64,000 bases of DNA from Diadema setosum (taxonomy: Eukaryota; Echinodermata; Echinoidea; Diadematoida; Diadematidae), in NCBI RefSeq assembly GCF_964275005.1, contig NC_092704.1, positions 12,030,871 to 12,094,870 on the forward strand, written 5' to 3'. Of the stretch, positions 1 through 64,000 are shown piece after piece; within the stretch, counting starts at the first letter, position 1; every line of letters starts with the position of its first letter. The notes below the pieces were generated by a model. The model was not told the DNA's origin. It was given only the letters and a program-made list of their open reading frames with translations, and did no database searches. The translations under genes and the position numbers were made by a program.

Positions 1-322
1 GCAAAGCATTTGTTAAGTTTTCTCTATACTATGAATAGCTAGGAGATTGACATGAAGCCGGCGCTTAAGCATTACGTCGTTAGAGTGAGATTTGAGGTGT
101 CATGATAAGCATTGACTGAACCGTGTGCATGGGCGTATGTGACGTGTCTGTGTGTTGTTTTGTTTCTTGTACCACCACCTTATTTGTATCTAATTTGAAA
201 GACCGGAAATAAAGCTTATAATTTCCGGAATTATGGTGTTTTGTGCTTACTTTGTCTGAGTTCTGTATTCAAGGAGTCACACTGGACCAACAAGCAATCA
301 CACGCTCTCACCGGCTGTGACA
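1..322 (+). repeat. 5' LTR, 3' portion, of Gmr1-like Ty3/gypsy element
   Basis: The first 322 bases are repeated at 13592-13910 with about four substitutions and one 3-base indel, so this is the end of an LTR whose start lies left of the window. It ends in TGTGACA, the usual CA terminus, and is followed at once by a primer-binding-like sequence. An AATAAA signal lies at 208-213. The near identity of the two copies indicates a recent insertion. The U3 promoter part is not visible here. Confidence 0.88.
203..228 (+). promoter_or_regulatory. LTR polyadenylation signal in a perfect hairpin
   Basis: CCGGAAAT (203-210) and ATTTCCGG (221-228) form a perfect 8-bp inverted repeat around a 10-base loop, and AATAAA (208-213) straddles the stem-loop boundary. 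The second LTR copy keeps the same arrangement at 13791-13816. In LTR elements the R-region poly(A) signal is used at the 3' end and must be ignored at the 5' end; a hairpin could help, which is inference. Confidence 0.6.
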
Positions 323-345
323 TTTGGGGGCTTATTGTCCGGGAA
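323..345 (+). other. Putative primer-binding site
   Basis: Directly after the LTR end comes TTTGGGGGCTTATTGTCCGG. It resembles the tRNA-Pro primer-binding sequence of other LTR elements (TGGGGGCT followed by TCCGGGA) but has three extra bases in the middle. The position is right for a primer-binding site; the tRNA identity is uncertain. Confidence 0.55.
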
Positions 346-584
346 TTGTACTGCTTGAATGCATGGTTTCAGACATTGTACTCTCAATAGTTAAATCTGT
401 ATGTAGTACGGTACAATTTGAAGAAGTGGTTGTTCTGTGACAATACAGACAAGACAAGTGGTTTCATTTGTTATGCCATATATTTGGTTGTGGTAGGCAG
501 AATATTGTGTGGTTTACATTGTGATACATTTGCAGTTTACATTATTTTGTCAATCCCCTGGTTTTGGCTAAATATTGAGTTATC

Positions 585-3500
585 ATGGATTTCACTAAAC
601 AACTGATGGATTTAGGTAAGGAAGTAGGCCTAACAGGCCAGGCTTTGTTAGATTTTGTGAATGAAAGGGAGAAAATAGCCATGGAAGACAGGGCAAAGGC
701 AAGGGAGGATAGGCAGAAGGAACTTGAAATCCTTGAGAAACAGATAGCTCTAGAACAAGCTAAGAAGGAAAATGCGAACCCAATAGGAGAGAATGAACAA
801 CGCCATAGTTTGACAAGATCACCCAAATTACCTCATTTCGTAGAAGGTAAGGACAATATTGACGCTTATTTAGAACGTTTTGAGAGATACGCGTCAAATC
901 AGAATTGGCCAAGGTCGGCTTGGGCAATTAACTTAGGAGCCCTGTTGCAGGGAAGGGCACTAAAAGTGTACAGTAGACTAGGTGTAGATGATGCCCATGA
1001 TTATGTTGTCTTGAAAGAAGCTCTTTTGAAGAGATTTCAGATGTCGGCTAGCGATTTTCAGCGTAAATTTCGCACGGCTGAACCGCAGCCAGGTGAATCA
1101 CCTAGGCAGTTTGCAGTTAGACTAGAGCACTATTTTGATAGATGGCTAGATCTAACGAGTACGAGTAGGTCTTATGATAGTCTGAAGGACTTAGTGATAA
1201 GACAGCAATTCTTGGACCAATGTGGTCCTGGTATGTCAGTGTTCCTCAAGGAACGGACCCCACAGTCGGTCAAGGAAATAACGGAAATGGCCGACGTGTA
1301 TGTGAGTGCACATGGAGGCCAATTTAAGGTCACTCGTCAGAGTTACAAACAAAGTGCATCTGGCAGTAGGCCAGCGGATTCTCGCAAAGAGAAGTCGGGT
1401 TCACAGAAAACCCCGAGTAGCCCTTCTAATGTTAGTGGTAGAAGGCCCGTAGGACCTTGCTACATATGTGGTAAGAATGGGCATATTGCTAAGGACTGTT
1501 GGAGTAGGACAAAGTCCCATGCAAGTGTAGGCCTTGTAGGTGAAGAGTCAAGGCAAGCAAACCAGGAGGGTAGAAATAACGACAAACATAGTGAGAAAGA
1601 AATCAACAAGGAGGCTGATTGTCCCACATGTTCTAGTCGTCGTTCCACCCCATCAAAGCAGCCCGAGGGTGGCATGTTTCTAGTAACAGCATCAATGGAG
1701 TCAACGCAATCGCAGCCTCGCTTAGTGAATGTGGAGACTGAGAAGCGGCCGCAAATGTGCGCAGCATGCAAGGAAAATTTGCGCTCGCGTCTTCCGGTAC
1801 AGGAAGGTAGCATTGGGTCCCACAAGGCAAGCGTGCTTCGCGATACCGGTTGCTCAGGTGTTGTTGTTCGGAAGTCTCTTGTGAAAGCTCACCAAATGAC
1901 GGGTAAGTATAGGCAGTGTATTTTGATAGATGGTACTATTCGTTGGTATCCCACTGCCTTAGTTCACATACACACTCCATTCTTTAATGGAGATGTAGAA
2001 ACCCTTTGCATGGAAGCCCCAGTGTTTGACATTATACTAGGCAATGTTCAAAACGCACTACCGCCAGGGAGCAGTTGTAATTTGGGGAGTTCTAAGCCAA
2101 CGGTAGACGTAGCTACTGAAACAGATGCTCCAGAGAGCAGAGATGATTCAGGAGGTCCTAAATCGCAAGTAGATGTGACCACAGAAACCGATGTACCTAT
2201 CCCAGATGTTGCACCAGAAATTGGGATGGCAATGCAAACTCGTGCACAGAGCAGAGTAAGTGAAAGACCCCCTAGGCCCCTAAAGGTACCTCTGCTAATA
2301 CCAGAAGTTTCCCCAGATGACATTAGGAAGGCCCAAAAGGAGGACAAAACACTTGACAAAGTGAGAACGTACGCTAGATGTAGTCCTGATAGTGATCATA
2401 GAAGTGACTCGCACTTCTTCATTGAGAATGATCTACTCTTTCGGAAGTTTGAACCAAAAAGTGTCGGTAGTGGTAACACAGTTACACAACTGGTTGTCCC
2501 ACATCCATACCGTAGACTTGTCATGAAACTAGCCCACGAAGGACTGATGGGAGGACATCAGGGTAGTAAGAAAACTTGTGACAAAGTGTTGTCAAATTTC
2601 TATTGGCCTGGTGTAAGTGCTGACGTCACTAGATTTTGCCAATCGTGTGATATTTGTCAGAGGACCCTCCCCAGAGGTAGGGTACCCCGAGTCCCACTAG
2701 GTAAGATGCCTGTCATTGACGTACCGTTCAAGAGAGTAGCAGTAGATCTAGTAGGGCCTATACATCCTATCACAGCACGCAAGAACAGATATATCTTGAC
2801 TGTCGTAGATTGCGCAACACGGTATCCCGAGGCGACAGCGTTGCCTAATATCGAGACGACCACCGTAGCAGAGGCACTTGTCGATATATTTGCGCGAGTG
2901 GGTGTGCCAAGTGAGATTTTATCCGACCAAGGCGCGCAGTTCACTTCAAATCTCATGCGCGAAGTCAGTAGATTGCTTTCTCTCACACAGCTCACTACTA
3001 CTCCTTACCATCCGGCCTGCAATGGCCTGGTAGAACGCTTTAATGGAACGCTAAAGCAAATCCTGCGTCGAGTATGTGCCGATCGCCCCTCCGATTGGGA
3101 TCGCTATCTCGCGTCCGTCTTGTTCGCATACCGTGAAGCTCCACAATCGTCAATGGGATTTTCCCCGTTTGAGCTGATATATGGACGTTGTGTGAGAGGT
3201 CCCCTCTCAATCTTGAAAGAACTTTGGTCAGGTCAGTCGCCAAATGATGAGGTACAAACAGAGTATCAGTACACAGTAGATCTTAGGGAACGCCTAGAGA
3301 CAACTCTAGATGTAGCTCAGCAGGAACTCAGAAAGTCCATGGCTAGGAGCAAGAAGTACTACAATAGGAAGAGTAGAGACAGACAATTTAGGCCAGGTGA
3401 GAAGGTGCTGCTTCTCTTACCTACAGACCATAACAAGATGCTCCTTCAGTGGAAAGGACCGTTCACCGTAGTTCACAAGCTAAGCGATCAGGACTATAGG

Positions 3501-5171
3501 CTAGACGTGAATGGAACGATGAAGACCTTTCATGCAAATATGCTGAAGAGGTACATCGAAAGAGAAAGAGAGGTAGAAGTAGATGCAGGTCAGAAAAGGC
3601 CTAAGGAAAACACTGAATCAAAGGTAGAGGTTGGTGCACAAGCCACCATTGTAGATGAGAATGAATACACAGTGGAAACTGAACTAGAGATGTCTCACAC
3701 TGCAGGATGTGATGGAATGTCCCGCAAAATGAGCCTAGAGCTACCAGTCTTTGAGGGAAAAGAGACCTGTGAAGATGTCTTGATAAGTTCTGACTTGAGT
3801 AAGGCACAAGAAGCACAAGTAAAGTCTCTCTTGACTAACTTTCAGGATGTTTTGACTGATGTCCCAGGTAGGACCACATTAGGAGAGCACTCGATCAAAC
3901 TCACATCTTCTGACCCAGTACGGCAGAGACCGTACCCCGTGCCCCATACGATGAAGAGTGTAATTGAAGAAGAGACTCAAAAGATGGTCAAAATGGGGGT
4001 AGTAGAACCGTCAGAATCCCCCTATTCATCCCCCATAGTCATAGTGAGAAAGTCTGACGGAAGCAATCGGTTTTGTATTGATTTTCGTCAACTAAACCGT
4101 ATTACTGTGTTTGACGCTGAACCATTACCCAACCCAGATGAGATTTTCGCTAATCTGTCAGGTTCTATGTTCTTCTCTAAACTGGATCTATCTAAAGGGT
4201 ATTGGCAGATACCACTGTCCCAAGACGCTAAAGAGAAGACTGCATTCCGGAGTCCTAGCGGGCTCTATCAATTTCGTGTCATGCCCTTTGGGCTCGTTAA
4301 TGCGCCCGCTACGTTCAGTAGGGTTATGAGGACACTGTTGCGAGGACTGCCTCATGTTCACAACTATCTAGATGATGTACTCATCCATACCCCTACATGG
4401 GAAGAGCACATGCGAGTTCTACATGAACTCTTCGTACGACTTAGGTCAGCTGGACTAACGGCTAGGCCAAGCAAATGCCAAGTAGGATGCACACAGGTAG
4501 AATTTCTAGGCCATGTAGTACAGGAGGCCAAGTTGAAGCCCCAACAGGACAAGGTAGAGAAAATTCTCACCGCCCCTAGGCCTGAGACCAAGAAGGAGAT
4601 GCGCTCCTTCATTGGGCTTGCGAGTTACTATCGCAAGTTTATCCCCGCCTTTGCATCCATTGCAGCCCCGTTGACCGATTTGACTAAGAACCACAAACCA
4701 AGGCAGCTTACATGGGGTGAGCGAGAGGAAGAAGCCTTCCAGAAGCTTAAGGCATGCCTTAGTACCGCCCCTATCCTTAGTCTCCCAGACCTAGCCAAAC
4801 CGTTCATTCTGCGTACTGACGCACCTTCGACGGGAATAGGCGCAGTTTTACTGCAAGAACACAATGATGAGAAGTTCCCCATAGCCTATGCCAGTAGGAA
4901 GCTACTGCCCCGTGAACAAGCTTATTCTACCATAGAGAGGGAATGCCTAGCTCTAGTATGGGGAATTAGCAAATTCCAAGTGTACCTAGAATGTAACGAG
5001 TTCACAATTGAGACTGACCACCGCCCACTTGCCTGCATCAATCAGGCTAAGTGTACGAACAGCCGAGTGATGAGGTGGGCGTTGGCCCTTCAACCATTTC
5101 GGTTCAGAATTGAAGCAATTCCTGGCTCAGAGAATGTCGGAGCTGATTTTCTCAGTAGAGTAGCCAAGTAG
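585..5171 (+). CDS. Gag-Pol polyprotein of a Gmr1-like Ty3/gypsy retrotransposon (IN before RT)
   Basis: Single 1528-codon ORF for the structural and enzymatic proteins of an LTR retrotransposon. Domains in order: gag (about 80-230); CCHC knuckle C-X2-C-X4-H-X4-C at 292-305; aspartic protease DTG at 420-422 with a downstream ILGN; integrase zinc finger (H651, H658, C688, C691) and catalytic D721, D781, E817 with the canonical 35-residue spacing; GPF module near 958; reverse transcriptase with D1201 and YLDD at 1261-1264; RNase H with first Asp at 1412 and DHRPL near 1477. Integrase ahead of RT/RNase H is the Ty1/copia order, but the sequence character is Ty3/gypsy, as in Gmr1-like elements of deuterostomes. 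There is no stop or frameshift and all catalytic residues are present, so it may be active. The first in-frame Met at 585 is taken as start. Gag and pol share one frame, so no programmed frameshift is needed. No env ORF follows. Confidence 0.95.
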   Translation: MDFTKQLMDLGKEVGLTGQALLDFVNEREKIAMEDRAKAREDRQKELEILEKQIALEQAKKENANPIGENEQRHSLTRSPKLPHFVEGKDNIDAYLERFERYASNQNWPRSAWAINLGALLQGRALKVYSRLGVDDAHDYVVLKEALLKRFQMSASDFQRKFRTAEPQPGESPRQFAVRLEHYFDRWLDLTSTSRSYDSLKDLVIRQQFLDQCGPGMSVFLKERTPQSVKEITEMADVYVSAHGGQFKVTRQSYKQSASGSRPADSRKEKSGSQKTPSSPSNVSGRRPVGPCYICGKNGHIAKDCWSRTKSHASVGLVGEESRQANQEGRNNDKHSEKEINKEADCPTCSSRRSTPSKQPEGGMFLVTASMESTQSQPRLVNVETEKRPQMCAACKENLRSRLPVQEGSIGSHKASVLRDTGCSGVVVRKSLVKAHQMTGKYRQCILIDGTIRWYPTALVHIHTPFFNGDVETLCMEAPVFDIILGNVQNALPPGSSCNLGSSKPTVDVATETDAPESRDDSGGPKSQVDVTTETDVPIPDVAPEIGMAMQTRAQSRVSERPPRPLKVPLLIPEVSPDDIRKAQKEDKTLDKVRTYARCSPDSDHRSDSHFFIENDLLFRKFEPKSVGSGNTVTQLVVPHPYRRLVMKLAHEGLMGGHQGSKKTCDKVLSNFYWPGVSADVTRFCQSCDICQRTLPRGRVPRVPLGKMPVIDVPFKRVAVDLVGPIHPITARKNRYILTVVDCATRYPEATALPNIETTTVAEALVDIFARVGVPSEILSDQGAQFTSNLMREVSRLLSLTQLTTTPYHPACNGLVERFNGTLKQILRRVCADRPSDWDRYLASVLFAYREAPQSSMGFSPFELIYGRCVRGPLSILKELWSGQSPNDEVQTEYQYTVDLRERLETTLDVAQQELRKSMARSKKYYNRKSRDRQFRPGEKVLLLLPTDHNKMLLQWKGPFTVVHKLSDQDYRLDVNGTMKTFHANMLKRYIEREREVEVDAGQKRPKENTESKVEVGAQATIVDENEYTVETELEMSHTAGCDGMSRKMSLELPVFEGKETCEDVLISSDLSKAQEAQVKSLLTNFQDVLTDVPGRTTLGEHSIKLTSSDPVRQRPYPVPHTMKSVIEEETQKMVKMGVVEPSESPYSSPIVIVRKSDGSNRFCIDFRQLNRITVFDAEPLPNPDEIFANLSGSMFFSKLDLSKGYWQIPLSQDAKEKTAFRSPSGLYQFRVMPFGLVNAPATFSRVMRTLLRGLPHVHNYLDDVLIHTPTWEEHMRVLHELFVRLRSAGLTARPSKCQVGCTQVEFLGHVVQEAKLKPQQDKVEKILTAPRPETKKEMRSFIGLASYYRKFIPAFASIAAPLTDLTKNHKPRQLTWGEREEEAFQKLKACLSTAPILSLPDLAKPFILRTDAPSTGIGAVLLQEHNDEKFPIAYASRKLLPREQAYSTIERECLALVWGISKFQVYLECNEFTIETDHRPLACINQAKCTNSRVMRWALALQPFRFRIEAIPGSENVGADFLSRVAK

Positions 5172-5429
5172 GCTATAAGGATGAAGTCGATTTATTTTTT
5201 TTTATCATTTACCCATGTACCCAGATAGGATGCAATTTGATTCTGTCCAAAGAAGACACGATCGGTGAAAAGTTGAAACAGAATCGAAACGTAACCATGG
5301 CAACTTAATGTATGTGTTGAGGTTCATTGATGTTGATGTTTACATTTTGCCATCAGTCTGAGTTTATAGAGGCTGTTGGTAGGATAAATGATTGTAATGT
5401 TGTGAGAAAATATGAAATATTTTCTAGAA
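5172..5429 (+). other. Retrotransposon 3' untranslated region
   Basis: Non-coding stretch between the Gag-Pol stop and the polypurine tract. No env or accessory ORF is visible. Confidence 0.6.
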
Positions 5430-5440
5430 ATGGGGGGTCA
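5430..5440 (+). other. Polypurine tract before the 3' LTR
   Basis: A short purine-rich run (AATGGGGGG) lies three bases before TGTTACA at 5441. The far LTR end is TGTGACA, so the two ends form a near-perfect short inverted repeat beginning TG and ending CA. This marks 5441 as the likely 3' LTR start. Confidence 0.6.
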
Positions 5441-6581
5441 TGTTACAAGTCATTTCTCCCCTGATTTTCCTATTGCTATTGTTACGCCCTACTCAAGAAT
5501 CTGGGCTGCTACCGACAGACAAAAGGGAGTTATGAACACCTGGACAGAACATTCCTGTGTATAGAAATCTGGCCTAGCAACAATACATTGCTGAAATCAT
5601 ACAGTGTCTGGCTGCCAGTGTGGAGCAGCACTGTGCTGGGGAAGCTACAGGTGTTTGCATAGAACAATGTTAGTTGATTTAATACATAGGGGCAATACAA
5701 CCACATGTCATACTGGCTTGATAGAAGCAACCTCAGTGGCTATGCAGCAGTTGCAGGGGCAGCAGTTAGACTGCAGGGTCTGCTGAAAAAGGCTTGAGCA
5801 GGCGATATGAGGTCGGATACCGGCAGTTTTTAGTCACCAAACTGTAAGTTAATAGTTTTATTACGATATCCTCTTTTTTCCAAATATCAGTTATTATTTG
5901 AAGTTGTATTCTACAAAGGAAAAGTGGTTTTGGTAAACCGACCACGTGTTATATTATGTGCACAGCTTTTTGTAGTCTCTGGTATAGAGCAAGCTAGTTG
6001 AAAGCAGGTTGAATTATATACCGTCTGTGATAATAATATTATGTTGATGAAGTTATTGTCTGTGATAATGTGTAATGCAGAGAAGTTATCCCCTCCCCTT
6101 GTTTAATAACACCGTTGCATGTGTAAGAGGATAATAGATTATACATGGTGGTTACTGGCGTAATGATTACTTTCAAGCAGAGTGCTGAAGTGCTTTTATG
6201 TTGATATTTGATATACGGAAAGGAGCATTATGAAGCAAGATAGATGCCCAACCGAAGTCAAAATGGTTGTGTTCATATAATGTAGACTATAGATATGAGA
6301 AAATGTTTAACTCTTTTCTGTAGGCACCGAAGTGATAGCCGCGGTGTTAAATCAGTGTGGATAGGTGTTTACTGATATAAAATGGTAAGATCTTAATAGT
6401 CAGAAAGTGTATATTTTCAGAGATAGGTACCAAGGGAAATCCAAACGACTCACCCATGATTCCTATTAGTGTTTTTATATTGATACCTATCCCTGAAAAT
6501 GGAAAATATAGTTTGGCACGCTATCTCTGGGGACTAAGCTACTATATTTCTGCTCTTTTCACAACACTGTCTGAATTTGAG

Positions 6582-7007
6582 TCAGCTCCGTCACGAAAGG
6601 TCTGCACAATTTTTTTTATTTGTTTTTATAATTCAGTTTATACATCACAGTCCTTACATTCCATGTACAGAAAGTAATGTACTTCTATAAAGACGTAATC
6701 AAATCACGGTCGATAGTTTTCTGTTTGTTAATCTTTTACGTAGATATAAAACCATGCCACAGCACTAAATTGCGAATTTTACGAAAAAAACGTCTTTCCA
6801 TTCACTTTCATGAGCACATGCCATTGAGATTGAAAAAAAGTTTGATAAATTAATCAAAGGGTGGTATGTTAATCTCAATTTGTGAATTGAAATCTTGTCA
6901 GTCTTTTAAGTCTTTACCACATTTTTCAAGATTAGATACCACCGTGACGGAGCTGACACAGCGTGACGGAGATGATGGGGGATTGCAGATCAGTGTGACG
7001 GAGATGA
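6582..7007. repeat. Left cluster of GTGACGGAG(C/A)TGA motifs
   Basis: Four copies of a 13-base motif: 6582-6594 (minus), 6944-6956, 6963-6975 and 6995-7007 (plus). The same motif reappears only at 12.3-12.75 kb. Spacing is irregular, so this is not a simple tandem repeat. It could be a subterminal binding-site cluster of a DNA transposon or a regulatory cluster in the LTR; both are inference. Confidence 0.6.
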
Positions 7008-7329
7008 CGAAGTTGGCAGGTCATGCAACAGGACTTAATTTTCCATTGAAGACTCAATGAGAATATCTATTCTAACTTACACTTACTCCCTTCTCTTTTA
7101 AATAATTTTTGTTCTCTCTTCTGGCGTTTGGCTTTGTTAGCATCTGTCCACGTATGATCATTGCTTCGTGTGAATTTATGCAATTATGCAATCATGTACA
7201 TAATAAATATGATCATTGCTTCGTGTGAATTTATGCAATCATGAATTACTCTAAGAATTTTATAGTTTCATTTTGTAATTACTTTTTTTGCTTAGTTTTA
7301 ATGAATAAATAAATAAATAGAGTACTTTT

Positions 7330-7800
7330 CACTTCATGATAAATCAAATTTATTCAAAATTCTGCAAATCTGTACATGAACAATGTAACTTTTACAATTC
7401 CATTGCAAACAAGTTTCTTATCTTGGAAAATGAATACATGTAACTGACAACAAATGCCCCATGATTTTGCATGTATGGGACTGTGCAATCGGCCCATGAC
7501 ATATTTGGCCCCAAGTTTGTGGTTGCTTGCCCTTTGACACTGTGCTAATCGCATTCGGAGTTACATTAACTCCCCTATTTTCAAACTTTAACATTTTCAT
7601 CAAATTTTTTACTCTTTCTCCTGATACCAATTCAAAGCTCATGTGGAATAGGCTTTAAATTATGTTATTAATTATAATCAATACATTTAAAAAATTTCAT
7701 TACCCAAACCTGTCCATTAATAAATTTGCCACTCTTCGAAAAGGTAATACATGTACCCAAGTGCCTCAACAAATTGGCAGCATGAACAGCAGTTCATATC
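7330..7800. other. AT-rich stretch without recognised gene
   Basis: Short ORFs on the minus strand lack recognisable domains. The bases near 7500-7540 (CCAAGTTTG then GGTTGCTTGCCC) resemble the repeat at 11.2-11.4 kb, suggesting a degraded relative of that element. Confidence 0.3.
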
Positions 7801-7839
7801 ATTTAAAATTTTGTTTTCTAAACGTTGCATAGGAATCTG

Positions 7840-8800
7840 AAAAATCTTTTTCTATTCAATCCAAACAAGGACATACAATACAAATACTTAGTATTTTCAA
7901 AATCATCTTTTTTATGTCTTCAATCAAAACATGAACATCAAAAGGTAGTCCAAGTACATTATAAGGCTGAAACCACTGTGCAACAGAGAACTCAACTCCT
8001 CATCAAATCTTCTCAAGTTTGAAACATTAATAACCAGCAAAAACATGGCTAAGGTCTCGGTTTACAGTATTCTAGATATTTCACAACAGGAGCAAGCAGC
8101 ACCTTCTTGTGAGTGTACTGATGGCCAAACATATCTACACATTCTTACGATTACTGCTCAAGAATTGTATTGTGAATAAAATGTTTCCAACAGTTAACAG
8201 GAACCTCAAAACTTGTTATTTATATGTCTTCAATCCTGACAGGAACATACAATACAAATATATAAATATATATTTTTTTTTCAAAATACAGTCAAAGCTC
8301 ATGATAAGACTGAACCAACTGACTGTACAATAAAATATTCTTAAGATTGGAACATTAATAACCAGCAAAACATGGCTAAGGTCTCGGCTTACAGTGTTTC
8401 AGATATTTCACAACAGGAGCAAGCAGCACCCTATTGTGTGTGTACTGATGGTCAAACATATCCACATGTTGTTATGACTTTGTGGTACATGTATTCACTC
8501 AATGAATAGTATTTACTCAATGAATACCCATGTCATCTGCTTAAGAATTGTTCTCAACATTAAAAAGGAACTTGTAACATTTTTTTTTTTGTATTCAATT
8601 CGGACAGGAACATACAATACAAAGACATATTTTCAAAATACAGCTAATTATAAGACTGAATCCACTGTGCAACAGAACACAACTCCTCTTCTAAAGTTTC
8701 TAACCTTAAAACCCAACAGAAACATGACTAAGGCCTCACTTTATTTATAACATTTCAAAGCAGGAGCAAACAGTACCTTATTTCATGTGTTTTAATGGTC
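7840..8800. repeat. Degenerate tandem repeat, three units of about 330-350 bp
   Basis: The segment CATGGCTAAGGTCTCGG occurs at 8044 and 8371, and a decayed form (CATGACTAAGGCCTCAC) at 8723. Around each lie matching phrases such as ACAACAGGAGCAAGCAGCAC and GGAACATACAATACAAA. Offsets are 327 and 352 bases. The units are diverged and do not encode a shared protein. Confidence 0.8.
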
Positions 8801-9605
8801 AAACATACACATGTTTATATTTACTATGTTATATTGAACTGTTCTTATATCAGAAATGGCCCAAAAATAGAATACAAATTTCTGAGGATTGAGACCAAAA
8901 AAAAAAAAAAATATATATACTTTGGTACATGCAATATGTACCTATGAGATATATTTGATCCATGTTTTATTTAAGAGTTTCATGCATGTTGTTCAGTAAG
9001 TTTATAATGGAACCATACTCTTCAAATAAAGCTAAATATTGTCTTAAATCTTTATGCTCATAAAAGTGAGTTCCATAAACACTTACATGGCAGCAGAGTT
9101 GAGGACAGTGGTTATTCAACTCACTTTTGTGATTACATAAGATGACAAATGAAAGTGGTCTCCTAAAGCCATATAGTATAGGTAAACTGTGAATCTTAAA
9201 AACTGGAAGGTGATTTATTATAAAGAACTAACTGTTCAATAATACATATTTATTTTGTGTTTTATATTGAGATAAAATCAGTACTTCTTTTGAACACTTT
9301 ATTATTTGATCATTGCTGATGCGTAAAGATTTCGATTGCATAATTAGCATTGTGTTTAGGGTACTAGTCTTCATAATCAAATTCAATATACATTTATCAC
9401 ATAATTCCATTATCAATTATAAAAATGTATGCATGTTGAATTTATCTATGAATAATTGAATATTATACATGCATACACAAAATAATCTTGGGTAACATAC
9501 ATCGTCAAGGTACATACATATGCATGTCTTAGATTGAGTGCAAGAGACATATACATTGTACAATGTATAAGTATGTCAGATATTAATGTAAGTATAGGTG
9601 AAAGA

Positions 9606-9740
9606 GCATGTGTGTGGTGTGTATGTGTGTTTGTGTCTGTCTGTGTATGTGTGTGTTTGTGTCTGTGTGTGTGCATGTTTTAGTGTAAATCTGTCTCTGT
9701 GTGTGTGCGTGCATGTGTGTTTGTGTGTGTGTGTGTGTAT
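9606..9740. repeat. (TG)n-rich microsatellite
   Basis: Imperfect TG/TGTC/TGTA repeat. The open frames across it on both strands are low-complexity artefacts. Confidence 0.9.
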
Positions 9741-10056
9741 TTTAAGCAGTTGTATACAATGTAACCTTATTTTGAAGTGGTCAGATATAACAAAACCCTC
9801 ATATAAAGTCCATTTTGCTACTCCCAACTCTCTCTATTTTTTTTTTTTTTTTACCCAGATGGAAGGAACTTCCAAAGTCCCAAGGTTCTTGTTAATAACG
9901 AGGATCTACTGTGTATAGTAGTCATAACAATTTCTCAATTTTGAGTTCTTGTGCCAACAAGAACTTGAAAATCAATCAAAATATCAAGAACAATCAATGA
10001 TTGTTTCTTTTTTATATCAGGGTAAAAAAAATGGGTTATACAGAGCTTGTTAAAAG

Positions 10057-10628
10057 AGGGTTTTGTTATAAACATCCAACCTCTTTATAATAAGGTTCCA
10101 CTTATTACAGAAAACACACAACCTACAAATATAATGAATCTGGCAAAAGGCTGTCAATGGTTCACCTGACTTCAGGTAACCTATAATTCCACACCCATTG
10201 CCTCATCAATAGCTGCCCAAATTACAGAGTCCACTTCTTGGTGCCTATTCGTCACTTTTTTGGGTTCTGGTATCCATGTCAAAATGTCGTCATATGAGTA
10301 CCATATGCAATCTTCGTACCGAGGCCAAAAAGAAGGCCAAAAGACCAAAAAGGGTTTTGTTATAAACATCCAACCTCTTTATAATAAGGTTCCACTTATT
10401 ACAGAAAACACACAACCTACAAATATACTGAATCTGGCAAAAGGCTGTCAATGGTTCACCTGACTTCAGGTAACCTATAATTCCACACCCATTGCCTCAT
10501 CAATAGCTGCCCAAATTACAGAGTCCACTTCTTGGTGCCTATTCGTCACTTTTTTGGGTTCTGGTATCCATGTCAAAATGTCGTCATATGAGTACCATAT
10601 GCAATCTTCGTACCGAGGCCAAAAAGAA
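10057..10628. repeat. Direct duplication with 294-bp period
   Basis: 10057-10334 and 10351-10628 are almost identical, separated by 16 bases of GGCCAAAAGACCAAAA. Each copy contains the same minus-strand 3' coding fragment described under the pseudogene. The near identity shows a recent local duplication. Confidence 0.92.
10181..10334 (-). pseudogene. Duplicated 3' end of the same pseudogene
   Basis: Second copy of the C-terminal fragment (WPRYED through the stop at 10181), carried by the 294-bp duplication. It lacks the upstream coding parts. The two copies keep the same residues over this part, consistent with very recent duplication. Confidence 0.6.
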
Positions 10629-10975
10629 ACGGTTTCTCCCTATTCTTGCCATGGAAATTACTTCAACTTCCTCTTCGTCCACATCTCTTATCCTCCCTGG
10701 ATAAGGCTTTCCATCATCATCTCACAACACAAAAGTCATTGACCTTTGCATTACTGTAATTGAGTGGCTTAGGAATTGAACCCTCAACAGCTATGGGTAA
10801 GTCAATTTCTTTTTGGGACGTTTCCATCTTGCTTTTGGTCCGTTTTTTTTTATTTTCTCTTCAGTCTGGCTTCTTTAGTTGTTGTAGCATTCGCAGGTGT
10901 CGGAACAAAAGCAGGTCAGGTCACGTTGTTTCACGGTTTCTGGGTCATCAGTGAACAGAACCTGTATACGAAATG
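10475..10975 (-). pseudogene. Frameshifted fragment of a conserved metazoan protein of unknown function
   Basis: Translating right to left in shifting frames gives a coherent protein: a Cys segment with CFCSDTCEC (about 10885-10910) ended by a stop at 10875-10877; a basic segment reaching FCVVR (about 10725); after a shift, GKPYPGRIRDVDEEEVEV (about 10650-10710); after a second shift in the T run at 10621-10625, WPRYEDCIWYSYDD, then IPEPKKVTNRH and a stop at 10475-10477. The arrangement (Cys cluster, Y-P-G strand, WP-x-x-D, then P-x-P-x-x-V) resembles an uncharacterised multicopy family of marine invertebrates and fish, from memory only. At least three lesions make it a pseudogene unless some are assembly errors in homopolymers. 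Confidence 0.6.
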
Positions 10976-11189
10976 AATAAAGAAAAAACAACCATATTTT
11001 TAATTTTCAGGAATTTTCAGGCCAGCCATAATCGGCCGATGCTTCAGCATTGGAATAATCAGAAATGACATCTCATCTATACACATTAACTCAGAAAATT
11101 CTATAGTTGGGACTACAGTATTGTATTATGGCATACCCTTGATCTCAGTGCAATTTAGAAAGCCCCCCAAAAAAGGTTTCAAATGTTGC

Positions 11190-11800
11190 AAAATGTTTAT
11201 AAATGTACAGATCATTGTCACTTCCATAGGTACACATGTACCAAGTTTGAAGTTGCTTGCCCTGGCCCAAACCATTCTTGAGCCATTATGAGAAAGAGCT
11301 ATTTTCATGTTAAATTAAGGTCAAAGGTCAAGGTCAAAGGTTGAGGTCATAGATCATTGTCACCTCCATAGGTATACATATTCCAAGTTTGAAGTTGTTT
11401 GCCCAAACTTCTTGAGATTTTGCGAGAAAGAGCCATTTTCATGTGTTTTATGACCCATGTGACCTTGAATGACCTTTGACCTTTACCTTTCAGCTCAACC
11501 TCAAAACAAAAATAAGCTTGATATCAGGAAAGTCCCCAAGGATACCTATACCATATATGAACTTCTTTGGATAACTCGGAGCCAAGATATAGATCGATGA
11601 AAAAGTGGATACCAAATGATGAAAAAGTGGATACCAAAAAGTGGATACAAAATTGTTGACAGACAGACAGAGGGTCTACCTCATAACAAAAATGAGCTTG
11701 ATATCAGGAAGGTCCTCAAGGATACCTATACCAAATATGAACTTGTTTGGTTAACTTGGAGCCAAGATATACATCGATGAAAAAGTTATACATGTAGTTC
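11190..11800. repeat. Non-autonomous repeat with two internal tandem motifs
   Basis: Two repeat units are nested. Unit A (ATCATTGTCAC, then CCAAGTTTGAAGTTG) occurs at about 11210 and 11351. Unit B (GAGCTTGATATCAGGAA or AAGCTTGATATCAGGAA, then GGATACCTATACCA) occurs at about 11514 and 11693. GGTCAAAGGTCAAGG and TGACCTTTGACC lie between them. This composition is common in interspersed repeats of marine invertebrates. No coding is visible. Confidence 0.7.
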
Positions 11801-12307
11801 AGAATACTTTACCCTTTAAAGACTCTCTACAGATCTTTATTTTTCTTCAGTGGAATTAGTATTTGTGTATTTTTCATGTTTTTTTTTTTGTGTGTATGTA
11901 TATGCATTTGTGTGTAATTCAGGGCGCCTTACTCTAACGTTACCATTGTAGCTCTACTGTAGACCAAAGTCTAGACCTAAGAGGCTAGAGCGAGATAAAG
12001 ACGCACATGCGGTTGTATGAATTTACGCTGCCTTAAAAGATATGTTCTTCGATTGAGGGGAACCTCATTCTGACTTATGAGATTAACTGTTTAGTGATTT
12101 TACACTGCCAAAACGCTCTGCATTTGGGCTGGCACAGCTGGGTGAGAAGAGGCATTAAAATTTACATAGACAAACTGACAAGCACCAAAAAATAATTCAG
12201 TTCACCTCAAGGTATGTCTTCTACTTTTTTCTAGTCAAACTTTTATTCATAAGTCATACCTACAGAATAGCAATTAACAATCTATGAAATTTAACAAATA
12301 TATCTCA

Positions 12308-12750
12308 TCAGCTCCGTCACACAATCGTCATCTCCGTCACACGACGGAGATTGTGGAGTGTGACGGAGCTGACCGTTACGGAGCTGACCGTTACGGAGCT
12401 GATGCCCGAGCGACTCGCGGGGAGAAAAGCACGGGTTAGCGTATAGCAGCTGCGAAGCGGCTGTGTGTGGTTGCAGTGGGAATTGATCGGTTTCGGAATA
12501 AATCAAAGTTAAAAACAATAAGCATAATTTAATATGTCAAAATACATGTTCGGAGATGACGCTGAATAAAGGTACGCACAGACTTTTGAAAGGAATTTGC
12601 TATTTTTCACACCTACCTGTGAATATTACAGGAACCTTGAAGAAAACTCCGCTCCGCGAGGACTGCGCGGACCCGCCATGACAGTTTTACTCGAATAACT
12701 CGATTATTGATAATCGCAGATGGCGCAATAACATAGCGTGACGGAGCTGA
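12308..12750. repeat. Right cluster of GTGACGGAG(C/A)TGA motifs
   Basis: Copies at 12308-12320 and 12328-12340 (minus), 12360-12372, 12375-12387 and 12390-12402 (plus; the last two read GTTACGGAGCTGA), and 12738-12750 (plus), plus a partial GACGGAGAT at 12343. The first five face each other around 12341-12359, giving an inverted arrangement. Confidence 0.65.
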
Positions 12751-12943
12751 TGCCAAACATCGGGACAGGAAAGAACCATATTAAAAATGTCAATTTTCAC
12801 ACTGCATTCGAGTTCGAAGGTATTAGTTTCATGAGATTATACAATTTACATCATTCACGCATTAAAGGAATGAAAAATTCTTTCCAGCATAAATTAGAAA
12901 TGCTGTCATGTATTTTAATTTTTTGCATCGGGACATGCGGTTT

Positions 12944-12955
12944 GGGGGGGGGGGG
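12944..12955. repeat. Poly-G run
   Basis: A run of about twelve G in an AT-rich context. Its length may be uncertain in the assembly. Confidence 0.8.
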
Positions 12956-13129
12956 TCTGGATATAAGACTAATGAAATTCCTTTAAAAAAAGAAGATAAT
13001 TTCACAATTGCACTATATAATTTTATTTAATACATGTTCAAGACTATAAATACAGAAAATTCAAAGTTAAATGCTCAATATCTGATGAATTATATTACAC
13101 GGAACTGTAGGGACACGAAAATATACACT

Positions 13130-13500
13130 TTCAGAATATTGACCCTGTGCAAATTTCGTTACAGTACTCTGTAGATGGCGTTAACTTGGGTCATTCGGGT
13201 GTACGTAGACAACCCGTGCACGCCGTGCAAAGATAACCCCAGCTCGTGACAATGTGTTCGGGCCGCTTCGGACAAGGAAGGAACCCGCCGTGTACTACAC
13301 GTCCAATTGGAAACCGTCCCTTCGACGAGGTCTTGCACTCCGTCTTCGCAGCGAACTGTTTCGCGTTCGACTTCGACGATCACGGAGATAACTTCAGCAT
13401 GACAATACCAGGTTTTGTTTATCCCGAAAGGAACACTTTGGACTGTTAATATTCAAACCCCTAATTGTAGACTGTGCGCACAGGTAGTATAAACTGACGA
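13130..13500. other. GC-richer stretch before the LTR end; possible U3 promoter
   Basis: The stretch is richer in GC than its surroundings and open in several frames on both strands, with no recognised domain. TATAAA lies at 13488-13493, about 100 bases before the segment shared with the visible 5' LTR. A U3 promoter region is the simplest reading. Confidence 0.35.
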
Positions 13501-13591
13501 GTTATCGCAAGTGTTGAGTTTAATCAAAGAAGCTTATGCAAAACCATATCAGTAACCGGAGTAAAGTTTGGGCAATATTCATGGCCATATT

Positions 13592-13910
13592 GCAAAGCAT
13601 TTGTTCAGTTTTCTCTATACTATGAATAGCTAGGAGATTGACATGAAGCCGGCGCTTAAGCATTACGTCGTTAGAGTGAGATTTGAGGTGTCATGATAAG
13701 CTTTGACTGAACCGTGTGCATGGGCGTATGTGACGTGTCTGTGTGTTTTGTTTCTTGTACCACCACCTTATTTGTATCTAATTTGAAAGACCGGAAATAA
13801 AGCTTATAATTTCCGGAATTATGGTGTTTTGTGCTTACTTTGTCTGAGTTCTGTATTCAAGGAGTCACACTGGACCAACAAGCAATCACACGCTTTCACC
13901 GGCTGTGACA
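13592..13910 (+). repeat. 3' LTR end, matching the 5' LTR
   Basis: Matches 1-322 at about 98-99 percent. It carries the same AATAAA hairpin (13791-13816) and ends TGTGACA at 13910, where similarity stops; the next bases are unrelated flanking sequence. Confidence 0.9.
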
Positions 13911-15400
13911 GCTTCGTCTTAGATCCTAGTCAAACTCTGACATTACACTTTAGCTAGACTACAGATAAAATGCCCAATGTTAGTGCTAGACCTAGCCTGA
14001 CCAGACCGCTGTGCACAGCACAGCAGTCTGACATGTACTAGTGTTTAAACGTACGTAAACGACTGTCGCCTTTGACGGCAAGACCACAAAAATGTCTTTT
14101 ATTTTGTTTGATTTTAACAGTAATACCACCCACCTACATCGTATATTGCTGATGGTTGAGTTGAATTTGGTGTTTTGTTGGTATCCAAACCTTATTGTTG
14201 AATTTTTCGGAGTAGATTGTGCGATGATTCACAAAATAAACCAACAGCCACGAACGCTCAACCCTAGGTACGGTGTTAGCATTTTACGTACGCCCGTGCG
14301 TTTCGTGTGTTACGTATATAAAGCTTGTCGTCTTCTACCATGTATTTCCGCGCGCGCTGCTCTCATGATATGACGTCACTCCGACTACCTCCGACTACCT
14401 ACGTTGTAGCATAGGAGAGTGATTGCCATTCAATAACACGCAGAAGATGAGGAGTGAAGCAATACGGACGCTCACAGACCTGATTTTAAGGACTTATTTC
14501 GGTAGGTTTTTGACGTAATTAAAAAAAAATACGCATACCAATTATTTGATGATTATCATAGATTACGGGGATTCCTTATATTTTAGTTTTCCACTATTAA
14601 AAAAGATATTCATGAAGGAGCACAACCACCACTGAAAAATGACAACGTCTGCGAAGGAGTAGCCGTGCAGCCCTGTCGCTTCGCGACAGCGGCTGCGTGT
14701 AGCTAGTGCTAGACCTAGATCTATTACGTTAGATTAGGCCTACTGACATTTTGTCTAACACTAAACAGTTAACAATAGATCTACTCTGTAACGTTAGATC
14801 TGGTACGCGGTAGACCTATAGGGCCTACATTTAACGTTAGACTAATGTTAGTGTATTAATACTAGTGCTCATCTCCCTTCAATATATTTTCAGCTCACCT
14901 AGATTTTCTGGTTCTGGCCAAAGCCATGGCTACCATGACTTTTCGTCTGCAATTCATGATAGATTTACAGGCATGCCTGGACCGCAGAAACTGTGTGACA
15001 GCATGGTTAGCACTTTTTATGGCATGACCACTCAGACTGTACCAGACCTGCAATACTGTGCAAGTGATGACTGTGATGTGATGCAGTGTTTAGCTAGTTA
15101 GCTGTGCAGTATGCTGCAGAATCTACGCGCATGCAGCTAGCTAGCTGCACGCGTATTCTACACTCTGAGCGCGCCGAGTCTGCCAGGTTTGCTAGTCTCC
15201 AGAAAGAAGCTTTTTCTACAACTTGTCATATGATTCCCTGCGGGCAGAGTCAAGTTACTGGTGAAATAATCTTTTTTATATCTACTCCCCTAAATTATGG
15301 AAGAAACTGCTGTTTACATTGTTAAAAAAAAATAGTAGAAAAAATGAATGGTATTAGGGGAAAAAATATACAGGAAGGACTATACAGAGTCTGAATGATT
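13911..15400. other. Intergenic sequence without recognised gene
   Basis: Contains scattered CTAGACCTA and ACGTTAGA words (about 13985, 14708, 14750-14830), typical low-level repeats. Short ORFs show no domain. A strong hairpin lies at 14667-14696. Confidence 0.4.
14667..14696. other. Strong hairpin, 13-bp stem
   Basis: GCAGCC (14667-14672) plus CTGTCGC (14673-14679) pair with GCGACAG (14683-14689) and GGCTGC (14691-14696), with a 3-base loop and one bulged C at 14690. No adjacent gene gives it a role. Confidence 0.6.
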
Positions 15401-15410
15401 AGACTAAATT

Positions 15411-15670
15411 GTTAGTTACTGCTTTCTTCCGTGGGCTTTGTTAGTTACTGCTTTCTTCCGTGGGGAAACTTGCAAAGTTGAATCAACTGGATGCAGTTAC
15501 TGCTATTTGCAAAAGTGAAAAATTGCATTTTTGGTCACTTTCATTTTTTTTTTTTGGTGCAAAACTGACCTATTAACATTGGAGAGCATTGGGTAAACTA
15601 TTCATTTTTGCAAAAAAGTAAACATTCATAAAAATGTCAGTTACTGCGTTCTTCCGTGGGGGGGGGGGGA
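15411..15670. repeat. Short element with three direct repeats
   Basis: The phrase AGTTACTGC(T/G)TTCTTCCGTGGG occurs near 15414, 15442 and 15640; the last runs into a poly-G tract at 15657-15669. Similarity to known elements cannot be judged. No ORF. Confidence 0.65.
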
Positions 15671-18600
15671 GCAGACAAGCAAAGATGCATACCATCAATC
15701 AGAGCTCATCTTGTCGCTCGCTATCAAACTAATTTTTAGTAAAGGGTAATTAAAATTGTATTGAGACACTATTGACATAAAAATACTTATCATTAATTTA
15801 AAGATTTATTTAATTCGGGAGTGATTTTTACTAAGTTTTTAAAGCTTGTTAGGTTTGATCAAAATGCCACTGGCATTTTCGGTATTGACATTTCATATTA
15901 AGACATTGACGTTTTGGTGATGGTGTTGGTAGCAGTGATGATGTGCATGACATTGATATTAAAGGCATTGGTTAATATTGTGCTCATTTTTACCCATTCA
16001 CGTATGGGCCTCCATGTAATCTGTAATTTCGTGCCTGTCTAGTAAGTTGGCAGTGAACTTGGGCGCTATCTTCCCTACGGCGCGATCTACACGCGAAGAG
16101 CATTCATACGTGTCACTGAAAAACTGACTGTGTGCCATTCCCACTAGACAGGAGGGTTGATGCGTGTACACTCATGCAAATGTGCACTTAGTTACCTCAA
16201 TACAGCACTAGTTTATGTGAATTTTATGAAAGGAAATAATAAACTGTGAATAAATTATGAAAAAAACATTATGCTTTTGGCTATTTTATTCATAAATCCT
16301 CTTCATTTCAACCCATTTGTAATCACATCTTACCCACTTGCAAATCGGCGTGTCCATAACGTCCTCGAGCCCCCGAGATAGCTCTGGGACATTCCATTTA
16401 ATGGCGGGGTTTTTATTTTGCAACGTTATCAAATAACTCTCATGTAAGCAAGTTCTTGCTATGGCTAATCTATTTTATAATGTATCATAATCTATTTATG
16501 ATTAGATAACCTGATTCAAATTTGCAGAGACATAGAAAAGGATTTGTTTTACAATCGTGATACGTTCAACTACTCATTTACCCTGTGCTGAAATCCGCAT
16601 GTCTGCTCCGCACGTGTTGTCGCTATCGCTCAAACTTCGATCGCGATGCGATGGCTTGTGTGTGGTACTATGGTACGTGTGGGGAAGCATTGGGCTGAAA
16701 AAAAAAAAAAAAAAACAAACACGCAGTACGTGGCATGGTACAAACGAATCGGACGTAAGAAGTCGTACATTCAAGAGCTAAAACAGACAAATAGCGAAAT
16801 CAAAGTCCACTGAAAAGGTCTTGACACTGTAATGTATGTTCCAAAATCATGTTTGGCTTAGTTTTGAGAGGATTTTCTACACTTTGAAGGTTTTCCTCGC
16901 ACGAGATCAGGAATGAGATCGGTGAACTTGCTACTCATACGTGTACTGTATGTATAGAACATGTGACTGCATGTGGCAAGAACGCTAGGAATGCACCAGG
17001 TACGGTGTGCTGCAAATTCTTGGGGCGAAATTAGCCTTCATTGTTCAGCCCGTCTAGTATTTATATTTTGTATAATAATTCTATTCTTCATAAAATCACG
17101 ATAAAAATACTTCATATATTCATTATATATTTTAGAAGCGTAATATGAAATATTTCGGCTTTTTTTTTCAGTCCAAGAAAAAAAGATATTTTGAATAAAA
17201 AAGTAATAATAAATAATAGTTCTTGACTCAAGTCTAACTTCCATGCGCCTTCTTGCCGTTACCCCGCAGTTGCCCATGGACACGATGCATAAGTAATCAG
17301 CTGTTTACAAAGTTGTACCTACCCTACTGCTCCTGCTAGATTGTAATTGAGAGCGATTGTGATTTTATCAGTGGCGTTTAGTTTTATAACCCTATCCAAT
17401 AAAAAAAAAAAACATATTCAAACATCCAATGGTGTGACAGTTTTTGTCAGAATTCCCTATCAATATCACTTGTTGCCACAATAGTTTTCAGATTTCGAAG
17501 CTGTTGGACGTTTGAAAGAACTGCTTCATAAGAAATCACCTTTGATTTATGATTTATTTTCACAACAAGAAATTGCATCGCTTACATATTTTTTTTATTA
17601 GTTTAATGTCATGATATTTCATGATGGTATGTGTTCTGTCTTTACATGGCAAGATGGGATTTTTTTTTTCATCCAGGGTCAAAGAAGAAAGTGACAGAAA
17701 GGAAACAAATAGGATAGGGAGGAAATGAAAAGGATATAATGAAACACCTGCTCAGCAGGCTCTTTTTTTTTTATTGATTTAACACAATGGTGAACGCAGT
17801 ACATCAGAATTTAAGTACAGTTCTAATTTTATTAGTTAGTTAAAACTTTTTAATTAGCATCGCAATTTACATCTAATATTTACTAGAACAGAATAGACCT
17901 GACGCAAACGTATTATCAAGCTTTTGGTCGAGTTTCTTCAGAGACACGAATTTTGGTAGCACTAAACCCGAGTGAACAAGCAAAAGGAAAAAAAAAATGA
18001 TAAAATACAGGTCTTTAGACCACTGCTGTGCACGAGCGAGCACAGCCCCCATTTCAGTGTCACTCTCGTCGTCCGCCTAGGCTACTCGCAGATCGTGTCG
18101 TACTCGCCATCGTCAACGTCATGGTCACACAAAATAAATTGAACCATCATAAGGGTTCGTACAGCAACATCACCAGAATCATTATCATCATCATCACTAT
18201 CATCTCAACCACAGCAAAACCCTGAATATCACTCCCATCATATAGTCACTCTCGCAAAACACATCAGCAAACGATACAGACATCGCAGACCTAGCTAGAC
18301 AGAAGTTGTACACAAAATGAAACGGAGGTGGAAAACTAGTAATGAATACACGAAGATTATCAACGATGGCATTTTACCGTAGAAAAAAATACACAGAACA
18401 TCTTGCACCGGAAAAAAAAAAAAAATCGAGGTAAAAACTACAATGAGGAAAACTAGGGTGAAAACCCGATGCTTGGAAGACGAATGATGAAGACACTTTA
18501 CGGTAAAAATGCTTACACGGAAACAAACGCGTGGGTACCATACAAAGTACGATATTCACGCACACACGTAGATAATCTACATCGTGTTCAATCAAAAAAC

Positions 18601-18900
18601 TCAACAAACACTCACAAAAACTCACCTCTAAATTGTTGCAAACGAGATAATCACTTTTAAAAATGAACAAAACACTCTCAGAAGTATGATTGTACTCTGA
18701 GTATAAAGGAGATAGAATGATACGAAAGCAAAAGAGAGAAAAAAGAGAGGACGGGAAGCGAACCTAGAGAAGTTACGCCACACTCACTAACGTAATTCGA
18801 CACACAGATAAACAGATATCGTCACGCACTCTCTATGAGGAGATCGATATCACGATACAGCGCGTAAGAAGTCACCGCAGTTGTGCTGGGGCAACAAAGA
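15671..18900. other. Intergenic AT-rich sequence
   Basis: No gene is supported. Poly-A lies near 16699-16716 and other short A/T runs are present. The block at 16010-16160 is GC-richer, ends with words shared between its edges (CTAGTAAG, ACTAGACAGG), and might be part of a small transposon. Confidence 0.35.
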
Positions 18901-19410
18901 TTCATGCTAGCACAACACAGTGTTGGAGGTCGACATTTTATTCATTTTCTCTTTTCCTAGCTCGCCGCGATATAAAAAAACAAGTCCACGCGCATGCGTA
19001 CTCTTATTTTGAAGACACAAGTCATAATATGAATATTCATATAATGTAGACTTGGGGTCCGGTCCGGAACTTATGTGGGAAAAATAATTTCGCTGCCGGG
19101 GCGACAATTTGTGCCGGGGCGACAATTTTTTGTCGGAACAAACGTTCGCATAACCACACGTATGCTAAGACTTGAACAGAGAACTGTATTGTCATAGTCG
19201 TTATGTAAATACCAGTATGTTTGGGGCACCACCTATCGGCAGGGCACCTTCCCATCGGCACCCTGCGTATCATGGCTGTTTGCGTATAGAACGAAAAAGT
19301 ACGCGCGGGATTAAGTGTCATTAGCTATAAAAACAATAAAAACGAAGAAACGAAAATCAAACTCAAACAAACCAAGCTAAAAATTACACATCCGCTCAGT
19401 AACGACGCAT
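18901..19410. other. Intergenic sequence with short direct repeats
   Basis: GTGCCGGGGCGACAATTT is present twice in tandem near 19095-19130 (first copy imperfect), and GGCACC/ATCGGCA words repeat at 19225-19262. No gene is supported. Confidence 0.4.
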
Positions 19411-19411
19411 G

Positions 19412-19493
19412 GCTGTGAAATTCACGTGTATTACCTATGGCCTGTGAAATTCACGCGTATTACCTATGCTGTGAAATTCACGTGTATACCTGT
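19412..19493. repeat. Minisatellite, three copies of about 28 bp
   Basis: CTGTGAAATTCACGTGTATT and near copies start at about 19413, 19442 and 19469, each followed by ACCTATG or ACCTGTG. Confidence 0.85.
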
Positions 19494-19739
19494 GGAGGGG
19501 AGGGGGTGCCGATCGCAAGGTTCCCTTTTTAGCTGCGCGAAGAAAACGGAACGCACGCACTAAAATTGCGCTATTTTAAAACGGAGATTCATAATCAACG
19601 AGACGGTCACGACATTCAAAACTGCAGTATTTATGTCATATTTGAGGTAAGAATTAGGCGGATTTGTATTATATTTTTAGAATAAACAAGCTGCAGATCC
19701 TTAGGGTGACGATACGTGGTACCCCCAACCCTACTCGGT

Positions 19740-20290
19740 ATTACCTTTCTACATTCCTTTCTACTATGCCGGTGAACTCGACCGCTCCCACTAATTTGTT
19801 ATCAGCTCTCAGCAATATGTCGTCCTTCTGTATGAAAAAAAAAAAATATATATATATACATATTCCGGTGTTTTTGACCGCTCAAATCAATTTGCTACCT
19901 GTTCTCAGCTATTTGTTATTGTATATCTAAAGATGTTTTACCACGGTGATTCCGACTCCTCTCAGAAATTTGTTATCAATGTTTACACTGGTTTATGCAA
20001 AAAAGAAAAAAAGAAAAAAGGTGTAATTCCGGTTTTTCTGACTCCTCTATGTAATTTGCCACCTACCCTCAGCAAATTGTTATTATTGTGTAAGAATAAT
20101 AAACCACGACGGATATTTTGCTCATACAAATTGGGTTCCCCCCCCCCAAAAAAAAAAAGAAAAGTAAAAAAAAACAAAACAAAACAAACAAACAAACAAA
20201 CAAACAAACAAACCAGAATTCTGAAAATTCCAGACCTATTTCATTATAATGTCGGAATTTTTATGCACAGGCTAACAACTAATGAATTAC
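19740..20290. repeat. Degenerate tandem repeat with A-rich interruptions
   Basis: A diverged unit with the plan TTCCGGT, GACTCCTCT or GACCGCTC, AATTTGCTACC and CTCAGCAA, then TTGTTATT recurs at about 19764, 19864, 19947 (short) and 20027. Between units are poly-A and an (ACAA)n run at 20173-20213. Not coding. Confidence 0.6.
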
Positions 20291-20403
20291 CACCTGTTTT
20301 TATACACATGTTCAGAAGAAATCGCTCCCTTCACTGTTATCCCACTCGCCAGAGTGAGGCACCTTTCCCGTATTCGCACTATTTTTTGCAAAGAAAACAA
20401 TAT

Positions 20404-20497
20404 TGTCATCACACATTGTGAAGACATTGTACTATACACCTATTGGGAGAATCATGCATTATGGTGGAGGCATCAGTTGCCATAGCGACAATTCTAG
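20404..20497 (+). mobile_element. Truncated 3' end of Helentron-like element (copy 3)
   Basis: Matches only the 3' ends of the two longer copies in this window. It has the subterminal GGTGGAGGCAT, a hairpin (GTTGC, CATA, GCGAC; one G-T wobble) and the terminal CTAG at 20494-20497 followed by T. The 5' part is missing. Confidence 0.7.
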
Positions 20498-20878
20498 TTT
20501 TAAAATCAAAATTATGGATAATTATTTCCTTACACTTTACTTTCCCTCATATCGTAATTATACTGTTGCTGGAAATGAAATGAATGAAATGACATGAAAT
20601 GGTCTACTTTTCAGAATTAATAGATTAGTTATCAATATCACATAGTCTTCTTAGACTTTCATTTGAAGATGCGGAATACCAATGGCTGCTCCAGTAGATA
20701 TGTGGGCTTCCATCTCTTTCTCCTTATCTCTCTCCACATTATATCAATATACATGTACCTATAAATATAGACTCTCGTGGAGGAGTCTGCACCTTTGAAT
20801 GTGTCTACAACAGATATATGGCGCTATACAAATGCTATGGATCATCACCACAACCATGGATAACCATAATGTAATAAT

Positions 20879-20933
20879 CTCTCTCTCTCTCCCTCTCTCT
20901 CTCTCTCTCTATATATATATAATATGTTATATA
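20879..20933. repeat. (CT)n then (AT)n microsatellite
   Basis: A CT-rich run followed directly by an AT run. Nearby are (TATG)n at about 21120-21160, (TTAGA)n at 21173-21195 and an AG run near 21262. Confidence 0.85.
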
Positions 20934-21515
20934 TGTAATGCTTCACAATTTTGTACACACACAGATGCATGATGAGTAAATATGCTATCTTGAATGTCTT
21001 GATTATTCACCTTCAAGATCATGACATCGCTAATTGAGGAAATTCCTTGCTTTACTCTTTCTCCGTATACAGTCGTGTATTGTTCTCTTTTACACCCCTT
21101 ATTATTTCCCTCTTTTTTAATATGTATGTATGCACGTATGTATGTATATGATATGTATATATTATTATTACATTAGATTAGATTAGATTAGATTACATGA
21201 ATATAATATGCATACAGACATAAAATATGTACTACGCACACATACATAAATATATTGAGTGAAAGAGAGAGAGAGAGAGACAATACAAACATGCACTTTG
21301 TTAACGTAAGTTTCTATATATCTGGTCTTCAGAGTTTGTGTGTATTATATGTTTAGAGTATGTGTATATGGGCTTTCCTGCACTATCATAGCAATAAAAA
21401 ACTATTAATCTCTGTGTTTGGCGCACACAGACTAAAAAATGTTGAAGTCTTTATAGTCTTTATAGAACAGCTCACTCATTTCACCTCACATCCTTTGGGC
21501 TAATCTTTAATGGGT

Positions 21516-21519
21516 ATGT

Positions 21520-21552
<33 letters not shown>
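21516..21552. repeat. (TG)n microsatellite
   Basis: Nearly pure TG dinucleotide run. Confidence 0.9.
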
Positions 21553-21553
<1 letters not shown>

Positions 21554-21679
21554 GTGAACAAAAAAACAACACAAAGTTCACTGAAATAAACAAACCTTCC
21601 ATGTTGTTAACATGCACTTTTGACAAATGCATGTTATTGTTCTTTTCTGTGTATATATTTCTCAATAATTCTGAGTAAT

Positions 21680-21870
21680 ATTCTGATATCTCACAGATTG
21701 CACAGGTATGCAGTATTCTTATCCTTCCGTTTAATATGCAATCTCACTTGTCATATAATATAAGTGAAATTGCATAAACGGAAGGCTAAGATTATGAACA
21801 CTAAGTGAAATTGCGTAAAACGACAGGCTAAGAATACTGCATACTCGTGCAGTCTGTGTGATATCAGAAT
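21680..21870. mobile_element. Fold-back (MITE-like) element with one arm duplicated
   Basis: The left arm (21680-21750) starts ATTCTGATATC and the right arm ends GATATCAGAAT at 21870. The arms pair through TATGCAGTATTCTTA and its complement and through TTCCGTTT/AAACGGAA. The right side holds two versions of the inner arm (AAGTGAAATTGCATAAACGG and AAGTGAAATTGCGTAAAACG), so one half of the palindrome was duplicated. No ORF. Confidence 0.7.
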
Positions 21871-22790
21871 AGACTCCCGTATTTACCAGCTATCATGAAC
21901 ACAGCTGGAAGCATAATTGGATCAATACGATCGATACTATTTATACTGCTAATTTGTGCCACTCCCTGATAAAAACATTTTACAGAGCAGAAAAACAATG
22001 AAGTGTGGGACGAGAATATCAACAGATGTTTTGGATGGCACGTAACTTCACTTTCGAACCGGTCCAAACTGAAAAAGAAAAAAAAAAAAAGAAAAACAGG
22101 TAACAGGAGTTATGTAAATGTTCTTTTACAACTATTTTCTGATTGTTGCTGATAATGGGAGAGGAGTAGGATACTGAGTGCAAGTTCATGACTTCGGAAA
22201 TGATAAGCGATTTGTATGTGCGTTAGTAGCTATGTTTTTCCATAATATTCACTGGAATATAACTATCAAAATAGTCTCTTGTATTTGATTTTTTTTTTAA
22301 TTTCTGCCCCTTTTCTTCCCGATGAACAGTAAGAGATGATATTGGCTACAGAAACACAACTTTTCAAGCATCTCTTAATTCACGTCGAAATTGTGGCATG
22401 CTTGGTATAAAGAAATCAAATATAGATGAGGGAGCATGAGACGACGAGAAAGCCATTGTACATGGCGAGCTTGAAGAAGAAAGGAAATGAAGATCATGCG
22501 TTACATCGTATCACAAGACGCATATTATAGGCTTATCAAACTTATATATCTATCATTTTTTACTTTTCTCTCTTTTGTCATTTTCTTGATCAATGTTGAT
22601 GTGTGTGATGGGAGGGGCAAGTTGTAAATGACATGCAATCTCATGTCGTGATCATTGGTATTGATTCGAATATGCACTTTGTGTAGCAGGCTTTTAGCTA
22701 CTTGATGGAGATGGAAAACTGTAAGTCTCTTTTTGTTGTCACCCTTCGAGGAGCGCTACTCTCTCATATGAACGATGAATAGATGGATTG
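21871..22790. other. Intergenic sequence without recognised gene
   Basis: I see short A/T runs and no supported coding or structured element. Confidence 0.4.
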
Positions 22791-22796
22791 ATACAT

Positions 22797-22917
22797 AGAT
22801 AGATAGAAATACAAGAAAATGAAAATAAATAAATGAATAAATAAGTAAAGAATTAAATAAATGAGTGAATGAATGAATAAACAAATAGATGAATAAATGA
22901 ATGAACAAACAAATGAA

Positions 22918-22956
<39 letters not shown>

Positions 22957-22960
22957 ATAC
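22797..22960. repeat. (AAAT/GAAT)n tetranucleotide repeat
   Basis: Imperfect AAATGAAT units pass into pure AAAT near 22918-22957. The Phe/Leu/Ile-rich minus-strand frame over it is an artefact. Confidence 0.9.
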
Positions 22961-23234
22961 AAAAATATATGCATCCACTAGTACCTTAATAGATTTCGCG
23001 AAGATTGTTTTTCTTATAGAAATGTATAGTGGGAAAAGTCAGTACGAACGTTCTGGTGTGCATTGAAAGAGTTAGAAGAGCTTGGCAGCTTGCATGATAG
23101 AGCTAAATATCAGCATGTTGAATAATGTGTACATATAATACAGCACAGAAATCGATTCTCCAAAGGAGACGCATAACCCCGCCTGCAATGGTCTCTTGGC
23201 CAAAACCCTCCGTAAAAGTTGAAAATGATGACAC

Positions 23235-23433
23235 GACATTTGCTCCTGCGACAATTGCTCCTGTCTTATTTTTCGAGGACTTAGGGTTAGGGTTAGGTTT
23301 GTGATAGGGCTTTAGGCTTAGTTTCATGTGAGGATTAGGACTAAGGTTAGGGATACGTTTGTGCGTAGAAATTATGTTTGGCTTTATATCGTGCAGATAT
23401 TTTGGGGGAACAATTGTCTCAGGGGCAAATGTC
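23235..23433. mobile_element. MITE-like element carrying TTAGGG-type repeats
   Basis: A 27-bp imperfect terminal inverted repeat: the left end begins GACATTTGCTCC and the right end finishes GGGGCAAATGTC, with ACAATTG conserved in both. The 199-bp body holds three head-to-tail copies of a TTAGGG-type hexamer at about 23281-23298 plus decayed copies (GGCTTAG, AGGTTAGGG) to 23352. Confidence 0.75.
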
Positions 23434-25321
23434 ATGGACCGTTGAAAGTACCTGTAGGTTGGTCTTTATTGTCCAAAAATAGAATTCAAAACTGCTCAGT
23501 GGAGGTCAGTTGGTCAGTGTTTTCCTTGTCGTCTTCAAACTAAAGGGCTTAACGTGTTTCTTACTGCCATAACCGTAGGGAAAGAGACATTAATACACAA
23601 GAAATCAACCGTAAAATCAAAAGCAGCAAAGTGCAAAAGTCACCAGTCGAAAGAACAATATGTGTCATGTATATTCCATTCCAGTAGAAAAGCTCTTTCC
23701 GGATTCTCATTTCACTAAATTAATCTTTCTCTCATTGGTAATTCTATAATGTCATCAATATCTACGTTGTATTTTGCATTTTTTCTAAGTTTTGATACCC
23801 GTGTCACTTCGATATTATTGTGATTCTTAGGGTTAGAAAATAAGTAAATGACAAGAAAAAATATGTACATGACATGATCTTTGAGAGCATGAATCCCATG
23901 GATTAATTTCGTGTCAATAATTTGAGTCTAGTTCTCAGAACAATCTTAAAGATGTGAATGCACCGTCATACACCATAGTCTCTTGCATACCACGAGAGTT
24001 GGGGTAATGTTTACTTTCAAAGAGCTTATTGTAAGTGTTCAGATAAAGGGAAGATGTTGTACTTATGACTGAAAAATAGATTTCTGCTTCGCAGGGCGGC
24101 TGGAGTTCTGCTTCTACACCTGGCGGTGAGGGCCTAAAAACAGGCGCAGGTCATGTTAGTTATCGGTTGAATATGATTATTCTCTTTGGCATGTAAACGA
24201 ATTCAAGTAATTGTAGGGGTATAAGCTGTAAAAATATGTACTGGCGAAATATACCAATCCTGAACTTAAATTTTGACCACAGGAAGCGATTGTAATAAGC
24301 TTCATTTGATGATATTTCATTTTAAGGATGTACAATTGTTTGAGTGATTTCATGAATCAAGGCAAAGAAAAAAAAATACGAACAAGGCTTCGTGTTTTCA
24401 TCTTGTTGTCCAATAGTACAGCGCAACGAGTATCATTTCAGGTAGAATGAGCGTTTTATAAGAGTCTCTATTAGCACTAGGATTTTGCTCCTCTTTTTTT
24501 AACAGCGTATAGAAAAGGTAGGTGCATGGAGAGAGTACAATATCATTGAAGCAAAGAGCTTGTAATATTGTTCTCTTCTTTGTGGAAATTATCATTGAAT
24601 CATATGTGGATAATTAAAGAACTGCCATTTGGAAAAAAAAAAAGACACAGCTAAATTTGAACATGATGATTCAAACATTTCCCCGAGTAGTTTATTATAT
24701 GCGGTCACGGTTTATACCTTAGGTGTTTGAATTCTTTGTGGAGTTTTGTGACTCACTAACATTGATTACGGTATAGACACACCATTACGCTTGAATGCAT
24801 GTTTCCAAGGTGGTCTAAGGTGAAGGCATGTACTAAGTCGAACTCAGCAAAATAAAAATGCGAAATGAAAACACAACACATTGATGCTTGAACAGAAAAA
24901 AAGTTTTATTTCAAATCCGAAAAATCACAAAGTGTACAGTACTGAAAGGGCTGGCCTTTCAAAGCAAAAGTTTCCATCACGAGTTATACCGAGTTACATC
25001 AAGGAACCAGCTTTACATGAGAGTGTTATGACATGAAAAACCATCGCAAATTGTTTGATTTGAGCAATACCAACAATAAACTCAATACAAAAGACTATAG
25101 GCCTACTAATATTAAACAGACGAAAGCAGTGAAACGTATTACGTACTGCAGCAAATGTAAATGAAGCCCACACAATGTTACAGGCATTGGGCCAAAGTCT
25201 TATAACCATTATGTCATGTATGTCACAGAGAATAGGCACTTACGTGTAAAAACATCGCAAATAAAAGGTAGGCTTTATAACAAAAGTGAATTTGACAAAC
25301 AAATTAGGAAACAAATTGAAA
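23434..25321. other. Intergenic sequence; no supported gene
   Basis: Mostly AT-rich unique sequence. Near 24905 the minus strand carries AATAAAA followed by a T-rich tract, which could be the 3' end of a minus-strand transcript. The 81-codon minus frame at 24994-25239 has no recognisable domain. Confidence 0.35.
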
Positions 25322-26049
25322 CTAGAAATGTCGCTTTGGCGACTGGTATGCCTCCGCCATAATGCATGATTTTCCCAATAGGTCTAGATAGTACATGTGG
25401 ACAATGTGTGACTACATTTTCACAAAATTGGCAAAATATTGAAATAACAAATTTGTCACAAATGTGTTGAATGTTCACCTTCCTTGACCTAGGTTTAATT
25501 GGATGAATAGGAGAGCATGTATCTAGGGATTTAAGGACTTTAACTTGACTTTGACCCATTCACACATTTAGGCATTGAGTAATTTTCAAGGTACAGGTGT
25601 GGAGAATTGGTGTGAATTTCTGAATTGAATAGTAAATTGTTACCATTTTCATCTGGCCCTTGACCCTAAAATTCATAAGATAATCACTTTCAGGTAGAAC
25701 ATGCATAATATGTACTAAGTTTCAAGATAACTTGAACCACTTCCGAGATATGGAGGAAAAAGTTAGTTCAGCACTTTCACTTGATCTTTGACCTTTTGAC
25801 CTTTGAGGCAAAAAAAGAAGAAAAAAAACTTTCCAGAGAATTTCTATTAGGTTACACATGCATACACCAAGTGTTAAAAAAAAATAACCCTGCTGGCATT
25901 GCATAAATATGAGGGAAATAGTAAAATTTTGAAGTGTTGCACTTGACCTTTGACCCCTGACCTTTGACCCCATGAACCCTACATTCTCTAGATAATCAAT
26001 TCCAGTCAGTACATGTATATACTATGTTCAATGAAGATACCTTGAACAA

Positions 26050-26870
26050 TTTTCCAAGGTACAGAGAAAAAAAAAGAAGCTTTAATATTTCACTTGACCT
26101 TTTGACCTTTGACCTCATGACCTAAACTTTCACCAGAGAATCTTAATTGGGTAATACATGTATACACTAAGTTTCAAGAAAATATCTTCAGGCATTCAAT
26201 AGATATGGTGGAAATAGGGATATTTTATGTATTTGACCCTGACCTTTTGACCTTTGACCTTTGACCTCATGACCCAAACCTTCACCAGAGAATCTTAATT
26301 GGGTAATACATGTATACACTAAGTTTCAAGAAAATATCTTCAGGCATTCAATAGATATGGTGGAAATAGTGATATTTTATGTATTTGACCCTGACCTTTT
26401 GACCTTTGACCTTTGACCTCATGACCCAAACCTTCACCAGAGAGAGAATCTTAATTGGGTAATACATGTATACACTAAGTTTCAAGAAAATATCTTCGGG
26501 CATTCAATAGATATGGTGGAAAAAGTGAAATTTTATGTATTTGACCCTGACCTTTTGACCTTTGACCACATGACCCAAACTTTCACCAGAGAATTTTAAT
26601 TGGGTAATACATGTATACACTAAGTTTCAAGAAAATATCTTCAGGCATTCAATAGATATGGTGGAAATAGTGAAATTTTTATGTATTTGACCCTGACCTT
26701 TTGACCTTTGACCTTTGACCTCATGACCCAAACTTTCACCAGAGAATCTTAATTGGGTAATACATGTGTACACTAGGTTTCAAGAAAATATCTTCAGGCA
26801 TTCAATAGATATGGTGGAAATAGTGAAATTTTATGTATTTGACCTTGACCTTTTGACCTTTGACCTTGAG
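26050..26870. repeat. Central tandem repeat of copy 1, about 150-bp unit
   Basis: Five units marked by TTAATTGGGTAATACATG at about 26143, 26295, 26450, 26595 and 26749, each with CACTA(A/G)GTTTCAAG, ATAGATATGGTGGAAA and TGACCTTTTGACCTTTGACC. Offsets are about 145-155 bases. Units are highly alike, indicating recent expansion inside the element. Confidence 0.88.
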
Positions 26871-26987
26871 CATGTGCACCCAAAAGTTGATAGGGACAAC
26901 TTCACCCCCTAATACACATACATGCCAAGTTTTATTAGGATACCATAACAGGTTTTGATAGTTACCTTGTCCACAAAATTCATTACA

Positions 26988-27063
26988 GACGGACGGAAGG
27001 ACGGACGGACGGACGCTACGACGGACGGACGGACGGACGGAAGGACGGACGGACGGACGGACA
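26988..27063. repeat. (GGAC)n microsatellite inside copy 1
   Basis: GACG/GGAC tetranucleotide run next to the element's 5' end. Arg/Pro/Ser/Val-rich frames here are artefacts. Confidence 0.9.
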
Positions 27064-27109
27064 ACCCGAAAACATAATGCCTCCGGCACCACTTCGTGGC
27101 GGAGGCATA

Positions 27110-28778
27110 AGAATAGACACTATAGACGCACGTGTAAACACGAAGCAATAACGTTAAAACTGCTTATTACTAATTATCAAAACCTAACAGTACACCTTGT
27201 ATGGCAAAGCGAGGTACAGACTAAGCGAAGAAGCGGTTCAAGCATGTTACCATATTGAAAAAAAAAGGATGAATTAAATACTAAATTTGCGAGTTCCCCG
27301 CTTGAGAAAGCTTTAAATCTGTAAGTAAGGAATATACGATATTAAGAAAGTGATGTGTCGGGCCTCCATTTTTATGTTTCAGTGACCCAATTTTTATGTT
27401 TTTCTCACTCAGAAAATGGAAAATTAAATCGTGGCCCAGTGCTTCACAAATGTATCCATTTCAGCAGATAGTATGTACGGCAGAACTCAACTGAATTGAA
27501 ACGTCTGTCAACCGAGCTGAAATGTCTATTCCACGGCCAAACTATTCATGACCATCTTTAAATAATCTTACGTTTATATTTCCAACAATGATACTGTAAG
27601 TATATCCCTTGATGATGATATCAAAGTATCATGAATACAATATATTATGTTATCATTGAAATAGTTTATTTCTTTTTAATGGCTAAATTCAATACACTGT
27701 ACTACAGGATGTAAAACTTTAAATAATTTCGGGTGACATTTGAATTCCTCAGTCATAATTATACCTGCAAACAATCAAGGTTTATGATAATTATCAAAGT
27801 TTATAATCACTGAAATGTGTGACAGAATGATTCAATTTAGTTCGTAGTCACAGTAAGTGGTATTTGACACACTTTGTCATACTATCACAGCTTCTTATTG
27901 TATTGTTCTAGCACTTCTAATGTTGTTCAAATCATTTTTTAGTATTTCTTATTTTGATTTCTGTGGGAAAACGCGGGAATTTGATGAAGAAAAGTTACTA
28001 TCGAGCCATGATATGTGTGTGTGAGAGAGAGTGTGTGTGTACCTCACAGAAGCTAAGAGTCAGTAAGAAACAAATAAGATAAGCCATGATCGAAAGAGAA
28101 ACTGTGCATGATGATCTCTGGAAAGCACTAAATCTTGTAGGGAAGCTAGGACACATACACGGCAACGCACTTCTTTCCTAAGGACAACGAGACATCTTTC
28201 TTATTTGATTCTCTTCTTCTTTTTACGATGCCTCCATGAAAGCGTTACGGTACAAGGTATACCAAGGTATTTAGTCAGACTTGAGAATTATTGTTAAAAG
28301 CACTTTATCAAAGGGTGACTGCGGCCAATATACGTTTACTTCTATAGTTTATTATAGATGTACAAGATTACTAGTACTTTACTTAAATGGAAAGGGTTGT
28401 ATTTAGAGAATACAATAATGAAACCTTATACAGTGAGACAGCGCAACAAACACTGAAATAATTAAAATGTATAAACACACCGAAAACCAACTGATGCAAG
28501 TCTACAAGTGACCAACACCGTATACAATGTTCAAGATAAACCTTGAATATATAATTTGCTTCTGTAATTGTTTAGCCGGCTTTGAGTTGAGATTATTCTC
28601 AAGTAATAAGTCTAAATCGAGAAAAAAAAAAATAGACATACACATATATAAACACATAGGAAAGTAAAACATGACATACTAGAAGCAAAGCAGATAATAT
28701 GAATTGATGATTGTAAGGGCATGCAGGTCGGAGGGAAATCTTGTCAACCATGTCAAAAGACGATCGGTAATTTAATTT
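27110..28778. other. Region downstream of the mucin-like gene; candidate 3' UTR
   Basis: No ORF with recognised content. On the minus strand an AATAAA lies at 28348-28353, about 430 bases after the stop of the mucin-like gene; it is a plausible poly(A) signal but is not proven. A (TG)n/(GA)n run lies near 28012-28040. Confidence 0.4.
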
Positions 28779-29086
28779 TTACGCAATGCGACCATTTTCA
28801 CATTCCATGCACATGCACTGCGTTACGAATTCGACGGACTGCGGATCGCTTGGTGTATAAGCCCCCCCGGAGCTGCCGCACTCCATTTCAACGTCTTGGA
28901 AGGTTGTCTGCAAGACTTGGCAGCACCGACAGTCTACGACGCGATTCTCGTCCTCCGATGATTCACACGTCCCCGAGCAGGTCCCGACGCGAACAGGTTG
29001 GGTGGAACGACATTGGCCCTTCATTATGATTTTCTCCGTGTAGGAGACTTCACACGAAGTCGTTGGCTGCGGTTCTGGTAGGGCCT
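28779..29086 (-). CDS. Terminal exon: C-terminal cystine-knot (CTCK) domain
   Basis: The last coding exon has acceptor TTTTACAG just right of 29086 and a TAA at 28779-28781. It encodes about 100 residues with eleven cysteines, including CSGTC, DCRCC and CMCMEC, the spacing of the C-terminal cystine knot of VWF and gel-forming mucins. In those proteins this domain makes disulfide dimers in the ER. The exon starts with two bases completing a Glu codon with the preceding VWC exon. The protein ends soon after the last Cys, as usual for this family. Confidence 0.88.
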
Positions 29087-29176
29087 CTGTAAAACGTAAA
29101 ATGTAAAGAGTTAATGGCGGGGCCACCTTTATCAAGTGCTCATTTACCAAAAAAACGAAAACAAAACCAGAAACAA

Positions 29177-29177
<1 letters not shown>

Positions 29178-29221
<44 letters not shown>

Positions 29222-29222
29222 A
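29178..29222. repeat. (CAA)n microsatellite in intron
   Basis: Pure trinucleotide run in the last intron. The poly-Val frame on the minus strand is an artefact of it. Confidence 0.9.
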
Positions 29223-30181
29223 AACAAAAACCACATATTATACAAAGACAAAAGTGTTTAACCCGGTGAAGTGGTCCCACCTCACATCCAACTGGACCCC
29301 ATGGAATCCAGCTTAACGTAGCTGAATATGGGCTACTGCGTATCCAGCCATCTTCTCAGATGGAAATGAACAAACAAACAGACAAAATGAGAACATGGAC
29401 GAAAGGCGGAGAAATGATACCGCTTTGACAGGGTTTTTCTATTTGCTGTAATTTATGATAGAAGAGCTCTTTATATGCATATAAATAATTGGGTGACTAC
29501 AATTATATTACTCTCTCTGCAAAAAGTACATCGCAGCAAACATTTTTCTCAACACATGACTATTAAGTCCTACAATTCAGAGCTGTCACAAGATAAACAA
29601 CATAACAAAACGATTACAATGATACATTAAAACTGGAATGAAAAAAAAATATAAAGTAAAGGGGTCTAACAGTTGTATGTACATTCCCATCTGAGGCATA
29701 CTGTTCTTTTCATTGCTCTCAAAATGAAACAGACAAACAAAAACAAGTAAACAAGACGAGGCCCTATGACGTCATATCCCTGCAGACACTTTGGTGAACA
29801 ATATGCTGCTGTCGTTTCCGCCTAGATGGCCCCAAATCTATGATTTACACGGTTATCTTGTGAAACAATACAAACATAATGTTATTTTCCGGGTACCAAA
29901 CTATTCACGATATCCTGTGATTATGAGCATACGAGGGTTCGTATATTGTAAGTAATTCTACTGCTATTGGTACCGATAGCAGTCACTATTTTGATTATTC
30001 CATTGAAACGTTACTTGTTGCTTTATCGTATAAGAGATCATTAGAGATACTAATATAATTGTAGTCACCCATTTATTTCTAACGCGCTGAGCTGTAGTAT
30101 CGATTCATTGTTCATGATTCTTTTTTATATGTTGTATTGTTTCCATATTTCTGCGTCAGAGACACAGCGGGATGTTCTTAC

Positions 30182-30224
30182 CACATCGGGGGCAACACTG
30201 GTCCTCAACGTAGATCAGGTTACC
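30182..30224 (-). CDS. VWC domain exon 3 (CCPxC end)
   Basis: A 43-base exon with acceptor ATCATACAG and donor GTAAGA. It encodes GNLIYVEDQCCPRC, the closing CC-P-x-C of a von Willebrand type C domain. It starts in phase 0 and ends in phase 1, fitting both neighbours. Confidence 0.85.
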
Positions 30225-30578
30225 CTGTATGATAAACATACGATCCGTGGTTAATGTTTGTTTGTTTGGGTGTTTTTTTTTTGGAAAAAAAAAGTGTTAC
30301 AAGTGTTATTCTATATTCTTTGTTAACATAATTCTTGCACTGAAATTAAAGTAAAGCACATTGTATTAAAGTACACATTTAAAGTTTATCATCTCGTAGT
30401 AGTTCAAAGCATTATTGTTTTTTATTTGTTTATCAACAGACTAATTGATGCGCTCAAGTTATAAAGACAGTCAAGTTAATGCATAATAATTACACATTTT
30501 TTTCCTTAATTTTCCGAAGACAAAGGCCCTTTAATAGTAAACAAAAAATGCGTTGTAATCGCGTGAAAAATCACTCAC

Positions 30579-30686
30579 GTTACAGGTGGTATTGCAACGG
30601 ACTGGTTGAACCCGGAAACCATCGTCTGCGGAACACGTCATCTCAACGCAACCCCTGCCGTCAGGGCTCGGTATCTGCTCATCAAA
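30579..30686 (-). CDS. VWC domain exon 2
   Basis: A 108-base exon (36 codons, phase 0 at both ends) with acceptor TTATTCTTAG and donor GTGAGT. It encodes the middle of the VWC domain, with GRGCVEMTC and VRCNTTCN. Joined to the exons on both sides it gives one complete VWC module. Confidence 0.85.
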
Positions 30687-31302
30687 CTAAGAATAAATAA
30701 CCAGAAACCATTAATTGTTATTGTTCTTTCCATTTCCTCATGATAATGTTGGTGATGTTGCACGCTGGTACACAGAATATCAGAAGTAACATTAAAGGGA
30801 AATTGACCTAGGATCGGATCCACCCACGTTTTTCCTACCTGCCATGCTCCACACTCAATAATAAAACAGATTCGTACAAGTACACTTGTTCATCGAAATT
30901 TTTGAAATAATGTCAATAGCAGTTCGTCATTGGATTCGGACATTGTCCCTGGCCAATTCCGCCTATTAATACATACGCTTTACGCTGTATAACTTCCTGT
31001 AATGAAGTGGTCTGCCTTGACTGAAACTTCACTACCTTTACAACATCCATCTTCGTAATAATGATGGCGGCCTCCGTCACACCATCAAACATCGCCATCC
31101 AACAGCGCCTTCTTAAATCTGTGGTCCCTCTACCTTTGACCATTTGTTTTTAATTTTTGTTTAGCATCCCATACAGCTTAATAAACAGATATTCATCCCA
31201 AATAATTGCTATTTTTAAGTCTTGAATAAATCATCATTTAAAAGGAAAGAAAACTGTATGTTGTACAAACTGAAGTCTCTGAGAAAACGAAAACACATTT
31301 TT

Positions 31303-32597
31303 ATGCCTCCGCCACGAAGTGGTGCCGGAGGCATTATGTTTTCGGGTTGTCCGTCCGTCCGTCCGTACGTCCGTCCGCATTCGTTTACGCGATAACTTGA
31401 GAAATATTGACTGGAATTTTATCAAACTTGGTCCAATTATAAAGTATGATGGGACAATTATTTGATTAGATTTTGGGTGAAATCACCCTAAGGTCATAGG
31501 TCAAAGGTCAAGGTCAAATCATGAAATTGTATCCGTTTACGCGATAACTCAAGACTGGATGGAGTAAATTTCACCAAACTCTGTCCGAGGATGATGTATG
31601 ATGGGACAATTACATGATTAGTTTTTTAGTGAAATCGGACAGAGGTCAAAGGTCAAAAATCAAGCTCAAATCCTAAAATTTATCTGTTTGTGTGATAACT
31701 CAAAACTGGATGAAGCAGCTTTCACCAAACTTGGTCCAAGTATGATGTATGATGGGGCAATTAGTTGAGGAGATTTTAATGACATTGCCAAGAGGTCAAA
31801 GGTCAAAATGTCAAGGTCAAATGCTAAAAATGTTGCTATTTCCCCCATATCTATGCAATGCCCAAAGGTATTTTATTGAAACTTAGTGCAGACATGTACT
31901 ACTGCGTAAAGATTCTCCAGAGAGAGTTTCATGTCATAATGTTAAAGGTCAAAAGGTCAAAGGTTAGGTGAAAATGTTACAATTTCACTTTTCTCGCAAA
32001 TGGTTCAATGCATCTTCATGGAACTTGATACATATGCATGTACTGACTGGCAGGGATTATCTAGGGAATTTTAAAGGGGTCATGGGTCAATAGTCAGGGG
32101 TCAGAGGTCAAGGTCAACTCCATAAGATTTTACTGTTTCTTTCATAGGCATATACTACCGTTGTATATGCAATGCTTGCATTATTAGTTTTAAAACTTAA
32201 TATATACATGTATTACCTAATGGAGATTCTCTGGGAAATTTCCAGCCAGAAGGCCAAAGGTCAAAGGTTAAGGGTCAAAGGTCAGGTTTAAATGAAAAAA
32301 AAATTATTTTGTGCTGTAATTACACTCGTTCTTCATACCTTGAATATTACTCAATGCATAAACATATAACAGGGTCGGTCAGAAGTCAAGTAAAAATCCT
32401 CAATTCCCCAAATATGTGTACCTGCACTCTTAGACAATTATAGCAAACCCATTTTGAGGAAAGTGAACATTCAAGACATTTCTGACAAACCTGTCATATC
32501 AATATTTTGCCAGTTATGTGAAGACATTGTGCTATACAACTATTGGTAGAATCATGCATTATGGCGGAGGCATCAGTCGCCATAGCGACATTTCTAG
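31303..32597 (+). mobile_element. Helentron-like non-autonomous element, copy 2, inside an intron
   Basis: Same family as 25322-27109 but in the opposite orientation, inserted in the intron between the first two VWC exons. It begins ATGCCTCCGCC with the same imperfect hairpin and (GTCC)n, and ends with GGCGGAGGCAT, a hairpin (GTCGC, CATA, GCGAC) and CTAG at 32594-32597 followed by T. The middle has tandem units with TGTATGATGGGACAATTA (or GGGGCAATTA) and GGTCAAAGGTCAA. No ORF. Confidence 0.68.
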
Positions 32598-32840
32598 TTG
32601 TTATTATTATTATTTCATTTGGCAGAAAACATACAATACACAATCAATTACAAAACTCAAAATGATCAATCAATACAATAACACAAAACATACCTAAACA
32701 CTGGATGCACCTGACAGGGCTGCCAGGCATTGGGCAAAGTTAACTAAATAACTGTAGTCCGCGGACCGCCCTAACCTATATCCATTCCAGGCACATCCAG
32801 TGTTACAGATTTATGTGCCACTGATTATCATAATAAAATA
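32598..32840 (-). mobile_element. Possible non-LTR retroelement 3' end next to copy 2
   Basis: On the minus strand this ends in GCCAAATGAAATAATAATAA, like the simple-repeat tail of some non-LTR elements. It carries an inverted repeat with arms AACACTGGATG (about 32698) and CATCCAGTGTT (about 32794). No reverse transcriptase is visible; family unknown. Confidence 0.35.
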
Positions 32841-32944
32841 TTCATACATATGCCTTTTAAAATATCTTGCATGAAAATACAAACTATGTAAAAATCCTTG
32901 TATATTTCACAAAGACAGAGAAAAAAAAAACACCAGTATCTCAC

Positions 32945-32973
32945 CAAGTAGAAGTTCCCGTTCGCCTTACAAC
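32945..32973 (-). CDS. VWC domain exon 1 (29-base micro-exon)
   Basis: Acceptor CTTCCTGACCAG and donor GTGAGA flank 29 bases encoding the end of a Gly codon plus CKANGNFYL, the first Cys of the VWC domain. Phases match 34881-35049 upstream (phase 1) and 30579-30686 downstream (phase 0). Without it the VWC domain would lack its first Cys, which supports this tiny exon. Confidence 0.78.
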
Positions 32974-33061
32974 CTGGTCAGGAAGAAGTGAGGGGAAAAA
33001 TAACATCGGCATTGGCTTTTGCAGAATATGAACATAACATAACAGAACGTATAACATGAAC

Positions 33062-33088
33062 ATATATATATATATATATATATATATG
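33062..33088. repeat. (TA)n microsatellite in intron
   Basis: Pure TA run. The rest of the intron (33089-34880) shows no supported feature. Confidence 0.9.
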
Positions 33089-34880
33089 TATAAAGATATG
33101 AACACATAACAACTATTTTCATCAAAATGAAAAGAAAAAAAAAAACAATCCATACAAACCTCATGAAACGCAACAATTAGCTACATGCAAAGAGAAAACT
33201 TCGTTTATCTTCAAAAAAAAATATAATCACTTTATACTCAGGTACAAATATACGTCACATATGATACATAAAGAGAAAACCACAATAATACCATTTGACA
33301 GGCAGCTACAAACAGTCTAAATAATATGAATACAGTTCTAGCTAATATTGGATACAAAACCTTTTGTTGTTGTTTTTTTGGCATATATTCATATACTTTC
33401 TTCGCTTGATTTAATGATTGACAAAACTGGCGAAAAATCTAATGAAATCTTTTTATTTTTGTCAGAAGTATTTTGCATACAAATAAACCACATTGTAACA
33501 CTTTACGTTAGAACCAAGTTTAAAAGTACTTCTCATAAAGTTGAGTTTGAATCTGTAAGATAATTTCCTGTATTTGAGAAATTCGTTTATCAACCGTTTC
33601 ACCGAAATGTTATTAGAAATTATGTTATTATTGTGTCTTTTCTATTGTTTCTGCCTTCCCCAATGACTCCATCTTTAACAGTAACATACCCCTTTGCCTT
33701 GGAAGACACTGATCTGTAGTTGTATAAAAGGGAAATAGGAAAGGATTTGATCATAAGTAGGAGATATGGGCAGTCTTGATTACAAAATTACACGTATTCA
33801 TGTGAATGGTGGAGCAATCATATAAAGCTTACAAGCTTGTACGTTCACAGACCTGTACGGTTACAGATTTGTAAGCTCGAAGGCTGATTGGAAATGACTC
33901 TTTAGACAGCCTCCTTAAAAATGTCCAAATGTAACTTAAAAAAAAAACAACAACCCAAAAACGTTGATGACATGAAGGACAGGAATATACAGGAGAGGGA
34001 ATGAAGATAATGTAAAGATCAACTGCCTTAATGAGGACCTATTGGTCATGATAATAATTATATCAACAATTTGTTAAAAACATATCCTTCTACAAGCGGT
34101 TTTGTGATTACGATATACAGAGTAGAGGGCATAAAGACATATCTTATACAGTGACTTGAACAAACCAGTTTTTCCGTAAGCCAACAACTAAGAGTTTGGT
34201 TGCACCCTTAATCATAGTTATTCAGATTTAAAAATTATTCAGGTGTAGAACATGTGTATGAATATGCTCATAAGACCTTGTAAAACAAATGAAGAGTTGT
34301 ATCACAAAACGAGCTAACTTCATTCTTGTTAAGTTGAAATGTTATTTTGTGATTAAAGCTGCTAAAAACAAAGAAAATGATAAGAAAATATGGGATATTT
34401 TTATTCATAACTTCTAGAATATTCCTTGTTATATTACAAGTGAGGTATCACCGGAAAGGTTTTATTTTGCTCTGTCTGACGATGGACATACTTTAAAATG
34501 TGTAAAAATGGCGCCTAGCCCATTTTGCAACGAAGCTCTTCAAATGTATGCTCTATCTTTAATATTCAAAACATTAAATTCTATTTAATTCATTGCCATT
34601 TGCTCTACTGAAACAAGACAAGTCATATGCTTAGAAAGGTACCTCAGTAGCTGAAAGATAAATCTGACTCGATGAATCTCCACATGAATATTTTTATGTC
34701 ACCTGACTGATTTGCCACAGAACCTTCCAACAATATGTCGTTAATTTTGAGAACCGATGAAGCTCTGAAATCTACACAGTACGTAGTTCAGTGCACATGA
34801 AACATCAACCATGTGTCTTGGGCTGCTGTAGTTGAGATCTCCATTGACAACTGATGAAGCTGCCACCGTGCGGAACTTAC

Positions 34881-35049
34881 CGATTGTAACGCAGTACTCA
34901 AACGTTGGCTCGAACGTGAAGTCGCCGAACTGACCGGACCTGGTAAACTGTATCTTGACATCCGTTACATCTGGTGGCAGCAGATTTGATACATTGAACT
35001 CCAGAGTATCTCCCGCCATGGTATCCGGAGGTATCAGAAACTCTGTCAC
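34881..35049 (-). CDS. Extracellular exon before the VWC domain
   Basis: A 169-base exon with acceptor CTTTTCAAAG and donor GTAAGT. It encodes VTEFLIPPDT, LEFNVSNLLPPDVTDVKI and FEPTFEYCVTI, a beta-rich-looking segment with one Cys. I do not recognise a named domain; it may be the second half of a domain begun in the preceding exon. Phase 0 start and phase 1 end fit both neighbours. Confidence 0.78.
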
Positions 35050-35293
35050 CTTTGAAAAGAAAAAAGAAAGAAAGAAGAAATGATTCTTGGTAATGATCCA
35101 AAACAAAATGCACTGACAGATGTACCTCGAAAGGTACGACGATGTTGGTATTTGGGAAATCTGCACAAAAGCTAATTACGAACTGGTTTACCTAATCCAC
35201 TATTTTTCTCTACCAAAAAAAAAGTATCATGATGTCCATTTAAGAACATAGGTCTTTACTCCTGATAGTGCATTGATTCAGCTCGATACTTAC

Positions 35294-35562
35294 CGTGTCT
35301 GTACCGGCATCCGTTACTAGTTGCCAGGTTCCACCCTCACGTTTATAGTGCAACTCGAATCCGACAGGCTCTTGCGCTTGGAGATCTTGCAAGACCTCTA
35401 TCCGCAGAGCAGCCAGGACCACCGTGGTGCTGAACTCCGAGGTGAAGGCGCCGGCGGGCTGCGCTACCCCGACACCGTCTGTGCTGGAGGTGACATTTCC
35501 ATCTGGCATCGTGTTAGCGCTGTAAACATCCACTCCGACGATGTCGGTCCCGCAAATAAGCT
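35294..35562 (-). CDS. Extracellular exon joining the PTS region to the C-terminal domains
   Basis: A 269-base exon with donor GTAAGT and an acceptor TGTTGGAG|AG; a two-base-shifted AG is possible, but the phase supports this one. It encodes ELICGTDIVGVDVYS, an Ala/Thr-containing middle, RIEVLQDLQAQEPVGFELHY and LVTDAGTDT. It starts with two bases, matching the phase-1 end of every PTS exon. No named domain recognised; the sequence suggests a beta-sandwich, which is inference. Confidence 0.78.
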
Positions 35563-35726
35563 CTCCAACAAAGTAACATATCGGAGCTAGATATGGAATA
35601 AGTATAGTAACAATGCAACGGTTCATTATCGTTTGCAAGTGTAGTGTACACATGCACGTTAATTACACGTAGTTAGATTTGTATACAGGCCTACATTTTG
35701 AGCAAATGCCAGTGCTTTTCGGTTTC

Positions 35727-35765
35727 TGTTTTGTTGTTGTGGTGGTGGTGGTGGTGGTTGTTGTA
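35727..35765. repeat. (TGG)n microsatellite in intron
   Basis: GT/TGG run. Frames across it on both strands are artefacts. Confidence 0.85.
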
Positions 35766-35928
35766 TCAACCTTCGGTATTAACGGTGCTTTACCACTCTC
35801 CACCATTACTGTTGGTGTTAAAAAAAAAAAATCTTCTCCCCCCCTCCCAAACAGCGCACCTAATCTCAACCTCGTCGTCAGGTTTATGGGCATGATCTCG
35901 TATATTTATAAGTCTAATATCTACGTAC

Positions 35929-35976
35929 CTGTCGTGCCGGGAACTGGAGTAGTTGCGGCAGTCGGTGCAGGAGAAG
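35929..35976 (-). CDS. Last PTS exon (divergent, 48 bases)
   Basis: Donor GTACGT and acceptor AAATTACAG flank 48 bases encoding SPAPTAATTPVPGTTG. It is clearly related to the array repeat (SPAPTTAGTTPTG) but longer. Phase is 2-base start, 1-base end, as in all repeat exons. Confidence 0.78.
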
Positions 35977-36561
35977 CTGTAATTTTGTGCATGACATCAA
36001 ATTTGTTTACGGTAAGATGAAACATTAGAAGACAAACATAATACAAAAACAAAAACAAATAAAATCACACCTTCACTTGTCCTGCATGTATTGAAACTGA
36101 ACAAAAATCACTTGACAGTACAAGAAACATGTTGTTTTATTTTCAATGGGCTGATCGCCCCGTCACTGTACAGGCATGCTCACCTGGAAACATTAAACTG
36201 CACATCACACAACAATATATATACAATGTACTCTTAAAGGAATCCCACAAGGATTGGAACAATCATCCCCAAGCATTCCCACTGATTCCCACTAATCAGT
36301 TACTAGCCATCCCCTTTAAGAATGGAATTTACTGGAGTCCTTTTTATGTGTGAAAACCATTACAACTCGTTTTTTCCTCATAGTACAGGAAATAACATGG
36401 TTTTGTTTTCATTCAGTTACTTGCCTAATATTCATAAGACATTTTCGTCAATTGTGGTTACCCTCAATATCAATAGCATCAAGTGGATATGCAGTTTAAC
36501 TATTAGTTATGTTAGACAATTATTATAAACTTTTGTATCAGAAAGTCCAGTATCAACAAAC

Positions 36562-36616
36562 CTGTGCCTGTAACTGGCGTAGTTGCAGCAGTTTCTGGTG
36601 TTGGCCAAGCAGTGAC
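36562..36616 (-). pseudogene. Degraded PTS exon; usual acceptor lost
   Basis: Homologous to its neighbours, but the AG acceptor is changed (TGTACACGG). An internal AG (ACACCAG) could still give a 33-base exon at 36562-36594 with the correct phase encoding TAATTPVTGTG-like residues, and the donor GTTTGT is intact. It may be skipped or used in shortened form. Confidence 0.5.
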
Positions 36617-37082
36617 CGTGTACAAAAATCATTAATTCTTTTTATGGAAAGTGTATCATCAAAACAGATGAGATTGCAAAGTGGTTCATTAAAGGAGAGA
36701 AAACACACAATATTCGTCATTTTGTAAGCAAATGAATGTTTGCTGCGTAGACTGGAAATAGCACAGTCCTTTTTGAAGGGAAAAATGTCAGATAACATTC
36801 CCGTTTTAAAGATCCAATTTCTTCGCCTGTCTGCATAGCCGCAAACTGTGCTGTACCGGAGTATTTCGATACCAGTACCACATGTTGTTGAGCGTTCAGA
36901 CAGACATTTGTACATTCTTGTCTTATATTCAAAAGCTAAACATCAGTTTTGTCCGTGTACAAGCAATGATTATGACGAAGTTTCATTACTTCCCTTTTCC
37001 TGAAATAAAGATTTCCCTCATTTCTACAATATAATCATGATTTGCTCGAGTTGTCCTTGTTTGGACTGGAATATTTACGTAC

Positions 37083-37136
37083 CTGTGGTGCTGGGAGCTG
37101 GACTAGTTGCAGGTGTCGGTGCTGGCGAAGCTGTGC
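37083..37136 (-). CDS. PTS exon, 54 bases
   Basis: Donor GTACGT, acceptor TTGTACACAG. It encodes TASPAPTPATSPAPSTTG, a longer relative of the array repeat, rich in O-glycosylation-type Ser/Thr/Pro. Phase-symmetric. Confidence 0.78.
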
Positions 37137-37442
37137 CTGTGTACAAAACAACAATCATTGCATTATGAGAGAATTCGTTGATTGCAAAATTGCTAGTTTG
37201 TCAGCAATTTCTGTGGAACGGTAAATATGTTTGCTTGCATTCTTTTTCCCAGGTATAAAATAACAAAACATCAAAACTACTTTACTTTTTCATATTAATG
37301 GTACAGGAATCACAATGATTTAATCCTTTTAAGAACGCCTATTTCCAATATTAGAAAATTAAGTTAGTTTTGGTAACCCACTATGACTATATCAGAAAGT
37401 ACAAATTCCCCCCAAACAAACACACAAACAAAAACGCAGGTC

Positions 37443-37489
37443 CTGAAACTACAATAGTTCCTGTTGTTGTTGGTGGTGGTGGACAGTGC
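37443..37489 (-). pseudogene. Degraded PTS exon without GT donor
   Basis: Related sequence (TVHHHQQQQ- or Pro/Thr-type depending on frame) with acceptor ATGTCCAG, but the donor reads GACCTG instead of GT and the length of 47 is not a multiple of three. Probably skipped. Confidence 0.5.
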
Positions 37490-37680
37490 CTGGACATAAA
37501 GAAAAGAAAATCATTTGTCATTGATGTTAATTTAAACATCAATTTTGTCAATGTGAAAATAACATTTGTAAAAAGAAAATTGTTTATTTATCTTTTCATG
37601 CAAAGTAATCTTTATCTCTATTTCAATGTCATAATCAGGTTTGGTTTGTCGTCATATTTAGAAGTGCAATATTTTCGTAC

Positions 37681-37728
37681 CTGTGGTGCTTGGGCCTGGA
37701 GTTGCAGAAGTTGTTGGTGGCGGGAAAA
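37681..37728 (-). CDS. PTS exon, 48 bases
   Basis: Donor GTACGA, acceptor TTGTACACAG. It encodes FPPPTTSATPGPSTTG. Same phase as the others. The intron sequence on its left matches part of the long intron of the array, which helps to reconstruct the array's history. Confidence 0.75.
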
Positions 37729-37928
37729 CTGTGTACAACAATTTTATTTCATTTTAAAAAAAAAGATGCATCGTCGACATTAATCCATGTCAAATTTCTC
37801 ATTATACAACTTATATTAAACGAAGTTTCTTTATTTCTCTTGTCTTGCACATGAACAATCTTTTCTTTATTTCTACATAAATAATGTTAACGGGATTGGG
37901 TAAGATGTCAAGTGCAATATTTATATAC

Positions 37929-37970
37929 CTTTGGTGCTGGGAGCTGGAGTAGTTGGAGGAGTTGTCGGTG
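37929..37970 (-). CDS. PTS exon, 42 bases
   Basis: Donor GTATAT, acceptor CTTTCGCCAG. It encodes PTTPPTTPAPSTK, phase-symmetric. It lies at the point where the array's long introns appear to have lost an exon: left and right intron flanks match the two halves of the array's long intron. Confidence 0.72.
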
Positions 37971-38244
37971 CTGGCGAAAGAAAGAAAAGTAAACCATAAA
38001 TCGTTGATAGCAAAATATGCCACTGGCAGCAATTGCTATAAAATAGTCCATGTATTTCCAGTGCAGTGATTTAATTCTCCAGGTCGTTGTAAGAAATTCC
38101 CAAATGATATTTCCTTATAAATGGTTCAGGAGTCATATGGATTTGTTCTTTTCGAATGATTAGTAGGTACATCCTACTTGAAACATTTAGTATTTTAGTA
38201 AGTTGTGGAAACATTTCATATCAAAAGGTTCACTATCAACGTAC

Positions 38245-39803
38245 CTGTTGGAATAGTCCCAGCAGTTGTTGGTGCTGGTGAACCAGTGCCTGTCGTACAA
38301 CAATCATTTTATAGAAAAATGCGTCATTAATGTTTATCTAAATATCAGTTATGTCATGTGAAAGTAATACTTGGACGAAGGTCGTTGTAAGAAATACCGA
38401 AATGATGTTTCCTTATAAATGTTTCAGGAGTCACATGGATTTGTTCTTTTTGAATGATTAGTAGATACATTCTACTTGAAACATTTGAATATTTTGTAAG
38501 TTATGGAAACATTTCATATCAAAAACTTCCCTATAAACGTACCTGTTGGAGTAGTCCCAGCAGTTGTTGGTGCTGGCGAACCAGTGCCTGTGTACAACAA
38601 TCATTTCATAGAAAGATGCGTCATTACTGTTAATCTGAATATCAGTTATGTCATATGAAAGTAACACTTGGACGAAGTTTGTTAATTTTCTCTTGTCATG
38701 CAAATTAATCTTTATCTCTATTTCAATATCTTAATATTAAGAAAAAGAAACCATAAATTGTTGATAGCAAAATATGCCACTGGCAGCAATTGCTATAAAA
38801 TAGTCCACGTAGTTCCAGTGCAGTCCTTTCATTCTCCAGGTCGTTGTTAGAAATTCCCAAATGATATTTCCTTATAGATGGTTCAGGAGTCATATGGATT
38901 TGTTCTTTTCGAATGATTAGTAGGTACATCCTACTTGAAACATTAAGTATTTTAGTAAGTTGTGGAAACATTTCGTATCAAAAGGTTCACTATCAACGTA
39001 CCTGTTGGAATAGTCCCAGCAGTTGTTGGTGCTGGTGAACCAGAGCCTGTGTACAACAATCATTTTATAGAAAAATGCGTCATTAATGTTAATCTAAATA
39101 TCAGTTATGTCATGTGAAAGTAACACTTGGAGGAAGGTCGTTGTAAGAAATACCGAAATGATATTTCCTTATAAATGCTTCAGGAGTCACAGGGATTTGT
39201 TCTTTTTGAATGATTAGTAGGTACATCCTACTTGAAACATTTGAATTTTTTGTAAGTTATGGAAACATTTCATATCAAAAAGTTAGCTATAAACGTACCT
39301 GTTGGAGTAGTCCCAGCAGTTGTTGGTGCTGGCGAACCAGTGCCTGTGTACAACAATCATTTCATAGAAAGATGCGTCATTACTGTTAATCTGAATATAA
39401 GTTATGTCATATGAAAGTAACACTTGGACGAAGTTTGTTAATTTTCTCTTGTCATGCAAATTAATCTTTATCTCTATTTCAATATCTTAATATTAAGAAA
39501 AAGAAACCATAAATTGTTGATAGCAAAATATGCCACTGGCAGCAATTGCTATAAAATAGTCCACGTACTTCCAGTGCAGTCCTTTCATTCTCCAGGTCGT
39601 TGTTAGAAATTCCCAAATGATATTTCCTTATAGATGGTTCAGGAGTCATATGGATTTGTTCTTTTCGAATGATTAGTAGGTACATCCTACTTGAAACATT
39701 TTAGTATTTTAGTAAGTTGTGGAAAGATTTCGTGTCAAAAGGTTCACTATCAACGTACCTGTTGGAATAGTCCCAGCAGTTGTTGGTGCTGGTGAACCAG
39801 TGC
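38245..39803 (-). CDS. PTS mini-exon array, block 1 (5 exons of 45 bases)
   Basis: Exons (plus coordinates): 38245-38289, 38543-38587, 39002-39046, 39299-39343, 39759-39803. Each has donor GTACGT and acceptor ending in CAG or ACAG, starts with two bases and ends with one, and encodes TGSPAPTTAGTTPTG (T type) or the same with Ile for the twelfth residue (I type). Types alternate I, T, I, T, I. The exon at 39002 starts with Ser instead of Thr. Seven of fifteen residues in the T type are Ser/Thr and three are Pro, typical of mucin O-glycosylation domains. Intron lengths alternate between about 252 and 414 bases, giving a 756-bp two-exon unit. Confidence 0.82.
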
Positions 39804-42800
39804 CTGTGCAAAACAATTATTTTATAGAAAAATGCGTCATTAATGTTAATCTAAATATCAGTTATGTCATGTGAAAGTAACACTTGGACGAAGGTCGTTG
39901 TAAGAAATACCGAAATGATATTTCCTTATAAATGCTTCAGGAGTCACAGGGATTTGTTCTTTTTGAATGATTAGTAGGTACATCCTACTTGAAACATTTG
40001 AATTTTTTGTAAGTTATGGAAACATTTCATATCAAAAAGTTCCCTATAAACGTACCTGTTGGAGTAGTCCCAGAAGTTGTTGGTGCTGGCGAACCAGTGC
40101 CTGTGTACAACAATCATTTCATAGAAAGATGCGTCATTACTGTTAATCTGAATATCAGTTATGTCATATGAAAGTAACACTTGGACGAAGTTTGTTAATT
40201 TTCTCTTGTCATGCAATTAATCTTTATCTCTATTTCAATATCTTAATCTTAAGAAAAATCAACCATAAATCGTTGATAGGAAAATATGCCATTGGCAGCA
40301 ATTGCTATAAAAAGTCCATGTATTTCCAGTGAAGTGCTTTAATTCTCCAGTTCGTTGTAAGACATTTCAAAATGATATTTACTTATAGATGGTTCAGGAG
40401 TCATATGGATTTGTTCTTTTCGAATGATTAGTAGGTACATCCTCCTTGAAACAATTTAGTATTTTAGTAAGTTGTGGAAAGATTTCATATCAAAAGGTTC
40501 ACTATCAACGTACCTGTTGGAATAGTCCCAGCAGTTGTTGGTGCTGGTGAACCAGTGCCTGAGTACAACAATTATTTCATAGAAAAAAGCGTCATTAATG
40601 TTAATCAAAATATCAGTTATGTTATGTGAAAGTAACACTTGGACGAAGGTCGTTGTAAGAAATACCGAAATGATATTTCCTTATAAATGCTTCAGGAGTC
40701 ACATTGATTTGTTCTTTTTGAATGATTAGTAGGTACATCCTACTTGAAACATTTGAATTTTTTGTAAGTTATGGAAACATTTCATATCAAAAAGTTCCCT
40801 ATAAACGTACCTGTTGGAGTAGTCCCAGCAGTTGTTGGTGCTGGCGAACCAGTGCCTGTGTACAACAATCATTTCATAGAAAGATGCGTCATTACTGTTA
40901 ATCTGAATATCAGTTATGTCATATGAAAGTAACACTTGGACGAAGTTTGTGAATTTTCTCTTGTCATGCAATTGATCTTTATCTCTATTTCAATATCTTA
41001 ATCTTAAGAAAAATAAACCATAAATCGTCGATAGGAAAATATGCCACTGGCAGCAATTGCTATAAAAAGTCCATGTATTTCCAGTGCAGTCCTTTAATTC
41101 TCCAGGGCGTTGTAAGAAATTTCCAAATGATATTTCCTTATAGATGGTTCAGGAGTCATATGGATTTGTTCTTTTCGAATGATTAGTAGGTACATCCTAC
41201 TTGAAACATTTTAGTATTTTAGTAAGTTGTGGAAAGATTTCGTGTCAAAAGGTTCACTATCAACGTACCTGTTGGAATAGTCCCAGCAGTTGTTGGTGCT
41301 GGTGAACCAGTGCCTGTGTACAACAATCATTTCATAGAAAGATGCGTCATTACTGTTAATCTGAATATAAGTTATGTCATATGAAAGTAACACTTGGACG
41401 AAGTTTGTTAATTTTCTCTTGTCATGCAATTAATCTTTATCTCTATTTCAATATCTTAATCTTAAGAAAAATCAACCATAAATCGTTGATAGGAAAATAT
41501 GCCATTGGCAGCAATTGCTATAAAAAAGTCCATGTATTTCCAGTGAAGTGCTTTAATTCTCCAGTTCGTTGTAAGAAATTTCAAAATGATATTTACTTAT
41601 AGATGGTTCAGGAGTCATATGGATTTGTTCTTTTCGAATGATTAGTATGTACATCCTACTTGAAACAATTTAGTATTTTAGTAAGTTGTGGAAAGATTTC
41701 ATATCAAAAGGTTCACTATCAACGTACCTGTTGGAATAGTCCCAGCAGTTGTTGGTGCTGGTGAACCAGTGCCTGAGTACAACAATTATTTCATAGAAAA
41801 AAAGCGTCATTAATGTTAATCAAAATATCAGTTATGTTATGTGAAAGTAACACTTGGACGAAGGTCGTTGTAAGAAATACCGAAATGATATTTCCTTATA
41901 AATACTTCAGGAGTCACAGGGATTTGTTCTTTTTGAATGATTAGTAGGTACATCCTCCTTGAAATATTTGATTTTTTTGTAAGTTATGGAAACATTTCAT
42001 ATCAAAAAGTTCCCTATAAACGTAGCTGTTGGAGTAGTCCAGCAGTTGTTGGTGCTGGCGAACCAGTGCCTGTGTACAACAATCATTTCATAGAAAGATG
42101 CGTCATTACTGTTAATCTGAATATAAGTTATGTCATATGTAAGCAACACTTGGATGAAGTTTGTGAATTTTCTCTTGTCATGCAATTAATCTTTATCTCT
42201 ATTTCAATATCTTAATTTTAAGAAAAATAAACCATAAATCGTTGATAGGAAAATATGCCACTGGCAGCAATTGCTATAAAATAATCCATGTATTTCCAGT
42301 GCAGTCCTTTAATTCTCCAGGTCGTAGGAAGAAATTCCCAAATGATATTTCCTTATAGATGGTTCAGAAGTCATATGGATTTGTTCTTTTCGAATGATTA
42401 GTAGGTACATCCTACTTGAAACATTTAGTATTTTAGTAAGTTGTAGAAAGATTTCATATCAAAAGGTTCACTATCAACGTACCTGTTGGAATAGTCTCAG
42501 CAGTTGTTGGTGCTGGTGAACCAGTGCCTGTGTACAACAATCATTTTATTGAAGAATGCGTCATTAATGTTAATCTAAATATCAGTTATGTCATGTGAAA
42601 GTAACACTTGGACGAAGGGCGTTGTAAGAAATACCGAAATGATATTTCCTTATAAATTCTTCAGGAGTCACAGGGATTTGTTCTTTTTGAATGATTAGTA
42701 GGTACATCCTACTTGAAACATTTGAATTTTTTGTAAGTTATGGAAACATTTCATATCAAAAAGTTCCCTATAAACGTACCTGTTGGAGTAGTCCCAGCAG

Positions 42801-44793
42801 TTGTTGGTGCTGGCGAACCAGTGCCTGTGTACAACAATCATTTCATAGAAAGATGCGTCATTACTGTTAATCTGAATATCAGTTATGTCATATGAAAGTA
42901 ACACTTGGACGAAGTTTGTGAATTTTCTCTTGTCATGCAATTGATCTTTATCTCTATTTCAATATCTTAATCTTAAGAAAAATAAACCATAAATCGTCGA
43001 TAGGAAAATATGCCACTGGCAGCAATTGTTATAAAAAGTCCATGTATTTCCAGTGCAGTCCTTTAATTTTCCAGGGCGTTGTAAGAAATTCCCAAATGAT
43101 ATTTCCTTATAGATGGTTCAGGAGTCATATGGATTTGTTCTTTTCGAATGATTAGTAGGTACATCCTACTTGAAACATTTTAGTATTTTAGTAAGTTGTG
43201 GAAAGATTTCCTGTCAAAAGGTTCACTATCAACGTACCTGTTGGAATAGTCCCAGCAGTTGTTGGTGCTGGTGAACCAGTGCCTGTGCAAAACAATTATT
43301 TTATAGAAAAATGCGTCATTAATGTTAATCTAAATATCAGTTATGTCACGTGAAAGTAACACTTGGACGAAGGTCGTTGTAAGAAATACCGAAATGATAT
43401 TTCCTTATAAATGCTTCAGGAGTCACATGGATTTGTTCTTTTTGAATGATTAGTAGGTACATCCTACTTGAAACATTTGAATTTTTTGTAAGTTATGGAA
43501 ACATTTCATATCAAAAAGTTCCCTATAAACGTACCTGTTGGAGTAGTCCCAGAAGTTGTTGGTGCTGGCGAACCAGTGCCTGTGTACAACAATCATTTCA
43601 TAGAAAGATGCGTCATTACTGTTAATCTGAATATAAGTTATGTCATATGAAAGTAACACTTGGACGAAGTTTGTTAATTTTCTCTTGTCATGCAATTAAT
43701 CTTTATCTCTATTTCAATATCTTAATCTTAAGAAAAATCAACCATAAATCGTTGATAGGAAAATATGCCATTGGCAGCAATTGCTATAAAAAAGTCCATG
43801 TATTTCCAGTGAAGTGCTTTAATTCTCCAGTTCGTTGTAAGAAATTTCAAAATGATATTTACTTATAGATGGTTCAGGAGTCATATGGATTTGTTCTTTT
43901 CGAATGATTAGTAGGTACATCCTACTTGAAACAATTTAGTATTTTAGTAAGTTGTGGAAAGATTTCATATCAAAAGGTTCACTATCAACGTACCTGTTGG
44001 AATAGTCCCAGCAGTTGTTGGTGCTGGTGAACCAGTGCCTGAGTACAACAATTATTTCATAGAAAAAAAGCGTCATTAATGTTAATCAAAATATCAGTTA
44101 TGTTATGTGAAAGTAACACTTGGACGAAGGTCGTTATAAGAAATACCGAAATGATATTTCCTTATAAATACTTCAGGAGTAACATTGATTTGTTCTTTTT
44201 GAATGATTAGTAGGTACATCCTCCTTGAAATATTTGATTTTTTTGTAAGTTATGAAAACATTTCATATCAAAAAGTTCCCTATAAACGTAGCTGTTGGAG
44301 TAGTCCAGCAGTTGTTGGTGCTGGCGAACCAGTGCCTGTGTACAACAATCATTTCATAGAAAGATGCGTCATTACTGTTAATCTGAATATAAGTTATGTC
44401 ATATGTAAGCAACACTTGGATGAAGTTTGTGAATTTTCTCTTGTCATGCAATTAATCTTTATCTCTATTTCAATATCTTAATTTTAAGAAAAATAAACCA
44501 TAAATCGTTGATAGGAAAATATGCCACTGGCAGCAATTGCTATAAAATAATCCATGTATTTCCAGTGCAGTCCTTTAATTCTCCAGGTCGTAGGAAGAAA
44601 TTCCCGTATGATATTTCCTTATAGATGGTTCAGAAGTCATATGGATTTGTTCTTTTCGAATGATTAGTAGGTACATCCTACTTGAAACATTTAGTATTTT
44701 AGTAAGTTGTAGAAAGATTTCATATCAAAAGGTTCACTATCAACGTACCTGTTGGAATAGTCTCAGCAGTTGTTGGTGCTGGTGAACCAGTGC
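39804..44793 (-). repeat. PTS array, higher-order repeat 1, copy a (4990 bp, 13 exon units)
   Basis: Exons: 40056-40100, 40514-40558, 40811-40855, 41269-41313, 41728-41772, 42483-42527, 42780-42824, 43238-43282, 43535-43579, 43994-44038, 44749-44793, plus two broken units of 44 bases at 42026-42069 and 44292-44335. The block repeats at 44794-49783 with an exact 4990-base offset and very few differences. Inside, a 2266-base sub-repeat is seen (41728 to 43994, 42026 to 44292, 42483 to 44749). The exons at 40056 and 43535 encode Ser for one Ala (CAGAAG on plus). Exons at 42483 and 44749 have Glu for Gly. Confidence 0.85.
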
Positions 44794-47700
44794 CTGTGCA
44801 AAACAATTATTTTATAGAAAAATGCGTCATTAATGTTAATCTAAATATCAGTTATGTCATGTGAAAGTAACACTTGGACGAAGGTCGTTGTAAGAAATAC
44901 CGAAATGATATTTCCTTATAAATGCTTCAGGAGTCACATGGATTTGTTCTTTTTGAATGATTAGTAGGTACATCCTACTTGAAACATTTGAATTTTTTGT
45001 AAGTTATGGAAACATTTCATATCAAAAAGTTCCCTATAAACGTACCTGTTGGAGTAGTCCCAGCAGTTGTTGGTGCTGGCGAACCAGTGCCTGTGTACAA
45101 CAATCATTTCATAGAAAGATGCGTCATTACTGTTAATCTGAATATCAGTTATGTCATATGAAAGTAACACTTGGACGAAGTTTGTTAATTTTCTCTTGTC
45201 ATGCAATTAATCTTTATCTCTATTTCAATATCTTAATCTTAAGAAAAATCAACCATAAATCGTTGATAGGAAAATATGCCATTGGCAGCAATTGCTATAA
45301 AAAGTCCATGTATTTCCAGTGAAGTGCTTTAATTCTCCAGTTCGTTGTAAGACATTTCAAAATGATATTTACTTATAGATGGTTCAGGAGTCATATGGAT
45401 TTGTTCTTTTCGAATGATTAGTAGGTACATCCTCCTTGAAACAATTTAGTATTTTAGTAAGTTGTGGAAAGATTTCATATCAAAAGGTTCACTATCAACG
45501 TACCTGTTGGAATAGTCCCAGCAGTTGTTGGTGCTGGTGAACCAGTGCCTGAGTACAACAATTATTTCATAGAAAAAAGCGTCATTAATGTTAATCAAAA
45601 TATCAGTTATGTTATGTGAAAGTAACACTTGGACGAAGGTCGTTGTAAGAAATACCGAAATGATATTTCCTTATAAATGCTTCAGGAGTCACATTGATTT
45701 GTTCTTTTTGAATGATTAGTAGGTACATCCTACTTGAAACATTTGAATTTTTTGTAAGTTATGGAAACATTTCATATCAAAAAGTTCCCTATAAACGTAC
45801 CTGTTGGAGTAGTCCCAGCAGTTGTTGGTGCTGGCGAACCAGTGCCTGTGTACAACAATCATTTCATAGAAAGATGCGTCATTACTGTTAATCTGAATAT
45901 CAGTTATGTCATATGAAAGTAACACTTGGACGAAGTTTGTGAATTTTCTCTTGTCATGCAATTGATCTTTATCTCTATTTCAATATCTTAATCTTAAGAA
46001 AAATAAACCATAAATCGTCGATAGGAAAATATGCCATTGGCAGCAATTGCTATAAAAAGTCCATGTATTTCCAGTGCAGTCCTTTAATTCTCCAGGGCGT
46101 TGTAAGAAATTTCCAAATGATATTTCCTTATAGATGGTTCAGGAGTCATATGGATTTGTTCTTTTCGAATGATTAGTAGGTACATCCTACTTGAAACATT
46201 TTAGTATTTTAGTAAGTTGTGGAAAGATTTCGTGTCAAAAGGTTCACTATCAACGTACCTGTTGGAATAGTCCCAGCAGTTGTTGGTGCTGGTGAACCAG
46301 TGCCTGTGTACAACAATCATTTCATAGAAAGATGCGTCATTACTGTTAATCTGAATATAAGTTATGTCATATGAAAGTAACACTTGGACGAAGTTTGTTA
46401 ATTTTCTCTTGTCATGCAATTAATCTTTATCTCTATTTCAATATCTTAATCTTAAGAAAAATCAACCATAAATCGTTGATAGGAAAATATGCCATTGGCA
46501 GCAATTGCTATAAAAAAGTCAATGTATTTCCAGTGAAGTGCTTTAATTCTCCAGTTCGTTGTAAGAAATTTCAAAATGATATTTACTTATAGATGGTTCA
46601 GGAGTCATATGGATTTGTTCTTTTCGAATGATTAGTATGTACATCCTACTTGAAACAATTTAGTATTTTAGTAAGTTGTGGAAAGATTTCATATCAAAAG
46701 GTTCACTATCAACGTACCTGTTGGAATAGTCCCAGCAGTTGTTGGTGCTGGTGAACCAGTGCCTGAGTACAACAATTATTTCATAGAAAAAAAGCGTCAT
46801 TAATGTTAATCAAAATATCAGTTATGTTATGTGAAAGTAACACTTGGACGAAGGTCGTTGTAAGAAATACCGAAATGATATTTCCTTATAAATACTTCAG
46901 GAGTCACAGGGATTTGTTCTTTTTGAATGATTAGTAGGTACATCCTCCTTGAAATATTTGATTTTTTTGTAAGTTATGGAAACATTTCATATCAAAAAGT
47001 TCCCTATAAACGTAGCTGTTGGAGTAGTCCAGCAGTTGTTGGTGCTGGCGAACCAGTGCCTGTGTACAACAATCATTTCATAGAAAGATGCGTCATTACT
47101 GTTAATCTGAATATAAGTTATGTCATATGTAAGCAACACTTGGATGAAGTTTGTGAATTTTCTCTTGTCATGCAATTAATCTTTATCTCTATTTCAATAT
47201 CTTAATTTTAAGAAAAATAAACCATAAATCGTTGATAGGAAAATATGCCACTGGCAGCAATTGCTATAAAATAATCCATGTATTTCCAGTGCAGTCCTTT
47301 AATTCTCCAGGTCGTAGGAAGAAATTCCCAAATGATATTTCCTTATAGATGGTTCAGAAGTCATATGGATTTGTTCTTTTCGAATGATTAGTAGGTACAT
47401 CCTACTTGAAACATTTAGTATTTTAGTAAGTTGTAGAAAGATTTCATATCAAAAGGTTCACTATCAACGTACCTGTTGGAATAGTCTCAGCAGTTGTTGG
47501 TGCTGGTGAACCAGTGCCTGTGTACAACAATCATTTTATTGAAGAATGCGTCATTAATGTTAATCTAAATATCAGTTATGTCATGTGAAAGTAACACTTG
47601 GACGAAGGGCGTTGTAAGAAATACCGAAATGATATTTCCTTATAAATTCTTCAGGAGTCACAGGGATTTGTTCTTTTTGAATGATTAGTAGGTACATCCT

Positions 47701-49783
47701 ACTTGAAACATTTGAATTTTTTGTAAGTTATGGAAACATTTCATATCAAAAAGTTCCCTATAAACGTACCTGTTGGAGTAGTCCCAGCAGTTGTTGGTGC
47801 TGGCGAACCAGTGCCTGTGTACAACAATCATTTCATAGAAAGATGCGTCATTACTGTTAATCTGAATATCAGTTATGTCATATGAAAGTAACACTTGGAC
47901 GAAGTTTGTGAATTTTCTCTTGTCATGCAATTGATCTTTATCTCTATTTCAATATCTTAATCTTAAGAAAAATAAACCATAAATCGTCGATAGGAAAATA
48001 TGCCACTGGCAGCAATTGTTATAAAAAGTCCATGTATTTCCAGTGCAGTCCTTTAATTTTCCAGGGCGTTGTAAGAAATTTCCAAATGATATTTCCTTAT
48101 AGATGGTTCAGGAGTCATATGGATTTGTTCTTTTCGAATGATTAGTAGGTACATCCTACTTGAAACATTTTAGTATTTTAGTAAGTTGTGGAAAGATTTC
48201 GTGTCAAAAGGTTCACTATCAACGTACCTGTTGGAATAGTCCCAGCAGTTGTTGGTGCTGGTGAACCAGTGCCTGTGCAAAACAATTATTTTATAGAAAA
48301 ATGCGTCATTAATGTTAATCTAAATATCAGTTATGTCACGTGAAAGTAACACTTGGACGAAGGTCGTTGTAAGAAATACCGAAATGATATTTCCTTATAA
48401 ATGCTTCAGGAGTCACATGGATTTGTTCTTTTTGAATGATTAGTAGGTACATCCTACTTGAAACATTTGAATTTTTTGTAAGTTATGGAAACATTTCATA
48501 TCAAAAAGTTCCCTATAAACGTACCTGTTGGAGTAGTCCCAGAAGTTGTTGGTGCTGGCGAACCAGTGCCTGTGTACAACAATCATTTCATAGAAAGATG
48601 CGTCATTACTGTTAATCTGAATATAAGTTATGTCATATGAAAGTAACACTTGGACGAAGTTTGTTAATTTTCTCTTGTCATGCAATTAATCTTTATCTCT
48701 ATTTCAATATCTTAATCTTAAGAAAAATCAACCATAAATCGTTGATTGGAAAATATGCCATTGGCAGCAATTGCTATAAAAAAGTCCATGTATTTCCAGT
48801 GAAGTGCTTTAATTCTCCAGTTCGTTGTAAGAAATTTCAAAATGATATTTACTTATAGATGGTTCAGGAGTCATATGGATTTGTTCTTTTCGAATGATTA
48901 GTAGGTACATCCTACTTGAAACAATTTAGTATTTTAGTAAGTTGTGGAAAGATTTCATATCAAAAGGTTCACTATCAACGTACCTGTTGGAATAGTCCCA
49001 GCAGTTGTTGGTGCTGGTGAACCAGTGCCTGAGTACAACAATTATTTCATAGAAAAAAAGCGTCATTAATGTTAATCAAAATATCAGTTATGTTATGTGA
49101 AAGTAACACTTGGACGAAGGTCGTTATAAGAAATACCGAAATGATATTTCCTTATAAATACTTCAGGAGTAACATTGATTTGTTCTTTTTGAATGATTAG
49201 TAGGTACATCCTCCTTGAAATATTTGATTTTTTTGTAAGTTATGAAAACATTTCATATCAAAAAGTTCCCTATAAACGTAGCTGTTGGAGTAGTCCAGCA
49301 GTTGTTGGTGCTGGCGAACCAGTGCCTGTGTACAACAATCATTTCATAGAAAGATGCGTCATTACTGTTAATCTGAATATAAGTTATGTCATATGTAAGC
49401 AACACTTGGATGAAGTTTGTGAATTTTCTCTTGTCATGCAATTAATCTTTATCTCTATTTCAATATCTTAATTTTAAGAAAAATAAACCATAAATCGTTG
49501 ATAGGAAAATATGCCACTGGCAGCAATTGCTATAAAATAATCCATGTATTTCCAGTGCAGTCCTTTAATTCTCCAGGTCGTAGGAAGAAATTCCCGTATG
49601 ATATTTCCTTATAGATGGTTCAGAAGTCATATGGATTTGTTCTTTTCGAATGATTAGTAGGTACATCCTACTTGAAACATTTAGTATTTTAGTAAGTTGT
49701 AGAAAGATTTCATATCAAAAGGTTCACTATCAACGTACCTGTTGGAATAGTCTCAGCAGTTGTTGGTGCTGGTGAACCAGTGC
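44794..49783 (-). repeat. PTS array, higher-order repeat 1, copy b (4990 bp, 13 exon units)
   Basis: Exons: 45046-45090, 45504-45548, 45801-45845, 46259-46303, 46718-46762, 47473-47517, 47770-47814, 48228-48272, 48525-48569, 48984-49028, 49739-49783, plus broken units 47016-47059 and 49282-49325. Compared with copy a I noted only scattered single-base differences (for example near 41531/46521 and 43214/48204). The copy junction lies in or just after the exon at 44749-44793, whose left flank is of one family and right flank of another. Confidence 0.85.
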
Positions 49784-50035
49784 CTGTGTACAACAATCAT
49801 TTTATTGAAGAATGCGTCATTAATGTTAATCTAAATATCAGTTATGTCATGTGAAAGTAACACTTGGACGAAGGGCGTTGTAAGAAATACCGAAATGATA
49901 TTTCCTTATAAATGCTTCAGGAGTCACAGGGATTTGTTCTTTTTGAATGATTAGTAGGTACATCCTACTTGAAACATTTGAATTTTTTGTAAGTTATGGA
50001 AACATTTCATATCAAAAAGTTCCCTATAAACGTAC

Positions 50036-53000
50036 CTGTTGGAGTAGTCCCAGCAGTTGTTGGTGCTGGCGAACCAGTGCCTGTGTACAACAATCATTTC
50101 ATAGAAAGATGCGTCATTACTGTTAATCTGGATATCAGTTATGTCATATGAAAGTAACACTTGGACGAAGTTTGTTAATTTTCTCTTGTCATGCAATTAA
50201 TCTTCATCTCTATTTCAATATCTTAATCTTAAGAAAAGTAAACCATAAATCGTTGATAGCAAAATATGCCACTGGCAGCAATTGCTATAAAATAGTCCAT
50301 GTATTTCCAGTGCAGTCCTTTCATTCTCCAGGTCGTTGTAAGAAATTCCCAAATGATATTTCCTTATAGATGGTTCAGGAGTCATATGGATTTGATCTTT
50401 CAGAAAGATTAGTAGGTACATCCTACTTGAAACATTTAGTATTTTAGTAAGTTGTGGAAACATTTCGTATCAAAAGGTTCACTATCAACGTACCTGTTGG
50501 AATAGTCCCAGCAGTTGTTGGTGCTGGTGAACCAGAGCCTGTGTACAACAATCATTTTATAGAAAAATGCGTCATTAATGTTAATCTAAATATCAGTTAT
50601 GTCATGTGAAAGTAACACTTGGACGAAGGTCGTTGTAAGAAATACCGAAATGATATTTCCTTATAAATGCTTCAGGAGTCACAGGGATTTGTTCTTTTTG
50701 AATGATTAGTAGGTACATCCTACTTGAAACATTTGAATTTTTTTGTAAGTTATGGAAACATTTCATATCAAAAAGTTCCCTATAAACGTACCTGTTGGAG
50801 TAGTCCCAGCAGTTGTTGGTGCTGGCGAACCAGTGCCTGTGTACAACAATCATTTCATAGAAAGATGCGTCATTACTGTTAATCTGAATATCAGTTATGT
50901 CATATGAAAGTAACACTTGGACGAAGTTTGTGAATTTTCTCTTGTCATGCAATTAATCTTCATCTCTATTTCAATATCTTAATCTTAAGAAAAATAAACC
51001 ATAAATCGTTGATAGGAAAATATGCCACTGGCAGCAATTGCTATAAAAAAGTCCATGTATTTCCAGTGCAGTCCTTTAATTCTCCAGGGCGTTGTAAGAA
51101 ATTCCCAAATAATATTTCCTTATAGATGGTTCAGGAGTCATATGGATTTGTTCTTTTCGAATGATTAGTAGGTACATCCTACTTGAAACATTTTAGTATT
51201 TTAGTAAGTTGTGGAAAGATTTCGTGTCAAAAGGTTCACTATCAACGTACCTGTTGGAATAGTCCCAGCAGTTGTTGGTGCTGGTGAACCAGTCCCTGTG
51301 CAAAACAATTATTTTATAGAAAAATGCGTCATTAATGTTAATCTAAATATCAGTTATGTCATGTGAAAGTAACACTTGGACGAAGGTCGTTGTAAGAAAT
51401 ACCGAAATGATATTTCCTTATAAATGCTTCAGGAGTCACATGGATTTGTTCTTTTTGAATGATTAGTAGGTACATCCTACTTGAAACATTTGAATTTTTT
51501 GTAAGTTATGGAAACATTTCATATCAAAAAGTTCCCTATAAACGTACCTGTTGGAGTAGTCCCAGCAGTTGTTGGTGCTGGCGAACCAGTGCCTGTGTAC
51601 AACAATCATTTCATAGAAAGATGCGTCATTACTGTTAATCTGAATATAAGTTATGTCATATGAAAGTAACACTTGGACGAAGTTTGTGAATTTTCTCTTG
51701 TCATGCAATTAATCTTTATCTCTATTTCAATATCTTAATCTTAAGAAAAATCAACCATAAATCGTTGATAGGAAAATATGCCATTGGCAGCAATTGCTAT
51801 AAAAAAGTCCCTGTATTTCCAGTGAAGTGCTTTAATTCTCCAGTTCGTTGTAAGAAATTTCAAAATGATATTTACTTATAGATGGTTCAGGAGTCATATG
51901 GATTTGTTCTTTTCGAATGATTAGTAGGTACATCCTACTTGAAACATTTTAGTATTTTAGTAAGTTGTAGAAAGATTTCATATCAAAAGGTTCACTATCA
52001 ACGTACCTGTTGGAATAGTCCCAGCAGTTGTTGGTGCTGGTGAACCAGTGCCTGAGTACAACAATTATTTCATAGAAAAAAGCGTCATTAATGTTAATCA
52101 AAATATCAGTTATGTTATGTGAAAGTAACACTTGGACGAAGGTCGTTGTAAGAAATACCGAAATGATATTTCCTTATAAATGCTTCAGGAGTCACATTGA
52201 TTTGTTCTTTTTGAATGATTAGTAGGTACATCCTCCTTGAAATATTTGATTTTTTTGTAAGTTATGGAAACATTTCATATCAAAAAGTTCCCTATAAACG
52301 TACCTGTTGGAGTAGTCCCAGCAGTTGTTGGTGCTGGCGAACCAGTGCCTGTGTACAAAAATCATTTCATAGAAAGATGCGTCATTACTGTTAATCTGGA
52401 TATCAGTTATGTCATGTGAAAGTAACACTTGGACGAAGTTTGTTAATTTTCTCTTGTCATGCAATTAATCTTTATCTCTATTTCAACATCTTAATCTTAA
52501 GAAAAGTAAACCATAAATCGTTGATAGGAAAATATGCCACTGGCAGCAATTGCTATAAAATAGTCCATGTATTTCCAGTGCAGTCCTTTCATTCTCCAGG
52601 TCGTTGTAAGAAATTCCCAAATCATATTTCCTTATATATGGTTCAGGAGTCATATGGATTTGTTCTTTCAGAAAGATTAGTAGGTACATCCTACTTGAAA
52701 CATTTAGTATTTTAGTTATTTGTGGAAACATTTCGTATCAAAAGGTTCACTATCAACGTACCTGTTGGAATAGTCCAAGCAGTTGTTGGTGCTGGTGAAC
52801 CAGTGCCTGTGTACAACAATCATTTCATAGAAAAATGTGTCATTAATGTTAATCTAAATATCAGTTATGTCATATGAAAGTAACACTTTGGACGAAGGTC
52901 GTTGTAAGAAATACCGAAATGATATTTCCTTATAAATGCTTCAAGAGTCACATGGATTTGTTCTTTTTGAATGATTAGTAGGTACATCCTCCTTGAAACA

Positions 53001-53401
53001 TTTGAATTTTTTGTAAGTTATGGAAATATTTCATATCAAAAAGTTCCCTATAAACGTACCTGTTGGAGTAGTCCCAGCAGTTGTTGGTGCTGGTGAGCCA
53101 GTACCTGTGTACAACAATCATTTTATAGAAAAATGTGTCATTAATAATAATCTAAATATCAGTTATGTCATGTGAAAGTAACACTTGGACGAAGGTCGTT
53201 GTAAGAAATACCGAAATGATATTTCCTTATAAATGCTTCAGGAGTCACATGGATTTGTTCTTTTTGAATGATTATTAGGTACATCCTACTTGAAACATTT
53301 GAATTTTTTGTAAGTTATGGAAACATTTCATATCAAAAAGTTCCCTACAAACGTACTTGTTGGAGTAGTCCCAGCAGTTGTTGGTGCTGGCGAGCCAGTG
53401 C
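50036..53401 (-). CDS. PTS mini-exon array, block between the two higher-order repeats (10 exons)
   Basis: Exons: 50036-50080, 50494-50538, 50792-50836, 51251-51295, 51548-51592, 52007-52051, 52304-52348, 52762-52806, 53060-53104, 53357-53401. All are 45 bases with GT donors and AG acceptors. Variants: 52762 has Trp for Gly; 53357 has a weaker donor context (CAA before GTACGT); 53060 has a T-type exon with an I-type right flank, a recombinant. The regular alternation of short and long introns is broken once, at 53060 to 53357 (two short introns in a row). Confidence 0.8.
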
Positions 53402-53519
53402 CTGTGTACAACAATCATTTCATAGAAAGATGCTTCATTACTGCTAATCTGGATATCAGTTATGTCATATGAAAGTAACACTTGGACGAAGTTTGTTAAT
53501 TTTCTGTTGTCATGCAAAT

Positions 53520-56500
53520 TAATCTTTATCTCTATTTCAATATCTTAATCTTAAGAAAAATAAACCATAAATCCTTGATAGCAAAATATGCCACTGACAG
53601 CAATTGCTATAAAATAGTCCATGTATTTCCAGTGCAGTCCTTTCATTCTCCAGGTCGTTGTAAGAAATTCCCAAATGGAATTTCCTTATAGATGGTTTAT
53701 TAGTCATATGGATTTGTTCTTTTCGAATGATTAGTATGTACATCCTACTTGAAACATTTAGTATTTTAGTAAGTTGTGGAAACATTTCATATCAAAAGGT
53801 TCACTATCAACGTACCTGTTGGAATAGTCCCAGCAGTTGTTGGTGCTGGTGAACCAGTGCCTGAGTACAACAATCATTTCATAGAAAGATGCGTCATTAA
53901 TGTTTATCTAAATATCAGTTATGTCATGTGAAAGTAATACTTGGACGAAGGTCGTTGTAAGAAATACCGAAATGATATTTCCTTATAAATGCTTCAGGAG
54001 TCACATGGATTTGTTCTTTTTGAATGATTAGTAGATACATTCTACTTGAAACATTTGAATTTTTTGTAAGTTATGGAAACATTTCATATCAAAAAGTTCC
54101 CTATAAACGTACCAGTTGGAGTAGTCCCAGCAGTTGTTGGTGCTGGCGAACCAGTGCCTGTGTACAACAATCATTTGATAGAAAGATGCGTCATTACTGG
54201 TAATCTTAATATCAGTTATGTCATATGAAAGTTACACTTGGACGAAGTTTGTTAATTTTCTCTTGTCATGCAAATTAATCTTTATCTCTATTTCAATATC
54301 TTAATCTTAAGAAAAATAAACCATAAATCGTTGATAGGAAAATATGACACTGGCAGCAATTGCTATAAAAAAGTCCATGTATTTCCAGTGCAGTCCTTTA
54401 ATTCTCCAGGGCGTTGTAAGAAATTCCCAAATGATATTTCCTTATAGATGGTTCAGGAGTCATATGGATTTGTTCTTTTCGAATGATTAGTAGGTACATC
54501 CTACTTGAGACATTTTAGTACTTTAGTAAGTTGTGGAAAGATTTCATATCAAAAGGTTCACTATCAACGTACCTGTTGGAATAGTCCCAGCAGTTGTTGG
54601 TGCTGGCGAACCAGTGCCTGAGTACAACAATTATTTCATAGAAAAAAGCGTCATTAATGTTAATCAAAATATCAGTTATGTTATGTGAAAGTAACACTTG
54701 GACGAAGGTCGTTGTAAGAAATACCGAAATGATATTTCCTTATAAATGCTTCAGGAGTCACATTGATTTGTTCTTTTTGAATGATTAGTAGGTACATCCT
54801 CTTGTAAGTTATGGAAACATTTCATATCAAAAAGTTCCTTATAAACGTAGCTGTTGGAGTAGTCCAGCAGTTGTTGGTGCTGGCGAACCAGTGCCTGTGT
54901 ACAACAATCATTTCATAGAAAGAGGCATCATTACTGTTAATCTGAATATAAGTTATGTCATATGTAAGTAACACTTGGACGAAATTTGTTAATTTTCTCT
55001 TGTCATGCAAATTAATCTTTATCTCTATTTCAATATCTTAATCTTAAGAAAAATAAGCCATACATCCTTGATAGCAAAATATGCCATTGGCAGCAATTGC
55101 TATAAAATAATCCATGTATTTCAAGTGCAGTCCTTTAATTCTCCAGGTCGTAGGAAGAAATTCCCAAATGATATTTCCTTATAGTTGGTTCAGGAGTCAT
55201 ATGGATTTGTTCTTTTCGAATGATTAGTAGGTACATCCTCCTTGAAATATTTGAATTTTTTGTAAGTTATAGAAACATTTCATATCAAAAAGTTCCCTAC
55301 AAACGTACCTGTTGGAGTAGTCCCAGCAGTTGTTGGTGCTGGCGAACCAGTGCCTGTGTACAACAATCATTTCATAGAAAGATGCGTCATTACTGTTAAT
55401 CTGAATATCAGTTATATCATATGAAAGTAGCACTTGGAAGAAGTTTGTTAATTTTCTCTTGTCATGCAAATTAATCTTTATCTCTATTTCAATATCTTAA
55501 TCTTAAGAAAAATAAACCATAAATCCTTCATAGCAAAATATGCCATTGGCAGCAATTGCTATAAAATAATCCATGTATTTCCAGTGCAGTCCTTTAATTC
55601 TCCAGGTCGTTGGAAGAAATTCCCAAATGATATTTCCTTATAGATGGTTCAGGAGTCATATGGATTTGTTCTTTTCGAATGATTAGTAGGTACATCCTAC
55701 TTGAAACATTTAGTATTTTAGTAAGTTGTAGAAAGATTTCATATCAAAAGGTTCACTATCAACGTACCTGTTGGAATAGTCCCAGCAGTTGTTGGTGCTG
55801 GTGAAGCAGTGCCTGTGTACAACAATCATTTTATTGAAAAATGCGTCATTAATGTTAATCTAAATAACAGTTATGTCATGTGAAAGTAACACTTGGACGA
55901 AGGGCGTTGTAAGAAATACCGAAATGATATTTCCTTTAAATGCTTCAAGAGTCACAGGGATTTGTTCTTTTTGAATGATTAGTAGGTACATCCTACTTGA
56001 AACATTTGAATTTTTTGTAAGTTATGGAAACATTTCACATCAAAGAGTTCCCTATAAACGTACCTGTTGGAGTAGTCCCAGCAGTTGTTGGTGCTGGCGA
56101 ACCAGTTCCTGTGTACAACAATCATTTCATAGAAAGATGCGTCATTACTGTTAATCTGAATATAAGTTATGTCATATGTAAGCAACACTTGGACGAAGTT
56201 TGTGAATTTTCTCTTGTCATGCAATTAATCTTTATCTCTATTTCAATATCTTAATCTTAAGAAAAATAAACCATAAATCGTTGATGGGAAAATATGCCAC
56301 TGGCAGCAATTGCTTTAAAAAAGTCCATGTATTTCATGTGTAGTCCTTTAATTCTCCAGGGCGTTGTAAGAAATTCCCAAATGATATTTCCTTATAGATG
56401 GTTCAGGAGTCATATGGATTTGTTCTTTTCGAATGATTAGTAGGTACATCCTACTTGAAACATTTTAGTATTTTAGTAAGTTGTGGAGAGATTTCATATC

Positions 56501-58197
56501 AAAAGGTTCACTATCAACGTACCTGTTGGAATAGTCCCGGCAGTTGTTGGTGCTGGCGAACCAGTTCCTGTGTACAACAATCATTTCATAGAAAGATGCG
56601 TCATTACTGTTAATCTGAATATAAGTTATGTCATATGAAAGTAACACTTGGACGAAGTTTGTTAATTTTCTCTTGTCATGCAATTAATCTTTATCTCTAT
56701 TTCAATATCTTAATCTTAAGAAAAATAAACCATAAATCGTTGATGGGAAAATATGCCACTGGCAGCAATTGCTTTAAAAAAGTCCATGTATTTCACGTGT
56801 AGTCCTTTAATTCTCCAGGGCGTTGTAAGAAATTCCCAAATGATATTTCCTTATAAATGCTCCAGGAGTCACATGGATTTGTTCTTTTTGAATGATTAGT
56901 AGGTACATCCTACTTGAAACATTTGAATTTTTTGTAAGTGATGGAAACATTTCATATCAAAAAGTTCCCTATAAACGTACCTGTTGGAATAGTCCCAGCA
57001 GTTGTTGGTGCTGGCGAACCAGTGCCTGTGTACAACAATCATTTCATAGAAAGATGCGTCAGTACTGTTAATCTGAATTTCAGTTATGTCATGTGAAAGT
57101 AACACTTGGACGAAGGTCGTTGTAAGAAATACCGAAATGATATTTCCTTATAAATGCTTCAGGAGTCACATGGATTTGTTCTTTTTGAATGATTAGTAGG
57201 TACATTCTCCTTGAAATATTTGAATTTTTTGTAAGTTATGGAAACATTTCATATCAAAAAGTTCCCTACAAACGTACTTGTTGGAGTAGTCCCAGCAGAT
57301 GTTGGTGCTGGCGAACCAGTGCCTGTGTACAACAATCATTTCATAGAAAGATGCGTCATTACTGTTAATCTGAATATCAGTTATGTCATATGAAAGTAAC
57401 ACTTGGACGAAGTTTGTTAATTTTCTGTTGTCATGCAAATTAATCTTTATCTCTATTTCAATATCTTAATCTTAAGAAAAATAAACCATAAATCCTTGAT
57501 AGCAAAATATGCCACTGAGAGCAATTGCTATAAAATAGTCCATGTATTTCCAGTGCAGTCCTTTCATTCTCCAGGTCGTTGTAAGAAATTCCCAAATGGA
57601 ATTTTATTATAGATGGTTTATTAGTCATATGGATTTGTTCTTTTCGAATGATTAGTATGTACATCCTACTTGAAACATTTAGTATTTTAGTAAGTTGTGG
57701 AAACATTTCATATCAAAAGGTTCACTATCAACGTACCTGTTGGAATAGTCCCAGCAGTTGTTGGTGCTGGTGAACCAGTGCCTGAGTACAACAATCATTT
57801 TATAGAAAAATCCGTCATTAATGTTTATCTAAATATCAGTTATGTCATGTGAAAGTAATACTTGGACGAAGGTCGTTGTAAGAAATACCGAAATGATATT
57901 TCCTTATAAATGCTTCAGGAGTCACATGGATTTGTTCTTTTTGAATGATTAGTAGATACATTGTCCTTGAAACATTTGAATTTTTTGTAAGTTATGGAAA
58001 CATTTCATATCAAAAAGTTCCCTATAAAAGTACCTGTTGGAGTAGTCCCAGCAGTTGTTGGTGCTGGCGAACCAGTGCCTGTGTACAACAATCATTTCAT
58101 AGAAAGATGCGTCATTACTGGTAATCTTAATATCAGTTATGTCATATGAAAGTTGCACTTGGACGAAGTTTGTTAATTTTCTCTTGTCATGCAAATT
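53520..58197 (-). repeat. PTS array, higher-order repeat 2, copy a (about 4678 bp, 12 exon units)
   Basis: Exons: 53816-53860, 54113-54157, 54573-54617, 55309-55353, 55768-55812, 56064-56108, 56523-56567, 56981-57025, 57278-57322, 57737-57781, 58034-58078, plus a broken 44-base unit at 54851-54894. The block repeats rightward with a 4677-4678 base offset up to 56523, then with 4219. The left boundary is approximate (53401-53537). Exon 55768 has Ala for Gly in TGSP; exons 57278 and 54113 have altered last bases before the donor. Confidence 0.78.
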
Positions 58198-61100
58198 AAT
58201 CTTTATCTCTATTTCAATATCTTAATCTTAAGAAAAATAAACCATAAATCCTTGATAGCAAAATATGCCACTGACAGCAATTGCTATAAAATAGTCCATG
58301 TATTTCCAGTGCAGTCCTTTCATTCTCCAGGTCGTTGTAAGAAATTCCCAAATGGAATTTCCTTATAGATGGTTTATTAGTCATATGGATTTGTTCTTTT
58401 CGAATGATTAGTATGTACATCCTACTTGAAACATTTAGTATTTTAGTAAGTTGTGGAAACATTTCATATCAAAAGGTTCACTATCAACGTACCTGTTGGA
58501 ATAGTCCCAGCAGTTGTTGGTGCTGGTGAACCAGTGCCTGAGTACAACAATCATTTTATAGAAAAATCCGTCATTAATGTTTATCTAAATATCAGTTATG
58601 TCATGTGAAAGTAATACTTGGACGAAGGTCGTTGTAAGAAATACCGAAATGATATTTCCTTATAAATGCTTCAGGAGTCACATGGATTTGTTCTTTTTGA
58701 ATGATTAGTAGATACATTGTACTTGAAACATTTGAATTTTTTGTAAGTTATGGAAACATTTCATATCAAAAAGTTCCCTATAAACGTACCTGTTGGAGTA
58801 GTCCCAGCAGTTGTTGGTGCTGGCGAACCAGTGCCTGTGTACAACAATCATTTCATAGAAAGATGCGTCATTACTGGTAATCTTAATATCAGTTATGTCA
58901 TATGAAAGTTACACTTGGACGAAGTTTGTTAATTTTCTCTTGTCATGCAAATTAATCTTTATCTCTATTTCAATATCTTAATCTTAAGAAAAATAAACCA
59001 TAAATCGTTGATAGGAAAATATGCCACTGGCAGCAATTGCTATAAAAAAGTCCATGTATTTCCAGTGCAGTCCTTTAATTCTCCAGGGCGTTGTAAGAAA
59101 TTCCCAAATGATATTTCCTTATAGATGGTTCAGGAGTCATATGGATTTGTTCTTTTCGAATGATTAGTAGGTACATCCTACTTGAAACATTTTAGTACTT
59201 TAGTAAGTTGTGGAAAGATTTCATATCAAAAGGTTCACTATCAACGTACCTGTTGGAATAGTCCCAGCAGTTGTTGGTGCTGGTGAACCAGTGCCTGAGT
59301 AAAACAATTATTTCATAGAAAAAAGCGTCATTAATGTTAATCAAAATATCAGTTATGTTATGTGAAAGTAACACTTGGACGAAGGTCGTTGTAAGAAATA
59401 CCGAAATGATATTTTCCTTATAAATGCTTCAGGAGTCACATTGATTTGTTCTTTTTGAATGATTAGTAGGTACATCCTCTTGTAAGTTATGGAAACATTT
59501 CATATCAAAAAGTTCCTTATAAACGTAGCTGTTGGAGTAGTCCAGCAGTTGTTGGTGCTGGCGAACCAGTGCCTGTGTACAACAATCATTTCATAGAAAG
59601 AGGCATCATTACTGTTAATCTGAATATAAGTTATGTCATATGTAAGTAACACTTGGACGAAATTTGTTAATTTTCTCTTGTCATGCAAATTATTCTTTAT
59701 CTCTATTTCAATATCTTAATCTTAAGAAAAATAAGCCATACATCCTTGATAGCAAAATATGCCATTGGCAGCAATTGCTATAAAATAATCCATGTATTTC
59801 AAGTGCAGTCCTTTGATTCTCCAGGTCGTAGGAAGAAATTCCCAAATGATATTTCCTTATAGTTGGTTCAGGAGTCATATGGATTTGTTCTTTTCGAATG
59901 ATTAGTAGGTACATCCTCCTTGAAATATTTGAATTTTTTGTAAGTTATAGAAACATTTCATATCAAAAAGTTCCCTACAAACACACCTGTTGGAGTAGTC
60001 CCAGCAGTTGTTGGTGCTGGCGAACCAGTGCCTGTGTACAACAATCATTTCATACAAAGATGCGTCATTACTGTTAATCTGAATATCAGTTATATCATAT
60101 GAAAGTAGCACTTGGACGAAGTTTGTTAATTTTCTCTTGTCATGCAAATTAATCTTTATCTCTATTTCAATATCTTAATCTTAAGAAAAATAAACCATAA
60201 ATCCTTGATAGCAAAATATGCCATTGGCAGCAATTGCTATAAAATAATCCATGTATTTCCAGTGCAGTCCTTTAATTCTCCAAGTCGTTGGAAGAAATTC
60301 CCAAATGATATTTCCTTATAGATGGTTCAGGAGTCATATGGATTTGTTCTTTTCGAATGATTAGTAGGTACATCCTACTTGAAACATTTAGTATTTTAGT
60401 AAGTTGTAGAAAGATTTCATATCAAAAGGTTCACTATCAAAGTACCTGTTGGAATAGTCCCAGCAGTTGTTGGTGCTGGTGAACCAGTGCCTGTGTACAA
60501 CAATCATTTTATTGAAAAATGCGTCATTAATGTTAATCTAAATATCAGTTATGTCATGTGAAAGTAACACTTGGACGAAGGGCGTTGTAAGAAATACCGA
60601 AATGATATTTCCTTTAAATGCTTCAGGAGTCACAGGGATTTGTTCTTTTTGAATGATTAGTAGGTACATCCTACTTGAAACATTTGAATTTTTTGTAAGT
60701 TATGGAAACATTTCACATCAAAGAGTTCCCTTTAAACGTACCTGTTGGAGTAGTCCCAGCAGTTGTTGGTGCTGGCGAACCAGTTCCTGTGTACAACAAT
60801 CATTTCATAGAAAGATGCGTCATTACTGTTAATCTGAATATAAGTTATGTCATATGAATGTAACACTTGGACGAAGTTTGTTAATTTTCTCTTGTCATGC
60901 AATTAATCTTTATCTCTATTTCAATATCTTAATCTTAAGAAAAATAAACCATAAATCGTTGATGGGAAAATATGCCACTGGCAGCAATTGCTATAAAAAA
61001 GTCCATGTATTTCATGTGTAGTCCTTTAATTCTCCAGGGCGTTGTAAGAAATTCCCAAATGATATTTCCTTATAGATGGTTCAGGAGTCATATGGATTTG

Positions 61101-62420
61101 TTCTTTTCGAATGATTAGTAGGTACATCCTACTTGAAACATTTTAGTATTTTAGTAAGTTGTGGAGAGATTTCATATCAAAAGGTTCACTATCAACGTAC
61201 CTGTTGGAATAGTCCCAGCAGTTGTTGGTGCTGGCGAACCAGTGCCTGTGTACAACAATCATTTCATAGAAAGATGCGTCAGTACTGTTAATCTGAATTT
61301 CAGTTATGTCATGTGAAAGTAACACTTGGACGAAGGTCGTTGTAAGAAATACGAAATGATATTTCCTTATAAATGCTTCAGGAGTTACATGGATTTGTTC
61401 TTTTTGAATGATTAGTAGGTACATTCTCCTTGAAATATTTGAATTTTTTGTAAGTTATAGAAACATTTCATATCAAAAAGTTCCCTACAAACGTACTTGT
61501 TGGAGTAGTCCCAGCAGTTGTTGGTGCTGGCGAACCAGTGCCTGTGTACAACAATCATTTCATAGAAAGATGCGTCATTACTGTTAATCTGAATATCAGT
61601 TATGTGATATGAAAGTAACACTTGGACGAAGTTTGTTAATTTTCTCTTGTCATGCAAATTAATCTTCATCTCTATTTCAATATCTTAATCTTAAGAAAAA
61701 TAAACCATAAATCCTTGATAGCAAAATATGCCAGTGACAGCAATTGCTATGAAATATTTCATGTATTTCCAGAGCAGTCCTTTCATTCTCCAGGTCGTTG
61801 TAAGAAATTCCCAAATGAAATTTCCTTATAGATGGTTCAGGAGTCATATGGATTTGTTCTTTTCGAATGATTAGTAGGTACATCCTACTTGAAACATTTA
61901 GTATTTTAGTAAGTTGTGGAAACATTTCATATCAAAAGGTTCACTATCAAAGTACATGTTGGAATAGTCCCAGCAGTTGTTGGTGCTTGTGAAGCAGTAC
62001 CTGTGTACAACAATCATTTTATAGAAAAATGCGTCATTAATAATAATCTAAATATCAGTTATGTCATGTGAAAGTAACACTTGGATGAAGGTCGTTGTAA
62101 GAAATACCGAAATGATATTTCCTTATAAATGCTTCAGGAGTCACATGGATTTGTTCTTTTTGAATGATTAGTAGGTACATTCTCCTTGAAATATTTGAAT
62201 TTTTTGTAAGTTATAGAAACATTTCATATCAAAAAGTTCCCTACAAACGTACTTGTTGGAGTAGTCCCAGCAGTTGTTGGTGCTTGCGAACCAGTGCCTG
62301 TGTACAACAATCATTTCATAGAAAGATGCGTCATTACTGTTAATCTGAATATCAGTTATGTGATATGAAAGTAACACTTGGACGAAGTTTGTTAATTTTC
62401 TCTTGTCATGCAAATTAATC
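58198..62420 (-). repeat. PTS array, higher-order repeat 2, copy b (11 exon units, one unit deleted)
   Basis: Exons: 58493-58537, 58790-58834, 59250-59294, 59987-60031, 60446-60490, 60742-60786, 61201-61245, 61497-61541, 61956-62000, 62253-62297, plus a broken 44-base unit at 59529-59572. It matches copy a, but the exon at 61201 has the left flank of 56523 and the right flank of 56981, so one 459-base unit was deleted by recombination in the exon. Exon 59987 has donor GTGTGT; exon 61956 ends in CAT before its donor. Confidence 0.78.
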
Positions 62421-62711
62421 TTTATCTCTATTTCAATATCTTAATCTTAAGAAAAATAAACCATAAATCCTTGATAGCAAAATATGCCAGTGACAGCAAT
62501 TGCTATAAAATATTTCATGTATTTCCAGTGCAGTCCTTTCATTCTCCAGGTCGTTGTAAGAAATTCCCAAATGAAATTTCCTTATAGATGGTTCAGGAGT
62601 CATATGGATTTGTTCTTTTCGAATGATTAGTAGGTACATCCTACTTGAAACATTTAGTATTTTAGTAAGTTGTGGAAAGATTTCATATCAAAAGGTTCAC
62701 TATCAACGTAC

Positions 62712-63806
62712 CTGTTGGAATAGTCCCAGCAGTTGTTGGTGCTGGCGAACCAGTGCCTGTGTACAACAATCATTTCATAGAAAGATGCGTCAGTACTGTT
62801 AATCTGAATTTCAGTTATGTCATGTGAAAGTAACACTTGGACGAAGGTCGTTGTAAGAAATACCGAAATGATATTTCCTTATAAATGCTTCAGGAGTCAC
62901 ATGGATTTGTTCTTTTTGAGTGATTAGTAGGTACATCCTACTTGAAACATTTGAATTTTTTGTAAGGTATGGAAACATTTCATATCAAAAAGTTCCCTAT
63001 AAACGTACCTGTTGGAGTAGTCCCAGCAGATGTTGGTGCTGGCGAACCCGTGCCTGTGTACAACAATCATTTCATAGAAAGATGCGTCATTGCTGTTAAT
63101 CTGAATTTCAGTTATGTCATGAGAAAGTAATACTTGGACGAAGGTCGTAAGAAATACCGAAATGATATTTCCTTATAAATGGTTCAGGAGTCACATGGAT
63201 TTGTTCTTTTTGAATGATTAGTAGGTACATCCTCCTTGAAATATTTGAATTTTTTGTAAGTTATGGAAACACTTCATATCAAAAAGTTCCCTACAAACGT
63301 ACTTGTTGGAGTAGTCCCAGCAGATGTTGGTGCTGGCGAACCAGTGCCTGTGTACAACAATCATTTCATAGAAAGATGCGTCATTACTGTTAATCTGAAT
63401 ATCAGTTATGTCATATGAAAGTAACACTTGGACGAAGTTTGTTAATTTTCTGTTGTCATGCAAATTAATCTTTATCTCTATTTCAATATCTTAATCTTAA
63501 GAAAAATAAACCATAAATCCTTGATAGCAAAATATCCCACTGACAGCAATTGCTATAAAATAGTTCATGTATTTCCAGTGCAGTCCTTTCATTCTCCAGG
63601 TCGTTGTAAGAAATTCCCAAATGAAATTTCCTCATAGATGGTTTAGGAGTCAAATGGATTTGTTCTTTTCGAATGATTAGTGGGTACATCCTACTTGAAA
63701 CATTTAGTATTTTAGTAAGTTGTGGAAACATTTCATATCAAAAGGTTCACTATCAACGTACCTGTTGGAATAGTCCCAGCAGTTGTTGGTGCTGGTGAAC
63801 CAGTGC
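62712..63806 (-). CDS. PTS mini-exon array, rightmost block (4 exons; array continues past the window)
   Basis: Exons: 62712-62756, 63009-63053, 63303-63347, 63762-63806. Two T-type exons follow each other with a short intron (63009 and 63303), another break in the alternation. The intron sequence right of 63806 is still array type up to the window end, so further upstream exons are expected beyond 64000. Confidence 0.8.
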
Positions 63807-64000
63807 CTGTCGTACAACAATCATTTTATAGAAAAATGCGTCATTAATGTTTATCTAAATATCAGTTATGTCATGTGAAAGTAATACTTGGACGAAGGTC
63901 GTTGTAAGAAATACCGAAATGATATTTCCTTATAAATGCTTCAGGAGTCACATGGATTCGTTCTTTTTGAATGATTAGTAGGTATATCCTACTTGAAACA

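Follow-up and report, generated by a model that had tools for sequence, protein, structure and literature searches.

The array of short repeats on the minus strand of Diadema setosum contig NC_092704.1 is probably the PTS region of a gel-forming-type mucin, and the bulk of this region appears to be encoded in about 200 tandem phase-1 exons of 45 nt, each supplying one 15-residue repeat. The window analyzed here comprises 64,000 nucleotides of that contig (positions 12,030,871 to 12,094,870 of the forward strand) and holds the micro-exon array at 38245..63806 (minus strand), with the outermost exons at 63762-63806 and 38245-38289. An earlier note on this DNA had placed the array exactly to the base, and its counts within the window also hold: 68 minus-strand units, of which 62 consist of an AG, 45 nt, and a GT and together yield 930 residues (about 930 had been estimated), the other six being 44 nt long. 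There are two main unit types in the window, TGSPAPTTAGTTPTG and TGSPAPTTAGTIPTG. The figure of 68 applies to the window only; as anticipated, the array continues to the right, reaching contig position 12153994, and in full comprises 203 units of the 45-base kind across 85 kb, 193 of them intact and 10 already broken. When the intact units are joined (n = 193, 2895 residues), the product is 36.4% T, 19.9% P, and 7.8% S, as expected of a domain rich in Pro, Thr, and Ser. So many units plainly exceed what chance would give. They are copies of one another, however, so the 62 intact units among 68 do not count as independent observations, and the agreement of intact units is weak evidence.

The 202 introns of the whole array fall into two size classes, 245-260 nt (96 introns) and 405-420 nt (95 introns), with 11 of other lengths, in agreement with the approximately 252 and 414 bases noted earlier. 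All three frames of every one of the 202, including the read-through frame, are closed by a stop codon; therefore, the units can be joined only via splicing. The donor CAG/GTACGT was found in 157 of 190 scorable matches in a fuzzy splice scan, which returned 230 matches including diverged relatives, left 40 of them unclassified, and mis-set some donors; unit counts were taken from the alignment instead. Every junction seen is phase 1, and skipping a unit would therefore leave the frame intact. The long PTS exon ends in a phase-1 donor and the first exon of the C-terminal domain begins with a phase-1 acceptor, both in the frame of the units. As far as can be read from the DNA, the proposed design of one repeat per exon would stand in its main parts, namely separate 45-nt units, introns amplified along with them, and a cystine-knot exon downstream. 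The statement that every repeat is spliced goes too far, as six units in the window are not intact. All six represent a single 44-nt variant in which the donor GT has also been lost, and for this reason they are probably skipped. One lies at 59529..59572, where the donor GT has become CT (position derived from the core), and the others, placed by the position of the core in the unit alignment, lie at 54851..54894, 49282..49325, 47016..47059, 44292..44335, and 42026..42069, all on the minus strand.

The surroundings of the array are those of a gel-forming mucin gene. Its 5′ side carries VWD-C8-TIL exons together with a long PTS exon of the conventional kind, which the expanded gene has separately from the array, and on its 3′ side are a C-terminal domain and a VWF-type CTCK, bearing out the cystine-knot exon that had been noted earlier. 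Among ten fragments of the expanded gene, six matched Pfam above the cut-off (three TIL, one C8, and two VWD), three had no Pfam match, and the CTCK fragment reached a sub-threshold match only. Genome-wide domain matches were located on contig C20 at 12165962 (VWD) and at 12163938 and 12188382 (C8). Both the VWD-C8-TIL arrangement on the N-terminal side and the C-terminal cystine knot, with its CTCK fold, are features of gel-forming mucins; the single large PTS exon that is usual, though not required, in this class is replaced in the array by 45-nt units with closed introns.

Within the window, the 3′ part of the gene can be followed on the minus strand. Two diverged PTS micro-exons of 48 nt, both phase 1-1 and both read off the sequence, lie 3′ of the array at 37083..37130 (ASPAPTPATSPAPSTT) and at 35929..35976 (ASPAPTAATTPVPGTT). 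The former has a second in-frame AG 6 nt upstream. The first exon of the C-terminal domain, at 35294..35586 (APICYFVGELICGTDIV...), has a phase-1 acceptor that accepts PTS exons in frame, and the second lies at 34884..35049, with approximate borders. Between this domain and the cystine knot, 30183..33735 contains short exons, mostly with Cys and VWC-like by eye only (33688-33735, a weak match; 32945-32974; 30579-30686; and 30183-30224); model P0005 gave no Pfam match above the cut-off. The CTCK exon is at 28782..29087.

A neighboring twin gene, with 93-97% identity alongside the array, contains two units, of which one has lost its donor. Public protein models touch this gene pair. P0001 corresponds to the 5′ part of the twin and ends within the long PTS exon, read there in a shifted frame; P0005 (mean pLDDT 41.8 in its predicted structure) has its start 3′ of the array, at an internal Met, and matches the knot exon of the expanded gene exactly. 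None of the models found enters the array; the protein searches were restricted to lengths of 0.55-1.75 times that of the query, and a longer model may have escaped them. In D. antillarum, protein P0006 likewise starts 3′ of the place where the array would be expected. In an annotated D. setosum paralogue, P0007, a 51-nt phase-1-1 PTS exon is joined to a similar C-terminal exon, as judged by eye, which supports the units as real exons.

The most serious alternative, which we nevertheless regard as unlikely, is that splicing uses one or a few micro-exons and that the rest are a skipped intronic tandem repeat, homogenized by recent duplication and gene conversion. The units are indeed young and alike (mean identity of 95% within a unit type, flanks included, and a 9.7-kb block repeated at 98.4%), and the two-unit twin with its lost donor, the public models found, which leave the array out, and the broken units of the array are all in keeping with this reading. 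Against it stand the patterns of change in the units. A single distinct indel event was observed in the units compared with 7.6 expected from the rate in the flanking introns (Poisson P 0.004, counting distinct alleles as independent events), and the sole frameshift is on a unit with a dead donor. Relative to the intron rate, non-synonymous alleles in the two unit types stand at 0.41 and 0.69 and synonymous alleles at 0.75 and 0.87; thus, the exon shows fewer non-synonymous changes, as well as fewer indels, than its flanking intron. The reading as real exons is also supported by the diverged PTS micro-exons: with the AG and best donor picked blind to frame, length is divisible by three in 26 of 29, one of the 30 having no usable border. 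The freedom of the units from stop codons was dropped as evidence for coding, only 1-2 of 135 single substitutions creating a stop.

It is considerably less probable that copy number was inflated or collapsed during assembly and that the true array is much shorter. HiFi reads do not span 85 kb, and near-identical blocks of up to 9.7 kb are present. The D. setosum assembly was made from HiFi reads (PMC13264686), which we count in favor of this concern. Conversely, many units are individually distinct, the 264 kb of joined sequence contains no N, and at both of its edges the array passes into sequence that the twin gene also has. Least credible is the view of the expanded copy as a pseudogene or an unexpressed gene, with the twin doing the work: it can draw on a dN/dS of about 0.86 between the twins in the CTCK exon (8 differences), on the failure of the length-limited searches to find a full-length public model, and on one TAG at the edge of a C8 match, which is probably an intron end as it is common to the expanded gene, the twin, and the C2 copy, but it is opposed by the low dN/dS of a VWD exon (0.065, 10 differences), a C8 exon (0.12, 3 differences), and the C-terminal domain exon (0.21, 5 differences) and by the exact match of P0005 to the knot exon of the expanded gene. 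A TIL exon was left out of this comparison of the twins, the two stretches being of unequal length.

Three further readings were rejected. Against a dispersed repeat or transposon, all 124 matches of a 301-base probe taken from a unit's long intron fell in the array on C20 (40 of 109 candidates were scored, and copies in the twin were not among the matches listed). Against a processed copy, the unit-to-unit junction 35-mer (GGGACTAYTCCAACAG joined to GCACTGGTTCRCCAGCACC) had no exact match in the genome and no match with up to 3 mismatches on either strand of the 264 kb. Against coding on the opposite strand, in the 264 kb the plus strand gave no match to the repeat peptide.

The spliced mucin reading can be set beside several known systems. 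Mucins described before chicken Muc13 have the PTS domain in a single large exon, whereas chicken Muc13 has one PTS repeat per exon, and it was proposed that splicing might set the length of its PTS domain (Lang, Hansson and Samuelsson 2006, PMC1552070). A gene of this design, of which the earlier note knew no example, has therefore been described. One PTS repeat per exon is likewise what is found in the Diadema array. Chicken Muc13 is a transmembrane SEA mucin with at least 12 repeats of 20 residues and one EST in support, whereas the Diadema gene, as read from genomic DNA, is of the VWD/CTCK type and has 203 repeats of 15 residues. No SEA domain appeared in a Pfam scan limited to the C-terminal model P0005, and the CTCK C-terminus argues against membership in the Muc13 type. 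Another gene with one repeat per exon is reportedly Xenopus FIM-B.1 (Probst et al. 1992), whose 33-base repeats are said to be separate genomic units, seemingly alternatively spliced cassettes; the integumentary mucins FIM-B.1 and FIM-C.1 are vertebrate, and the repeat is reportedly 11 residues long. Gel-forming mucins of the MUC2/MUC5 type and the Lytechinus pictus proteins P0002 and P0003 resemble the Diadema gene in having VWD, C8, and TIL ahead of the PTS region, and P0002 shows 55% identity across 49% of the joined query. The difference from the array of 45-nt exons lies in the single-large-exon PTS domain of mucins described before chicken Muc13 (PMC1552070). Among open-licence titles and the opening lines of abstracts, no echinoderm case of the micro-exon PTS design was shown. 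Schistosome micro-exon genes also have many short symmetric exons, the skipping of which keeps the frame. They encode unrelated small secreted proteins and are not known to contain tandem copies of one unit on the Diadema scale. The one-repeat-per-exon design of mucins is thus not unprecedented, and the Diadema array, going by its DNA, would be novel in its extreme scale.

Under the mucin reading, pre-mRNA splicing would include most intact units, giving up to about 2,900 PTS residues, and the mRNA would probably form a ladder of lengths, since symmetric and near-identical units can be skipped at no cost to the frame. Unequal exchange, involving both 756-bp two-exon modules and blocks of several kilobases, may have enlarged the array, presumably after the local gene duplication. 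More tentatively, splicing could itself set PTS length, with about 200 interchangeable, frame-neutral exons producing a broad length ladder in each animal, and the twins, with two and 203 units, could represent a natural experiment in 100-fold expansion with the gene unbroken.

Mucin repeats are generally pictured as VNTRs within one exon, where each change in copy number directly alters the protein. If the Diadema array is spliced as proposed, copy number would instead be buffered by splicing, because a dead splice site can drop a unit while the frame is unharmed. With about 200 exons of 45 nt and nearly identical borders, the gene would also present a hard case for exon definition and, going by known exon counts, would be among the most exon-rich in any animal. 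Similar arrays may be widely missed, as for these two genes the public models found stop short of the array. If RNA bears out the proposal, the Diadema gene would provide an extreme form of a gene design hitherto described at small scale.

On its minus strand, between 38245 and 63806, the window (C20:12030871-12094870) carries 68 copies of a 15-residue repeat, mainly TGSPAPTTAGTTPTG or TGSPAPTTAGTIPTG. The earlier note had counted 68 repeats, 62 of them intact with AG and GT borders, and unit alignment gave the same figures: 62 units consist of AG, 45 nt and GT, and the remaining six measure 44 nt. The array was also said to extend to the right, and units are indeed carried by the flanking sequence up to C20:12153994. 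With the stretches on both sides of the window included, the whole array comprises 203 units (193 with AG, 45 nt, GT and no stop), a copy number taken from a HiFi assembly that may resolve the array only approximately. Spacings of mostly ~297 and ~459 bases define a 756-base two-exon module, and each of the 202 inter-unit spaces is closed by stops in every one of the three frames. Two gaps without units, of 3.9 kb (C20:12124937-12128835) and 2.8 kb (C20:12143501-12146313), break up the array; the plus strand of the second carries long, repetitive open frames (~12144509-12146002). At window 61956-62000 (minus strand), one unit has an altered last exon base, such that its join to the next unit would give Cys, not Gly or Ser; this might place an extra disulfide in the PTS region. 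The ORF listing also contains a 1530-residue open frame on the plus strand (window 579-5168), which looks like a Ty3/gypsy-type retroelement polyprotein.

Agreement among the units proves little about their being exons, because they are copies of one another. Further evidence came from diverged PTS micro-exons that flank the array or lie in the twin, a neighbouring mucin gene on C20 with few units. Each was delimited by its nearest AG and best-scoring donor, ignoring frame; of 30 listed, one had no usable border, and 26 of the other 29 are a multiple of three in length, although a binomial treatment of this fraction overstates the case because many occur as homologues in both twins. The three exceptions may be decayed. 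Across the 203 aligned units, a single distinct exon indel event was found versus 7.6 expected from the flanking introns (P 0.004). Relative to the intron rate, non-synonymous alleles reach 0.41 and 0.69 in the two unit types, and synonymous alleles 0.75 and 0.87. The sole exon indel sits in six units, all also without the donor GT, and seems to be a single event spread to the six by copying; in four further units, outside the window, the acceptor AG is gone and the frame is intact. Thus, frame breaks are confined to units whose splicing was already lost. The predicted NCBI model P0007, from a D. setosum paralogue on a different chromosome (C2), splices a 51-nt PTS exon, phase 1 at both borders, straight to a C-terminal exon like that of the expanded gene, as read by eye. 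A 35-mer of the unit-to-unit junction had no match anywhere in the genome.

The twin is a second gene with matching exons at ~C20:11920871-11975000. Next to the array, the best aligned flanks of the two genes are 93-97% identical, falling to 81-95% further to the 5' side. Between the twins, dN/dS is 0.065 for a VWD exon (10 differences), 0.12 for a C8 exon (3 differences), 0.21 for a C-terminal domain exon (5 differences) and 0.86 for the cystine-knot exon (eight differences). Of the array family the twin holds two units, an intact one and one whose donor is dead, plus perhaps a third, decayed one, versus 203 in the expanded gene. The mean identity of 95% within a unit type and a 9.7 kb block of the array repeated at 98.4% identity suggest that the array has kept growing by multi-unit exchange. 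The disparity might instead reflect contraction in the twin. Left of the twin, on the same strand, further VWD and C8 exons at C20:11881288-11900882 perhaps belong to a third mucin gene in this cluster. Elsewhere, genome-wide VWD and C8 matches, many with identical scores, recur with a period of ~3.3 kb in parts of C4:13805431-14010420 and ~3.4 kb in parts of C16:29794546-30099283. Both loci are read as putative tandem VWD-C8 arrays, recently amplified, and are perhaps FCGBP-like genes.

The mucin genes seem to be incompletely covered by public protein models. P0001 ("mucin-2-like [Diadema setosum]"), found by protein search with joined exon fragments, maps in parts to the twin at 97.7-100% identity, with one part at 90.7%; it departs from the frame past the C8 exon and terminates, in an incorrect frame, within the long PTS exon, the conventional exon on the 5' side of the array. 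P0005 begins at an internal Met, 3' of the array. With queries of 554, 477 and 298 residues, the searches covered proteins 0.55-1.75 times as long as the query; therefore, a full-length mucin model would escape them.

The repeats of Xenopus FIM-B.1 reportedly form genomic cassettes. Chicken Muc13 has a PTS domain of multiple exons with one repeat per exon, unlike all earlier-described mucins, comprising 12 or more 20-residue repeats, with one EST; its authors suggested that splicing could set PTS length (Lang and co-workers, PMC1552070). Xenopus FIM-C.1 is polymorphic through alternative splicing (PMC7177656). The design is therefore already known, chicken Muc13 being a described case. No echinoderm mucin of this design appeared among the papers listed by searches of open-licence literature. 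As far as seen, what is new is the scale, the presence of the design in an echinoderm VWD/CTCK mucin, and the neighbouring twin that has not expanded.

Any number of exons with phase-1 borders at both ends can be spliced in or left out, and up to ~2,900 PTS residues would result if all intact units were used. Given near-identical donors and acceptors over 85 kb, some skipping of units is likely, such that the mRNA of the expanded gene would probably be a population of lengths.
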